Source: Dirofilaria immitis
Taxonomy: Eukaryota > Nematoda > Chromadorea > Rhabditida > Onchocercidae
DNA length: 64,000 bases
NCBI GenBank assembly: GCA_024305405.1
Contig: JAKNDB010000015.1
Span: forward strand, 1 to 64,000
Direction: 5' to 3'
Shown here: in pieces, positions 1 through 64,000 of the stretch
Numbering within the stretch: the stretch's first letter is position 1
Layout of the letters: every line of letters begins with the position of its first letter
Made by a program: the position numbers and the translations under genes
The notes under the pieces: model-generated
Seen by the model: the letters and a program-made list of their open reading frames with translations, nothing else
Told to the model about the DNA's origin: nothing
Database searches by the model: none

Positions 1-572
1 TTATGCTATTATAATATCGATATGTGGAGAAGGACCCAAGATTTAAAATGGATAATCAATACAGCGAGTTTCGAGGAGAATTCTTTTATATAAAACTGAG
101 AATTGGCATATCTGATATGAATCTTTCTTTTCGAAAGTCATAAAACAAAGAATTACTTTAAAAATTCTTTGTGGAATGTTTGTGACGAATCTAGAAATCC
201 TCCGGGCTTTTTTGATTAAAATTAACGGAAAAAAGTTTAGATTAAATGATAAAAAATTGAAATGAAGAACCAATAAATGAACGAAAGGACAGGCTTTGAG
301 ATGCAAGATTGATTTACAAATCTAATTGACTACTCGTCCATTTAACTTTTTAACTTAATGAATTTTAACTTTAAGGAGACTTTAAGGAGCTTAAAATTTT
401 GTCAAATCAAATCTTTTATGAATGGAATGATCGATTTAACGATACGAAAGGAAAAATGAGACGGAAACGAAACAGAAGTATCTCATGATGGAAAATTCAC
501 TGTTAGTAATTAAAATATTATGAAAACAGGATACAATAATTTACGACAAATGCATAACGTAGTAATTTATCG
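1..572. repeat. Left arm of a diverged inverted repeat (partner 3738-4311)
   Basis: Read in reverse complement, this block matches 3738-4311 at roughly 85 percent by eye. Base 1 pairs with about base 4311. Shared landmarks include the 'ATAACGTAGTAA' stretch near 552 and the 'GAGAAGGAC' stretch near 26. The partner block is the upstream region of collagen copy A, so this arm is probably the upstream region of a further collagen copy lying just left of the window in the opposite direction. Open frames inside it are unsupported and are not called as genes. Confidence 0.75.
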
Positions 573-829
573 TCATTGATGAGAGAAAAATTGTTAATGG
601 CTGGAGAGATATATTACAACATTTCATTAAGAAATATCAAATATTGGCTATCAAATTGCGTCATTTTTTCTCTAACCTTGTTAAGTCGAATATTTTATGA
701 AGTTTTATATAGATGATGTCTTCAACATATTGTAAATTCCAGAGAATTGTAGGTAGTTTTTGTTTTAATGGATATTGTTTGATTCTTATTGCCACCGTGA
801 TCAAAGTTTTTGATATTCAGAAATAGAAA

Positions 830-1169
830 ATACAAAGTATAGACAATGTATTTCCTGAAATTAGGAAAAAAAAGGATTAAAAGGTGAGTTCAAGCATTTG
901 TAAAATTTTATTGTTGCTGTCTTTTTAGCTGCGAAATAGCGTATTTATATGTTTTCACCATCAGAAATGCTAAGTTTCTGCATCTGAATCTCAACATATC
1001 TAAAGATGTTACAAGTGAAAAAGAAAAAACCTTCGCAGAATTTAATGTTATTTTCTACTCTTCTGAATTACCTCAATTTACAAATGTCCAACAGCTGAAA
1101 GTCGCGGGAATTAAGTTTAAGGACAATAATAATTATTCAAAATCGGCTGTTGTTGGAGAAGAAACGTAA
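830..1169 (+). pseudogene. Fragment of an unrecognised gene with a 45-base intron
   Basis: A donor (AAAAG then GTGAGT) at 884 and an acceptor (CTTTTTAG) ending at 928 bound a 45-base intron, a typical nematode size. The exon after it stays open for 79 codons from 930 and stops at 1167-1169. It includes the segment FLHLNLNISKDV and a Lys/Asn-rich tail. I do not recognise the protein. Related but broken copies lie on the - strand at about 11601-11830 and 15740-16200, and a piece of the 3' part recurs on the - strand at 29516-29645, so this is a dispersed family of gene remnants. The fragment lies about 150 bases upstream of zinc-finger remnants and could be their N-terminal part. The upstream exon shows stops in the frames I read, so this copy is probably dead or partial. 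Confidence 0.4.
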
Positions 1170-1319
1170 TTTCTTGTATGCATTGCTATTGTCAATAAAT
1201 ACGTAAATGAATGTTGAATTAAATTTACGAATTTTAAAATGTTTTTTTAGAATTTTCATTTATCAAACTTTGAAAATTGATTTTTATTCAAGAATGATGA
1301 AATCTTGACGAGTTTCAGT

Positions 1320-1745
1320 AAATCATTGTGAATGCGGAAAAATGTTAAAGATTTAAAACGTCACATGTTGATTCATACTGATACGAAGGGATAACTTTGT
1401 AAGGAATGCGGAAATAGTTTCAATCGATTATTCAATTTGAAGCAACATATGTGAACTCATGCTAGTGAGAAGCCGCACTCTTGCACGGCATGCGGTTAGA
1501 ATTTTTCTCCAATTTGAAATATGGTAGTTCATACGGTGAGAAACCGCATTGTTATGAGATGTGCGGGAGGAATTTTTCTACACCATCAAATTTAGGAGGC
1601 ATATAAAAACAATTCATCTTGATACGAAATTGCAGAATTGTTCAAAATACACGAATTAAAAGTCGTATGTTTTGCAAGCATGCAATAAAAGTTTTCAGTT
1701 GGAATACAATTCCAAATTAGATATGAAGCGAAATACACATTATTT
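1320..1745 (+). pseudogene. Degenerate C2H2 zinc-finger gene, copy 1
   Basis: Several Cys2-His2 finger remnants can be read on the + strand, but stops and frame changes separate them. Readable pieces are CECGKMLKDLKRHMLIHTD (after one frame adjustment), CKECGNSFNRLFNLKQHM followed by a stop, and a linker-like SEKPHSCTACG followed by a stop. The last piece, near 1690, corresponds to the NKSFQLE segment of the second copy at 27480-28060. The TGEKP-like linkers and the 28-residue spacing fit a DNA-binding transcription factor of the C2H2 class. Stops fall at the same kinds of places in both copies, and no continuous frame longer than about one finger survives. It is a pseudogene related by duplication to the 27.5-kb copy; the two also share the sequence just 3' of the fingers, around 1755-1800. 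Confidence 0.75.
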
Positions 1746-1931
1746 CGTCGATAATTTTTATTTTTATCATTTCAGATATTGTTGATTATTTATTTACTGT
1801 ACTGATTTATCTCAATTCCTTTAAGTTATGTTATCGTTATTAAAATTATCTTATTGAAATCATTGAATTTGTATATTGATCATGGAATTGCTGCTTTCTT
1901 TGATATTTATTATCTAAATTATTGTAATAAA

Positions 1932-1953
1932 AGTTTAATTACTCAAGTTTGAG
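1932..1953 (+). other. SL1 spliced-leader-like sequence embedded in genomic DNA
   Basis: Twenty of 22 positions match the nematode SL1 leader; the differences are A for G at position 1 and T for C at position 12. The cores TTTAATTAC and CAAGTTTGAG are intact. The next bases are ATG, not the GT donor that follows the leader in an SL RNA gene, and no SL RNA stem structure or clear Sm site follows. A leader joined directly to an ATG is what a trans-spliced mRNA looks like, so this may be the 5' end of a reverse-transcribed, reinserted message. The identity of the leader is known from the family; the retrocopy idea is inference. Confidence 0.7.
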
Positions 1954-2049
1954 ATGATATCATTGAAAGATAGAAAAAGCACTCAGTTTTTGTCATGCTT
2001 AAAAAAATCGGTCAGAAATTTGGTCAAAAAAAGGAAAAAGCCAGAATAA
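1954..2049 (+). pseudogene. Short open frame directly behind the SL1-like leader
   Basis: ATG at 1954 follows the SL1-like bases with no gap, and the frame runs 32 codons to TAA at 2047-2049. The peptide begins MISLKDRKSTQF and is rich in Lys and Arg near its end. I do not recognise it. If the leader marks a retrocopy, this is the start of the parent coding sequence, cut short by a stop; a second open frame begins at 2118 and may be its broken continuation. I see no clear poly(A) tail or target-site duplication. Confidence 0.3.
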
Positions 2050-2117
2050 AAACAAATAACCTAAGGATATATCAATAAAGGAGCGACTTAAGCTTACGCC
2101 ACGAAAGACTTAAGAAT

Positions 2118-2640
2118 ATGTCAGGAAAGACACCTAAGAATAAGTTACCAACGGTACGACGAAGTAATTCTAATTCGGATCAGCTTTTAACAAAACTTGA
2201 AGTCAAGGAGAGACAAGAAGAGAAACTTATCCTTCATATCTCATTAGAAAGAATTTGCAGTTCTTGCAAACACTGCAGGAAAGGATGTTGAACAAGTAGC
2301 AAAATTACAAGGAAAGGAACTACCACAGGGTTTCAGTACAAAAGAACGGTAGAATGTTTAGAGCAGCAGAAATCTAATATTGAGAAGCAAATAAATGGAC
2401 TATAATCTCCAAGCAAATAATTTGGGGATGGAATGGAAAGAATTATTACGTACAGTAAAAGATGATGACCAAATATAAGAAATATGCCAGAGCTCAATCA
2501 AATTCATACGAAGCGCGCAAAGAGAGCCATCGGTGATCAAAATAACGGTAAAATTGTTCGAGTTATCATGGGAACTCCATAACAAAGGAACCATGGACAG
2601 AAAAATAGACATAATCGTCGTTTAAATTAATATTGATATA
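2118..2640 (+). pseudogene. Decayed coiled-coil-like gene fragment, paralogue at 14295-14486
   Basis: From ATG at 2118 a frame of 57 codons runs to TGA at 2289-2291 and contains NSNSDQLLTKLEVKERQEEK, a charged heptad-like stretch. A closely related frame occurs at 14295-14486 with SYSNQLLAKLEV in the same place. Past 2291 other frames stay open in pieces with a coiled-coil flavour, for example LEQQKSNIEKQINGL near 2360-2400, and then a Lys/Glu-rich piece from 2430. The frame changes suggest decay by small indels. I do not recognise the family. It lies directly downstream of the SL1-like leader, so both may derive from one message. Confidence 0.4.
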
Positions 2641-3737
2641 AAGGCATAAACTGTGTAGTTATTCAGGATGAGATCAAAAATGAATAACTAAAGCATCATC
2701 ATTTCTGAGAGCCCAATTAATGATAATGTAGTAATGTAATGATTGATATTCGTGTTTTTTGGTTGAAAATCCTTCTAGAGTTCAGAATATGTCTGGAATT
2801 AGACAAAAAATATTTTCATTCTAGTGATGGTTCCAGAATTGAGAAGTAATCTAAATCATTTCATCTTATGCCATCGATATCATATCATTTATGAAAATGC
2901 AATTTAACGAAAATCTAGTTGAACTTTATATTTCTCAATTAGAGCACAAAATTATTTCACCATTAAATAGGTTTAATATAAATTAGTGTTTTTCATTCAT
3001 AAAATTAAAATATAAATAAAATCAAAGTGTTAATTTAAAAAAAGTGCGCAAACAATTTCAAATATTATCAAAACAATCCTTTTTCAAACTAAAAAAGTCA
3101 AAAATTTGGAAATTTTATCTTTAATATCATCCAATTACTGCTTTTCCTGAAGATTATATCAATATGAAGAAATACTGTTAACGTACAGAAATAGTATCAT
3201 CTTCAGATAGTTTATTTGAATTCAGAAATACCTCACTTTTATCAAGCAATGTTTTTTGCGACAGACGCTAATCAATAAATACTGGAAGAATGTGAATGCA
3301 AAGAGAAGCTAGAAGTTAACCGCTTAAAATTTACATCTTAAATTTGTCTTTTTGTTAAGAATTGCTTAAAGGCTGTGGTTATTAATAAAAAATTATATTA
3401 AACATTTTACTGAAACCTTTCCGGAATTTTTATCATATGATGTTGCAGAAATTTTGTACTATAAATATTCGTATCTTTTTTCAACAACATGAACTAAAAT
3501 TTGATTGGAAATTATTTATAAATATTTTATATAATATAAAAATCAAAAGTGAATATTGTTTATTTTTCAAACAAATAAATGAATGAATAAGATAAACAAT
3601 CATTTCAAAAATAAATAAGAAAATAAATTGAAATTAAAAAATAAATTCTAAATAATTTATCATTTAATGCTTACTAAAAATTTAACATACTATATATTTT
3701 TGCAAAATATGATTGAAAATAAAAAAGTTTTAAGAAA
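2641..3737. other. No gene recognised
   Basis: AT-rich, without a convincing frame or splice pair. The stretch around 3390-3480 resembles sequence 5' of the collagen units near 16500-16560, so at least part belongs to the duplicated collagen-unit flank. Confidence 0.4.
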
Positions 3738-4479
3738 TCGATAAATTTACTACGTTATGTATTTGACGCATATCCGGCATTCACAGTATATTTTATTTGC
3801 TAGTTGATACATTTATCGTCATGAGATATTTCTATTTCGTTTTTGTCTCATTTTTCCTTTCGGATCGTTAAATCGATCATACCATTCATGAATATTTGAT
3901 ATGACAAAATTTTAAGATCTTTAAAGTCTCTCTGAAATTATAATTCAATAAGTTAAAAAGTTAAAATGGACGAATAGTCAATTAGATTTGTAAATCAATC
4001 TTGCATCTCAAAGCCTGTCCTTTCGTTCATTTATTGGTTCTTCATTTCAATTTTTTATCATTCAATCTAATCTTTTTTCTGTTAATTTTAATCTGTCGCA
4101 CAAAAAAGCACAAGGATTTCCAGATTAACACAATTATTCCACAAAGAATTTTAAAATAATTCTTCATTTTATGACTTTCGAAAAGAAAGATTCATATCAG
4201 ATATGCCAATTCTCAGTTTTATATAAAAGAATTCTCTTCGAAACTCGCTGTATTGATTATCCATTTTAAATCTTAAGTCCTTCTCCACATATCGATACTA
4301 TAATAGCATAAGCGGAATTTCTTCATTTTAATTTGTTGACTATGCTTATTTATAGAATTTTCAATAATATTCTTCTTTATCTTTTATAAAATTCGAATGA
4401 CCAAAAATATGGAAATTAGAAAATAAATTTCCGAAAACATAATATTTATTTACTAATCAGTTGCAGACTTTCAATATCA
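3738..4479 (+). repeat. Upstream block of collagen copy A, also right arm of the 1-572 inverted repeat
   Basis: Positions 3738-4311 mirror 572-1. The block also resembles sequence upstream of copies B, C, D and E: a 'GAGATATTTCTA' motif near 3823, a 'GATCGTTAAATCGATCA' stretch near 3862, then a long T/A-rich run to the acceptor at 4466. Conservation of 600-700 upstream bases in all copies shows that the duplicated unit includes presumed promoter sequence. No TATA or initiator was assigned. Confidence 0.6.
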
Positions 4480-4859
4480 ATGCACGTTTTCGATATTTTT
4501 CTATTGATTTTCTGCTTTGTTTCTGTGACGCAGGTGAGTGAGTCTTTGATAGATTCTAAGTAGGATGGTACGTTAGAAGGCAATATGTGAAGCAACAAAT
4601 ACATGTGAATTTTATTTTCAGGCTTGTGCACCACCACAAGCAGGGCCAAGAAGGACAACCAGGACGTAATGGACGAGAAGGAAAACAAGGAGTGCCAGGA
4701 CCGCAAGGAATTGAAGGAGATGTTGGAGAAAAAGGTATACAGGGATTGCCTGGAGATTCAGGTTGGCCAGGTGAAGAAGGAAATACTGGATCGAAAGGAG
4801 AAATCGGTGATGAAGGACTGGTTGGTATACGTGGACAGCATGTTATGATGGGAAGATAA
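4480..4859 (+). pseudogene. Small secreted collagen, copy A (frame break at start of exon 2)
   Basis: Exon 1 (4480-4533) encodes an 18-residue hydrophobic signal peptide, MHVFDIFLLIFCFVSVTQ, starting 13 bases after a TTGCAG acceptor that could take a spliced leader. A GTGAGT...TTTTCAG intron spans 4534-4621. Exon 2 (4622-4859) encodes about 20 Gly-X-Y triplets (for example GQPGRNGREGKQGVPGPQGI) and ends HVMMGR before TAA. One extra base early in exon 2, in the GGGCC run near 4643-4647 compared with copy C, puts the collagen frame out of phase with exon 1. An AG at 4639-4640 would restore the frame if used as acceptor, dropping six residues, but it lacks a pyrimidine tract. This is the most diverged copy; its collagen repeat is otherwise undamaged, which suggests recent loss, a base error, or use of the alternative acceptor. 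Confidence 0.7.
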
Positions 4860-5093
4860 AAACAGCAAGTGATAGAATATGTACGAGCTGAATTCATGAA
4901 GCAAATGCTTTGTTGTGCTTTCAAGCATACCTTATCACTGTTATTTTTAAATGATAAAACAACTTTGATTGATTTTAATTGAATGAAAAAGAAAATTAAA
5001 ATTTTTCTTTACCGTTTAGTACAACATTGAAATGCTAAGCGGGAATTGTGAATATGCCCACAACTCTGTTCCCTCCACAAAATCATTGCATAG
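4827..5093. repeat. Left arm of the tail-to-tail palindrome between collagen copies A and B
   Basis: The end of copy A and its 3' flank recur almost unchanged in reverse complement at 5755-6023, the end and 3' flank of copy B. Both include an AATAAA-like region around 4950 and the downstream block with 'AGCGGGAATTGTGAATATG' near 5038. The same downstream block follows copies C, D and E. Confidence 0.85.
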
Positions 5094-5438
5094 TTATGCT
5101 ATTCCATCTGTGTCAATATAAAAACAGAAGATGGTTTGTTTGATCACTTATCTGAAAGTTTAGCAAGAAATTACGGCAATTATATATCTTATTTCGTAAA
5201 TGCCTTTGATATTACCAGTAATTTTATAATCCAGGTGTTAAACTCGAGCTTTAGCTTAATTCATACAGTATCATTAGTGTATCCGTAATTTAAACGTAAT
5301 GATTATGGTTTAATTTTGTTTTTTTTTCCATCATCAATTGTAGATTACTGTAACAAAATTTTGCTGCTTTACATTTTCATTCACTTTACATTTTCATTCA
5401 GTAATTTTATTAATTGGAAGTAATCCAATGATACATAT

Positions 5439-5573
5439 ATGTCGGGAGTTCCTGCATATATTCGTATTTCATTTGGTAGAGTGTTTGAATGGAACAGTAG
5501 CGGTGAATCAATGACATGTAGTCATTGGGAAACGAAAACTTTTCATGAGTTTGCCTACTACCATACCAAACAG
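5439..5573 (+). CDS. Candidate orphan exon between collagens A and B
   Basis: ATG at 5439 opens 45 codons ending exactly at a good donor (CAG then GTAAGA). The peptide begins MSGVPAYIRISFGRVFEW and includes a Cys/His/Trp-containing tail. The segment ISFGRVFEWNSSGES recurs as ISFGKVFEWNSNGES in the inverted repeat arms (about 7002-7040 on - and 23131-23176 on +), where a GTGAGT donor lies within the Asn-Gly-Glu part. Conservation of the peptide with both Lys/Arg and Ser/Asn replacements suggests it once coded. No downstream partner exon is evident before the inverted tail of copy B. It could be the first exon of a gene broken by the palindrome rearrangement. Confidence 0.35.
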
Positions 5574-5754
5574 GTAAGAATGATCAATCACATTAATTCA
5601 TAGTATCTTTTGCTCTATATTAAATGACTCACTGTTATACCTAACCCCTCATCTTAGCTCATTGCCTTTTTTCATTTAAATAATTTTTATAATTAATTTT
5701 GATACGAGTTTTTGAACTTGTATCTTAACGCAGGAATGTATGTAAATATTAACT

Positions 5755-6023
5755 ATGCAATGATTTTGTGGAGGAACAGAGTTGTGGGCATATTCACAAT
5801 TCCCGCTTAGCATTCCAATGTTGTACTAAACGGTAAAGAAGAAATTTTAATTTTCTTTTTCATTCAATTAAAATCAATCAAAGTTGTTTTATCATTTAAA
5901 AATAACAGTGATAAGGTATGCTTGAAAGCACAACAAAGCATTTGCTTCATGAATTCAGCTCGTACATATTCTATCACTTGCTGCTTTTATCTTCCCATCA
6001 TAACATGCTGTCCACGTATACCA
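5755..6023. repeat. Right arm of the tail-to-tail palindrome
   Basis: Reverse complement of 4827-5093, with only scattered differences. The axis of symmetry is near 5424. The roughly 660 bases between the arms hold the orphan exon at 5439-5573. Confidence 0.85.
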
Positions 6024-6356
6024 ACAAGTCCATCATTACCGATTACACCTTTCACTCCAACATTTCCTTCTTCACCTGGCGAACCTGCAACTCCAGGCTC
6101 TCCCTTTGCACCTTTGTCTCCAATTTCTCCCGGAGCTCCTTCGGGGCCTGGCACTCCTTGTCTTCCCATTCGCCCATTGCGCCCTGGTCGTCCCCTTTGT
6201 CCTTGTTGCGGTGGTCCGCAAGTCTGAAAATAAGATTCATATGTATTTGTTGTTTCACAGATTGTCTTCAAATATATTCATCTTACTTCTTTTAGACACT
6301 CACCTGAATTAAAGAAACGGAGCAGAAAATCAATAGGAAAACACCCAAAAATACAT
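5987..6356 (-). pseudogene. Small secreted collagen, copy B (intact collagen exon, exon 1 one T short)
   Basis: On the - strand exon 1 runs from 6356 to 6304, an 80-base GTGAGT...TTTTCAG intron covers 6303-6224, and exon 2 runs from 6223 to 5987. Exon 2 encodes TCGPPQQGQRGRPGRNG, then uninterrupted Gly-X-Y triplets, and ends GQHVMMGR, very close to copy C. Exon 1 has five T where copies A and C have an extra base, so translation from the local ATG stops after eight codons. The hydrophobic frame is open through the acceptor and could read VIGINVFLGVFLLIFC if an upstream coding exon ended in phase 1. Such a candidate lies about 650 bases upstream (segment ISFGKVFEWNSN, ending at 7002 before GTGAGT). 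It is either a pseudogene, a base-calling error in a T run, or a gene with an extra N-terminal exon. Confidence 0.65.
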
Positions 6357-7001
6357 TGATGCCGATAACTGTAATTGAAATATTACGAATTTTGTAAAAT
6401 ATAAAAAAAAGTGTTCGTGAAAATGCTGAAAATAAGCTTAGTCGACAAATTAGAAAAGAAACTGTTATAAACTACTATAATATCGTTGAAAATATGAAGA
6501 AAAAACTTAAGAATTAAACTGATAATCAGTGTCTTTTATTTATAACAGCGAATTGGAATATTTAGTATGAATCTTTCACGAATTCATAAAATATAAAATA
6601 ATGAATCATTTAATAATTTTTGCGGAAATGGTTGTATCGAATACAATAAAATTCAGCATAAACTATAATCGATGATATATAATTAACGGGAAGATGATTA
6701 AACCGAATGATTAAAAGATTGAGATAAAGAATCCAGAAAATGAATGACGAAACTGGTTTTGATAAATAAAAGTGATTTGTAAATTTAGGCTGATGTTGTG
6801 AATTAATAATCTATTCGAATTGTTTGAACTTTTGAAATCAAAAATTCCTTTATCAAGTCAAATCTTTTATCAATGTAGTGATCGATAAAGTGAATTGAAG
6901 CGATGAATAAAACAAACAAAGACTAAACAGTAGAAATATCCCGTGATAAGGAATGTATTGCCAAAAACAGATTTATATGAATACGTTTCTAATTGACTCA
7001 C

Positions 7002-7038
7002 CGTTACTGTTCCATTCAAACACTTTGCCAAATGAAAT
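7002..7038 (-). other. Candidate upstream exon 3' part of collagen copy B (mirror at 23136-23172)
   Basis: On the - strand the frame ISFGKVFEWNSN ends with one base before a GTGAGT donor at 7001-6996. Splicing to the acceptor in front of the copy B signal exon would give a matching phase and the hydrophobic peptide VIGINVFLGVFLLIFC. No in-frame ATG is visible in the open stretch upstream, so a start is missing or lies in another exon. Collagens A, C and E lack this segment at the equivalent place. Weakly supported. Confidence 0.25.
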
Positions 7039-8872
7039 GCTATATAAATTACTATCATTGATTCGTTCATTTAAGAGAGATTGTTTTACAAGAAATAATG
7101 CTTATTTCATATGTTTGGTTAATCAGTTTCATAAATCAGCATTTAAATTTCTTCAAAAGTTGTATTTCAAGCACGGCGATAAAATATTTTTCTTTTAAAT
7201 TTTCATCTCATCATTTTAAACTTTTCGAACGACTAAAATTATTAACCAAATAATCAGCAATTACTAATGAATTAGCCACGTGCTTGCATCAGCCCATGCA
7301 ATAAACCTGAGCTTTCATTCCTATGACACGTGCCAAACTCCGTCATAAGTATCAGTAAATCAAGACAGCTTCTAGTACGAGAGTTGAAAATCTGTACATG
7401 ACAAGAACAATTCATGCGTTTTATTGCTAGTTTTTCATTTTTAAGTTCATCAACAACAAACATGCTTTCACGAAACTTAAAATAATTTTAAATTATAAAT
7501 AGTTTATCGTTTAATGGTACTTCAAAATTTTACTTTCTAATTTTGCTGAATCTGGTGAAAAATCGGAAAATACTAAGGAATCGATATATTTTTTGTCTCT
7601 CCGTAGTTATTTATTTCTTGTAAATGTTGCAATATACCTGTCAATTATTAATAATGTTGTCTAATAAATTGAAAACATTCGAATTTTCGACAAATCAGTT
7701 TTTTCTTTCATCAATAACGATAACTTACTGTATCAAATATTTGGCGTAATTCTCTGTTTTCAACACCTATATAAAATTTTATTTTCCAGCAATGCATTCT
7801 CATCACGAGATATTTCCACTGTTTGTTATAAAAATTTTTGGATTTCTTGCGACAGAGAGAAAAAGAGACAAAGAGAGAGAGAGAGAGAAACTTGATGATG
7901 AGGTAACTCATTGGCGTAGCGAACGCTTTACGAATCCTATTTCAACAACACAAGGCGCTTACAATTACATTTGTTGACATTTAGCAATTTACGCAATATT
8001 ACTTAAAACTTAAAATTTTAAATTACAAAAAGTTTATTGTTTAATGATGCTTCAAAATTTTACTTTCTACGAAGCATTGTCACACAGTCGAAATTGTAAC
8101 CAAAATTAAAATAAGTTCGGTAGCAGAGAGATTGATTATCCGGAATAATTGGTAATATTTGATGAACCGTTTGTCGAGCTGCTGATTCTAAGAAAAGAAA
8201 AATTTTTGAAATGAATCAGACTCCTTTTTATAATGAAGATGTTTTGTCTGAAAAACATTCCTACACTGTATTAGCATGGTATTTGATGAGAAGTATTTTA
8301 AAAATTGTATGTAAGTTTTGTTAGAATATCAGAAATATTTATATGTGAATTAGTTTACGGTAATTTTCTACTGAAGATAAGCTTGGTAGTATAAAATAAA
8401 AACTTGCATTAGACATCGTAGCATTCGTTTGTGTTAGATAAAGAGTCATTAAAAATATAGAATATTTCGCTTTTTCTGACATTTTTTTCTGTATTTATGA
8501 CATAAATGCTTTGATGTGCTTTCAAATCACAACATTATCATTGTTATTTTTAAATAATAAAACAACTTGTATTGTCTTTAACTAAGCGAAAGGAAAATTA
8601 AAATATTTTTCAATCAATACTGATTTTTATAACCAGGCGAAAAATTTGTAGGTGCAAGTTCTAGATGTGCTGATAATTCATACTTTTCATAGAGTAATAA
8701 AAAATAATCATCTTTGCACATGAAGAAAATATTCATTTTCCTGCGATAAGATACAACTTTAAAAGATGTCATTAAAAATGAATGAGATAGGATGACAATG
8801 TTAAGAGAAAAAGAATGATTCTATGTTACATAGAACAAAAGATAATAAAGATTAATATGTGATAACAAATGT

Positions 8873-10682
8873 TCCTATCACGGATTTTTCAGTTGCGGAG
8901 TGTGATATCGATTATTAGCCAAATACCGCTAGTGTTTCAACGGGTTGATTTGTCGTGTTAGATGATCAGCTTACTGTGGTTCACTGTTGTGTTGAATTGA
9001 ATTGGGCTGGGTGGAACTGTGTTATAATTGTCCAGCCAATAGTAAAAACTTTTATTTGTAAAAGATATCTGTTTCGTTATACAATTACGACCTAGACAAA
9101 ATCCAATGAGAAAATTAGGATGAGAATTTGGACGAAGATGTGAAGTTTAGGTAAATATTATAAGCGATTGCTAACAAAGGCATTCTCCAAATAGTATGAA
9201 CATAGATAAAAACAAAAACAAAAACAAAAAATAGCGTGGAAACCTAAGAAATGTAAAATCGGTTATTAAATGATTTATAATATTATTGGCATTCATTTAC
9301 AATGAAATATTTATTTGATAAAATTCATTTAGTCTGAGTGTCGCGAATGCGAATGCTGTTTGATGAAATTGTATTTCTGTTGTCACACAACGCACTATTG
9401 TGTAGAGCCTTGCAATAAAAACATCGTTTTTGATTTTACATCTTTCGCCGTTGTGATTGTCTTTGAAAGAGATCGGGCATTTCTTTAGCGATTTGAGGCG
9501 ATTCCTTCTACCATTAGCAGTTGCATATACGTCGCATTCACTATCCCAATGATTTTGTGTATCGAATATACATAGCCTTCTTTTAGTTATAGTGAATCGT
9601 GATGAGTGTTGATCACTTTGAACTGCGGGTAATGAAAGTTTTGAATTGCTACTTACCACCAACAATGCTAGTGTTTCTCCAGGATTATATCTGGGTTTTT
9701 TTTTCTAACTTGTTGATTGTAAGCTTAATGTTTGTAAATACGAAAGGATTCTGATAATTCTTGACCTGTTGGATTGCATGAATTATATTCGACAGAAAGT
9801 CTCTAAGTTTTGTAATTGACCAAGACATTTCTACTCTTTTTGAGCATATACCTTACTCTCAAAACCCATAATGGCAACTTACTTTTCTATCCTACTTTGA
9901 ATTAGGCAGCGATAATTGAGGAAGATTTACAGTAAGGTTTGAAGGAGGGAATTAATCTCTCCTGTTCCTTTCTTTTCCTTTTCAATAACTGCTCCAACTT
10001 TTGCTCAGCGTCATCCTCATATCTCGTTAACGTTATCAGCGCTTCTTTCTCCTTATACATTATTCGCGACAGTCCATCTTCACTCTCAATGACGCATTCG
10101 TAAACCTTCTCTTCTTCTTCCTTTTTTTTGTCGCAGTGATGGTTTGAATATATTTGAACCATGTGTGGTAAGCATTTTCAAGCTTCTTAACAAATAGTTG
10201 GACTGTACAGAATTTGTCTGCGAGTACTTGCTTCCTGATTGTGTAAAGGATTCTCAGTTGCTCTAATGAGGAGTTTGGGTGTGGAGATTCGAATTCTAAG
10301 AAATTTATTTCTTTAAGAAGAGAGGCAAACCTGATTTTTGGTAGTTAAATATTGGCGATAATACTGCTTGACATCGTAACCTCACTTTTGGGCACCAAAT
10401 CAAATTTGTTGTGAATTATTCAGTCGTGGAGTGTGATGTCGATTATTAGTCAAATACCACCAGTTTTTTCAACGGGTTGATTTATCGTGTTAGTTGATAA
10501 GCTTATTATGGTTAGCTGAGGTGAATTGACTTGAGTTGCGTTGTGTTGAATTGGAATAGTTGTTGGAATTGTGTTGATGAAAAAAAAATTGGACTGATTG
10601 GTAATAAAAAGAATGATATTGATGATAAAAAGAATGATTTAAAATAGAACAAAAAATAATAAAGATTAATATGTGATAACAA
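8873..10682 (-). mobile_element. Gag-only BEL/Pao-like LTR element, left copy
   Basis: This is the reverse complement of the element at 19491-21300. On the - strand it begins with an LTR-like sequence starting TGTTATCACATATT, followed by a primer-binding-site-like TTTGGTGCCCAAAAGTGAG, then a decayed gag, then a second, diverged LTR-like segment. A block of about 45 bases (ending AACAAATGTTCCTAT on the + strand) flanks the element on both sides, at about 8831-8877 and 10642-10692. No reverse transcriptase, integrase or protease frame is visible in the 1.8 kb. Confidence 0.7.
9297..10344 (-). pseudogene. gag: Decayed BEL/Pao-type gag, left copy
   Basis: Mirror of 19829-20876 and apparently equal in sequence. 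Two long frames survive: 10162-9902 (86 residues, Lys/Glu-rich coil) and 9665-9297 (122 residues, zinc-knuckle region). The details are given for the right copy. Both copies carry the same breaks, so the breaks predate the inversion-duplication or were kept identical by conversion. Confidence 0.7.
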
Positions 10683-11600
10683 ATGTTCCTATATATTTTA
10701 CTTTACACTGACTAATGCAAAAAAATTTAAACTTTTTGGAATGAATAAGTTCTGTTGCACGAAGAATTTAGAACAAACAATTAGACGAATTAGAGATTTA
10801 AGATTCAGTGTTAACCTTCGTTGTTCTGATGGCTTCCTCACTCAATGTTTTCGTCATCTATTCCTATATGTTGTATAATTTTTTTGATGAGTTGATATAA
10901 CAAAATCTGAACTGCTTGCAATTTTCATATCGTTTTTTGAATACTGAAACCTCACAGGATATATTCGAATGATCAAAATTATTTTTGTCATTTTTTTCCG
11001 GAACACCAATTCAAATTGAAAAACGATTTTCAGATTGTTGATTTGATAAGAAATAATAATATAATATGCTACACGGGCATGAATTCATAAACTATATCTG
11101 AACCGATCATTAGGTTTCTTGTCAGCGTAATAAGGTGTCATAACCTGATATATTAGTGATTTTTGTCTGTGTGGTATACATATAACGAACCCAAATTTTT
11201 TTGCTGCTAGAACACTTTAATTATGTAACTTAATAAAAGTCTTCATTTTAAATTTTGAGCAGATACGTATTTTTAATTAAAGAATTTTATCTTGGTAGTC
11301 ATCTCAATCATTGCAAAGCAAAATCTCAAACATTTTTACCAGCCCTGATAAATGTGAAGTGGCAGAATTACAACACATTTCATTCAATTTTGATAATGCA
11401 AATTAGACCACTTATTAGATTTATAAATGATAGGAATAGCGATCTAATTTTATAGATGCCACATGTTCATGTTAAGTCACCTCGTATACTTATCGACAGC
11501 TGAAGCAAATGAGAATAAATTCATATCATATTCTTTTTTAAAATGATAAGTAAGTTGACAGTATTAGAAATTTGAAAAATGCGCTTAGTTTCTTTTTATT

Positions 11601-11830
11601 TTAAACTGTCTTTTTAATTTTTAATACAATATGTGCTTTATGTACTAAGCATTTTGAATCTTGCAGCATATCTTCGGATATAACCATATTTTGGATGCAG
11701 GAAATTAACATATCCAATAGCGAAAACCTGTAAATTTGCACATTTAGCATCCATAAAAAGAGTGCAACAATAAAATTATGCGACAAGCTTAAACTCATTT
11801 CTTAATGCTTTTTTCTGAATTTCATATAAA
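11601..11830 (-). pseudogene. Reversed copy of the 930-1169 gene fragment
   Basis: On the - strand the segment around ISEDMLQDSK aligns with the NISKDV region of the + strand fragment at 930-1169, and the intron-like stretch before it ('AACAATAAAATT' on the + strand) is also shared. A 65-codon frame is open, but the relation to its neighbours is lost. It is one of three related remnants and its function is unknown. Confidence 0.45.
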
Positions 11831-13222
11831 ATCATTTGATAATTTTTAATAAAAAATAGAGAAAAGGTCATTTAACTGCTGTTGTCGTGATTTAGTCCGT
11901 AAAGAACAACTTGAATTTTTAACAGAAACAAAAATAGAAGGAAAAAAGTTATACTCGTTGGAAATAATAATAAAAGTTAAGTTTATAATTTCAACTATCA
12001 TAGTTTATAAAACTTTTGACTTAACAACATTGGAGGTAGAAGAGAGAGAGAGGAAATAGAGAGATAAACGAATGCGAACATTAATGAATAATAATTTTGT
12101 ACTTAAAACTATTTTGTTAATATTTATAATAGAAAAATAATTTTATAAAATACAAAATCATGGTTAATTTCTCAGACAGAAATGAAAAAAAAAGAATAAG
12201 AAAGAGATGATTTCAGTTTTATTAATGCAAATGTGATAGAAATATGTATAATTCTTTGGAATAATATGAAGAAACAGAAAATATGGAAAAAATGAGGAGG
12301 AGCTGAAGTAATTAATGTTTATGACATTAAATTAGGAAATCGAATTAAAAATTATATTTTACAATTTTATTTTCTTATTCAAAAAAGAAGCAACGAAAGA
12401 AAGTAAAATAAAAACAAAAGTTTGGATATTTTAAGACACAAAAAGTGCATGAAATAATCGAAAAGGAATAAAAAATAAAGCATATATTTAACTGATTCAG
12501 TAAAACAAAAAAATAAATAAATATGTAAACATCGATTTCATTCCTAAAAGAAGGTAATCAGAAACATTTCCGATTTTTTTAATAGAAATCAAAAATAGAA
12601 CAAAAAAAATTGATAGATTTGGAGAAGAACATTTACTTTGTTTTCATCGATTCACTAGATAAATAAGATAATACGTTGATAAAATATACCTTGATTTAAT
12701 TGCCAATATTTGGTATTAATTGAAAATGAAATTTGATGGAATAGTTGAAAATTTATAATTTTCTATTCTTTATTGCATTTTTTTAAAATTAAAAGATTAA
12801 TTTAAACTTTTTATTCCATAATATATATATACATATTTTTGTGCATAAATGGTAGAATATATTTTTTCAATGCAACCATCTTCTTGGAAAAAATTTCCAT
12901 ATTTCTTGCAAAAACTTTGTACACATTTTTACTAAACTTTTTTCCTGAAGCATTCCGAAATTTTTCAGCATGATCGTCTGGGATTATTCAATATTTTCGT
13001 GTGAAAATTTATTTATCTGCAGGTATGGGAAAATTAACCACTTTTCCGTTTGATTTATTAGATTGATCGTATCTCTATTTTTCTATTTTATTCAACGACA
13101 TTGGTCAATATTTTAAAATCGACTAATCCACATTTAATTGCTGATCGCGTTTCAATCAAATGAACAAACTTTGAATCGAAATTATTATAAATATTTTGAA
13201 TAATACGTTTCGTTTCGATCTC

Positions 13223-13490
13223 AGAGTATATATATACAGAAATTTGTTTGTATTCTTCAATGCAAATATTTAAAATATTTGTAATGCTTATTTCACCAAT
13301 AATAATTGGCATCATCACATTTTGAAAGAGTAATTTATCACCTACTGTAATCTCAGAAATAATTTACAACGAGGATTGGATCCATATCTAAAAAAATTGG
13401 TTTAAATGGATAATATCGAACATTTTAATAATAAATCCAACCATATTCAGTTCAGTAAAAGTTAAATACATTGTATGAGTAAAAAACATG
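13223..13490. repeat. Direct repeat, unit 1 (partner 14885-15137)
   Basis: About 260 bases recur with roughly 90 percent identity about 1.65 kb downstream. Shared anchors are 'CAGAAATTTGTTTGTAT' at the start and 'TTGGATCCATATCTAAA' further in. The open frame on the - strand through unit 1 is not supported by unit 2, so no gene is called. Confidence 0.8.
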
Positions 13491-13939
13491 AAAATTCGAA
13501 GAAATCTGTGAAAAGTGAGAAGCGCAATTTCATCCCCATCAATTTCGTTATTAAATCAAATCTTTTGAATAGTCGATACAGAGATTTGCACGAAAAACGA
13601 AATGAAAATGAAACAATGGAACATTTTGTCTTGTGAGAAGAATACATTGCTGGAAAATAAAATTTTATAAATGTACCAGTCAGAAATTTGCGCTAAACAT
13701 ATAATAAAATAAGTATCGCCATCGCAAAAAGATTTTTTTTTTTTATTTATTAAACGGTACTGCTGCTAATTGACAGACATACTACAGTATTGCTGAGAAT
13801 AAAATGACTGCAAAGGTAAATTAATCTACCGTATCCTCTTATTTTCTATCAAATTTTCTAAAATTAACAATGAAAATTTTCAAAGGAGATTAAATGATAA
13901 ACCATTGAATTTATATTAAAATTTAAATTAATTTATTTT

Positions 13940-14225
13940 TAACAAAATTTATTTCTATTTCTAACTTGTTATTTGTTATTCGTTATGATTTAAAATAAAC
14001 GATAATTTACTATATCACATTATGCTGAATATTTATAATAATTTATTTCAAAATTTGTTTATAGTGATTGGAAAAACGAAACATGAATACCTCACGATAA
14101 AATGTTAAAAAAAAACAAAAATCGAAAATCGAAGAAGATATCGTTGCATTTCAACTGTTGGTTCTCGCTTTTTGAAAATGTTATATTGCTGATCCGAAAT
14201 TTCAATATATCAGAAGGTATCTAGC
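13940..14225. repeat. Direct repeat of 25115-25385
   Basis: The segment from the 'ATTTATTTCAAAATTTGTTT' stretch through 'TATTGCTGATCC' to 'TATATCAGAAG' recurs at 25115-25385 with small indels. It links the spacer of the large inverted repeat with the region downstream of collagen copy D. Confidence 0.75.
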
Positions 14226-14294
14226 AGATATCTGAGCGGTATTTAGGAAGGTATTTCAATGGCATCTAATTAATGAAAAGAAAAAATAAACCGA

Positions 14295-14486
14295 ATGGTA
14301 AAAAGAACAGTAGAACGTAAAAGAACAGTAGAACGAAGTCAATCTTATTCGAATCAGCTTTTAGCAAAACTTGAAGTCACTGAAAAAAGAAATGTGAGTG
14401 TAAAGGAGATATGCTTCCATATCTCATTTAAGAGAATTTGCAGTGTCTTGGAAACACTGCGGAAAACGCTGTTGAACAACCGATAG
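14295..14486 (+). pseudogene. Coiled-coil-like fragment, paralogue of 2118-2291
   Basis: ATG at 14295 opens 63 codons beginning with two copies of a VERKRTVER-like repeat and containing SYSNQLLAKLEVTEK, which aligns with SNSDQLLTKLEVKER in the copy at 2118. The C-terminal part (RICSVLETLRKTLL) has a leucine-heptad look. It ends at TAG. A further open frame at 14658-14936 lies in the same direction. I do not recognise the family, and loss of the frame relative to the 2118 copy suggests a remnant. Confidence 0.4.
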
Positions 14487-14657
14487 AATTATAATGAACC
14501 AATTTAGGGTTTAAGTCAAGAAGGAAATTGATGCTACTGGTAAACCACGGACTTTAACTTCAATGAAATTTTTATTTTTACTTGTTTTTAAAACTTTTTT
14601 TGAAATTCAGAAATTCAGAACGGACAATTGAAGATAACAGAAAATATATAAAAAAAA

Positions 14658-14936
14658 ATGAAAATCGAGGAGGACTGTGAAAAGACACTACAAATGAAGA
14701 GCCTAGAACGATATTACAATGGCAAAATCGTGTGGAAGAGGATCCTGGAATTGGGAGAATGGCATCAGACGTACGACAGTTTGCTCAATAACAAAAGGAG
14801 AACAATAATAAGTTGTAACGGATTGTCACAGAAAAACAACAATAAAAAATTCTATTTGACTTTAAGTCGGTGGATAATTAGTAGTATACAGAAATTTGTT
14901 TGTATACTTCAATGCAAATATTTGAAACGTTTTTAA
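14658..14936 (+). CDS. Hypothetical 92-residue frame
   Basis: ATG at 14658 opens 92 codons; the first 60 residues are charged and hydrophilic (MKIEEDCEKTLQMKSLERYY at the start). The last third runs into the second unit of the 13223/14885 direct repeat, which is not coding in its other copy. At most the first part is old coding sequence, possibly the continuation of the fragment at 14295. No known domain is seen. Confidence 0.25.
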   Translation: MKIEEDCEKTLQMKSLERYYNGKIVWKRILELGEWHQTYDSLLNNKRRTIISCNGLSQKNNNKKFYLTLSRWIISSIQKFVCILQCKYLKRF

Positions 14937-15137
14937 TGCTTATTTCATCAATAATAATTGACATCATCACATTTTGAAAGAGTAATTTATCACCTACTGT
15001 AATTTCGGAAATAATTTACAACGAAGATTGGATCCATATCTAAAATTGGTTTAAATGGATAATATCGAACATTTCAATAATAAATCCAACCAAATCCAAT
15101 TCAGTAAAAAGTTAAATATATCGTATGAGTAAAAATA
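14885..15137. repeat. Direct repeat, unit 2 (partner 13223-13490)
   Basis: Second unit of the 260-base direct repeat, with the same order of anchors and a few indels in A runs. Confidence 0.8.
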
Positions 15138-15739
15138 TGAAATTTTTTCGGCTAATAATTGTTCAGCAAAACTTTTGAATAACTTAGTCGCCGTAGTTAT
15201 TCTAAACACGAAAATATCACTGAAGCGTTTAATGAACTTAATGTTATTATAATCATTTTAAAAGAACGATGATGGACAATTTGAGACGTAAGGAAAGAGA
15301 AACTATCAAATAAATGAACAATGGGACAATTATATTATTATATATTTAATATTTATTGAAAAAATTTAAAAAAAATGAAAATTGCAAATGCAAACACAAC
15401 GTATCGAATGAAGGTTTCGATTATCTGTTCTCATATGCACAATCATAAAAATCATATACTCTCTCGGCGTCCAAGACACACGCGATTATAATTCACTTGA
15501 TAAAAATTTGGAATAAAAAACGAATAGAAAAAACTATTTTAATGAATAACGGTTGGATACAAAACAACAACTTGGCATATGCTGACATAAATAATATTCC
15601 TGATATTTAAACTTGAAATTCTCACTGAAATTTAAATTCACTTCATCTAACAAATTGTAAATAAAATATTTATATTTCTTCAATACTGTATGAATCGGCA
15701 AATCCGCTATTGCTTGTTTTGCTGTTATTTCTGAAAACT

Positions 15740-16200
15740 GTAAATTTTTAATACATCACGTGTTTTCTGCAATTAAATCTTTTAACATCGTCTCGAATCT
15801 TTCAACATATCTTCAGATATGTCTGAATTTAGATGCAGGAACTTATCATTTCTGATGGCGAAAATATATCAGTATGCTATTTTGCAGCTAAAAATAGATA
15901 GCAACAATAAAATTTTACAACCTGCTTAAACTCACCTTTCAATCCTTTTTTTCTTAATTTCAGAGAATACTTGGTAGTTTCTATTTCCAGAATAGTTGCT
16001 GAATATCAAAAACTTCCATTCACGGTGGCAATAAGAATCAAACAGTATTTATTAAATCAAAAGCTAACTATAGCTCTCTGGAACCTGCAATATGTTGAAG
16101 ACAATGACCTATAAATCTTCATAGAATATTTGACTTAACAAGGTTAGAAAATAAATGACGCAATTTAACGGCTAGTATTTGATATTTTTAATGAAGTGCA
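15740..16200 (-). pseudogene. Reversed copy of the 600-1100 region
   Basis: Read on the - strand, 16200 to 15740 follows 600 to about 1070 of the window: a 'CCACCGTGA' landmark, the GTGAGT donor and TTTTTAG acceptor of the short intron, then an exon with FLHLNSDISEDM. An in-frame TGA soon after the acceptor and a TAA after about 35 codons disable it. Function unknown. Confidence 0.55.
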
Positions 16201-16559
16201 ATTACCATTATCAGTTCATCTCAAAATAAATAGGTTAAATGCTACTAGAATATCTTATGGAATATAATAAATAAAAGGATGATTATTTCATGTATTATTT
16301 TCGACTTATTGCTCCAAATGAAATTTGACTGTCAATTCAAATTTTTCTCTTTTGCTTTCCATTTTCTTTTTGATTAAAATTTCACATTTTCGTGCTATTA
16401 AATGATAGAATCTATTTTCTCAAAGCAACCGCTTTCTTTAAAAAAAACATTCAAAGCTATTATAAGAAAAATTTTAATATTTCATGCGTATATTAAATTT
16501 ACTAAACTCTTTTCCGACACATTTCCGGTATTCTTCAAGGTTTTGTACTATAATTAAAA

Positions 16560-17395
16560 ATTTCAACTTTTAATACTACAAAATCCAGTGATAAATAAGA
16601 AGGTATTAAGAAGCCGGTAGATTACTTTATCTTTCCATGAATATTTTATTCTCAACAATGCTTTACTTTTCAGTTATTGACAATGTCATTTGTTGGATTA
16701 AAAATTTGAATTTTCATGTATTTTTCTTTTTCCACCAATGATGATGAATTTTCACGTCGCGTATTTAACATGAATTTATGCAATCAATACATTCATAAAA
16801 ATCTGTTTTTTAGCAATACATTCCTTATCCTGAGATCCCTTATCACGAGATATTTCTACTGTTTCGTCTTTGTTTCATTCATCGCTTCAATTCTCTTTGT
16901 CGATTACTACATTGATAAAAGATTTGACTTGATAAAGGAAATTTTTTGATTTCAAGAGTTTAACCAATTCGAAGAATTATTAATTCAAAACATCAGCCTA
17001 AATTCATAAATCACTTTTACCTATCAAAACCAGTTTCGTCATTCATTTTCTGGATTCTTTATCTCAATTTTTTAATCAATCGGTTTAATCATCCTCCTGT
17101 TAATTCTATATCATCGATTATAGTTTATGCTGAATTTTATTGTATTCGGTACAACCATTCCGCAAATATTATTGAAATGATTCATTATTATATGAATTCC
17201 AGAAAGATTCACATTAAATATTTTATTCGTCATTATAAATAAAAGACATTAATTATTGCATTTTCAACGACATTATAGTGATTTAGATACAACTTCCTTT
17301 TTAATTAGTCGACTAAGCTTATTTTCAGCATTTCCACGAATATTTTTTAATATTTTACAAAATTCGTAATATTTCAATTACAGTTATCGGCATCA
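16560..17395 (+). repeat. Upstream block of collagen copy C
   Basis: Shared with the sequence before copies D (about 23220-23818) and B, and most similar to that before E (about 30260-31063). Landmarks are 'CACGAGATATTTCTACT' near 16844 and 'GATTTGACTTGATAAAGGAA' near 16920. The block ends at a TTTCAATTACAG acceptor (ends 17383), 12 bases before the ATG. An acceptor so close to the ATG fits spliced-leader addition or a short non-coding first exon. Confidence 0.65.
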
Positions 17396-17763
17396 ATGTA
17401 TTTTTTGGGTGTTTTTCTATTGATTTTCTGCTCCGTTTCTTTAATTCAGGTGAGTGTCTAAAAGAAGTAAGATGAATATATTTGAAGACAATCTGTGAAA
17501 CAACAAATACATATGAATCTTATTTTCAGACTTGTGGACCACCGCAACAAGGACAAAGGGGACGACCAGGGCGCAATGGGCGGATGGGAAGACAAGGAGT
17601 GCCAGGCCCCGAAGGAGCTCCAGGAGAAATTGGAGACAAAGGTGCAAAGGGAGAGCCTGGAGTTGCAGGTTTGCCAGGTGAAGAAGGAAATGTTGGTGTG
17701 AAAGGTGTAATCGGTAATGATGGACTTGTTGGTATTCGTGGACAACATGTGATGGGAAGATAA
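17396..17763 (+). CDS. Small secreted collagen, copy C (the intact family member)
   Basis: Exon 1 (17396-17449) encodes the signal peptide MYFLGVFLLIFCSVSLIQ. An 80-base GTGAGT...TTTTCAG intron (17450-17529) has phase 0. Exon 2 (17530-17763) encodes TCGPPQQ, then 22 unbroken Gly-X-Y triplets (GQRGRPGRNGRMGRQGVPG at the start), and ends GQHVMGR before TAA. The product is 95 residues, far shorter than the roughly 300 of ordinary nematode cuticle collagens, with one Cys after the presumed signal cleavage and no C-terminal Cys cluster. It is expected to be secreted and to form a short triple helix, perhaps held by the single Cys next to the helix; its role in cuticle or basement layers is inference. 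A 12-base 5' leader after a good acceptor suggests trans-splicing. AATAAA lies at 17858-17863. It is the only copy whose exon 1 and exon 2 frames agree without repair. Confidence 0.85.
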
Positions 17764-17857
17764 AAACAGCAAGTGATAGAATATGTAAGAGTTGAATTTA
17801 TAAAGCAAATGCTTTGTTTTGCTTTCAAATCACAACCTTATCACTGTTATTTTAAAT

Positions 17858-17863
17858 AATAAA
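17858..17863 (+). terminator. AATAAA polyadenylation signal of collagen C
   Basis: AATAAA about 95 bases after the stop codon. A matching AATAAA or ATAAAA is kept at the same distance in copies D (about 24284) and E (about 31521), though not exactly in every copy. Confidence 0.55.
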
Positions 17864-17929
17864 ACAACTTTGATTGATTTTAACTGAATGGAAAAAAAAT
17901 TAAGATTTTTTCTTTGCCCTTTAGTACAA

Positions 17930-18855
17930 CATTGGCATACTAAGCGGGGATTGTGGATATCCCGCAAATCTGTTCCCTTCACAAAATCATTGCGTAAGAA
18001 AATATTTACATACGTTCCTGCGATAAGATACAAATTCAAAAACTCGTATCAAAATTAATCATAAAAATTATTTAAATATTTTTATTATAATAATTTTTGA
18101 AATCAAATAATGAATAGATGAGAGAGTTCAGGAAAAGCAATGATTTAATATAAATAATACGTAATAAAAATTAGTATGGGATTTTTCCGTATATTTTACT
18201 TGACAACGGCCAATACGAAAAACTGTGAAATTTTTGAAATGAACATGCCCTGTTGCAAAAGCAAGCAAGAAGAAAATTTGAATTTTAGCCAATTTCCGTT
18301 GTTCTAATGACTTCTCTACTTATTGTTTCCGCCATTTACTTATTGTTATTTTCTACCCGTATTTGGGCAGTGTAAAACTCTGCAACTATCCAGTACTTGA
18401 TATAAAATTATTTGCATCTGAAATGTTTGAAATTAATTTGCTATTCTCAGAATTTTATATTATTTCTGATTCTTTTGTTGAATTACTTGATAATGTTGAA
18501 TTTGTATTTATTTGATCTAATAGTTTGCGCACATATTTCACGTAACACAATGCGGTGTTATGAAAATCTTGCGACGGAAGCATAAATAGTTTCTTGCTTT
18601 ACAAATTTGTTAGTCGTATGTTCTATTCGAAAACTCAAAATTTCCAACTCTGTTTATTATACAAAATTTTGCTTATCAGGATAGAAGATAAGCAATGTAC
18701 AGTATTTCATATTTTTTTATCATATTTATATAAGAGCTAAAATAAACTCTTGCAAGAAAATTATTTCATCTATTCTTTTGCTAATTGAGTCTCTCTTTTA
18801 ACGAAAAAAAAGCCGAAAATTCAGTTATTACTGAAATAAAATAACTAAATTTGGA
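17930..18855. other. 3' flank of collagen C
   Basis: Starts with the downstream block shared by all collagen copies ('ACAACATTGGCATACTAAGC' near 17927). Around 18160-18330 it resembles the sequence next to the BEL/Pao element in the inverted repeat arms (about 10690-10860), but without the element, so it may show the empty state of that insertion site. No gene seen. Confidence 0.5.
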
Positions 18856-19773
18856 TTTGCAATGATTGAGATGACTACCAAGATAAAATTCTTTAATTAA
18901 AAATACGTATCTGCTCAAAATTTAAAATGAAGACTTTTATTAAGTTACATAATTAAAGTGTTCTAGCAGCAAAAAAATTTGGGTTCGTTATATGTATACC
19001 ACACAGACAAAAATCACTAATATATCAGGTTATGACACCTTATTACGCTGACAAGAAACCTAATGATCGGTTCAGATATAGTTTATGAATTCATGCCCGT
19101 GTAGCATATTATATTATTATTTCTTATCAAATCAACAATCTGAAAATCGTTTTTCAATTTGAATTGGTGTTCCGGAAAAAAATGACAAAAATAATTTTGA
19201 TCATTCGAATATATCCTGTGAGGTTTCAGTATTCAAAAAACGATATGAAAATTGCAAGCAGTTCAGATTTTGTTATATCAACTCATCAAAAAAATTATAC
19301 AACATATAGGAATAGATGACGAAAACATTGAGTGAGGAAGCCATCAGAACAACGAAGGTTAACACTGAATCTTAAATCTCTAATTCGTCTAATTGTTTGT
19401 TCTAAATTCTTCGTGCAACAGAACTTATTCATTCCAAAAAGTTTAAATTTTTTTGCATTAGTCAGTGTAAAGTAAAATATATAGGAACATTTGTTATCAC
19501 ATATTAATCTTTATTATTTTTTGTTCTATTTTAAATCATTCTTTTTATCATCAATATCATTCTTTTTATTACCAATCAGTCCAATTTTTTTTTCATCAAC
19601 ACAATTCCAACAACTATTCCAATTCAACACAACGCAACTCAAGTCAATTCACCTCAGCTAACCATAATAAGCTTATCAACTAACACGATAAATCAACCCG
19701 TTGAAAAAACTGGTGGTATTTGACTAATAATCGACATCACACTCCACGACTGAATAATTCACAACAAATTTGA

Positions 19774-19792
19774 TTTGGTGCCCAAAAGTGAG
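19774..19792 (+). promoter_or_regulatory. Primer-binding-site-like motif
   Basis: TTTGGTGCCCAAAAGTGAG lies ten bases past the LTR end. The TTTGGTGCC core is what BEL/Pao-type elements commonly carry at the junction of LTR and tRNA primer site. The tRNA was not identified. Confidence 0.55.
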
Positions 19793-19828
19793 GTTACGAT
19801 GTCAAGCAGTATTATCGCCAATATTTAA

Positions 19829-20876
19829 CTACCAAAAATCAGGTTTGCCTCTCTTCTTAAAGAAATAAATTTCTTAGAATTCGAATCTCCACACCCAAAC
19901 TCCTCATTAGAGCAACTGAGAATCCTTTACACAATCAGGAAGCAAGTACTCGCAGACAAATTCTGTACAGTCCAACTATTTGTTAAGAAGCTTGAAAATG
20001 CTTACCACACATGGTTCAAATATATTCAAACCATCACTGCGACAAAAAAAAGGAAGAAGAAGAGAAGGTTTACGAATGCGTCATTGAGAGTGAAGATGGA
20101 CTGTCGCGAATAATGTATAAGGAGAAAGAAGCGCTGATAACGTTAACGAGATATGAGGATGACGCTGAGCAAAAGTTGGAGCAGTTATTGAAAAGGAAAA
20201 GAAAGGAACAGGAGAGATTAATTCCCTCCTTCAAACCTTACTGTAAATCTTCCTCAATTATCGCTGCCTAATTCAAAGTAGGATAGAAAAGTAAGTTGCC
20301 ATTATGGGTTTTGAGAGTAAGGTATATGCTCAAAAAGAGTAGAAATGTCTTGGTCAATTACAAAACTTAGAGACTTTCTGTCGAATATAATTCATGCAAC
20401 CCAACAGGTCAAGAATTATCAGAATCCTTTCGTATTTACAAACATTAAGCTTACAATCAACAAGTTAGAAAAAAAAACCCAGATATAATCCTGGAGAAAC
20501 ACTAGCATTGTTGGTGGTAAGTAGCAATTCAAAACTTTCATTACCCGCAGTTCAAAGTGATCAACACTCATCACGATTCACTATAACTAAAAGAAGGCTA
20601 TGTATATTCGATACACAAAATCATTGGGATAGTGAATGCGACGTATATGCAACTGCTAATGGTAGAAGGAATCGCCTCAAATCGCTAAAGAAATGCCCGA
20701 TCTCTTTCAAAGACAATCACAACGGCGAAAGATGTAAAATCAAAAACGATGTTTTTATTGCAAGGCTCTACACAATAGTGCGTTGTGTGACAACAGAAAT
20801 ACAATTTCATCAAACAGCATTCGCATTCGCGACACTCAGACTAAATGAATTTTATCAAATAAATATTTCATTGTAA
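19829..20876 (+). pseudogene. gag: Decayed BEL/Pao-type gag, right copy
   Basis: The frame opens about 19829 and reads KIRFASLLKEINFLEFESPH, then SSLEQLRILYTIRKQVLA and FVKKLENAYHTWFKYIQTI. It shifts in the A run near 20046 to continue as a Lys/Glu coil (TRYEDDAEQKLEQLLKRKRK) up to TAA near 20270. After a broken stretch, frame 20508-20876 carries LCIFDTQNHWDSECDVYATA, then RRNRLKSLKKC. This follows the pattern of BEL/Pao Gag zinc knuckles (C-x2-C-x3-HW-x3-C, then a Leu-Lys linker, then further knuckles), with the second Cys replaced by Asp. Another frame gives an intact third knuckle, CFYCKALHNSALC (C-x2-C-x3-H-x4-C), near 20753. The protein would package element RNA. Frameshifts make it non-functional as a whole. 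The assignment rests on knuckle spacing and the primer site, with no pol to confirm it. Confidence 0.7.
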
Positions 20877-23135
20877 ATGAATGCCAATAATATTATAAAT
20901 CATTTAATAACCGATTTTACATTTCTTAGGTTTCCACGCTATTTTTTGTTTTTGTTTTTGTTTTTATCTATGTTCATACTATTTGGAGAATGCCTTTGTT
21001 AGCAATCGCTTATAATATTTACCTAAACTTCACATCTTCGTCCAAATTCTCATCCTAATTTTCTCATTGGATTTTGTCTAGGTCGTAATTGTATAACGAA
21101 ACAGATATCTTTTACAAATAAAAGTTTTTACTATTGGCTGGACAATTATAACACAGTTCCACCCAGCCCAATTCAATTCAACACAACAGTGAACCACAGT
21201 AAGCTGATCATCTAACACGACAAATCAACCCGTTGAAACACTAGCGGTATTTGGCTAATAATCGATATCACACTCCGCAACTGAAAAATCCGTGATAGGA
21301 ACATTTGTTATCACATATTAATCTTTATTATCTTTTGTTCTATGTAACATAGAATCATTCTTTTTCTCTTAACATTGTCATCCTATCTCATTCATTTTTA
21401 ATGACATCTTTTAAAGTTGTATCTTATCGCAGGAAAATGAATATTTTCTTCATGTGCAAAGATGATTATTTTTTATTACTCTATGAAAAGTATGAATTAT
21501 CAGCACATCTAGAACTTGCACCTACAAATTTTTCGCCTGGTTATAAAAATCAGTATTGATTGAAAAATATTTTAATTTTCCTTTCGCTTAGTTAAAGACA
21601 ATACAAGTTGTTTTATTATTTAAAAATAACAATGATAATGTTGTGATTTGAAAGCACATCAAAGCATTTATGTCATAAATACAGAAAAAAAATGTCAGAA
21701 AAAGCGAAATATTCTATATTTTTAATGACTCTTTATCTAACACAAACGAATGCTACGATGTCTAATGCAAGTTTTTATTTTATACTACCAAGCTTATCTT
21801 CAGTAGAAAATTACCGTAAACTAATTCACATATAAATATTTCTGATATTCTAACAAAACTTACATACAATTTTTAAAATACTTCTCATCAAATACCATGC
21901 TAATACAGTGTAGGAATGTTTTTCAGACAAAACATCTTCATTATAAAAGGGAGTCTGATTCATTTCAAAAATTTTTCTTTTCTTAGAATCAGCAGCTCGA
22001 CAAACGGTTCATCAAATATTACCAATTATTCCGGATAATCAATCTCTCTGCTACCGAACTTATTTTAATTTTGGTTACAATTTCGACTGTGTGACAATGC
22101 TTCGTAGAAAGTAAAATTTTGAAGCATCATTAAACAATAAACTTTTTGTAATTTAAAATTTTAAGTTTTAAGTAATATTGCGTAAATTGCTAAATGTCAA
22201 CAAATGTAATTGTAAGCGCCTTGTGTTGTTGAAATAGGATTCGTAAAGCGTTCGCTACGCCAATGAGTTACCTCATCATCAAGTTTCTCTCTCTCTCTCT
22301 CTTTGTCTCTTTTTCTCTCTGTCGCAAGAAATCCAAAAATTTTTATAACAAACAGTGGAAATATCTCGTGATGAGAATGCATTGCTGGAAAATAAAATTT
22401 TATATAGGTGTTGAAAACAGAGAATTACGCCAAATATTTGATACAGTAAGTTATCGTTATTGATGAAAGAAAAAACTGATTTGTCGAAAATTCGAATGTT
22501 TTCAATTTATTAGACAACATTATTAATAATTGACAGGTATATTGCAACATTTACAAGAAATAAATAACTACGGAGAGACAAAAAATATATCGATTCCTTA
22601 GTATTTTCCGATTTTTCACCAGATTCAGCAAAATTAGAAAGTAAAATTTTGAAGTACCATTAAACGATAAACTATTTATAATTTAAAATTATTTTAAGTT
22701 TCGTGAAAGCATGTTTGTTGTTGATGAACTTAAAAATGAAAAACTAGCAATAAAACGCATGAATTGTTCTTGTCATGTACAGATTTTCAACTCTCGTACT
22801 AGAAGCTGTCTTGATTTACTGATACTTATGACGGAGTTTGGCACGTGTCATAGGAATGAAAGCTCAGGTTTATTGCATGGGCTGATGCAAGCACGTGGCT
22901 AATTCATTAGTAATTGCTGATTATTTGGTTAATAATTTTAGTCGTTCGAAAAGTTTAAAATGATGAGATGAAAATTTAAAAGAAAAATATTTTATCGCCG
23001 TGCTTGAAATACAACTTTTGAAGAAATTTAAATGCTGATTTATGAAACTGATTAACCAAACATATGAAATAAGCATTATTTCTTGTAAAACAATCTCTCT
23101 TAAATGAACGAATCAATGATAGTAATTTATATAGC

Positions 23136-23172
23136 ATTTCATTTGGCAAAGTGTTTGAATGGAACAGTAACG
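23136..23172 (+). other. Candidate upstream exon 3' part of collagen copy D
   Basis: Mirror of the 7002-7038 segment: ISFGKVFEWNSN followed by a GTGAGT donor. Phase 1 agrees with the acceptor at 23806, which would give the continuous hydrophobic frame VIGINVFLGVFLLIFC. No start codon is found, and the distal collagen exon of D is itself frameshifted. Confidence 0.25.
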
Positions 23173-23805
23173 GTGAGTCAATTAGAAACGTATTCATATA
23201 AATCTGTTTTTTGGCAATACATTCCTTATCACGGGATATTTCTACTGTTTAGTCTTTGTTTGTTTTATTCATCGCTTCAATTCACTTTATCGATCACTAC
23301 ATTGATAAAAGATTTGACTTGATAAAGGAATTTTTTGATTTCAAAAGTTCAAACAATTCGAATAGATTATTAATTCACAACATCAGCCTAAATTTACAAA
23401 TCACTTTTATTTATCAAAACCAGTTTCGTCATTCATTTTCTGGATTCTTTATCTCAATCTTTTAATCATTCGGTTTAATCATCTTCCCGTTAATTATATA
23501 TCATCGATTATAGTTTATGCTGAATTTTATTGTATTCGATACAACCATTTCCGCAAAAATTATTAAATGATTCATTATTTTATATTTTATGAATTCGTGA
23601 AAGATTCATACTAAATATTCCAATTCGCTGTTATAAATAAAAGACACTGATTATCAGTTTAATTCTTAAGTTTTTTCTTCATATTTTCAACGATATTATA
23701 GTAGTTTATAACAGTTTCTTTTCTAATTTGTCGACTAAGCTTATTTTCAGCATTTTCACGAACACTTTTTTTATATTTTACAAAATTCGTAATATTTCAA
23801 TTACA

Positions 23806-25107
23806 GTTATCGGCATCAATGTATTTTTGGGTGTTTTCCTATTGATTTTCTGCTCCGTTTCTTTAATTCAGGTGAGTGTTCGTCTAAAGAAGTAAGATGA
23901 ATATATTTGAAGACAATCTGTGAAACAACAAATACATATGAATCTTATTTTCAGACTTGCGGACCACCGCAACAAGGACAAAGGGGACGACCAGGGCGCA
24001 ATGGGCGGATGGGAAGACAAGGAGTGCGAGGTCCGCAAGGAATTCCAGGAGAAATTGGAGACAAAGGTGCAAAGGAGAGCCTGGAGTTGCAGGTTCGCCA
24101 GGTGAAGAAGGAAATGTTGGAGTGAAAGGTGTAATCGGTAACGATGGACTTATTGGTATCCGTGGACAGCATATGATGGGAAGATAAAAACAACAAGTAA
24201 TAGAATATTTAAGAGTTGAATTTTATGAAAGTAAATGCTTTGTTGTACTTTCAAGCATACCTTATCACTGTTATTTTTAAATAATAAAACAATTCTGATT
24301 GATTTTAACTTAATGCAAAAAAATTAAAATTTTTTTCTTTATGGTTTAGTACAACATTGGCATGTTAAGCGGGAATTGTGAATATGCCCACAATTTTCTG
24401 TTCCCTCCACAAAATCATTGCATATGAAAAGAAAATATTTACGTACGTTTCTGCGACAAGATACAAATCACAAATGCATATCAAATTTATCATAAAGATT
24501 GTTCAAATAAAAAAGGGAATAAAATAAGATGAAAGGGTTGAGGCATGTCGATGCGTTATGTAATATAAAACAAAAAATTTTGAAAATTCGGCTTCGTACA
24601 TTTTATGCATTTATATCTGTTCGGTTAGGAAACTCCAATTTTGAATTCAAATTAATTAAGAATCCATTATGTCTTCAATACATCAATGGTTTGTTCTTAC
24701 AAAAGCTAAATTTCCAATGAAAATTTATTGAAATTAATTATTTGTTAGTTTTAGCTTTTGTTTATCAATTTTTTCACAGAGAAACATATGCTTCCATTTT
24801 TATCAATGATAAAATTTCGCAATAATAAAAATAGTCTTTTTATCCAGTCACATATTTAAATTACCATAGTGTATCAACAATACATCTTAGTTAATTATTT
24901 TTTTTAATACTGTATTTGCTAACGAAATAATATCGCCTGAAATATTTCATAACTGCATTGTATTTGTTGAATATTATGCGTAGATATTGATCTTCTTTCC
25001 ACGTTAGATCTTTTGCTTCAAATTTTTCCGTTGTTCATGTTTTATTCACGTTTTTTTTTGGTTAATTGCAGCATTATTTGCATGTATTTAAATTTACAGA
25101 AATGGTG
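23806..25107. repeat. Direct duplication, unit 1 (partner 31051-32368)
   Basis: Collagen copy D and about 900 bases of 3' flank recur as copy E and its flank, offset by about 7.24 kb, with only scattered substitutions and one extra insert of about 23 bases near 32085. The match ends after 'TTTAAATTTACAGAAATGGT' in both. An open frame at 24529-24720 is broken in the second unit, so it is not called. Confidence 0.9.
23819..24187 (+). pseudogene. Small secreted collagen, copy D (two one-base deletions)
   Basis: Exon 1 (23819-23871) is 53 bases instead of 54, one T short, so the ATG frame stops after eight codons. The intron is 23872-23954. Exon 2 (23955-24187) starts TCGPPQQGQRGRPGRNG, runs to GEIGDKGAK, then loses one G (AAAGGAGAG for AAAGGGAGAG near 24071-24080), leaving the Gly-X-Y frame. 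The correct frame resumes as GEPGVAGSPGEEGNVGVKG and ends HMMGR. It has GVRGPQGIPG where B and C have GVPGPEGAPG. Copy E shares the G deletion and this variant, so the lesion was most likely present before D and E duplicated. Confidence 0.8.
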
Positions 25108-25114
25108 TTTATTT

Positions 25115-25385
25115 TTATCAAAATTTATTTCAATTTCTAATTGTTATTTGCTATTCGCTATGCTTTGAAATAAATGACAATTTACTAATATTTATAATAA
25201 TTTATTTCAAAATTTGTTTATAGTGATTAGAAATAAAGAAAACATGAATACCACAATAAAATATTAAAAAAACCAAAAAGAAAATAATAGAAATAGAAGA
25301 AGATATAGATGAATTCCAACTATTGGTTCTCGTTTTTTGAAAATGCTATATTGCTGATCCAAAAATTTCGATATATCAGAAGACG
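25115..25385. repeat. Direct repeat of 13940-14225
   Basis: Shares the 'TTTATAATAATTTATTTCAA' and 'TTGGTTCTCG' anchors with the spacer copy. It lies just after the end of the D/E duplication, which may mark a recombination joint. Confidence 0.75.
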
Positions 25386-27360
25386 GCAAGGTGCTTATTG
25401 TCAAAAAGTCGTGATGAATTAAAAAATTTACATTTATCAGGAATAGCGGATTCAAACAGTATTAAAATGAGAATTTTTTTACAATTTGTTGAATGAAGTA
25501 ATCTTAAATTTCAAACAAATATCAAGTTTACATATGATTCATATAGCATATTGTTTTTGCATCCCTCGTCATGCATTAGAATATTTTGGAGTATATAAAT
25601 ACTCATCAAATGAACAATAGTGATAGAGACCACTGGATGTCACAGATAGTATATGATCTTTATGATTCTATGTATGATTATAGATAATTTCTTTTAATCT
25701 TTAACTTCTATTCATTTTAATGTTGATCTATTAGAAAAAACAAAATTAACAGAGATATGACAATAGGCAGCCTACTGTCTAAGGATGACAATGAAAATGA
25801 TTTGCTATCTCATTTTCATAAGAAATAATTTAGATGATGAGATCATATCGATGATGTTATTCGGAAAACAACAAACCAAAAAAGAATACGAGAGTGGAAG
25901 AATCGATATGAATAAGATGAAGTTGGCTTCTGCAAAATTTTTTGCTTAGTTTGTTTAGATAAGTATAGTTAATGTTCGATTCTGATTAATTTAAATCTAC
26001 TTATTTAGTTGATTAACGCAATATTCTTGGCTCTTTAAAAAGCAGGAATATACTGAATAAATTTTAGATTCAATTTTTCAAGATATAGATTCATGAAAGT
26101 TTACATTTGAACAATGCAAATTTGAACATGAAAGTATGTGAGATCTGCCAAGAAATCATCAATCGAGACAGTGACAACGACTTTGTTTCAATTACAGCGA
26201 AACCAGATCGAGGCATGATATTCAAATTTTTCCATATGTAATTGATTTCTTTTCGATTATATGCCAAATAAAAATTTCGGGTCTGTTTTTTCTTTTTCTT
26301 GCCTATGGTCGCTTTCTTCGTATTGAAGATTAGATCTGTCTAAATTTTTTGTTTTATCGATATTATTATAATTTGAAACTTATGTAATAACAAAATGCTA
26401 ATAGAGACTTATATCAGAATAAAACATAAACAGTGCAATGCTAGAATTTGGGAAAGGACTAACATTGAAAAAAGTGCAATAGCTATTGCCTCATAATATC
26501 TAAAAAAATACATCACGCTTATTGATCTGAAATATCTCAAGCGATATTCTTTATCAAATATTTTTATCACCGCTAAATTTTATTATTACAAATTGTAAAG
26601 AGAAGAAATATATGTCTTTCCATAAAGAGATTACAGTTAACAAATATCTTAATTTCAATTAAACTAAAATTTAATAACTGAAAGATACATGCTCGTAAAT
26701 TTTGCATATTTCGCTCTGAAGACTATTAAATTATCTAAATAAATTTTATCGCCATATAGTATTTTCAATGGAATTTTGGTTTGGAAGTAAAAGTTCTAGC
26801 ATGCAAGCATACCATACTTTTTTTTTTGACGTTGTTCGAATAAGAGATAATAATATAGTTTGCAAGAATCTTATAATATCACAGGAAGCAATATTTGCAG
26901 CGATCACCGGTTGAAAAATTTGTAATATTTATGATTTGAATAGGCATGCGTGTTTTATTAACAATGAATGTAAGATCATTTTTTCAAAAATAATAATCTA
27001 GAAAACTCATTTATTTACAAAAACTATCCTCTAAGCAATTATCAAATAACAGGTGATTCTTCAGCGAAATTTAATCTGCTGTCAAATTTGAATAGTTTTC
27101 AGAATTAACGTAAAAATATTACAATAAGAATGAATTTCATCGGCATCGTCATACTCTTTTTGCAACTGCACAATATTCAAATTATTGTAATTATATTAAA
27201 AGTTCTTTGAAAGAAATAACAAAGCAGTATAATATTTGGAAGACAAAAATTTTAAAACTGTGATCGTGTATAGTTTGAGAAAGCACAACCACAAAAAGAG
27301 AGCCGTCAGATTTATCAAAAAGCAATGAGAAAATAAAATTGTTGAATTCATTAGTGCTAA
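25386..27360. other. No gene recognised
   Basis: Mostly unique AT-rich sequence with short, unsupported frames. A frame from ATG at 27130 begins MNFIGIVILFLQLHN and is hydrophobic, but it ends after about 26 codons and has no visible donor. Confidence 0.4.
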
Positions 27361-27479
27361 AAGCGAATGACGAACAATCAGCGAATCTGTGGAACGTATC
27401 AGCTCAAGAAGCGGTTGAAGAAAGTTGAAGGAAAAAGGAATATGAATAAAATGAAGAAATTTCAACGTATGATAAGCAA

Positions 27480-28060
27480 AAAAATGATTAAAGATTTAAA
27501 AGTCACATGCTACTTCATACCTGATGCGAAACGATATCCTTCTACGGAATGCGGGAAGAATTTCGCTCGATTTATTTTGAAACAACATATGCGTAATCAT
27601 ACTGATGAGAAGCCGTATTCTTGCACAGTACGAGGAAAGAATTTTCTCAACCATCCAGTCTGAACCAACACATGAAGATTTATGCAAGTGCGAAGTTACA
27701 TTTTTGTAAGGAATGCAGGAGTGATTTCATTCGATCGTCCAGTTTGAAACTACATTTGTGAACTCATACCGTTTTGAGAAACCGCACTCTTGTGCAATAT
27801 GCGAGAAAAGCTTTAGTCAATTTGAAACAACATATGCGAACTCATACTGGTGAGAAATAGCATAATTGTGAGATGAGCGGGAGAAACCTTCCTGCACATT
27901 CGAATTTAAAGATGCACATAAAGAGGATTCATACTGATACGAAAGTATATAATTGTTCGAGATGCACGGATATACGAGCCTCATGTTCCCAAGCACGCAA
28001 TAAAAGTTTTCAGTTAAAAGACAATTTCGAATTACATATGAAAAATGTTTCACATTAAAA
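27480..28060 (+). pseudogene. Degenerate C2H2 zinc-finger gene, copy 2
   Basis: About five finger remnants in one direction. Readable pieces are TECGKNFARFILKQHMRNH with linker TDEKPYSC, HFCKECRSDFIRSSSLKLHL before a stop, HSCAICEKSFSQ before a frame change, and a last open piece (27873-28058) with SNLKMHIKRIHTDTKVYNCS and FQLKDNFELHMKNVSH. The order and the 3' flank match copy 1 at 1320-1745. Multiple stops and shifts rule out an intact factor. The parent would be a poly-zinc-finger DNA-binding protein. A frame from 27367 (Lys-rich, KKRLKKVEGKRNMNKMKK) leads into the first finger without a stop, so the upstream portion probably belonged to the same gene. Confidence 0.8.
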
Positions 28061-28234
28061 AATGTGACAGTTAAACACATTTCAAAATAAAAATACATGT
28101 TGTTTCATCGATGACTTTTATTTTTATCATTTCTGATATTATTGATTATTTATTTACTCAATTAATTTTATCTCATTTTTCTTCAAGCTATGTATCGTTA
28201 TCAATATTTCCGATATTACAACAAAGCATACGTG

Positions 28235-28310
28235 AAATGTTTAAAATACTTTCCCATCAAACCTACGCTAATACAGCGTGGGAATATTTTTAAAAAACAA
28301 TTCAATTGGT
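28235..28310. repeat. Short inverted dispersed repeat, unit 1 (partner 29820-29890)
   Basis: The segment 'CCCATCAAACCTACGCTAAT' to 'GCGTGGGAATATTTTTAAAA' is mirrored at 29820-29890. A diverged form occurs in both large inverted repeat arms (about 8255-8320 and 21855-21915). It includes the small palindrome ACGCTAATACAGCGT. It may be the terminal piece of a miniature element about 1.6 kb long (28235-29890), but no transposase is visible. Confidence 0.55.
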
Positions 28311-29515
28311 TGAAAATATGACAATACAATTGTATTTGCAGATAATCGTTGTATTGTTTTTTCTGTATAACAGATTCGAGATGAATATAAATTTGAATCA
28401 AGATATCTTTTAAGTAAACTAAATTGCAATTCTGATTAAGCATCTTAAGTACAATATGGAAATTATTATGTTTGTACAAGTTTTAAAGCAGTTTTAGAGT
28501 TGAATCTCTCTTTGTATAATTTTCTCAAAAAAATTGAAGAGCGCAAAATCTTGCATAACTTGTTTATTACCAAGAAAATTTGAATAATTGAGCTTATAGA
28601 TTTTTTCAAACTTCTTCATTCCAATTATTAAACAACAAATATCATTGATAATATTTATAAATATGTCAAATGAAATATGAAAACGCTGTGGAACTTCAGT
28701 TTTCTGCAAATAAAAGCAGCATTGAAATTTACTTATGTTTATTTTCCTAAATAAATATAACAAATTTTCAAACAACCATAATTGTTTCTTGAGCATTCAT
28801 CTATTGTACATGGCAACTTCAAACGTTACTAGGCTTATTTAGCTAATAGATGATAAATACGTAAAATGTTTTTACTTTAGGCAAACTTAAATCAGTTGCA
28901 GTTAAACATGAAACAATTACGACTGCTCGAAAGATTTCTATATTCATCTAAAAAAAAGAGGAAAACTTTCATTTTCGTACTCTTATTTGTGGAGATTTGA
29001 AAACCTTAATTTTTAAATTATTTGAAATATTTTCTACGGTATTTTCCATATTTCATTTGGTATATTTATAAATACTATCAATAATACTGTTATTTAATAA
29101 TTGGAATGAAAGAGATCTAAAAAATCCATATGATTAATTACATTAATTTCCTTAGTAATAAGCGCGGTAAGTAACATAAGAAAAGTATGTATATAATTTT
29201 TGCTTTCTTCAATTTTTTTTTGGAGAAATTTATCTTTTAAAAGTGTGCAATCGCTGAAGAAAATTATAAAAGATTCAATAAGGGTAACACTAAAATTGCT
29301 TTAAAACTAGTACAAACATATATACATATAAAATGCTTGGTCAGAATTGTAATTTATTAAGAAGATTGCATTTCTTCGGCTATCCATACTTTTGTCTACT
29401 TAAGAAGATATCTTGATTCAAATTTTTATTCATCTTTAATCTGCTTCTTTACTTGTCTGTTAATATCAGCAATACATACTAGAGGTTTGTTTCATTTTCA
29501 TCCATTTTGAATGAT
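28311..29515. other. Interior between the mirrored units, no gene recognised
   Basis: AT-rich. The frames on the - strand at 28216-28479 and 28494-28796 have no recognisable motif, low coding character and no matching copy elsewhere. They are not called as genes. Confidence 0.35.
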
Positions 29516-29645
29516 CATTACTGTTGCTAGACTTAATTCCTGCGTCTTTCAGTTGCTGGACATTTATATTTTGAGGTAATTCGAAAGAGTAGAAAATAAC
29601 ATTGAATTCCGTGAAAGTCTTCTCAATTTCTCAGGTAGAAGTGAA
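29516..29645 (-). pseudogene. Reversed piece of the 1031-1130 gene fragment
   Basis: On the - strand this matches 1031-1130, including 'AGAAAATAACATTGAATTC' read on the + strand here and its complement there. It carries the part that encodes FAEFNVIFYSSELPQF in the first copy. It is isolated from the rest of the fragment. Confidence 0.6.
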
Positions 29646-29819
29646 GAATAAAGATAGAATATTTCGAACAATACGCATCAATATAACTTGTACTGGCGTT
29701 TACTATAAAGCAGCATAATAAAGATATATCGTTAATATAATTGAAACAAAATAAGAAATTAAAATATCATTGGAGGACCTGCTTACAAAAAACCAAGGAA
29801 CGAAGAATCTTTTATAATG

Positions 29820-29890
29820 ATGCTTTTAAAAAATATTCCCACGCTATATTAACATAGGTTTGATGGGAAAGTACTTTAAACATTGCATGT
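29820..29890. repeat. Short inverted dispersed repeat, unit 2
   Basis: Reverse complement of about 28235-28310, with a few changes (TATATTAACA for the TGTATTAGCG part). Confidence 0.55.
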
Positions 29891-30259
29891 AGAATTTATA
29901 ATTTTACTTATTAAATTCAAATTATTGCAACAAATGAAATTTGAGTTGAGAAATCATCAAAATTTTCTCTTTCTCCATCATTTTTTTCAAATTAAAAGAT
30001 TAATTTAAATTTATAATTTCTTAATATATCAGCTTAAATGCTAGAATTCTTAGTACAATCTCTTCCTCTGAAGAAATGTTCAAAGTTATTTTTGAAAGAA
30101 TTTCTAATATTTCGTGCAGTTTATAATAAAACATGAAAAACGGACGAAATAAACAGATACAGAAATGAAAAAATTATTTAAAATTTGAAAACAAACTGTG
30201 AAAAATTTATTTATTGCCATTTCAAGGCATTCTTTTAAATCACCTGAATCTGGTAAAAA

Positions 30260-31063
30260 ATAAGAAAGTAGTAAGCTTTTTCTCTCCTTAAATATTTTAT
30301 TATCGACAGTGCTTTTAGCATATCTTTCAGTTATTGACAGTGTCATTTGTTAGATAAAAAATTTGAATTATCAATAAATTAGTTTTTATCCTTCACCAAT
30401 GATAGTGACCTATCACGTCCGTATTTAACATGAATTTATACATTCAATATATTTATGAAAATCTGCTTTCTACCAATGTATTCCTTATCACGAAATATTT
30501 CTACTTTTTCGTCTTTGTTTCATTCATCGCTTCAATTCTCTTTGAGATCGATACATTGATAAGGATTTGACTTGATAAAGAAAATTTTTTGATTTCAAGA
30601 GTTTAACCAATTCGAAGAATTATTAATTCACAACATCAGCCTAAATTCACAAATCACTTACTTATCAAAACCAGTTTCGTCATTCATTTTCTATATTCGT
30701 TATTTCAATTTCTTAATCATTCGGTTTAACCATCTTCCGTTAATTATATAATCATCGTAGTTTGCTGAATTTTATTCGGTACAACCATTCCGCAAAAATT
30801 TTTGAAATAATTCATTATTATATGAATTTCAGAAAGATTCATACTAAATATTCCAATTCGCTGTTATAAATAAAAGACTTTAATTGTTGCACTGATTATA
30901 AGTTTAATTTTTAAAGTTTTTCTTCATATTTTCAACGACATTATAGTGATTTAGATACAATTCCTTTCTAATTAGTTGACTAAGCTTATTTCCAGCATTT
31001 CCACGAATATTTTTTTAATATTTTACAAAATTCGTAATATTTCAATTACAGTTATCGGCATCA
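30260..31063 (+). repeat. Upstream block of collagen copy E
   Basis: Closer to the upstream block of C than to that of D: it keeps 'TTTGATTTCAAGAGTTTAAC' near 30589 and the 'GTATTTAACATGAATTTAT' stretch near 30420. Copy E from exon 1 onward is instead almost identical to D, so copy E is a mosaic. Confidence 0.65.
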
Positions 31064-32368
31064 ATGTATTTTTGGGTGTTTTTCTATTGATTTTCTGCTC
31101 CGTTTCTTTAATTCAGGTGAGTGTCTAAAAGAAGTAAGATGAATATATTTGAAGACAATCTGTGAAACAACAAATACATATGAATCTTATTTTCAGACTT
31201 GCGGACCACCGCAACAAGGACAAAGCGGACGACCAGGGCGCAATGGGCGGATGGGAAGACAAGGAGTGCGAGGTCCGCAAGGAATTCCAGGAGAAATTGG
31301 AGACAAAGGTGCAAAGGAGAGCCTGGAGTTGCAGGTTCGCCAGGTGAAGAAGGAAATGTTGGAGTGAAAGGTGTAATCGGTAACGATGGACTTATTGGTA
31401 TCCGTGGACAGCATATGATGGGAGGATAAAAACAACAAGTAATAGAATATGTAAGAGTTGAATTTATAAAGCAAATGCTTTGTTGTGCTTTCAAATTACA
31501 ACCTTATCACTGTTATTTTTAAATGATAAAACAATTCTGATTGATTTTAACTGAATGAAAAAAATTAAAATTTTTTTCTTTATGGTTTAGTACAACATTG
31601 GCATGTTAAGCGGGAATTGTGAATATGCCCACAATTTTCTGTTCCCTCCACAAAATCATTGCATATGAAAAGAAAATATTTACGTACGTTTCTGCGACAA
31701 GATACAAATCACAAATGCATATCAAATTTATCATAAAGATTGTTCAAATAAAAAGGGAATAACATAAGATGAAAGAGTTGAGGCATGACGATGCGTTATG
31801 TAATATAAAACAAATTTTGAAATTTCGACGCTTCGTACATTTTATGTATTTATATCTGTTCGGTTAGGAAACTCCAATTTTGAATTCAAATTAATTAAGA
31901 ATCCATTATGTCTTCAATACATCAATGGTTTGTTCTTACAAAAAGCTAAATTTTCAATGAAGATTTATTGAAATTAATTATTTGTTAGTTTTAGCTTTTG
32001 TTTATCAATTTTTTCACAGAGAAACATATGCTTCCATTTTTATCAATGATAAAATTTCGCAATAATAAAAAATAGTCTTTTAATCATCCATTTCATCATT
32101 TCTAATCCAGTCACATATTTAAATTACCATAGTGCATCAACAATACATCTTAGTTAATCATTTTTTTTTAATACTGTATTTGCTAACGAAATAATATCGC
32201 CTGAAATATTTCATAACTGCATTGTATTTGTTGAATATTATGCGTAGATATTGATCTTCTTTCCACGTTAGATCTTTTGCTTCAAATTTTTCCGTTATTC
32301 ATGTTTTATTCACGTTTTTTTTTGGTTAATTGCAGCATTATTTGCATGTATTTAAATTTACAGAAATG
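31051..32368. repeat. Direct duplication, unit 2 (partner 23806-25107)
   Basis: See unit 1. Right of 32368 the sequence becomes unique, and this marks the right border of the duplicated cluster in the window. Confidence 0.9.
31064..31429 (+). pseudogene. Small secreted collagen, copy E (same two deletions as D)
   Basis: Exon 1 (31064-31116) is one T short, so the ATG frame stops after eight codons. The intron is 31117-31196. Exon 2 (31197-31429) starts TCGPPQQGQSGRPGRNG, with Ser for Arg relative to the other copies, carries the same missing G near 31317, and ends HMMGG-Arg before TAA. Its flank and coding part are near-identical to D. With both shared lesions it is best read as a duplicate of an already broken gene, unless homopolymer errors affect all three of B, D and E in the same way. 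Confidence 0.8.
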
Positions 32369-35300
32369 GTATCAGAAGGACAGTATAATTACCGAAAGCA
32401 TGCAGAATGAATTTGATTTTTGATTCTAATAAACCTTATCATTTGCTTTTCATTTATATTAATTGAAATATGGACGGAAATGCAATGACAAGCATGTCGA
32501 CAAAACGAATGCAACAAGATTTATTCTTCTTTCATGTTTATCATATGCATTATTAGTAATTAATGTTCTGCGAACTTGAAGCGAAAGAATGAATCAAAGC
32601 TTGGCAACGATCATTTTTATTGGAATGATTTCAATCGTTGGCTGTAATATTTCACTTTGGTTTATTGAAACTATAAATAATTATTCACTTGTTGATATTT
32701 AACTAAAAAGCAATACTGTTATTAAAGTTGTAATAATTCTTACAAAACAAAAATTTTTAACAAGACCGACTATCTGATCTTCAAGACAAAAATAGCTGAC
32801 GACAAACAAGAAAAAGATTACACAAATATGAAATTTTAAATTTAAATATAACGGTAACAAAATTAACTGCATTTGAAGAAATTTGAGTATCATACTTTAA
32901 TCTGGATTTCGTTCATTTAAAACAAAGCCGTTGTTGTCTCGATCATGATCTTGATAAATTTCACTTGCTCGCATATTCAAATCTGCGTTGTCCCATTACA
33001 AACTTTATGAATCTACGCCTCGCAAGATTCCAATCTAAAATTTATTCATTTTTAACTTTAATTCAATCGATTTGAAATAAGCAAATTCTTCAAAATGCAG
33101 GACTCGACAATGAGCAATAGTTTGACGAGAAAAATAAAAGTTATCTTCTTTATTGCTATAGTCCTTTGACAACTGATATCATTAATTATTTTAAAGAAGT
33201 AGCTGATTTATTCCTTTTTATACAAATAGAAGAAACAATGATGTTCGGAATGATCTGATCATCATAATTTTATAATATTTCATCTAAGAAATTCTGTACG
33301 GAATGGATATACTGCACGAGTCGAATACTTCATAATTGAACAATGTTCAAGAAAGAATAACGAAAGAGGAATACGTTTCAACGAATATATAACACGATAG
33401 ATTGATTTATTGAATTAATTTTAAATGAATATACTCATTTAGATAAATGATAATTGGTTTAATCAATATAGTTTAATGAATTAGTTTAACCTGGAAAATA
33501 TTACTGAAAATATCATCATTTTTGTTCCATTACTTACAATAATCTGCATCCGATTAGTTGATAGCATCTTATTAATAATATCATTGATTAATCTTTCAGC
33601 ATCCTGAAAGCTTCTGATAAGGATAGAGATTAATAATTGTCGAATATGTTTTTACAAATGGATTTTCAAAAATCTATTAGTGCCATTTCTAGTGTTTAAA
33701 TTTGCGACAAATCGAATTCCGATAAATGATCATGTATTCGATTTGTTACTAAATATTGATTTTAAATTAAATTTTGTTTACTTTTTAAAATTGAGTTATT
33801 AATCACTGAGTTGAATTTTAGCAACACATTAGGTTATTAACTTATTCATTTAAATACTGAGCTTAGTATGGTTTTGGAATAAAGTTAAAAATTTTTCCAA
33901 GAAAATATCATATTTTAACAAATAAAATGCCAGGAATTTTTTTCAAAACGATTTAAAATACTGGCACAAAAATAACAACATTTTTAGATCATGAATTTCA
34001 GATTATTAATAGCATAGTTTAAGCTTCTTAAGTTTTATAAAATAGAAATTATAATAGCGAACATTTAGTTAGTTATAAAAAATTTTTGGATAAATATAGC
34101 GAAAGCAATTATTTTCTAAGCTACTGTAAATGGAAAAATTTTTAATAAAATGCAAAATATCTAGCAAATAAATTCATTCAGTTTGCTCATCTTCATAGCA
34201 ATTTTTCAAGTATTACTTGTTCAACTAATGATTTGAATTGTTTTTTCTATTGCCTACTGTTAAATAAAAATAATGCATTAATCATCATTGAATCTCATAT
34301 CGGATTCGTTCAGCATAAAAAAATGCGATCAAATAACGATGATTTTAATCTTTGTTATTCGACTTTAGAAAATCTCGAAAGATTTTCGAGCTTATTTCCT
34401 ATCTACTATCGAACCGTAGTGGGCTAATTATCAACAGTTATCATTTTTATTCACACATCATAATAAGATCAAGAAATGATTTTTTCCCATAGATGAAATT
34501 TACAGGAAATATAATGGATCAATTTATAGAATATACAAATTACTGAATTTTTCCATCTAATCAACTTTTAAATATGCTAAGAAATTGCAAAAATTATCAA
34601 TGATGAATTTATCATTAGCTTCTCCTGAAGTTATAAAAGAATTAGCTTTCAGCAATTGCTTTCACTTAGTAATCGACTTGCAACAGTTATTCTCAATCAA
34701 TAACTATAATCAATATTGCTGATCAGCACTACTTTCATCATTTTCAAACACTCATCTTATTTATAAAATTTGTGCAACCAAGCTGTACAGTTTTTTTGAT
34801 CAACTATGTTGCTGATATCGAAAAATTGCTTTAATATTTGATTATTCATTTGATTTTTAATACAATAATTAACTGAATCTACTATCTATTTAACACCGTA
34901 ATCTCGTACCTTCTAAATCAAACATATACGAACAAGCTAACCACTCAGTAACACAATGTAAGCATCAAGATAATTTATGATATGATCATCCTTATATATA
35001 AATATGTTAATTATGAAACAGTAAAGTTTAGGAAAACAAAGTAAGAAAGTTTATTACGATATCGATTTAATAGAATCTAATAGAAATATTATTCAATTTT
35101 AAAATGGATTTATTGCTATATAATTTGAAATTTTATTGTTTGCTTATTAACAAATCCATTCTATTTTCCTTTGTTTGCATAAAAATTGGAATCAAATAAA
35201 ATGACTGTTACATTGGTATTAAAATTTTTGGATAACTTTTTAGTTTCAAAGAAAAACTTGGCGATTTTTAGATTTTTCTTTTTTGTAACAGTGGCGAATT

Positions 35301-36886
35301 TGTTTTTCATTCATCCTTCTAGTAGAAGCGTACTACAAACGAATAATATTAATGTATGAAAAGAAATATTCATAATTGAATATATATTTTGGTAAATTTA
35401 GTATAAAATAAAATTTGCAAATAGATAGACAAAGCTATAAAGAAATATATAATTATATTTGATTTACAAGAATAGTTTTGTCAGCTGTGAAATAAAACTT
35501 TATAACCCTACTTCGTTCAATATATTTAAACTCTTAATGTTACTAAAAGTTTTTATGAAATTTCATATAAAGTTGCTATATAAAACTATTCGATAATATA
35601 TTTACTGATTTCGGCTTCGTTGAGAGATAATCAGTATAGGAGAAGTGCTAACGATCATTGAAAAGTTAGTTTGTTTAATAGACCAACTTTTGCTAAATAT
35701 ATGTAAATGATCAAAAATATTGGATAAATAAATTTTAGTTAAATATTTGAAGAAAAAATCGATCGCCTAATTTTATACTAATTTTTTGATTTTTGGATTA
35801 AGAAAAATACTTGATAACACTTCAATTTTCTATTGATACGAATATTCAAAGATGGAAGTTGATATATCATCATAAATGAAAATAACCGGCCTATCTCACT
35901 GAATTTTACGTATCACGTATACGTAAAATATTTGTAATGGTACTATGTTTGGCCAAATATTGCTTAACGTAAAATGTTAATTTCAATGTGGAATATTCCA
36001 TTAGAAGCATAATTTTAGCTAAATTCTTTTAATCTCTTACAGTAAACAAAATCTAAATTACAAATCTTTTATTGTAAACGACAGCATTTCAAACAAATTT
36101 AATCAAAATCATTTTCTATTTTTGTTTTAAGCTAATATCGAGAATGGGAAAGTGCTAGAAAAAATCCATTATAAATAACTTTTTAGTTATACTTTACAAT
36201 ATTTCTAATAGTCAGTCTCATCATTGTAATATTGCAAAATATTATTTCGTTTAGAAAAAAAAAAAAAAAAGAAAAAATTTCTCATTTCCAATAGCTAAAT
36301 AATTGTTTCCCTCTATTCACAGTTCGATTGAATCGGCAACCATCTATTGAATATTTTTATTTCAAACTTCCGAGAATTTTTTTTTTTTTAACATTATTCA
36401 ATTGCCGTTATTTTCTTTATCAACTATGCTTAAATATAAAATTGTGATTAAATTTGATAAGATATTGAAATTTTTAAGTCAATTAATTAATAAACAAAAT
36501 TAATTTAAAAATTAATTAATTAATAAAAAAAAAGAATTTCATAATCGTTCGTAGTATTTTCATTTTAATTTATGCCAAAATAATTTCTTAAAATTTGTAA
36601 AATTTTTTAAACAATAAACGAATTAATTTATTCTATTGAATGGAATATTTTATAGATTTAGTAATTAAATTAGATTAAGCTTAACGAAGTTTAATTATTT
36701 GTTTAATTATTAAATTAAGCATGATATTTTGCCTTGTTTTTTTTTTTTTTATGCTATACTGTTTTAGTGTTATTTGAATGCTGATAAATATCATATCATT
36801 TAATACTTTGTTATTAAATAAATATTTCACTTTATTAAACAATTATATCTTAATAAATTATTGATTTTACATATTAAAAATTTTAG
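32369..36886. other. Intergenic region upstream of the EVI5-like gene
   Basis: No convincing coding exon on either strand; frames are short and AT-driven. Base composition becomes more AT-rich toward 36 kb, with long A and T runs (for example around 36255 and 36380). If the first exon at 36887 is correct, the promoter should lie here. Confidence 0.5.
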
Positions 36887-37026
36887 ATGGTTGCTTCAAT
36901 AGCAAAATTGATGGCATTTCAACAAAATTTCATCTCATCGTATTATTATTCATCACAATCGATGGCACCGTTATCATCCGAATCACTTGGTATTGAAAAA
37001 CGTACCATGCAAACATATCATAATAG
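36887..37026 (+). CDS. Candidate first coding exon of the EVI5-like gene
   Basis: ATG at 36887 stands directly after an ATTTTAG acceptor, the usual arrangement for a spliced-leader acceptor or for a short non-coding exon upstream. The 46-codon peptide begins MVASIAKLMAFQQNF, continues with a Ser/Tyr-rich stretch and ends QTYHN, followed by AG at a GT donor (37027). Mixed codon use and the richer composition stand out sharply from the surrounding DNA. It ends with two bases of a codon (AG), which the exon at 50493 completes with A to give Arg. The peptide itself is not a recognised domain. Joining it to the downstream exons across 13.5 kb rests on strand, phase and lack of other candidates. 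Confidence 0.55.
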
Positions 37027-38111
37027 GTTCACATTTTTTAATTGAATTCATTTCATCTCATTATTTTCAATTTTCCATTTGTACAATTTTAAATGCATTC
37101 ATTAAGTTTTTATATTACCTATTATCGAACAGCAATATCTAACAAACTAATTATTAGATTATTTGAGTTGACAGAAAATAAATAAATAATGATTATTTAA
37201 TAATAATTAGAAAATATTATATCAAGATTTTAATTATAGATGATTTAATTAAAATTCTAATGAAACATAGTAACATTTGATTTGATAGAATTTAATAATT
37301 CTAATATATTTTCTTTCGATAAATATTATTTATAAATTAATAGATAAGATTATTGTTTAATATAATTTTCAATAAATTAACAAAAAGGCTTATTATTTAG
37401 TCTGATTTATTTATTGATATAAATAATAAATAATATTTTTATTAATAGCTTAATTAAGCATCTCATTTATATGATATTTTCAAATTATAAAAGAACATTT
37501 TGAAAAATTCTAAATCTTGGACAAAAATTTGATGCTATTATCTTATCTATCATATACACATATGCTGATTAATATCATTAATAAATTTTTAAAACTGCAA
37601 ATAATAGAAATGATAATTTTGATATCAAAATTTTGTTGATATCAAAATTTTTGTTGATATCAAAACTATTTTAAGCGTATCAATTCGATCAATCATTCAA
37701 AATTATTGCAGTTAATTTTGAAATATTAACCAAATCATTGTTAAACTAATAATTCATTTTTATAAAATATTCGTTTGTTATTTTAAAAAATTAATTCCCT
37801 TTTCGTTTTTTTTTTTTTCATTTTTAACTGTGTTACAACAAAACTAAACAACTGTTAAATATTTGCACTTCAAATTTCTCTCATCGTTCAAATTAATTCT
37901 ATCCTTTTTTTTTTTTTTGTTTTTTTTTGTTTTGTCCTTTTCCATCCCTTATTTGCATAGATATTTATTTACTTGTCTTCTCATTTATTTGTTAGCAAAA
38001 AATAAAAATCATTTGTTAAATTTTTTTTTTTTTTTTTTTTTTTGATAGGACGATAATATTTGTCAACCTAGTATTACAGCAATTTCTTAATTCTGTCATT
38101 TTTATTTCTCT

Positions 38112-38285
38112 TACTTAATTCGTTTATTTACTTAATTACTTCGTTATCAATTTATTTGTTTATCGTTGTATTAGTTCATTTGTTTAATTACTTCGTTATC
38201 AATTTATTTGTTTATCGTTGTATTAGTTCATTTGTTTAATTACTTCGTTATCAATTAATTTGTTTATCGTTGTATTAGTTCATTT
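38112..38285. repeat. 52-base tandem repeat, about three copies
   Basis: 'TATCGTTGTATTAGTTCATT' recurs at 38161, 38213 and 38265. It lies in the first large intron. Confidence 0.9.
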
Positions 38286-38829
38286 ATATAGACAGAAATA
38301 TTAAATAATTTTTAGAAAAGTATAATTATTTAAATATACGAATGAATAGAGGAAAAAAAAAAAAAGAAAGCTAATTTTTATAAATTAACAATAAAATTAT
38401 TCATAATTTTTAATAAATTACAAAAATTTTCCTACTAACATTTTTATATAATCATAAATAAAAAGAAGGACGATTGATAATTTCTCACTAATTATTATAA
38501 ATTAATAATTCATCGGAAAAAAAAACAAATAAATTTCTTGTAACATTGATGATAAACAGTCAGGATGATCGAATTAAGATAAAACTTTAATTAATCATAA
38601 TTAATTTTGTTAACACGAAATTATCTTACTACTCTATTAATTTTTTTTTTTTTGGATAACAATGATATAGAAGGTGAAATATAAGAATCGACACTCTCGA
38701 TCATTTCGTTATCGTTATTCATTTCTTAAAAAAAAAAAACGATCATTAATTAACGCATTCAAACAAAATTTTAGATATTATTATGATTTAAATTTTTAGA
38801 TATATTATTATGAAAAAATAAGAAATTCA

Positions 38830-39078
38830 ATAGATGTGATTAATACTATGAGCATGAGCTCGATGCTTAAAAAGCGTTAAATAACAGTCGAGGTATGCAA
38901 CATTTTTCTTCAACTTATCATAATTAACACGAGTTCATTTTAATGAAAAGGGTTTCAATTTTAGGATCAACAGGAAGTATTGGAAAAAAAAAAACTGTAG
39001 ATCTACTATTAAAGAAAAGAAGAAAATATCAAGTAGAAGTACTAAGCCTAATCAAAATATACTTTACTTCACATTGCA
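38830..39078 (+). pseudogene. dxr: Bacterial DXR (IspC) N-terminal fragment, probably Wolbachia-derived
   Basis: ATG at 38943 opens a frame reading MKRVSILGSTGSIGKKKTVD, then LLLKKRRKYQVEVLS, to 39047. The GSTGSIG segment is the NADPH-binding motif of 1-deoxy-D-xylulose 5-phosphate reductoisomerase, and the spacing to the Asp-Leu-Leu helix and the Tyr-x-Val-x-x-Leu strand fits the enzyme start. After a frame change of about two lost bases the likeness goes on as SKYTLLHIA to a stop at 39079. The enzyme belongs to the MEP isoprenoid pathway of bacteria and plastids, which animals lack. Wolbachia of filarial worms have dxr, and nuclear Wolbachia fragments are common in these hosts. Only about 45 of roughly 390 residues remain. 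The A run in the Lys triplet may have grown by slippage. Sequence from about 38830, including a frame ending VINTMSMSSMLKKR then stop, may be the end of a neighbouring bacterial gene; that part is inference. Confidence 0.8.
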
Positions 39079-40025
39079 TAAATTTTTTTTTTTTTTTATT
39101 ACTACTTTTAAAAATATAAGAAATGTGAATAAAAATTTTTAGTAATTACACTTTTTTTTGTATGGATTTTTTTGAATATTAGAAAATAGAAAATGCAAAA
39201 AAAAAAAAAAAAAACGGAAAAAGAGGTACTAAAAAAGCCTAAATTAATGATAATTTTTAGCATAAATCTTATTTTTTTAAAATTACAACCTATATATGAT
39301 TTAATCAATTTTATATGACTTTTTTCATCACTTAACCAATTTTGCAATCTTAAATGATTGAATATTTTGAAATATCAAAAATTTTATACAAACTATTAAT
39401 TTAACATTGATTTGTTAAAAAGAGGAAGGGGGAAAAAAAAAAGAAAACGAATAAAAATTTTTTTCTTCTTATATTACCAATAATTTTACAGCTCCGGTTT
39501 TATTCGTCAATTCTTGTAAATTTGTGTTTCATCACAATTTGCTATTTTGTTCAATTTCTTTTCGAATAACCTTTTTGACAATTTTTTCCTTCTTCCAACT
39601 TGCAACCTTTTTCTTTTTTTAAACCTATTCATTCATTTTTATGCCAATATAGAGAAGTATTGATAATTGAATTATTTTTTTCTCTTGTAAAATTATTTCG
39701 TCAATTTTTCGAATTAAATTTTTATTTCTTCCATTGAACAAATGTTCCGATCAATACGAAAAAATCAATCAATTATGCGTCGTTTTATCATTAAACACGA
39801 TCACTTTTATGCCTACTTTATGCAACTAGTAATTATAACTTTCTGCTAAAGCTTTCTTTTTTTTCATAATTAAAACTTTCATATAGAAATTAAAAATTGC
39901 TAGAATGAGAATATTTTTTTTTTGGATTCTAATATTTTAAATCTTTATTTCAAAATTTATCAACTTTAGCAGAAACTAATTTTACTAATTAACGATTTCA
40001 TAATTAAAAAGTGAACTTTTTCGTA

Positions 40026-40415
40026 GGTAAAAATTAAGATTACCATTATGATCACAATGCGGAATTATTGAATTCTATTATTAAAATATAATAGATATTT
40101 CAAAGATCCGAGAAATAATAATGCAAAATCAAAATTATCGATTGAAAATTTTTCGTCGTAAAAGTTAAGATTATCATTATGATCACAATGCGGAATTATT
40201 GAATTCGATTATTAAAATATAATAGATATTTCAAAGATCCGAGAAATAATAATGCAAAATTAAAATTATCGATTGAAAATTTTTCGTCGTAAAAGTTAAG
40301 ATTATCATTATGATCACAATGCGGAATTATTGAATTCGATTATTAAAATATAATAGATATTTCAAAGATCCCAGAAATAATAATGCAAAATTAAAATTAT
40401 CGATTGAAAATTTTC
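40026..40415. repeat. 131-base tandem repeat, three copies
   Basis: 'GATCACAATGCGGAATTATT' recurs at 40050, 40181 and 40312, and units two and three are almost the same. It lies in the first large intron. Confidence 0.95.
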
Positions 40416-43149
40416 TAAATTTATTCACTAAAATATTTAAAAAAAAAAAATATTCATTTGCAATAAGCATAATTTGATTCGATGATAGAAAATTAATTTT
40501 CTACTAAAATTGTATTTTTCCATTCTTTTATTCTTTTCTCAATAATTTGAATAACTCTTTATCATTCATCTTTTTAAAATCATTTTGAAAGAATGCAAAA
40601 ATTTAAAAAAATTTAACCAAGTTTAGAAAATAAAAAAGAAAAACTTTCGATAAAAGAGAATTTGAGAATTTTCGTTTGCCAATTATTTTTTTATTTTATT
40701 TTATTTTTCGTTATTTCTTCTTCTCTTTCTGACAGCATATACTTTTATCATCATCATTTCTTTTATCTTTGTTTGACATTATTTTCAAATTTGCTCCAAG
40801 TTTTTTTTTGAAATAAAATAAAATTTATTCCTTTCTATTTTTAAACTGAAATAAATTTTCGCCTAAAAGTTTTTATATTATTTTCAAATAAATGTAATTA
40901 TTATTTTTAAGCATAAAATAATTTTAATTATTAATTATTATTAGTAATAATAATTAAAAGTTATATGATTTGTTTTTTCCAATCATTAAACAATGATTAA
41001 ATAGCACTATGATCATTATCGATCTTTGTTTTATTTACAGCATGACGAGAAAACTCATACAACAATAACAACAAATAATATCAAGATATATGAATTAATT
41101 CGGAAAGGCTAAATTTCCAAGACATATCTATCATTTGTTTTTAAAATTTTTGAATTTCTCAAAATTCTCCTATCTCTTTTCCATTTCGCTTTTTTTTTTT
41201 CCTTATCTTTACCGCTTGCCATTTGAACATTTTTGCCGTCCCCAACCAATCATTCTCGTCTTGATGGAATGAAAACGAATTTTATAAAAGCTTCCGAAAC
41301 ATTCGTAACATCATTCGTTAAATTCAATGAATTTGTCATCGATATCTTTTATTTTTTGCCCTTCACATGAAACGAATAGTCATCGATAGTTTATTAACAA
41401 TTGCTACCGAATAATCTTTTAAAGTTTAAAATTTCTTTTTCTTTTTAGAAAAAAATTAGATTCCGAAAAATTAGATTCTGAAAAAAAGCAAGATTCTTTC
41501 ATGCTGTCCTTTTATCAATGCTTTGTTTTTTTTTTTTTTTTTTCATTAATAAATGAACGATACTTTAATTTCAATCATTTCCTTTTGATTTGTAAAATGC
41601 TAAAATTACTGTTGTTTTTATCATCATTATTATCATTGCTACTTTTATGATATTGTTAATTTTTATTTTTATTATTAGCTGCATTTTATGCTATTTATTT
41701 TTATTAATGATAGCATTGATTCGCTTCATCGTATTTTTTGAAATTATCATATCAAATTGTTATTTCTATGATATTAATTTTTTATTATATTTATTTCAAA
41801 ATATTTACTTATTAAAATTTATTAGTTCAATTCAGTTAAATCAATTCATTCTATTTATTCATTGCTTTTTTTTTTTAAATAAATTTGTTATGATAATGAA
41901 TCTCGAAATGTTGCGAAATTCAACTAACAATTTTTATTTTATATGCAAAATTTTGGGAAAAGAAATTTAACTTATACAAGACAAGACCATAATTTGTCCA
42001 TATATTGATCTTTTCAAAAAAAAAAACTAACTTGGCTAATATTCTTATCTTTGCGTTAGTAGTTGGTATGATATGTGATATCGAAGTAAAGCATTTTCGA
42101 AGCTTTAACATAAGCCCAGAGAAATGTTAATTAGAGTATATTAGCCTGATTAATGAAACTTTGATAATTGCGTATGTAAAATTATTCGATGACTAAATTA
42201 AAGTTTATTTTTTTGTCCTGGAATGCTTAATAATTTTTAATTATGTTCATCATAAATAATCTGTTTGCAATTATCAATAATCTGTGATTTTTGAAATGAT
42301 AATTAAAATTCAGTAATCACTGACAAACGTTGCATTTTGTTGAGACTAATATCTATTTTTAGAAAAAGTCAAAAATATCATTTAAATTTTTTCAACCAAT
42401 TTTTCGCTTATTTTTTACATTATAGAATTTTGTTTATCATTAGTTTATCAATTTGATTATCACTACTATCAAAAATTAACATTTAAAATTTTTATTCGTA
42501 TATTTCTATTTGTATTTCAGACAATTGTATTAAATTCATAAGACTTTTATTGGCATATTTTATTCAAAACTTTGCCAACATATTGATTAATTTCATGCTA
42601 TACTTTTCAATCATTTATCATACCTGCATTACTATTAATTGTTATCATTAATATTACTACATCGTTATAGCATCATTATTATCATTATTTATAATCATTT
42701 CATCATTATATCTGTTCGATGTCCATTTCAACAATATCCTTGATGATGATGATGACCCGAATAGTATGGATTAATATATTGCATGCGTAATCATAGAGAT
42801 GACCTGAATGATTTTGAATGGCCTGCATTTGAGAATGACCTTAAATAACCATTTTATCAATGCCATATATTTCAAAGAAATCATCGAAAAATGAATATGT
42901 ATGAAGCGCAAAATTATATCAATTAGAGAAACGATTATTCTTCGTTTTTAAATTTCTATAAATTTTTTTTTTTAAAAATAACAATTCTTTTATAAAATAT
43001 CTTTTCTTTTGTTTTGATTTAAACAATTTTTTTAAAAAATTTTTTTCAATTAATTAATTAATTAATTTTTTTAATCAATGAAGAAAAATAATTTGTATAA
43101 ATTAATATTTTATATTAAATTTTCAAATAAATTTTTATACATTTTATTT

Positions 43150-43775
43150 ATTTATTTATTTAAGAAATCATTGAATATCGTAATTATATTATATGAAATA
43201 AACTATTTACAATAAGAGGGAATGATAATGTATGAATGATATGATCAATGTAGGATATATTAATTTTGCTATAAATCTTTGGTATTTAATAAAATTGCCA
43301 TTTCATTGGAATAATTGATTATTGATTATACTTAATTTTGTTTATTTTAGAAATCATTGAATGTCTTAATTGTGTATTTATAATAAAATAAAATGATAAT
43401 GTATGAATGATATGATCTGTGTAGAATTTATTAATTTTGCTGTAAATCTTTGGTATTTAATAAAATTGCCATTTCATTGGAGTAATTGATTATTGATTAG
43501 ATTATATTTATCGTTAGTATCTAATAAAATTGAATTTGATATTTAATAAAATTTGAATCTCTTCCAATAATTGATTATTGATTATACTTATTTTTATTTA
43601 TTTATGAAATCATTGAATGTCATAATTTATGTATTTATAGTACGATAGGATAATATATATGTATGAATGTTATGATCTATGAAAGATTTATTAATTTTGT
43701 TGTAATATTTCTAGTATGTATAATAAAATTGTATTTCATTGAGTAATTAATTATTGATTATGCTATATTTATTCG
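43150..43775. repeat. Diverged tandem array, about three units of 170-260 bases
   Basis: The order 'GAAATCATTGAAT', 'GATAATGTATGAATGATATG', then 'TTTAATAAAATTGCCATTTC' repeats, with the first anchor near 43166, 43351 and 43607. Units vary in length. Confidence 0.75.
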
Positions 43776-45999
43776 TACTGATAATTAACTTTTGTATAAG
43801 AGAATTGAAAAAATTTTATTTATAAAATTAACTATACATACATATTAGATTTCAACAATTGATGCTATATTTTTACAAAAAAAAAAAAAAAAGAAATTTA
43901 ATAAAGTTTTTGAAATAATTAAAACCAAAAAAGATATGCGATTTTTGACGAACGATATACGTTCATAGTTTTATAGCTTTTAGCAAAAATTTTTACTAAT
44001 ATCTTTTAAAATATAAAATAAATTTGAAATTATATTTTTGCCAGGAAATGCATTTATTATTTTAATAATTCGAAAAATTTTTATTATCTATTTCATTTTT
44101 ACAATCATATTTATATCAAATATTTTCCTAAACTATTTTATATTCTTATCATTTCTTATTTAATCGTTAACATTATTATCATCATTATTATTATCATTAT
44201 TATCATTATCATTTCATCTGTCTATCTATCTATCTATTAAAGATCATCATTCATTATTTTTCATTCTTGCGTTATTTGAAAAAGATAAAAATAAGCATAT
44301 AATGCTAATAGCAATAGTAATAGTGATAGTTTTCTTATTTAATCATTAGCATTATTATCATTATTTGATCGTATTTAGTTAGTATTCATATTATCACTTA
44401 TTAATTATCAATTGAAATTATCTGATAATGTCCAAATTAGTATTAGCTGATATTTTTTGATTATAATATCATTTGTATATGTGAAATTATGTAATTATTA
44501 ATATCGAACATATATAATTTAGAAAAAAGATTTACTTAAATTAATTAATCAATGAAATTTATTTATTCAATAAATTTATTGCATATGATATGATATCATT
44601 TTATTATCATATACTGATTTTTGATCATATTTTTTCAAAATTTGAACAATATATTTTATTTTTTCAGATTGATTATTATTTGTTTATTTTTTTTGTACTT
44701 AAAATTTACGTACACTATATATTTTCGAATATTATTTAACAAAATTGTATGCGTCGAATGAATATTTTGATAAAAGATTAATTAATCATTTATGCCATAA
44801 ATATTATCAATTAATCTATCTGATTAGCATTGTTGTTATGATGAATTTGTTGCCATTTAACATTTATTATCTTGCTAACATCATCATATTATCAATAATA
44901 ATTTCTTTATAACATTCTATTATTATACTACCATATAATCAATTATCACTATACAATCAATTGCAATATGATAATATGTTTTATTAAAATTACTAATAAT
45001 TATTTCGCAAAATTTTCCTTCTAAACATTTAGTAATAAAAGAATTGATTAATTTTATCTTTCTTTATTCCTCTTTCATTCATTTTTTCTTTTTTCTTTTC
45101 ATCATTTTTTGATATGATTAAAATAATCAAATATATTAAAAGGAATGATAATTTTGGAAAAAAAATTCGATTTATTAATCGTTGACATAAAATTAACATT
45201 TCGCGAAAAAAAAAGCGAAATTTCGATTTTTTTTTTTGTTAAATAAATGTTTCTTAATTTATGAATTATTTTAAAATTATATTATTACTAAAATGAAAAT
45301 TATCATATTTTATATAGCAAAATATGATAATTTTTTTTGTTTTTTTATATTATTTTGAATGATATTTAATATGATTTCCAATTTTTTTTTTCATTTTTTT
45401 CTCATTTTTTCTATTTAGTAAAATGAATTGATGAAAAAAAAAAAAGTGGATTGATGATTAAAGTTAAAAATGTTAGGCGATATGAGGAAGAAGAAAAAGA
45501 CTAATAGTTTATTTTAGTTTGTTTAGCTGTAAATATAACGTCCAAAATAATATTATATCGAAACAAACATTTATATATCGGTCAGGTAATTTTGTGATAT
45601 CAGTGAATTTAATAGTTTTATTAGTCATCAAGCATTATTTAGATTTTTTTCATAAAATTCTATAGTAAATAAAATTTGATTTTAGAATTTTAAATTTTGA
45701 AAATTGCGAATTCTGAAATTCGTAATTTTAAAAATATTTTTAATTTGATTAGTAATACAACAAGATGTAGGAAATATATTTTCATTGATCTTATTTTACT
45801 TGACAAATAGGTAAATAAGTGTAAAATTTTCATCTTAATGTATTAGTATGAGAAGAGGTATGAAATTATTTTCATTTGATCGTATTTTATTTGGTAAATA
45901 AAATACGTTGATTGATATATCCTAAATATCTTAAATATGTTTGTTTGTTAATACTAATAACATATTTCAAACTTTGTGTACATATTTCAACGTTGATCT

Positions 46000-46160
46000 T
46001 CAATGTTCCAACTTTACTAGTAACTTGTATATTATTATTATTTAGCTTTACTAGTAACTTATATATTATTATTATTTATTATTTAGCTTTACTAGTAACT
46101 TATATATTATTATTATTTATTATTTAGCTTTACTAGTAACTTATATATTATTATTATTAT
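46000..46160. repeat. 41-base tandem repeat
   Basis: 'TTTAGCTTTACTAGTAACTT' starts at 46041, 46082 and 46123, linked by an ATT-rich stretch. A looser version of the unit recurs to about 46330. Confidence 0.9.
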
Positions 46161-46861
46161 TTATGTGCTTTATTTTTTAATATTTACTATAGAATTTATT
46201 GTTATTATTTATATTTTTTTGTATGATTATTATTATTTACATTATTATTATTTATTATAATTATTATAATATTTCAACTTTGCTCTTTAATGTTTCAACT
46301 TTACTAATAACTTATATATTATTATTATTTATGTGCTTTATTTTTTTAATATTTACTATAGAATTTATTATTATTGTTATTATTTATATTATTGTATTAT
46401 TTATATTACTGTTATTATTATATATGATTATTTATATGATTATTATTGTTTATATTTATATTATTATTATTTATATGCAATAAAAACGTATATATGCATA
46501 ATTTATATATGAATTATGTAATATAAATAAATAGAGACATGAATGAATTAAAATTACAATTACTTTCACGCAAACCTATAATTGTCATTACTTATTATTT
46601 ATGATAATAATACTCAGGTCATTCGTTCATTTCATAAATCCTAAAAACGAACTCTTTCATTTATTTATTTCTTTTATTTTTTCTTCCTTTTTTTTTTACA
46701 ACAGAAATGTCGTTAACCTTGAAATTGCTCTCTTTCTTCTCTTAAAAATTTTATTCAAAATTTAAGAAATTTTCTTTTCTTTTTTTTCTTTTGAATTTAT
46801 GCAAAAATTTCGTCATGCAAAGAATTACTTCTGATGTTGTAGAAGAGAAAAAGAATTGATA

Positions 46862-47313
46862 TAAATTTTTTTGTTTTTATCAATTTGTAAAAATTATATC
46901 CATGCGTGGGTGTTTATTTATACGTGTGTGGGTGGATTTCAAAAGAAAAAAAAATGCGTGGTAGATATGGGTAGATAAAATTTAGAGATTTATTAAATTG
47001 ATTTATATATATTGCAGAAGAGAAGTTTTTATCAATTTGTAAAAATTATATCCATGCGTGGGTGTTTATTTATACGTGTGTGGGTGGATTTCAAAAGAAA
47101 AAAATGCGTGGTAGATATGGGTAGATAAAATTTAGAGATTTATTAAATTGATTTATATATATTGTAGAAGAGAAGTTTTTATCAATTTGTAAAAATTACA
47201 TCCATGCGTGGGTGTTTATTTATACGTATGTGGGTGGATTTCAAAAGAAAAAAATGCGTGGTAGATATGGGTAGATAAAATTTAGAGATTTATTAAATTG
47301 ATTTATATATATC
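46862..47313. repeat. 151-base tandem repeat, three copies
   Basis: 'CATGCGTGGGTGTTTATTTA' begins at 46901, 47052 and 47203. Units are nearly identical, with differences mainly in one A run and one G/A change. Confidence 0.95.
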
Positions 47314-49038
47314 AATGCGTAAATAAAAATAAATATATGTATGTATTAGAATGAGAAAAGCATAACAAAAATTGTCAATTTGTGGTAGCATTGGTTGCTA
47401 ATGGTGATTAGTGAACAACGATAGTTAATAGTTTGATTATTATATATATGAATGAAATGATAGCAAATATAATTCTCTCGAATTGATTGTTCGTAATTTT
47501 TCCATTCTAAATTAATAATTAATCTATTTTCAATCTTTCGCACTTCTTCATTTGTTACCTTTTTTTTTTTTTTTTTTTTCATTTGTTTTAATCAATTTTA
47601 TTCGTTCAATTCATTTATCACTAATGATAATAAATTTATTATGTTATCAATATATTTCCTATATTTAAAATGCTACCATAAATATTTGAATTTAAATATA
47701 ATAATTAATATACAAAATTAGGTATAACTTACGAGAAAAAAACAAAAACAAAAACAAAATGTCAAAAATATTATCCAAAAAAAAAAAACGATGAATATTT
47801 TTTAGTTTTTTTAATGGCTTGTTTTTTTCTTTTTTTTTTTCTTCTCATTTTATTAATTTGATATATTATCATAAGAATTTTATAAGTTTGATTTAATCTA
47901 ACAATTTTTTTCTTTTTTTTAATTATTCAATATGCAATTTTGATTTTATCAAAAAAAAATCTTCCATCGCTCATTCCTTTATCATCTCATTCTTTTATTT
48001 TTTATTTTTTTTTTTCACATCAATCAATGATAGATATTTTGATAAATTTTTTATATGTATATAGGCGTAATTGTTAAAGATATTTCTTCTTCTGATAAAT
48101 ATTTTTTTTTTTTTTTAAATAAAGGAAATATGAATTTTTGAAAATTGCAAATTTGATTTTCCATTAATTTCAATTATTTGTAAATGTATGAACAAGTTTA
48201 AGAATTTATTATAAATTAATAGTTGTTTGAAAGCAAAAAAGAAAAAATGTTTACAAAAGAAGCATTCTACAGGCAATATATGTTTATCATTTTTATTATT
48301 TATCTTTAAATTTATTTATCTTTAAATTTATGATATTTTTTTTTAAAAAAGGCTTTTTTTCCTTTGTCTTTAATTTAAAATAAACTTTATAAATTTTAAT
48401 TTACATAAAGAATTTATTAAAAATTAGATTAATAGTACTGGGGATGAAAAAAAAATAAACAAATGAAAATATTCCTTATGATATAAGATGCAATTGTTAT
48501 ATTTGAATATTTCATCATTTTTATATTTTTTTCATTTTTCTCATCAAAAAAATAAACTAATCGCATTTTTAATTTTCGTTTATCCAACAAATTATCCATT
48601 TCAATAATTTTTTTTTTTTGAGAAAACAAAGAAAGAAAGAAAAATAAAAATTAAAAAAAAAATTTTTGCCTTTTTTTTCCCATCAATTTTATCAATTTAA
48701 TCAAATTTTTATTTTTATGCTTTTTAGTATTATCAAAAATGAAAGAAAACAAAAATTTTCAGTTTTATTTTGTCTTAAAATTTGATTATATTTTCAAATT
48801 TTTTTTCGAAAATTATTTTGTGATAAAAAAATTATTTGAAAAAATTTTCAATATGTAAAAGTTTATAGAAAAGCAATTTGATATATTCGATTGTATCACT
48901 AATATATCAATTAGATAAAATACATACCTATACATACCTATTCATACATACATATATTTTCCTATACAAATGGATTTAATGGAAATTTGCGACAGTTCGT
49001 TCAGTTTGATAATCGATGACAATCGCTATCCTATCTTT

Positions 49039-49330
49039 TCTCTCTCTCTCCCTCTCTCTCTGCCTTTCTGTCTCTCTCTGTCCTTCCGTCTCTCTCTCTG
49101 CCTTTCTGTCTCTCTCTCTCTATATATATCTTCCTCTTTCTTACTTTGAATAAAATTTAAATTCTTTTCTTAAAAAAAGAAAAAAGGTTTCGTCCTAATT
49201 TTCTATGATAAAAATCTTTTCAATTCAATGTTCCAAAAATTTTTTAATTCATTCCGCGTTTTTTTCCCTTTTACACCTTTCTTTCTCATTCTTTTTCTTT
49301 CTCTTTTCTCTCTCTCTCTCTCTCTCTCTT
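49039..49330. repeat. CT-rich simple repeats
   Basis: Runs of CT near 49039-49127, with interruptions CTGCCTTTCTGT, and again near 49303-49330. The frame across them is low-complexity. Confidence 0.9.
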
Positions 49331-50492
49331 CGTCTCTCAATTTTTTCTTATTTATCAAAATTATTTTTCGTAGATTATTTTAAAATGATTAAATGGTGAT
49401 AATTTAGGAAGAAAGAAATTGATGAATGAATGGAACTGAAGTGAAATGAAATGAATTGATTGCATGATTTTAGTTAGTTAAATTTTTGATTCAAAAAAAA
49501 GGCGATGAATTTTTTGAGATTGTAATATGATCGAAATTCGTTTGAATGATCAATAAACGATAGAAAAAAAAGGCGATGAATTTTTGAGATTGGCGATGAA
49601 TTTTTTGAGATAGAGGCAAAGAATAAAAGAAAAGATTTGTTAAATGAAATTTTAATTAATTTTAAAATATTCTTTTATAGAAATTCAAAATAGAAATTTT
49701 TCTATTAATTATAACAAATTAATATTTTGGTATGTTTTTGAAAAAAATTCGTCAAAAAATAATTATTAATGTATTAGTAATAGTAAATCATTTTTTTCCT
49801 TTCTTTTTAATTTTAATTTAAATTCAAATATTCGAATTGCTAAAAATTTAAGGAATGGCTTTGATTTATAAATTAAAATTTATATTTTTTGCAAATGAAT
49901 TTAGCTAAATTTCAAATGAAATAATTTTTTCAACAATAATAATTAGTATTAAAAAAATAGCTCGATATTAATTAATTAATTAATTATGAAATATTAATTT
50001 ATATATATAAAATAATTATTTCTTACATAATTGATTAATAATTCGATTGAATAATTTGCTTCATTTCAATTATCAAAATATCTATTATATGTGGAACAAA
50101 AATACAATTTACAATTCTCGCCATATTTGAATTTTCGAATTCGATTGAAATTTACATTAAATGCGAATTTATTTTGCATTTTAACAATTTGTTTATTGAC
50201 AAAATGGCATAACAATATTTTATATATTTTCATTGTGCATTTCATTTTATTCATTTCTTCTTCTTTATCTTTTCTTTTATTTATTTTCATTTCTTTTAAA
50301 TTGATCAATTGATAAAAATTCATTTCGTTTGCTTACAAATTGATACAATTTATTTACAATTTGCTTTTAAAACATATGGCAATCAAGTGGGATAACTTAA
50401 TTTTTTTTTTGATACAAAAATTTTATCATTTTTATTCGATACTATGTGATTATGATATCAGATATATGTGATAAAATATACAATAATTTTAG

Positions 50493-50587
50493 ACGATCAA
50501 TTAAGCAATATCGTATTATTGAATCAAATAATTGGTTCATAGAGGAAAGTTTATTATTGTGCATTCAACGAATTGCTTATCGTAAGC

Positions 50588-50621
<34 letters not shown>

Positions 50622-50623
50622 GC

Positions 50624-50685
<62 letters not shown>

Positions 50686-50773
50686 CGACAACAACGTAAA
50701 GAAGGAATTGCATCCTTACGGATGGTTGCCGCATTCCTCATGCAGCAACAGCAATCCAGAAATATTAATAATG
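50493..50773 (+). CDS. Polyglutamine exon of the EVI5-like gene
   Basis: The acceptor AATTTTAG ends at 50492 and the donor ATG then GTAAGT stands at 50774. The exon reads RSIKQYRIIESNNWFIEESL, then LLCIQRIAYRK, then 33 Gln (50587-50685; CAA with a single CAG), then RQQRKEGIASLRMVAAFLMQ and SRNINN. It enters with one base, completing the AG of exon 36887-37026, and leaves with one base (G), which the exon at 60709 completes as Glu. The non-repeat flanks have balanced codon use and code beyond the microsatellite, which argues for a true exon rather than a simple CAA repeat. Length of the Gln tract probably varies between individuals. No known domain is seen; membership in the EVI5-like gene rests on strand and phase. 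Confidence 0.6.
50587..50685 (+). repeat. (CAA)33 microsatellite coding for polyglutamine
   Basis: Ninety-nine bases of CAA with one CAG near 50620. The almost pure repeat suggests recent expansion. Confidence 0.97.
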
Positions 50774-51392
50774 GTAAGTTTTATTGTTTTTGCATTTTTA
50801 AAATTATCAAATAAAATAGATGGAGATAATTTTGATATAATTTAGAATGAGGCATGATAAATTTTTATTGGCTAATTTTGATATATTTCATTTAAAAATC
50901 ATACCTTATGTTTGATAATTTTTTCGCTTAATTTTAACTTATTTAATTTTGGGTCAAATTTATTTCAATACTATATAAATATGCAAATATTTATGAAAAG
51001 AAAATTTGCATTTGAACTATTTTTTTTCCATTTAAAATCGACTAATTTAAATATTTCTTTTACACTCAAAAAAAAGAGTTTAAAAAAAAGCTTTTTCTGC
51101 CTATTTCTCATATAATTTATTTTCAAACTTTTTGACCCTTTTTTATTTTAAAGTTTAATGCAATGTTTTTTTTTTCATCGTATTTTTATTATTTTATGCT
51201 TTTTCTCAATGTAATTTCATTTTTTGAAGTTTAACATTTAATTCGTTGTTTTTCAAATAGAACATTTTCATTTAACATTGTTAATCAAAATTATAACGAT
51301 AAATTTGAATTGAATATAAATTCATTTATAATTATTATTATTCTTTGCTCATTCAATAGATATTTAAAATTAATTATATAATTTCTTTTTTT

Positions 51393-51652
51393 TTTACATA
51401 CATATATATCGAATATATTCTTTTTATTACTTTATTATGCTATTTTAAATTTTTTTATTTTTAAGAATATTATGCTGAAATTTTATTATTATAATTTTAT
51501 TCTAAGCATTGTTAAGTTTCCTTTTTTTTACATATATATATCGAATATGTTCTGTTTATTACTTTATTATGCCTTTTAAACTTTTTTATTTTTAAGAATA
51601 TTATGCTGAAATTTTATTATTATAATTTTATTCTAAGCATTGTTAAGTTAGA
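51393..51652. repeat. 131-base tandem repeat, two copies
   Basis: 'TATGCTGAAATTTTATTATT' recurs at 51471 and 51602, preceded in both by 'CATATATATCGAATAT'. It lies in the second large intron. Confidence 0.9.
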
Positions 51653-52582
51653 AATAAAATTTTTAAACTTTGCTATAATTTGCTGATAAAACCTAACCTA
51701 ATATTTATTATCGTTTTAATTAATCTAAATAGTAATTAATTATAAATCAAAATTGAATTTATATATATATATTTGCTCATTCAATAAATATGTTTCATAG
51801 AAAGAAGAAAAAAGATTGATTACATTTTTATGATAACAAATAGCATAAATCATATATTTTAAAATTAATCTTTTTTCCTTAATTCTTCTTCTTCTTCTTC
51901 TTCTTTCTCTCCCCCGCTTTTCTTGTTTTTAGCAAATAGTATCAATAAAATAAATGTAAAAAGAGAACAGAACAGAAACAAACTTCGAGAGTGATAAAAA
52001 GAAAAGAAAAGAAGAAATTGTCTGGTGAAATTTTATCTTAAAAAAAAAAAAAAAAAAACTAAATTTAGCACAAATTATAATGTGAAAATATTTTTTTAAA
52101 AATATAGAAAAGAGAAAATTATTGAAGGAAAAAAAGGAAAGAAGAAAAAATCAAAAATAAAAAAAAAAAAAAAAGGAAATGAGAAATGATAATAGCACAA
52201 AATTTGATGTTTCATTTTGTATAAATAAAAATTAAAATTTCAAAAATTTCCATAATATTCATCTTTAGCAGACATTTTCTTGTTTTTGTTTTTTTCTTTT
52301 TTCCTTTATATTTCATAAATTATTTGTTTAATAATAAAAAAAAATTTTTTTATAAATTTTATTTTAAAAATAAACTTTTTTTTTCTTTTAAAGTTTTGAT
52401 TGTTAAAAAAGAAAAAAATATTTCAAAAAATGTTTGTATGTTTAAAAATTTAAAGAACGAAATTGATCGTAAAAGATTTATAATTTCCTTTCTTTTTTTT
52501 TTTTTTTTTAATTTTCTCATTTATATAATATATTTTTTTTGAAATTTCTTTTACAAAATTTGTTTATTGTATTTTTAGAAAA

Positions 52583-52810
52583 ATTTATAAATCATAATAA
52601 ACATGATTATTGTATTTTAATTTGATTATATTTATGTGAAAACGTATCAAAGCAATCATAATTGTCGTATCTTAATTAAGCTATATTTGTGTAAAAGCTC
52701 ATCGAAATAATCATGATTGTTGTATCTTAATTAAGCTATATTTGTGTAAAATTTATCAAAATAATCATGATTATTGTCTCTTAATTGAGTTACATTTATG
52801 TCAAACTTAT
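52583..52810. repeat. Roughly 57-base tandem repeat, four diverged copies
   Basis: Units share 'AATAATCATGATTATTGT' followed by a TTAATT stretch and 'TATATTTGTGTAAAA', with about 85 percent identity by eye. Confidence 0.8.
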
Positions 52811-52914
52811 GATGAACATTTAATGATTGATTATCCATTTAAAATATATTAATTCAAAATATTTATATTCCTAAGTTTTTTTTTTCATTTTAGAACAAAG
52901 CAATTGATAAATTA

Positions 52915-53105
52915 TAATCCAAAATAATTGCAGTTTGTTATTTTTCTTTGAAATTATTTACACGTACGTATATTTGCTATTAGATTATAACACGTTGAAA
53001 TATATAATTCCAAATAATTGCAGTTTGTTATTTTTCCTTGAAATTATTTACACGTACGTATATTTGCTATTAGATTATAACACGTTGAAATATATAATCC
53101 AAAAT
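52915..53105. repeat. 90-base tandem duplication
   Basis: 'AATTGCAGTTTGTTATTTTT' starts at 52927 and 53017, with the copy extending through 'TACACGTACGTATATTTGCT'. A weaker third unit follows to about 53270. Confidence 0.9.
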
Positions 53106-54476
53106 TATACGTATTTTTTCTTATTTCCCTATTTGATCCTTTAAAATACTTTAGTCATATTATAATCCAAAATAATTATAATCTAATTTTTCCTTAAATT
53201 ATTTCCTTGAATTATTTAACGTGTTACGTGCGGCGTACGCATATTACATGGTTAACTGATTACACGTTTAAATACTAAATCTAAAATTATATTATTTCTA
53301 TTTTACCACGTTATTTTATCATTAATCGAATTCTAAAAATTGGTATATAGTTAATGGTAAATGATAAATAAAAAGGAAGTGCATGATATATATGATGATG
53401 AAATAATTTCATGATAATTATCAAATTTCATAATCAATCGATCGAGATATCATGTGCTAACTTATAAACATACCTTTTAAGGAATTGAAATAAACTTCGC
53501 ATAACTTTTTTTTTTTTCTTCTTTTTTATATCTTAAACAAGCGGATTTTTTTCATTAAAAAAAAAAAAGTTAATTCATATAGAAATAATTGATTTGAATC
53601 ATATACAATTACTGCTGTTAAATTATCATCTTATCATATCATATGAATATTTTCGTTTAAGTAATCATTGTAATAGTTATTTATTGCAATTTAAAAAAGA
53701 GAGAATGATTCTTTAATTATCTTATAAGAGGGATAAGAGAATTTCTACTTTTAATAATCGTAATCAATCAATCAATCAATTAATCAATCATATCAATTAA
53801 TTAATCAATTATTCGATGATTATTAGATAAGTTGAATCATTTATTATATTGTATATTAGATGATAAAAAATCTTTAGTATTCAATAATTATCATTATCAA
53901 TTAATCTTAACCCAAAATTGAATTCAAAAAAAAAAAATTCCATTACTATTTATTTCAATGGTAAATTTCTTTCGTTTTTTTTTCTACCGTATTTTTATAT
54001 CTTTTTTGAATTATTAAAAGTTATTTTGCATAATAATCAGAAAAGATTATTTTGATATGATAAAATGATAATTGATATGATAAAATGATTTTTTTATTTA
54101 ACATTTTATCAAAAAATGTTACTTATTTCAATACCATTAACTTTTTTCTTCCTCTCTTGTTTTTATATAGCACTTCTTCTTTTTTTTGAATTGAATGGAT
54201 AAGCAAACTATCATCATCATCTACTTGTCTGCCATACTTGAAATTTTATAAAATTTAGATGTATGACTATGTCGTTATGTATGTGTCTGTATGTGTATGT
54301 TTATGTATGTGTATGTGTGTGTATTATGTATGTGTCTGTTTATGTCTGTATATATATATGATGTATCCGTATATGCTGTTTACCGTCAGTGAAAAGTTTT
54401 ATTGAACATTATTGATTTTGAAATGCATTAATACCCATCGTTGTTATATTTCATCAATATCGTCTTCGTTATTGTA

Positions 54477-54503
54477 TCATCATCATCATCATCATCATCA
54501 TCG

Positions 54504-54555
<52 letters not shown>
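54477..54555. repeat. (CAT)n microsatellite
   Basis: About 26 CAT units with one CGT interruption near 54502. The frame over it gives poly-Ser on the + strand and is not a gene. Confidence 0.97.
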
Positions 54556-55204
54556 TTATCAATATTGTCATCATCATAATCATCATTGTTGCATTATCAT
54601 ATCATCGTCACTATCGTCGTTGTCGTCGTCGACGTCATCATCAACATCATCACTGTTGTCAAGGACATTAATTAATAGGAAGCAATTCGTATATGTTACC
54701 CCTTTTCGTAGGCACTTATATTTATTTACAAATATATTAAAATCAATGAATAGCATCCCCTCCCTCCCTCACCCCACCTTCCTCCCACCTTTTCATTGAT
54801 TTTATTAAATATTATCAAAAGAAAAAAATGGAATAAAATTGATTAATGTTAAGATGAATTGATAAATTTCATTTTATTAATGATGAAATTTATTGATTGA
54901 TAAGTTGTTGAAGTTTAATTCTTTTTTTTTTCCTTTCTATCTTATTTTTCTTTTCCATTCTTCGATTTCATTTCTTTCTTTCCTTTTTTTTCCTTCAATT
55001 CTTTTCATCAAAATTTTCATTCATTTCGTTGTATTAATTATATATATATATGTATATGTTAAATTTTATTTTATATATGTATAGATAGGATAGGTATAAA
55101 CATTTTATCAGATAATTTTATCAGATAATTTGATTTATATCACTGAAGCATAAATATATATGTAATTATAGCATAAATTATTTTCTTTTTTTTTTTTAAA
55201 TTTA

Positions 55205-55440
55205 TTTTTTCGATCAATTGATTTATTCAAATTCGGTCAATTGATTTGTTGAAATTCGATCAATTGATTTATTGGAATTAATTACTGGTAAACTTTTTCA
55301 CCAATTTATTGAAATTGATTACTGATAAACTTTTTCTCCGATTTATTAAAATTGATTACTGATGAACTTTTTTCCAATTTACTGAAATTGATTACTGATA
55401 AACTTTTTTCCAATTTACTGAAATTAATTAATGATAAACT
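55205..55440. repeat. Short tandem arrays of about 25 and 37 bases
   Basis: First 'TCAATTGATTTATT' units near 55213-55275, then four or five units of 'ATTGATTACTGATAAACTTT' type. The - strand frame over it reads a repeated Ser-Val-Ile-Asn-Phe pattern and is judged repeat-driven. Confidence 0.8.
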
Positions 55441-56654
55441 TCTCCTCATTCTTTGTATTATGTAATTTGAAAGGAAAAAAGAAAGAAAAAGTTTGCTTAA
55501 AAATTTTGCAAAAATAATTTCTTTCTTTCTTTTTACTATTTTCATTTAATTAACTCATTCTCATTATTCCTTCTATCTTTTTTTTCTTACTCTCTCTCTC
55601 TCTCTTTTTATTTTCTCCTTTTTATATAGTATGTGCAATATTTATATAAGAAATGGTATAATTTATTTAGTAATACTATTTAAATAAAATATTGATAAGA
55701 TCAGTAAGTGTTGATAAGAAGAAAAATGATAAAACATAATGTTAATTAAAATTTACGATCAATTTTTATTCTTACAAATTTTATAATTTGAAAATATTAT
55801 GCGTAAATTGATATATATCCATTTCATCGATTTTTAGTATTTCAAATTTTAATAAAATCCAGTACTGTAATTCAATAATTAAATTAAATGTTATTTTAGA
55901 TTTTTGAAAAATTAGTCGATGAAATGAAATTAAAAAATAAAGCCGAAAATTTTGAAATTAAAATTTATATTTCATTTATGAAATTTATATTTGGAATAAT
56001 ATATACATATATATATATATATCTTTGATTATTTTTAAAATTATCAAAATCGATCATATAATATTTGATAATTGATATTTTTAATTTTGCATATATATTG
56101 TTATCATAGATGATAATTAAAATTTGAATAAATGGAAAAAATTGATATTAAATGATTAAATAATATTGATAATGAAAATGATTTCTTTCTTCTCTTTTTT
56201 TTTTTAAACCAATCACATTTTTAATCATTACTTATTCTAATTCTAATGCTTATTTTTCATTTAAAAATTCCAATTCATCTATTAATTTTGCTGATAATTT
56301 AATTATTTAAAATAACATCTTATCTCTCAAATATTTTACATATTCATATTACTATGTCACATTTTTTTCTTTTTTTTTTGAAAATATTTTTAACTAAATT
56401 TAATACATAAAATCATTTCTGATTATAAATCATTTCTGATTAGATTATTTAAGATTAATTTCTTCTTAAATGGTAAAATATAATTATTAATCAAATTTTG
56501 ATCAATTTTCATTTTCATTTATTTTTTAATTCTAATATGCATCTTACTGACTTCTCTCTTTTTTTTATTTTTAGGTTACTGAATCTATTTGCTTTTTTTT
56601 TTTTTAAGAAATATATTCCGAAATTTATAAAAAAGCCTAATTATAATTGCAAAG

Positions 56655-57265
56655 AGATAGAGAGAGAGAGAGAGAGGGAGAGATGAAAAGAAAAAAATGA
56701 TTGACATTACTTAATAGTGCATGCATGTTCATATTACTATTTAAATGCATGCTCATATTACTATGCATGTCGTATTAGTATTACATGCATGTTCATATTA
56801 CTATTATTACATGAATATTCATATTACTATTGCATGCATATTCACATTACTATTATTACATGCATGTCATATCGCTATTATTACATGCATGTTCATATTA
56901 CTTTATTACATGCATGTCACATTACTATTACATGGATATTCATATTTCTATTATATGGATACATAAGTTTATATTACTATTACATGCATGTTCATATTAC
57001 TACTACATGCATGCATGCTTCTTTACTGCTTGTTATGCATATGCTTATATTACCGGTGTTACATCTATATAATTGCTGCATGCATGTCCATATTACTATC
57101 TTATTAGAATATTGCATGCATTTCATATTATTATTAGTTAATATATTCATACAACTGTTGCATGCATGTTTATATTACCTACTATATGCATTTCCATATA
57201 TCATCTACTGCATGCATGTCCATACAACACCTACTGCATGCATGCTTATATTCATAAATGCAACA
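56655..57265. repeat. GA repeat followed by an ATGCATG-type minisatellite
   Basis: A short (GA)n at 56657-56682 precedes about 540 bases built from the unit 'CATGCATGTTCATATTACTA', with spacers of 20-30 bases. A 187-codon frame crosses it, reading a Met-His/Tyr/Ile/Thr pattern in each unit. It has no splice context and no outside similarity that I recognise. Confidence 0.85.
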
Positions 57266-57849
57266 AAAACAAGCAGATAATTTTGCTAAGAGAAAATATT
57301 TTTCTTAAGCTTAAGCTAAGATATATTTTGGATAGTTTTAGTTGATACACATTGGCATTATCATTGATAAAAGATACATGTAAAACGAACAAATGCCAAA
57401 ACATACATTATGAAAAAGATAAAATGAAAAAGCAAACATTCTAAACATTTGGCTCCTTTCTTCTTTCATCTTTGTTTTGCTGAAAGTTTTGTTTCCTTTT
57501 TCTTTTTACGCCAAAGACTACTAGAAACATAATATATAATAATAGCATAAAATTTGGCCTCATTTTTAATCCATCAATTATAAGCTAAATTTCATTTAAG
57601 ATTTTTTTATTTTGGCTAATTTTATTAGGAGTAATATTATTTAGATTATTAGTAATATATTTAATTTCGTTTTCAAATCAATATTTCGATATAGATTTAT
57701 AAAATTACGATGAAAAATTGTATGAATTTAAATTTTATATGCTTAATATATTTCAATATATTTATATAGATAATATATAATTAGAAATAATAATCTATTA
57801 AATATGTGAAAAAAATGATCGGTAAAATTGTAATTTAAGTAAAATAACA

Positions 57850-58140
57850 GAAAAATACCGAAATTATTGTAGTTTACAGTATTACTTTGTGCCTAATAAT
57901 AATATTACCATAAGAGGCGGTGCTACTGTATTGTTCTAACCCTAATAATAACGCTACCATTCAGTGGTAATAGCACTGCAGTACTTCGGAAATGTCGGCA
58001 ATACTGTATTGCCTTAAGCCTAATGATGATATTATTATCGGAATGTTAATTTTACAATATTATTTCGAGCCTAAAAATGGTCATATCATTAAATCGTACT
58101 GTCATGGCATTACCCTGGACCTAATAATGATATTACTCTC
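57850..58140. repeat. Degenerate tandem repeat, units of about 55-75 bases
   Basis: 'GCCTAATAATAATATTACCA' is followed by variants CCCTAATAATAACGCTACCA, GCCTAATGATGATATTATTA, GCCTAAAAATGGTCATATCA and ACCTAATAATGATATTACTC. The block is less AT-rich than its surroundings. Confidence 0.7.
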
Positions 58141-58238
58141 AAAGCCTTTATTTAACTTGTAATAATGTCAGATACAGTTTTTCATCAATCCTTAAATTTG
58201 TGTTAACCATAGTTGGCTGAACAAAATGTAGTATAGCA

Positions 58239-58240
58239 GA

Positions 58241-58317
<77 letters not shown>

Positions 58318-58335
58318 TAATAATAATAATAATTG

Positions 58336-58372
<37 letters not shown>

Positions 58373-58416
58373 TAATGTAATAATAATTGATAATAATAAT
58401 AATAATAATAATAATG
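58239..58416. repeat. (AAT)n microsatellite
   Basis: Nearly pure AAT/ATA for about 175 bases with CAATAAT and GATAAT interruptions. The - strand frames over it are poly-Ile/Tyr/Leu artefacts. Confidence 0.97.
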
Positions 58417-59359
58417 GCAATCATTATTGTATGAAATCATTAGTTACACGGTAATTACTGTTGACAAATTTAATAAATATATGCCATAGTATCAGATCGG
58501 AGCAGACGATAAAAAATTTCGATAACAAATGTAAATATTTCCATGAAATAGGGAAAGGATTAAAAATGGATAAGCAAAATGAAAAATGATTGTTATTTTG
58601 GTTGATATTTTATTTTCAAATATTATTTCCTCATATTTCAATTGCTTCATCCATCATCCTTTACAAATATTTACTTTAAAATGATGAATAAATAATGGAA
58701 TAGTTGAAAATATACAAATACATAGTTTTTTTTTGCATTCTTTATTTATTCTTTATTTCATACAATTTTAATCTTTAATCTTATTTCAGTATTTTTAAAT
58801 CATTTATTTACTGTATCGTGTGAAGAAATAATTTTTGCATTTATTTCCATCATCTATTATTTTTCTCCTTCTATCCCCCTTTTTTTTTCCTTCAAAATTA
58901 TTGAATTGTTTATATTCGTTTAATGAAAATTTAAATTAAAATTGTCCTAATTTGTCATCATTATCTGTTTACCTTCTATATTTGTAATTTTAATCGCTGA
59001 ATTATATTTGAGTAATATTAATTGACAGGTAAAATAGTCACGATTCATTAATTTTCCAATTTTATGCTTACCCATTTAACAGGAGAACTTGAAACGAGTA
59101 ATTTATTGTTGGGTAAAAGGTTATCAAAAAGAAAAATTCATCATCAAACCAACTAAATGATAATAACTTTTTTTTTTTTAATTTCCTATCCAAATTTTTT
59201 TTTTTAAAAAGAAAAATAATATGAAAAAAAAAATTAGATGAAAATTAATAGCTATTTCCCAAATAATACTTTCAAAATGTAAGAAAAGATTTATGGCTGT
59301 AAAATTGGGAAAAAAATTTTACTTTTTTTTTTGATTTTTAATTATGTAACAATTTTTAG

Positions 59360-59366
<7 letters not shown>

Positions 59367-59420
<54 letters not shown>
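59367..59420. repeat. (ATT)n microsatellite
   Basis: About 17 ATT units with one irregular step near 59390. Confidence 0.95.
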
Positions 59421-59423
<3 letters not shown>

Positions 59424-60708
59424 ATTTATGAATATAAAGCGATAGAAATAATCCATTAAAATTATAAATAATAATTAGCAAAATTTTAAATTGATTAATA
59501 TTAATTGATTTTATTTAAATTAATTAATATTAATTAATTTTATTTAAATTAATTAATTCGATTTATTTTCATTTCTTCTTTTTTTTCATTTTAAAAATAA
59601 AAATTAACGAAAAATTAGGTTAAAATTATACGATTTCTCCGTTTTTCTTTCAAAATCTCTCCGTTCATTTAGCACTTTAATCTCTTCCTTTTCTTTTCTT
59701 TCTTCGTTTTTTTTTTTTTTTCAACCTCTTATTATCATTTTTTGCTCAATTTTTATCACTTTAATTTATCGCTATTTATTTTTTTTTGAAAATATTTTTT
59801 CGAAATTAACCAACTATCACTGTATTATTCACATTTTCCTTTTAACATTATTATCAGCAATTATTGCGATAGGCGAATAAATGACATACATTTTCTGTAA
59901 AATTATCCTAACATGTATCGTATCAATAAATCAGTTCATCATTCCATGATTTGATCTAATTTTTAGTAGAGCTAAATTTAACAATTTATTCGCTGATATT
60001 TTAGATGAATAATTTAGCATGAGCTAAATTAATGAACTTGTTTTAATAATGATTCTTTTTTTTTTTTGAAAGAATTTAGCCTAAGGCCAAATTTAAGAAA
60101 AAAAAAATTTTTAGGATAATTTAAAAAAATATATTTTGAAAATTAATTCGTACTATTTATTATCAAAATTATTTAACGAATTTGTGCTAATTTTAAAAAT
60201 GAAAAAATTTTTTCTTCCTGACTAATCACTTTCATATCAAGCTATCTATCATTTTATCATTTTGATATAGGAATAAAAAGAGAGAGAGGGAGGGAGAGAG
60301 AGAGAAAGAGAACGAGAGCGAGAAAAAAAAACGATGAAATGCTGAATATTGAATATTAGCTTTCCTAAACTAGGCTCTTTTTTTTTTTTACCTTATTGCC
60401 AAGTTTTAATATTATTATTTAGTCATCAGTTTAATTATGAGAAATATTTCATCGTTTTTTCTTCGGTCTTCTTTCCTAATTTATTTGGCAATTTTTTTCA
60501 TTTTGAAAAGTTTTTTTTTAAGTAACTTTTTTTTCTTCACATTGAAATATTTAATTTTTTTTTTGGAAAAAATAAGTTTGTTGAAATTTAGAATTTTCGT
60601 TTTGTTGTTGTTGTTGTTGTTATTTCTATTAATTGCCATTGTTTACTATGATATTAAATATGTTTATTGATTAATTGATTGATTGAATGAAGAAATGATT
60701 TGTTTTAG

Positions 60709-61066
60709 AAATATTAAACGAATCGTTGTCAACTGGTGGTATATCGATTGCTTCAACAACAGTTGGAACAATTGAAATCGGTGATACTTGCTCGGTAAAT
60801 AACAACAGTAGTAATAGCGGCGGTGGTGGTGGTGGTGGTGATGGTGGTGTTGATGATGATGGTAATGGTAATGGTGGTGATAATGATTGTGATGGTACAA
60901 CTGGTGAAATTGAATTAAACGAAAAGGTACCGGAACCGGTTGTTTCAATGTTAATGAAGATGGAACAAATGAATACATCGAATGAACTTGATTCTCGATC
61001 TGTTGCATCAATACGAACCGGTTCAAGTAGCTCTGGTGGTATAGTAACTGATAGTTTTAGCCCGAG
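60709..61066 (+). CDS. EVI5: EVI5-like gene, Ser/Gly-rich exon before the TBC domain
   Basis: The acceptor TGTTTTAG ends at 60708 and the donor CCCGAG then GTAATT stands at 61067. The exon reads ILNESLSTGGISIASTTVGT, a Ser/Asn/Gly/Asp low-complexity stretch (Gly run near 60820-60840), then GEIELNEKVPEPVVSMLMKM, SNELDSRSVASIRTGSSSSG and DSFSP. In vertebrate EVI5 the region just before the TBC domain has a leucine-rich 'LLAKLEE'-type helix, then a Lys-Ser-Leu-Arg-Ser-Val-like segment and a long Ser run. LMKMEQMN and DSRSVASIRTGSSSSG fit that order. EVI5 proteins are Rab GTPase-activating proteins acting in membrane traffic and cytokinesis; the catalytic domain would lie beyond the window. The exon enters in phase 1 and leaves in phase 2, both matching its neighbours. 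The family call rests on remembered pattern and not on an alignment. Confidence 0.65.
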
Positions 61067-61663
61067 GTAATTTAACTTATTTCTGATTTTTTTTCTTTTC
61101 ATTTACTATTTTTTTCCTTTCAAACTTATCAAATATTTCGAAGACATAATATTTTGAAAATAAATGTCATTTTTTGCTAAATTTCTATTTTTAATAATTT
61201 CGAATTTTAAATTTTAATTTACAATTTTATTTTTCAATTTTACCGTAATTTATAATTTAAAATTTTTAGCAAAATTTTTTACCGTATTTCTTCGTTTTAT
61301 CTTGGCCATTTATTTTTTTAGATTTCAATTATCTAAGAGATAATCAGTCTAATCAGATTAGGCTATTTAATTTATTGCCATAAAAATAATATTTCTTTTG
61401 ATAATTTTCATATATAAAATAATATGCTTTAATTTGCAATTTTTGATTGATTTTATTAATTTCGAATTATTAACCTAAAAAATATGAAATTTCTTTTTAT
61501 CGCATACAATAAAATTGAGGAAACAAAATTTAAGAAGCCAAATTTTCATCAAGTAAAAAAATGCCTAAAATAATCTAGGCTTTCTAGCAACAATAAGATT
61601 TGATAATTATCTAAAATTTTATCCTTTATATTAAAAATACTATCAACCTGAATAACATTTCAG

Positions 61664-61789
61664 ATCAAATAAATCACGAGAAAATAGCGTACCGGCTGAG
61701 GATGATGAAGATTTAGATCTTTGGGCTATTTGGGAAATTTGATCAAAAATTGGGAAGTAGAAATTCGAAAAAGGCCAAATTATATAAAG
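61664..61789 (+). CDS. EVI5: EVI5-like gene, exon leading into the TBC domain, with a one-base frame break
   Basis: The acceptor ACATTTCAG ends at 61663. The frame continues as RSNKSRENSVPAEDDEDLDL, then WAIW, then meets TGA. One base further on, another frame continues NLIKNWEVEIRKRPNYIK and ends exactly at AAG before a GT donor at 61790. Together they give an acidic stretch, Leu-Trp-x-x-Trp-Gly and Ile-x-x-x-Trp-Glu with a basic run, the pattern that precedes the TBC domain of EVI5-type Rab-GAPs. The G run at 61732-61734 would need one more G to join the frames and give the Trp-Gly pair. No GT or AG lies between the two parts, so splicing cannot repair it. Either the assembly lost a base or the allele is broken. 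The downstream half keeps codon quality right up to a donor in the correct phase, which favours the error explanation. Confidence 0.65.
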
Positions 61790-61872
61790 GTTTTATTGTT
61801 TAAAATTTTCTCTTAATTTTATAATAACAAATAATAATTTTACATTTATCAATTGTTCATATAATTTGCTTA

Positions 61873-61874
<2 letters not shown>

Positions 61875-61949
<75 letters not shown>

Positions 61950-61992
61950 ACACACACACACAAACACACACACACATACACACACACACACA

Positions 61993-62022
<30 letters not shown>
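61875..62022. repeat. (AC)n microsatellite
   Basis: About 148 bases of CA with a few CAA, AAC and ATA interruptions. The - strand frame of Cys/Val is an artefact. Confidence 0.98.
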
Positions 62023-62023
<1 letters not shown>

Positions 62024-62289
62024 TTATCATTTAAATGTTTATTAACGAATTGATTAAAATGAATGAATAGAAAAGAATAAAATGCTAAAATAAAAAATTC
62101 TTAAAAGATTTGCAAAAAGAATTTTTATTGTAATATTTTAAATTTCTATCAAAAAAAAAAATTAATTTTTGTCTGAAATTAAAGTTCTATTTGTGCTTTA
62201 AGTATTTTTTGAATAATTTCAAAAATTTTTCAAATACATTTGAAAATTTTTTCTTTCTTTTTCTACTCAAATAATTAATTTAAATTTCA

Positions 62290-63000
62290 AATTTCAATTA
62301 ATTATATATATATGTATGTATATTTCCAGGTATATATAATTTGAATTAATCATTGGTATATGTATATATAGATATATCCAAATATATATAATTATTTAAA
62401 AATATCATTACGAATATCTTTTAAAATGTTTAAATTTAATTGACAATAGATGTCTCTCAAATTATTGTAGTGAATATTTTTAAAAATTTATTAAATTATT
62501 TCGATTTAAAATTAAATTTATTTTATATTTCTTAGTAAGTCTTTTATATATAATTTAAGTATATCTAATTTGAATTAATTATATACATATATATATATAT
62601 CCAAGTATGTATAATTTGAATTAATTATATGTATACATATTTTCAAGTATATATAATTATATAATTATTTAAAAATATCAGTAGAATGTCTTTTAAAACG
62701 TTTAAATTTAGTTAATCAATACATATCGATAAGTATCCTTAAATTATCATAGTGAATATTTTTTAAAATTTATTAAATTATTTCGATTTAAAATTAAGTT
62801 TATTTTTTATTTTCAAGTATGTATAATTTGAATTAATTACATGTATATATATTTCCAAGTATACATAATTATTTAAAAATATCAATATAAAACGTTTAAA
62901 TTTAGTTAATCAATACATATCGATAAGTATCCTTAAATTATCATAGTGAATATTTTTTAAAATTTATTAAATTATTTCGATTTAAAATTAAGTTTGCTTT
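62290..63000. repeat. Array of diverged 190-240-base units
   Basis: The order 'GTATATATAATTTGAATTAA', then an 'AAAAATATCA' stretch, then 'GTTTAAATTTAGTTAATCAA', then 'TTATTAAATTATTTCGATTT' occurs three times, the last anchor near 62486, 62771 and 62962. Confidence 0.85.
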
Positions 63001-63494
63001 TTTATATGATTAATTATAATATACGAAATATAAATATTGCAAAATTGAAAATATTAAATCGAAAATAAATTTTAATAAATAATGATAAATGAATGTGAAG
63101 AAAAATTTCAATCATTATGTTTGGAAGATAAAAAAAAAAATTGATAATAAATAATAAATGGATAATTTATTTTGAATATTTTCAATGTTAATAAAATATT
63201 AAGATGAAAAAAAAAAACGAAATAGCATTTCAATGTTAATAAGATATTTAGAAAAAAAAAAAGAAATAGTATAAATTTTAAAATAGATTAAAGAAAATAA
63301 TGAAATGAAAAAAATACAAATATATTTGATAATAATTTTTAAAAATTAATTTAATGATGGATTAATTAAGAAAAATAAATAGCTTTATCGATTAGCTTTT
63401 AAGCAATACAATAACAAATTTATTTTTTTGCAATGATAAAAAAAAATTTTAAATTTCTAAAAATTTATTTTTTCAAATATTTATTTAAGCATAT

Positions 63495-63797
63495 AATTTT
63501 TATCATCTAATCATATAAGCTCAGTAGAAACTTTATGATAACAATAATTTTTATCATCTAATCATATAAGCTTAATAGAAACTTTATGATAACAATAATT
63601 TTTATCATCTAATCATATAAGCTTAATAGAAACTTTATGATAACAATAATTTTTATCATCTAATCATATAAGCTTAATAGAAACCTTATGATAACAATAA
63701 TTTTATCATCTAATCATATAAGCTTAATAGAAACTTTATGATAACAATAATTTTTATCATTTAATCATATAAGTTTAGTAGAAACTTTATGATAACA
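63495..63797. repeat. 51-base tandem repeat, six copies
   Basis: 'TATCATCTAATCATATAAGC' begins at 63501, 63552, 63603, 63654 and twice more. Each unit ends with 'GAAACTTTATGATAACAATA' or a close variant. Confidence 0.97.
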
Positions 63798-64000
63798 AAA
63801 TAAAAAATAACAAATTAATCGAAATTTCAAAAATAAAAATAAAAAATAAATTAATTCATCAATTTTGCAATCATAAAAAATTTATTTTATAAAATTAATA
63901 TTCTTATTTTGATCAAAATTTTAGAAATACATATATTTGATCAAAAACAAAGAAATAAATGTTCATTTTTTTGCTGATTTTTATAATCATTATTTTATCA

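Follow-up and report, generated by a model that had tools for sequence, protein, structure and literature searches.

About 235 bp of DNA in the genome of the filarial nematode Dirofilaria immitis very probably represent a nuclear Wolbachia transfer (NUWT), in which two fragments of DNA from wDi, the Wolbachia symbiont of this species, are joined in AT-rich DNA upstream of the host gene tbc-6. The window analysed is the whole stretch of 64,000 nucleotides at positions 1 to 64,000 of contig JAKNDB010000015.1 (assembly GCA_024305405.1), and the total extent of the insert, made up of two pieces here called A and B, was obtained by comparing this window with wDi (reference NZ_CP046578.1).

Judged from its alignments to wDi, the insert is a two-piece mosaic of wDi DNA, because piece B is abutted by a piece A that originates from wDi bolA, about 18 kb away in the symbiont chromosome and on the other strand. 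Piece A (38812..38845, + strand) consists of 34 bp of Wolbachia bolA, sense on the plus strand, with its source at wDi 490903-490870 (minus), and 33/34 of its bases are identical to wDi; the wDi ORF from which it derives is identified as BolA (PF01722, E 1.9e-18). As a control, 300 random host 34-mers were compared with 32 kb of wDi, and the best of them scored 26/34, against 33/34 for piece A. In the comparison of a 251-base query with the wDi chromosome, piece A obtained 58.1 bits and the runner-up among the 23 matches 30.1 bits. Piece B (38845..39047, + strand) is a contiguous wDi segment starting from wDi 472898; over 38845-39046, 195/199 aligned bases are the same as in wDi, with one additional in-frame 3-nt insertion. 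At its right edge, base 39047 is that of wDi and base 39048 differs from it. The two pieces, whose sources lie in opposite orientation, have a single base in common at their junction (A, 38845). From left to right on the plus strand, piece B contains the 3' end of the wDi ORF upstream of dxr (38845..38870, Y-E-H-E-L-D-A-stop), the Wolbachia spacer between this ORF and dxr (38871..38942), and dxr codons 1-34 with one inserted AAA (38943..39047). For the upstream ORF, open over 171 codons in wDi, no Pfam match was found at E up to 0.001. The first-pass annotation of this DNA had placed the fragment at 38943..39078; the start of dxr at 38943 stands, while the Wolbachia-derived DNA runs from 38812 to about 39047.

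A comparison of positions 30001-49000 with wDi, in which 40 of 156 first-look candidates were scored, returned piece A, piece B and one weak AT-rich match (43830-43891, 79%, E 1e-4); the rest of the window was compared with 7-kb pieces of four Wolbachia only. Positions 38752-38793 also resemble the Wolbachia symbiont of Dipetalonema caudispina (81%, E 8e-5); wDi gave no counterpart in that search, and the similarity was set aside as probably due to chance. No Rfam match was found in the window at gathering thresholds. In a search of plasmid DNA, none of the best 20 of 361 records (E up to 10) overlaps the insert, and the matches to plasmid records look like AT-rich matches.

At the protein level, the frame starting at 38943 matches PF02670 (DXP reductoisomerase) with 25.4 bits over a cut-off of 21.7, and Dxr is the best of the six NCBIfam models listed (E 5.9e-6, 25.4 bits), with a score well below the whole-protein cut-off of 315.7, as expected of a fragment. 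When residues 1-42 were scored against 5.8 billion proteins, three proteins at E up to 10 were obtained among 42 candidates: the DXR of the Wolbachia of D. immitis (E 1.9e-9; 34/35 aligned positions identical, one gap), the DXR of the Wolbachia of Cruorifilaria (E 1.3e-7) and a third protein with the same Pfam domains (E 2.6). A PDB search gave six sequences, one of them a DXR at E 0.19. These matches bear out the earlier recognition of the start of DXR, here bounded at 38943-39047.

On nucleotide and phylogenetic comparison, the insert was donated by the lineage to which the living symbiont of D. immitis belongs, because piece B has 195/199 identity to wDi, the next Wolbachia reach only 82.3% and 83.1%, and the tree groups the insert with wDi at 100/97. 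The insert aligns to wDi with 336 bits. Next by score come the D. caudispina symbiont (82.3% over 203 bases) and a 957,990-bp Wolbachia genome, G009 (83.1% over 172 bases); other Wolbachia give shorter alignments, with up to 84.8% over 125 bases. A contig scan with wDi DXR retrieved 17 loci, four of them titled Wolbachia. The tree was built from 39 DNA rows, 37 of them different, after four loci had been removed as duplicates from genomes already represented; outside it are L070 (genome G019), which did not match the insert at E 1e-5, and genomes G022 and G027, in which dxr was not found. G009 joins the insert and wDi next, weakly (95/36), and together with the D. caudispina symbiont these form a group of four (99/99), outside which several distant rows have long branches. 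The insert thus lies within the diversity of Wolbachia in the 39-row tree. The Wolbachia origin proposed earlier therefore agrees both with the searches against bacterial proteins and Wolbachia genomes, whose best matches are Wolbachia with wDi first, and with the tree.

The differences between insert and wDi amount to four substitutions, of which one falls in the start codon, and a 3-base gap. The start codon at 38943 is ATG in the insert and GTG in wDi and in 35/38 Wolbachia rows (wDi counted); of the remaining three rows, all on long outer branches, two read ATG and one AAG. The insert shares a T at 38978 with G009 and the D. caudispina symbiont; across the 37 other rows T occurs in 24 and C in 13. 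At 38896, 35 of the 37 other rows have a gap, and 38852 is mixed across rows. As regards polarity, on these alignments the start-codon change stands, 38978 is less clear, and 38852 and 38896 are not polarisable.

Homology to dxr past 39046 was assessed by local scores against shuffles for five Wolbachia targets, with random host places as a second background for wDi and the D. caudispina symbiont only. For wDi, 5.2% of the shuffled sequences and 7.5% of the random host places reached the observed score; for the D. caudispina symbiont the corresponding figures were 0.6% and 0.23%, and for three further Wolbachia, compared with shuffles only, they were 5.5%, 25% and 40%. Because five targets were tried and wDi itself is weak, dxr homology past 39046 is not claimed. 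Positions 39047-39090 are faintly similar to the dxr sequence that follows in the D. caudispina symbiont, more so than to wDi; this similarity is probably due to chance.

The condition of the isoprenoid-pathway genes in other Wolbachia was noted alongside. A dxr match is present in 39 of 41 Wolbachia genomes searched, over cut-off in 38 of them, and there is none in G022 and G027. In G009 (L074) dxr looks decayed, with two partial family matches only, both with stops, and frames broken throughout. In a family search of six genomes, ispH was over cut-off in two (G004 and G022), and no match was found in G003 and G027, the latter possibly incomplete; the gene is heavily decayed in G009, and the wDi copy (L082, 850900-852000) looks broken, since the record sequence, as distinct from reads, has a stop within the frame and a shift of frame. 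According to an earlier study (PMC4289336), the enzyme for the first step of the isoprenoid pathway is missing in wDi, and ispH is transcribed at a very low level. Decay of this pathway may be under way in some filarial Wolbachia.

The identity of the donor bears directly on the meaning of the insert, which the first-pass annotation had seen as possible evidence that a worm now without Wolbachia was once infected. The insert is indeed a decayed fragment in a nuclear contig, and comparable fossils are reported from Wolbachia-free filariae (PMC12693587). Here, however, the host is D. immitis, a species that harbours wDi (PMC4289336), so that a lost infection finds no support in the insert. Host markers agree with this species: the D. 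immitis ITS2 forward primer (PMC9009037) has three exact sites in the assembly, and in the copy inspected the reverse primer site, short of one base, lies at a primer-to-primer distance of 289 bp, against 302 bp in the published table. One of the two D. repens 5S primers had no site in the assembly at up to 1 mismatch, an absence that an unassembled repeat would also produce. Moreover, the closest relative of the insert is the living D. immitis symbiont, well ahead of the next, and three other insertions in the same assembly, matched over 168-206 bp, have a stated wDi identity of 100%. A fossil of a Wolbachia infection now lost is therefore very improbable.

These other insertions emerged from a comparison of 20 kb of wDi around dxr with the host assembly (86,694,620 bases in 65 contigs), which returned at least 35 matches, the longest among them being 711 bp at 84%. 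The three matches given as 100% to wDi are C17:3339019-3339224 (206 bp), C10:12018992-12019182 (191 bp) and C21:1247150-1247317 (168 bp); such identity would follow from recent transfer out of the present-day symbiont, and they are probably very recent transfers. Eight of the 35 matches, the present insert counted, overlap wDi dxr. The further dxr matches in this assembly (G000) are C60:4459923-4460633 (84% to wDi), C60:289564-289663 (92%), four copies on C54, C53 and C41 (85-86%) and C63:2977571-2977794 (67-68%). The four matches on C54, C53 and C41 cover the same dxr stretch and may be copies of one insertion. When four of the seven, one of these copies included, were examined, three were best to wDi dxr; the match on C63 was best to dxr of the D. 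caudispina symbiont, with wDi next. All seven are more diverged from wDi than the insert is, and hence older or from other strains. On these identities, the assembly contains many Wolbachia insertions, probably of different ages.

The same comparison speaks to whether the insert could come from reads of live wDi, as contamination or as an assembly chimera. Wolbachia-identified contigs have been taken out of one published D. immitis assembly (PMC9179477). In the assembly searched here, a live Wolbachia chromosome over the 20-kb dxr stretch is absent: neither a long wDi stretch nor a full-length dxr was found among the at least 35 matches. A DXR family search of the assembly also returned nothing; as it missed even the short insert fragment, it excludes only a long dxr. 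Furthermore, the insert comprises only about 235 bp, in two unlinked pieces within a 748-kb contig, and it is set apart from wDi by four substitutions, that of the start codon included, and a 3-base gap. An artefact of this kind is accordingly about as improbable as a lost infection, or slightly more so.

The insert is embedded in a host nuclear contig of 748,086 bp, at the level of one assembly, which agrees with the earlier view of a decayed fragment as opposed to an intact bacterial contig. Host exons flank it, with collagen-repeat exons on the left and tbc-6 exons on the right. The surroundings are very AT-rich, as had been noted, with a G+C content of 20.6% and 21.2% in the two kilobases from 38001 to 40000. 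The nearest gene definable around the insert is tbc-6, on the plus strand, encoding a Rab-GAP TBC protein. Its exon at 60708..61067 (+) matches Brugia malayi TBC-6 at E 6.5e-27, and matches of small E span 60708 to about 70490; the four hits among 33 candidates come from Brugia, Cercopithifilaria, Wuchereria and Setaria, with Dirofilaria unrepresented. The probable first coding exon lies at 50722..50772 (+), where 17 residues are 70.6% identical to Brugia TBC-6 at an E of only 0.26, shortly before a possible GT donor. The distance from the insert to the first recognisable, weakly matching tbc-6 coding exon downstream of it is thus about 11.7 kb. A 5' untranslated exon of tbc-6 farther to the left is possible, and so the intronic location assumed previously is neither demonstrated nor refuted. 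Farther left in the window, 6404-11324 and 18849-23772 form a large inverted repeat, with blocks of 2843, 1526 and 448 nt that are 99-100% complementary, and collagen-repeat exons recur around it.

Within the dxr part, the poly-A run of the insert is three bases longer than in wDi and adds one Lys; the extra AAA keeps the frame, and the fragment is therefore without the frame break previously ascribed to it. This gain could be a homopolymer assembly error. Nor does the frame stop after about 45 residues, as had been thought: DXR homology ends after 35 residues and the open frame extends to 58, through DNA without clear homology. From such a frame, open over 58 codons from an ATG where wDi has GTG, a putative small protein might be expressed by the host. 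With 34 of 390 DXR codons followed by low-complexity Phe/Leu encoded by a poly-T tract, a host gene of this kind is very unlikely. A complete DXR reading frame was not found in the insert, and a functional, horizontally acquired dxr is ruled out by the end of homology after 35 residues; with only 34/390 dxr codons and 34 bp of bolA, the insert is unable to make DXR or BolA. Finally, chance resemblance, for which one might invoke the recurrence of short motifs in DNA of about 80% A+T, is refuted by the wDi alignments, namely the 336 bits of the insert and a piece A well above the maximum of the 300 background places, and has a negligible probability.

DNA capture during break repair is a general inference for organelle and symbiont insertions. 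For the NUWT upstream of tbc-6, we infer that a double-strand break in the germ line would have been repaired by end joining that took up pieces of broken symbiont DNA as filler. Two wDi fragments, 34 bp of bolA and about 203 bp at the 5' end of dxr, would have been joined with one shared base, and the joined pieces would then have become embedded in AT-rich host DNA. The insert would be without gene function and drift neutrally. A rearranged donor chromosome, instead of the joining of two fragments, could also have given this structure. More tentatively, and with a probability clearly below even, the insert may be a young scar, left when two fragments from the living symbiont were taken up by end joining; germ-line capture may be ongoing, and this insert and the insertions of 100% identity may be polymorphic among worms. 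If so, they would be usable as markers of isolate history and transfer rate.

Taken alone, the insert matters little, being one more NUWT in a species with hundreds reported. Its analysis removes a tempting but unsupported reading, that of a vanished symbiont, and the mosaic is a small, clean case of two unlinked symbiont fragments joined in a single insertion. For D. immitis, 483 NUWTs have been reported, 85% of them assigned to supergroup C and 12% to F (Vancaester et al. 2025, PMC12693587); as described there, they are, like the insert, short and incomplete stretches of Wolbachia DNA within the nuclear genome. As reported in that study, the screen used HMMs of coding genes with E below 1e-30, a threshold that an insertion containing about 100 coding bases may fail to reach. 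In Onchocerca volvulus, PMC5310847 reports 531 putative nuwts, with 98% of 576 nuwt-ORF regions fragmented, and judges them largely non-functional; seven exceed 1 kb, and the junctions of four of these were verified. These differ in host and in symbiont strain, and the present insert is far shorter than the verified ones. Next to these systems it is an ordinary NUWT, one of many in D. immitis and of a kind already well known.
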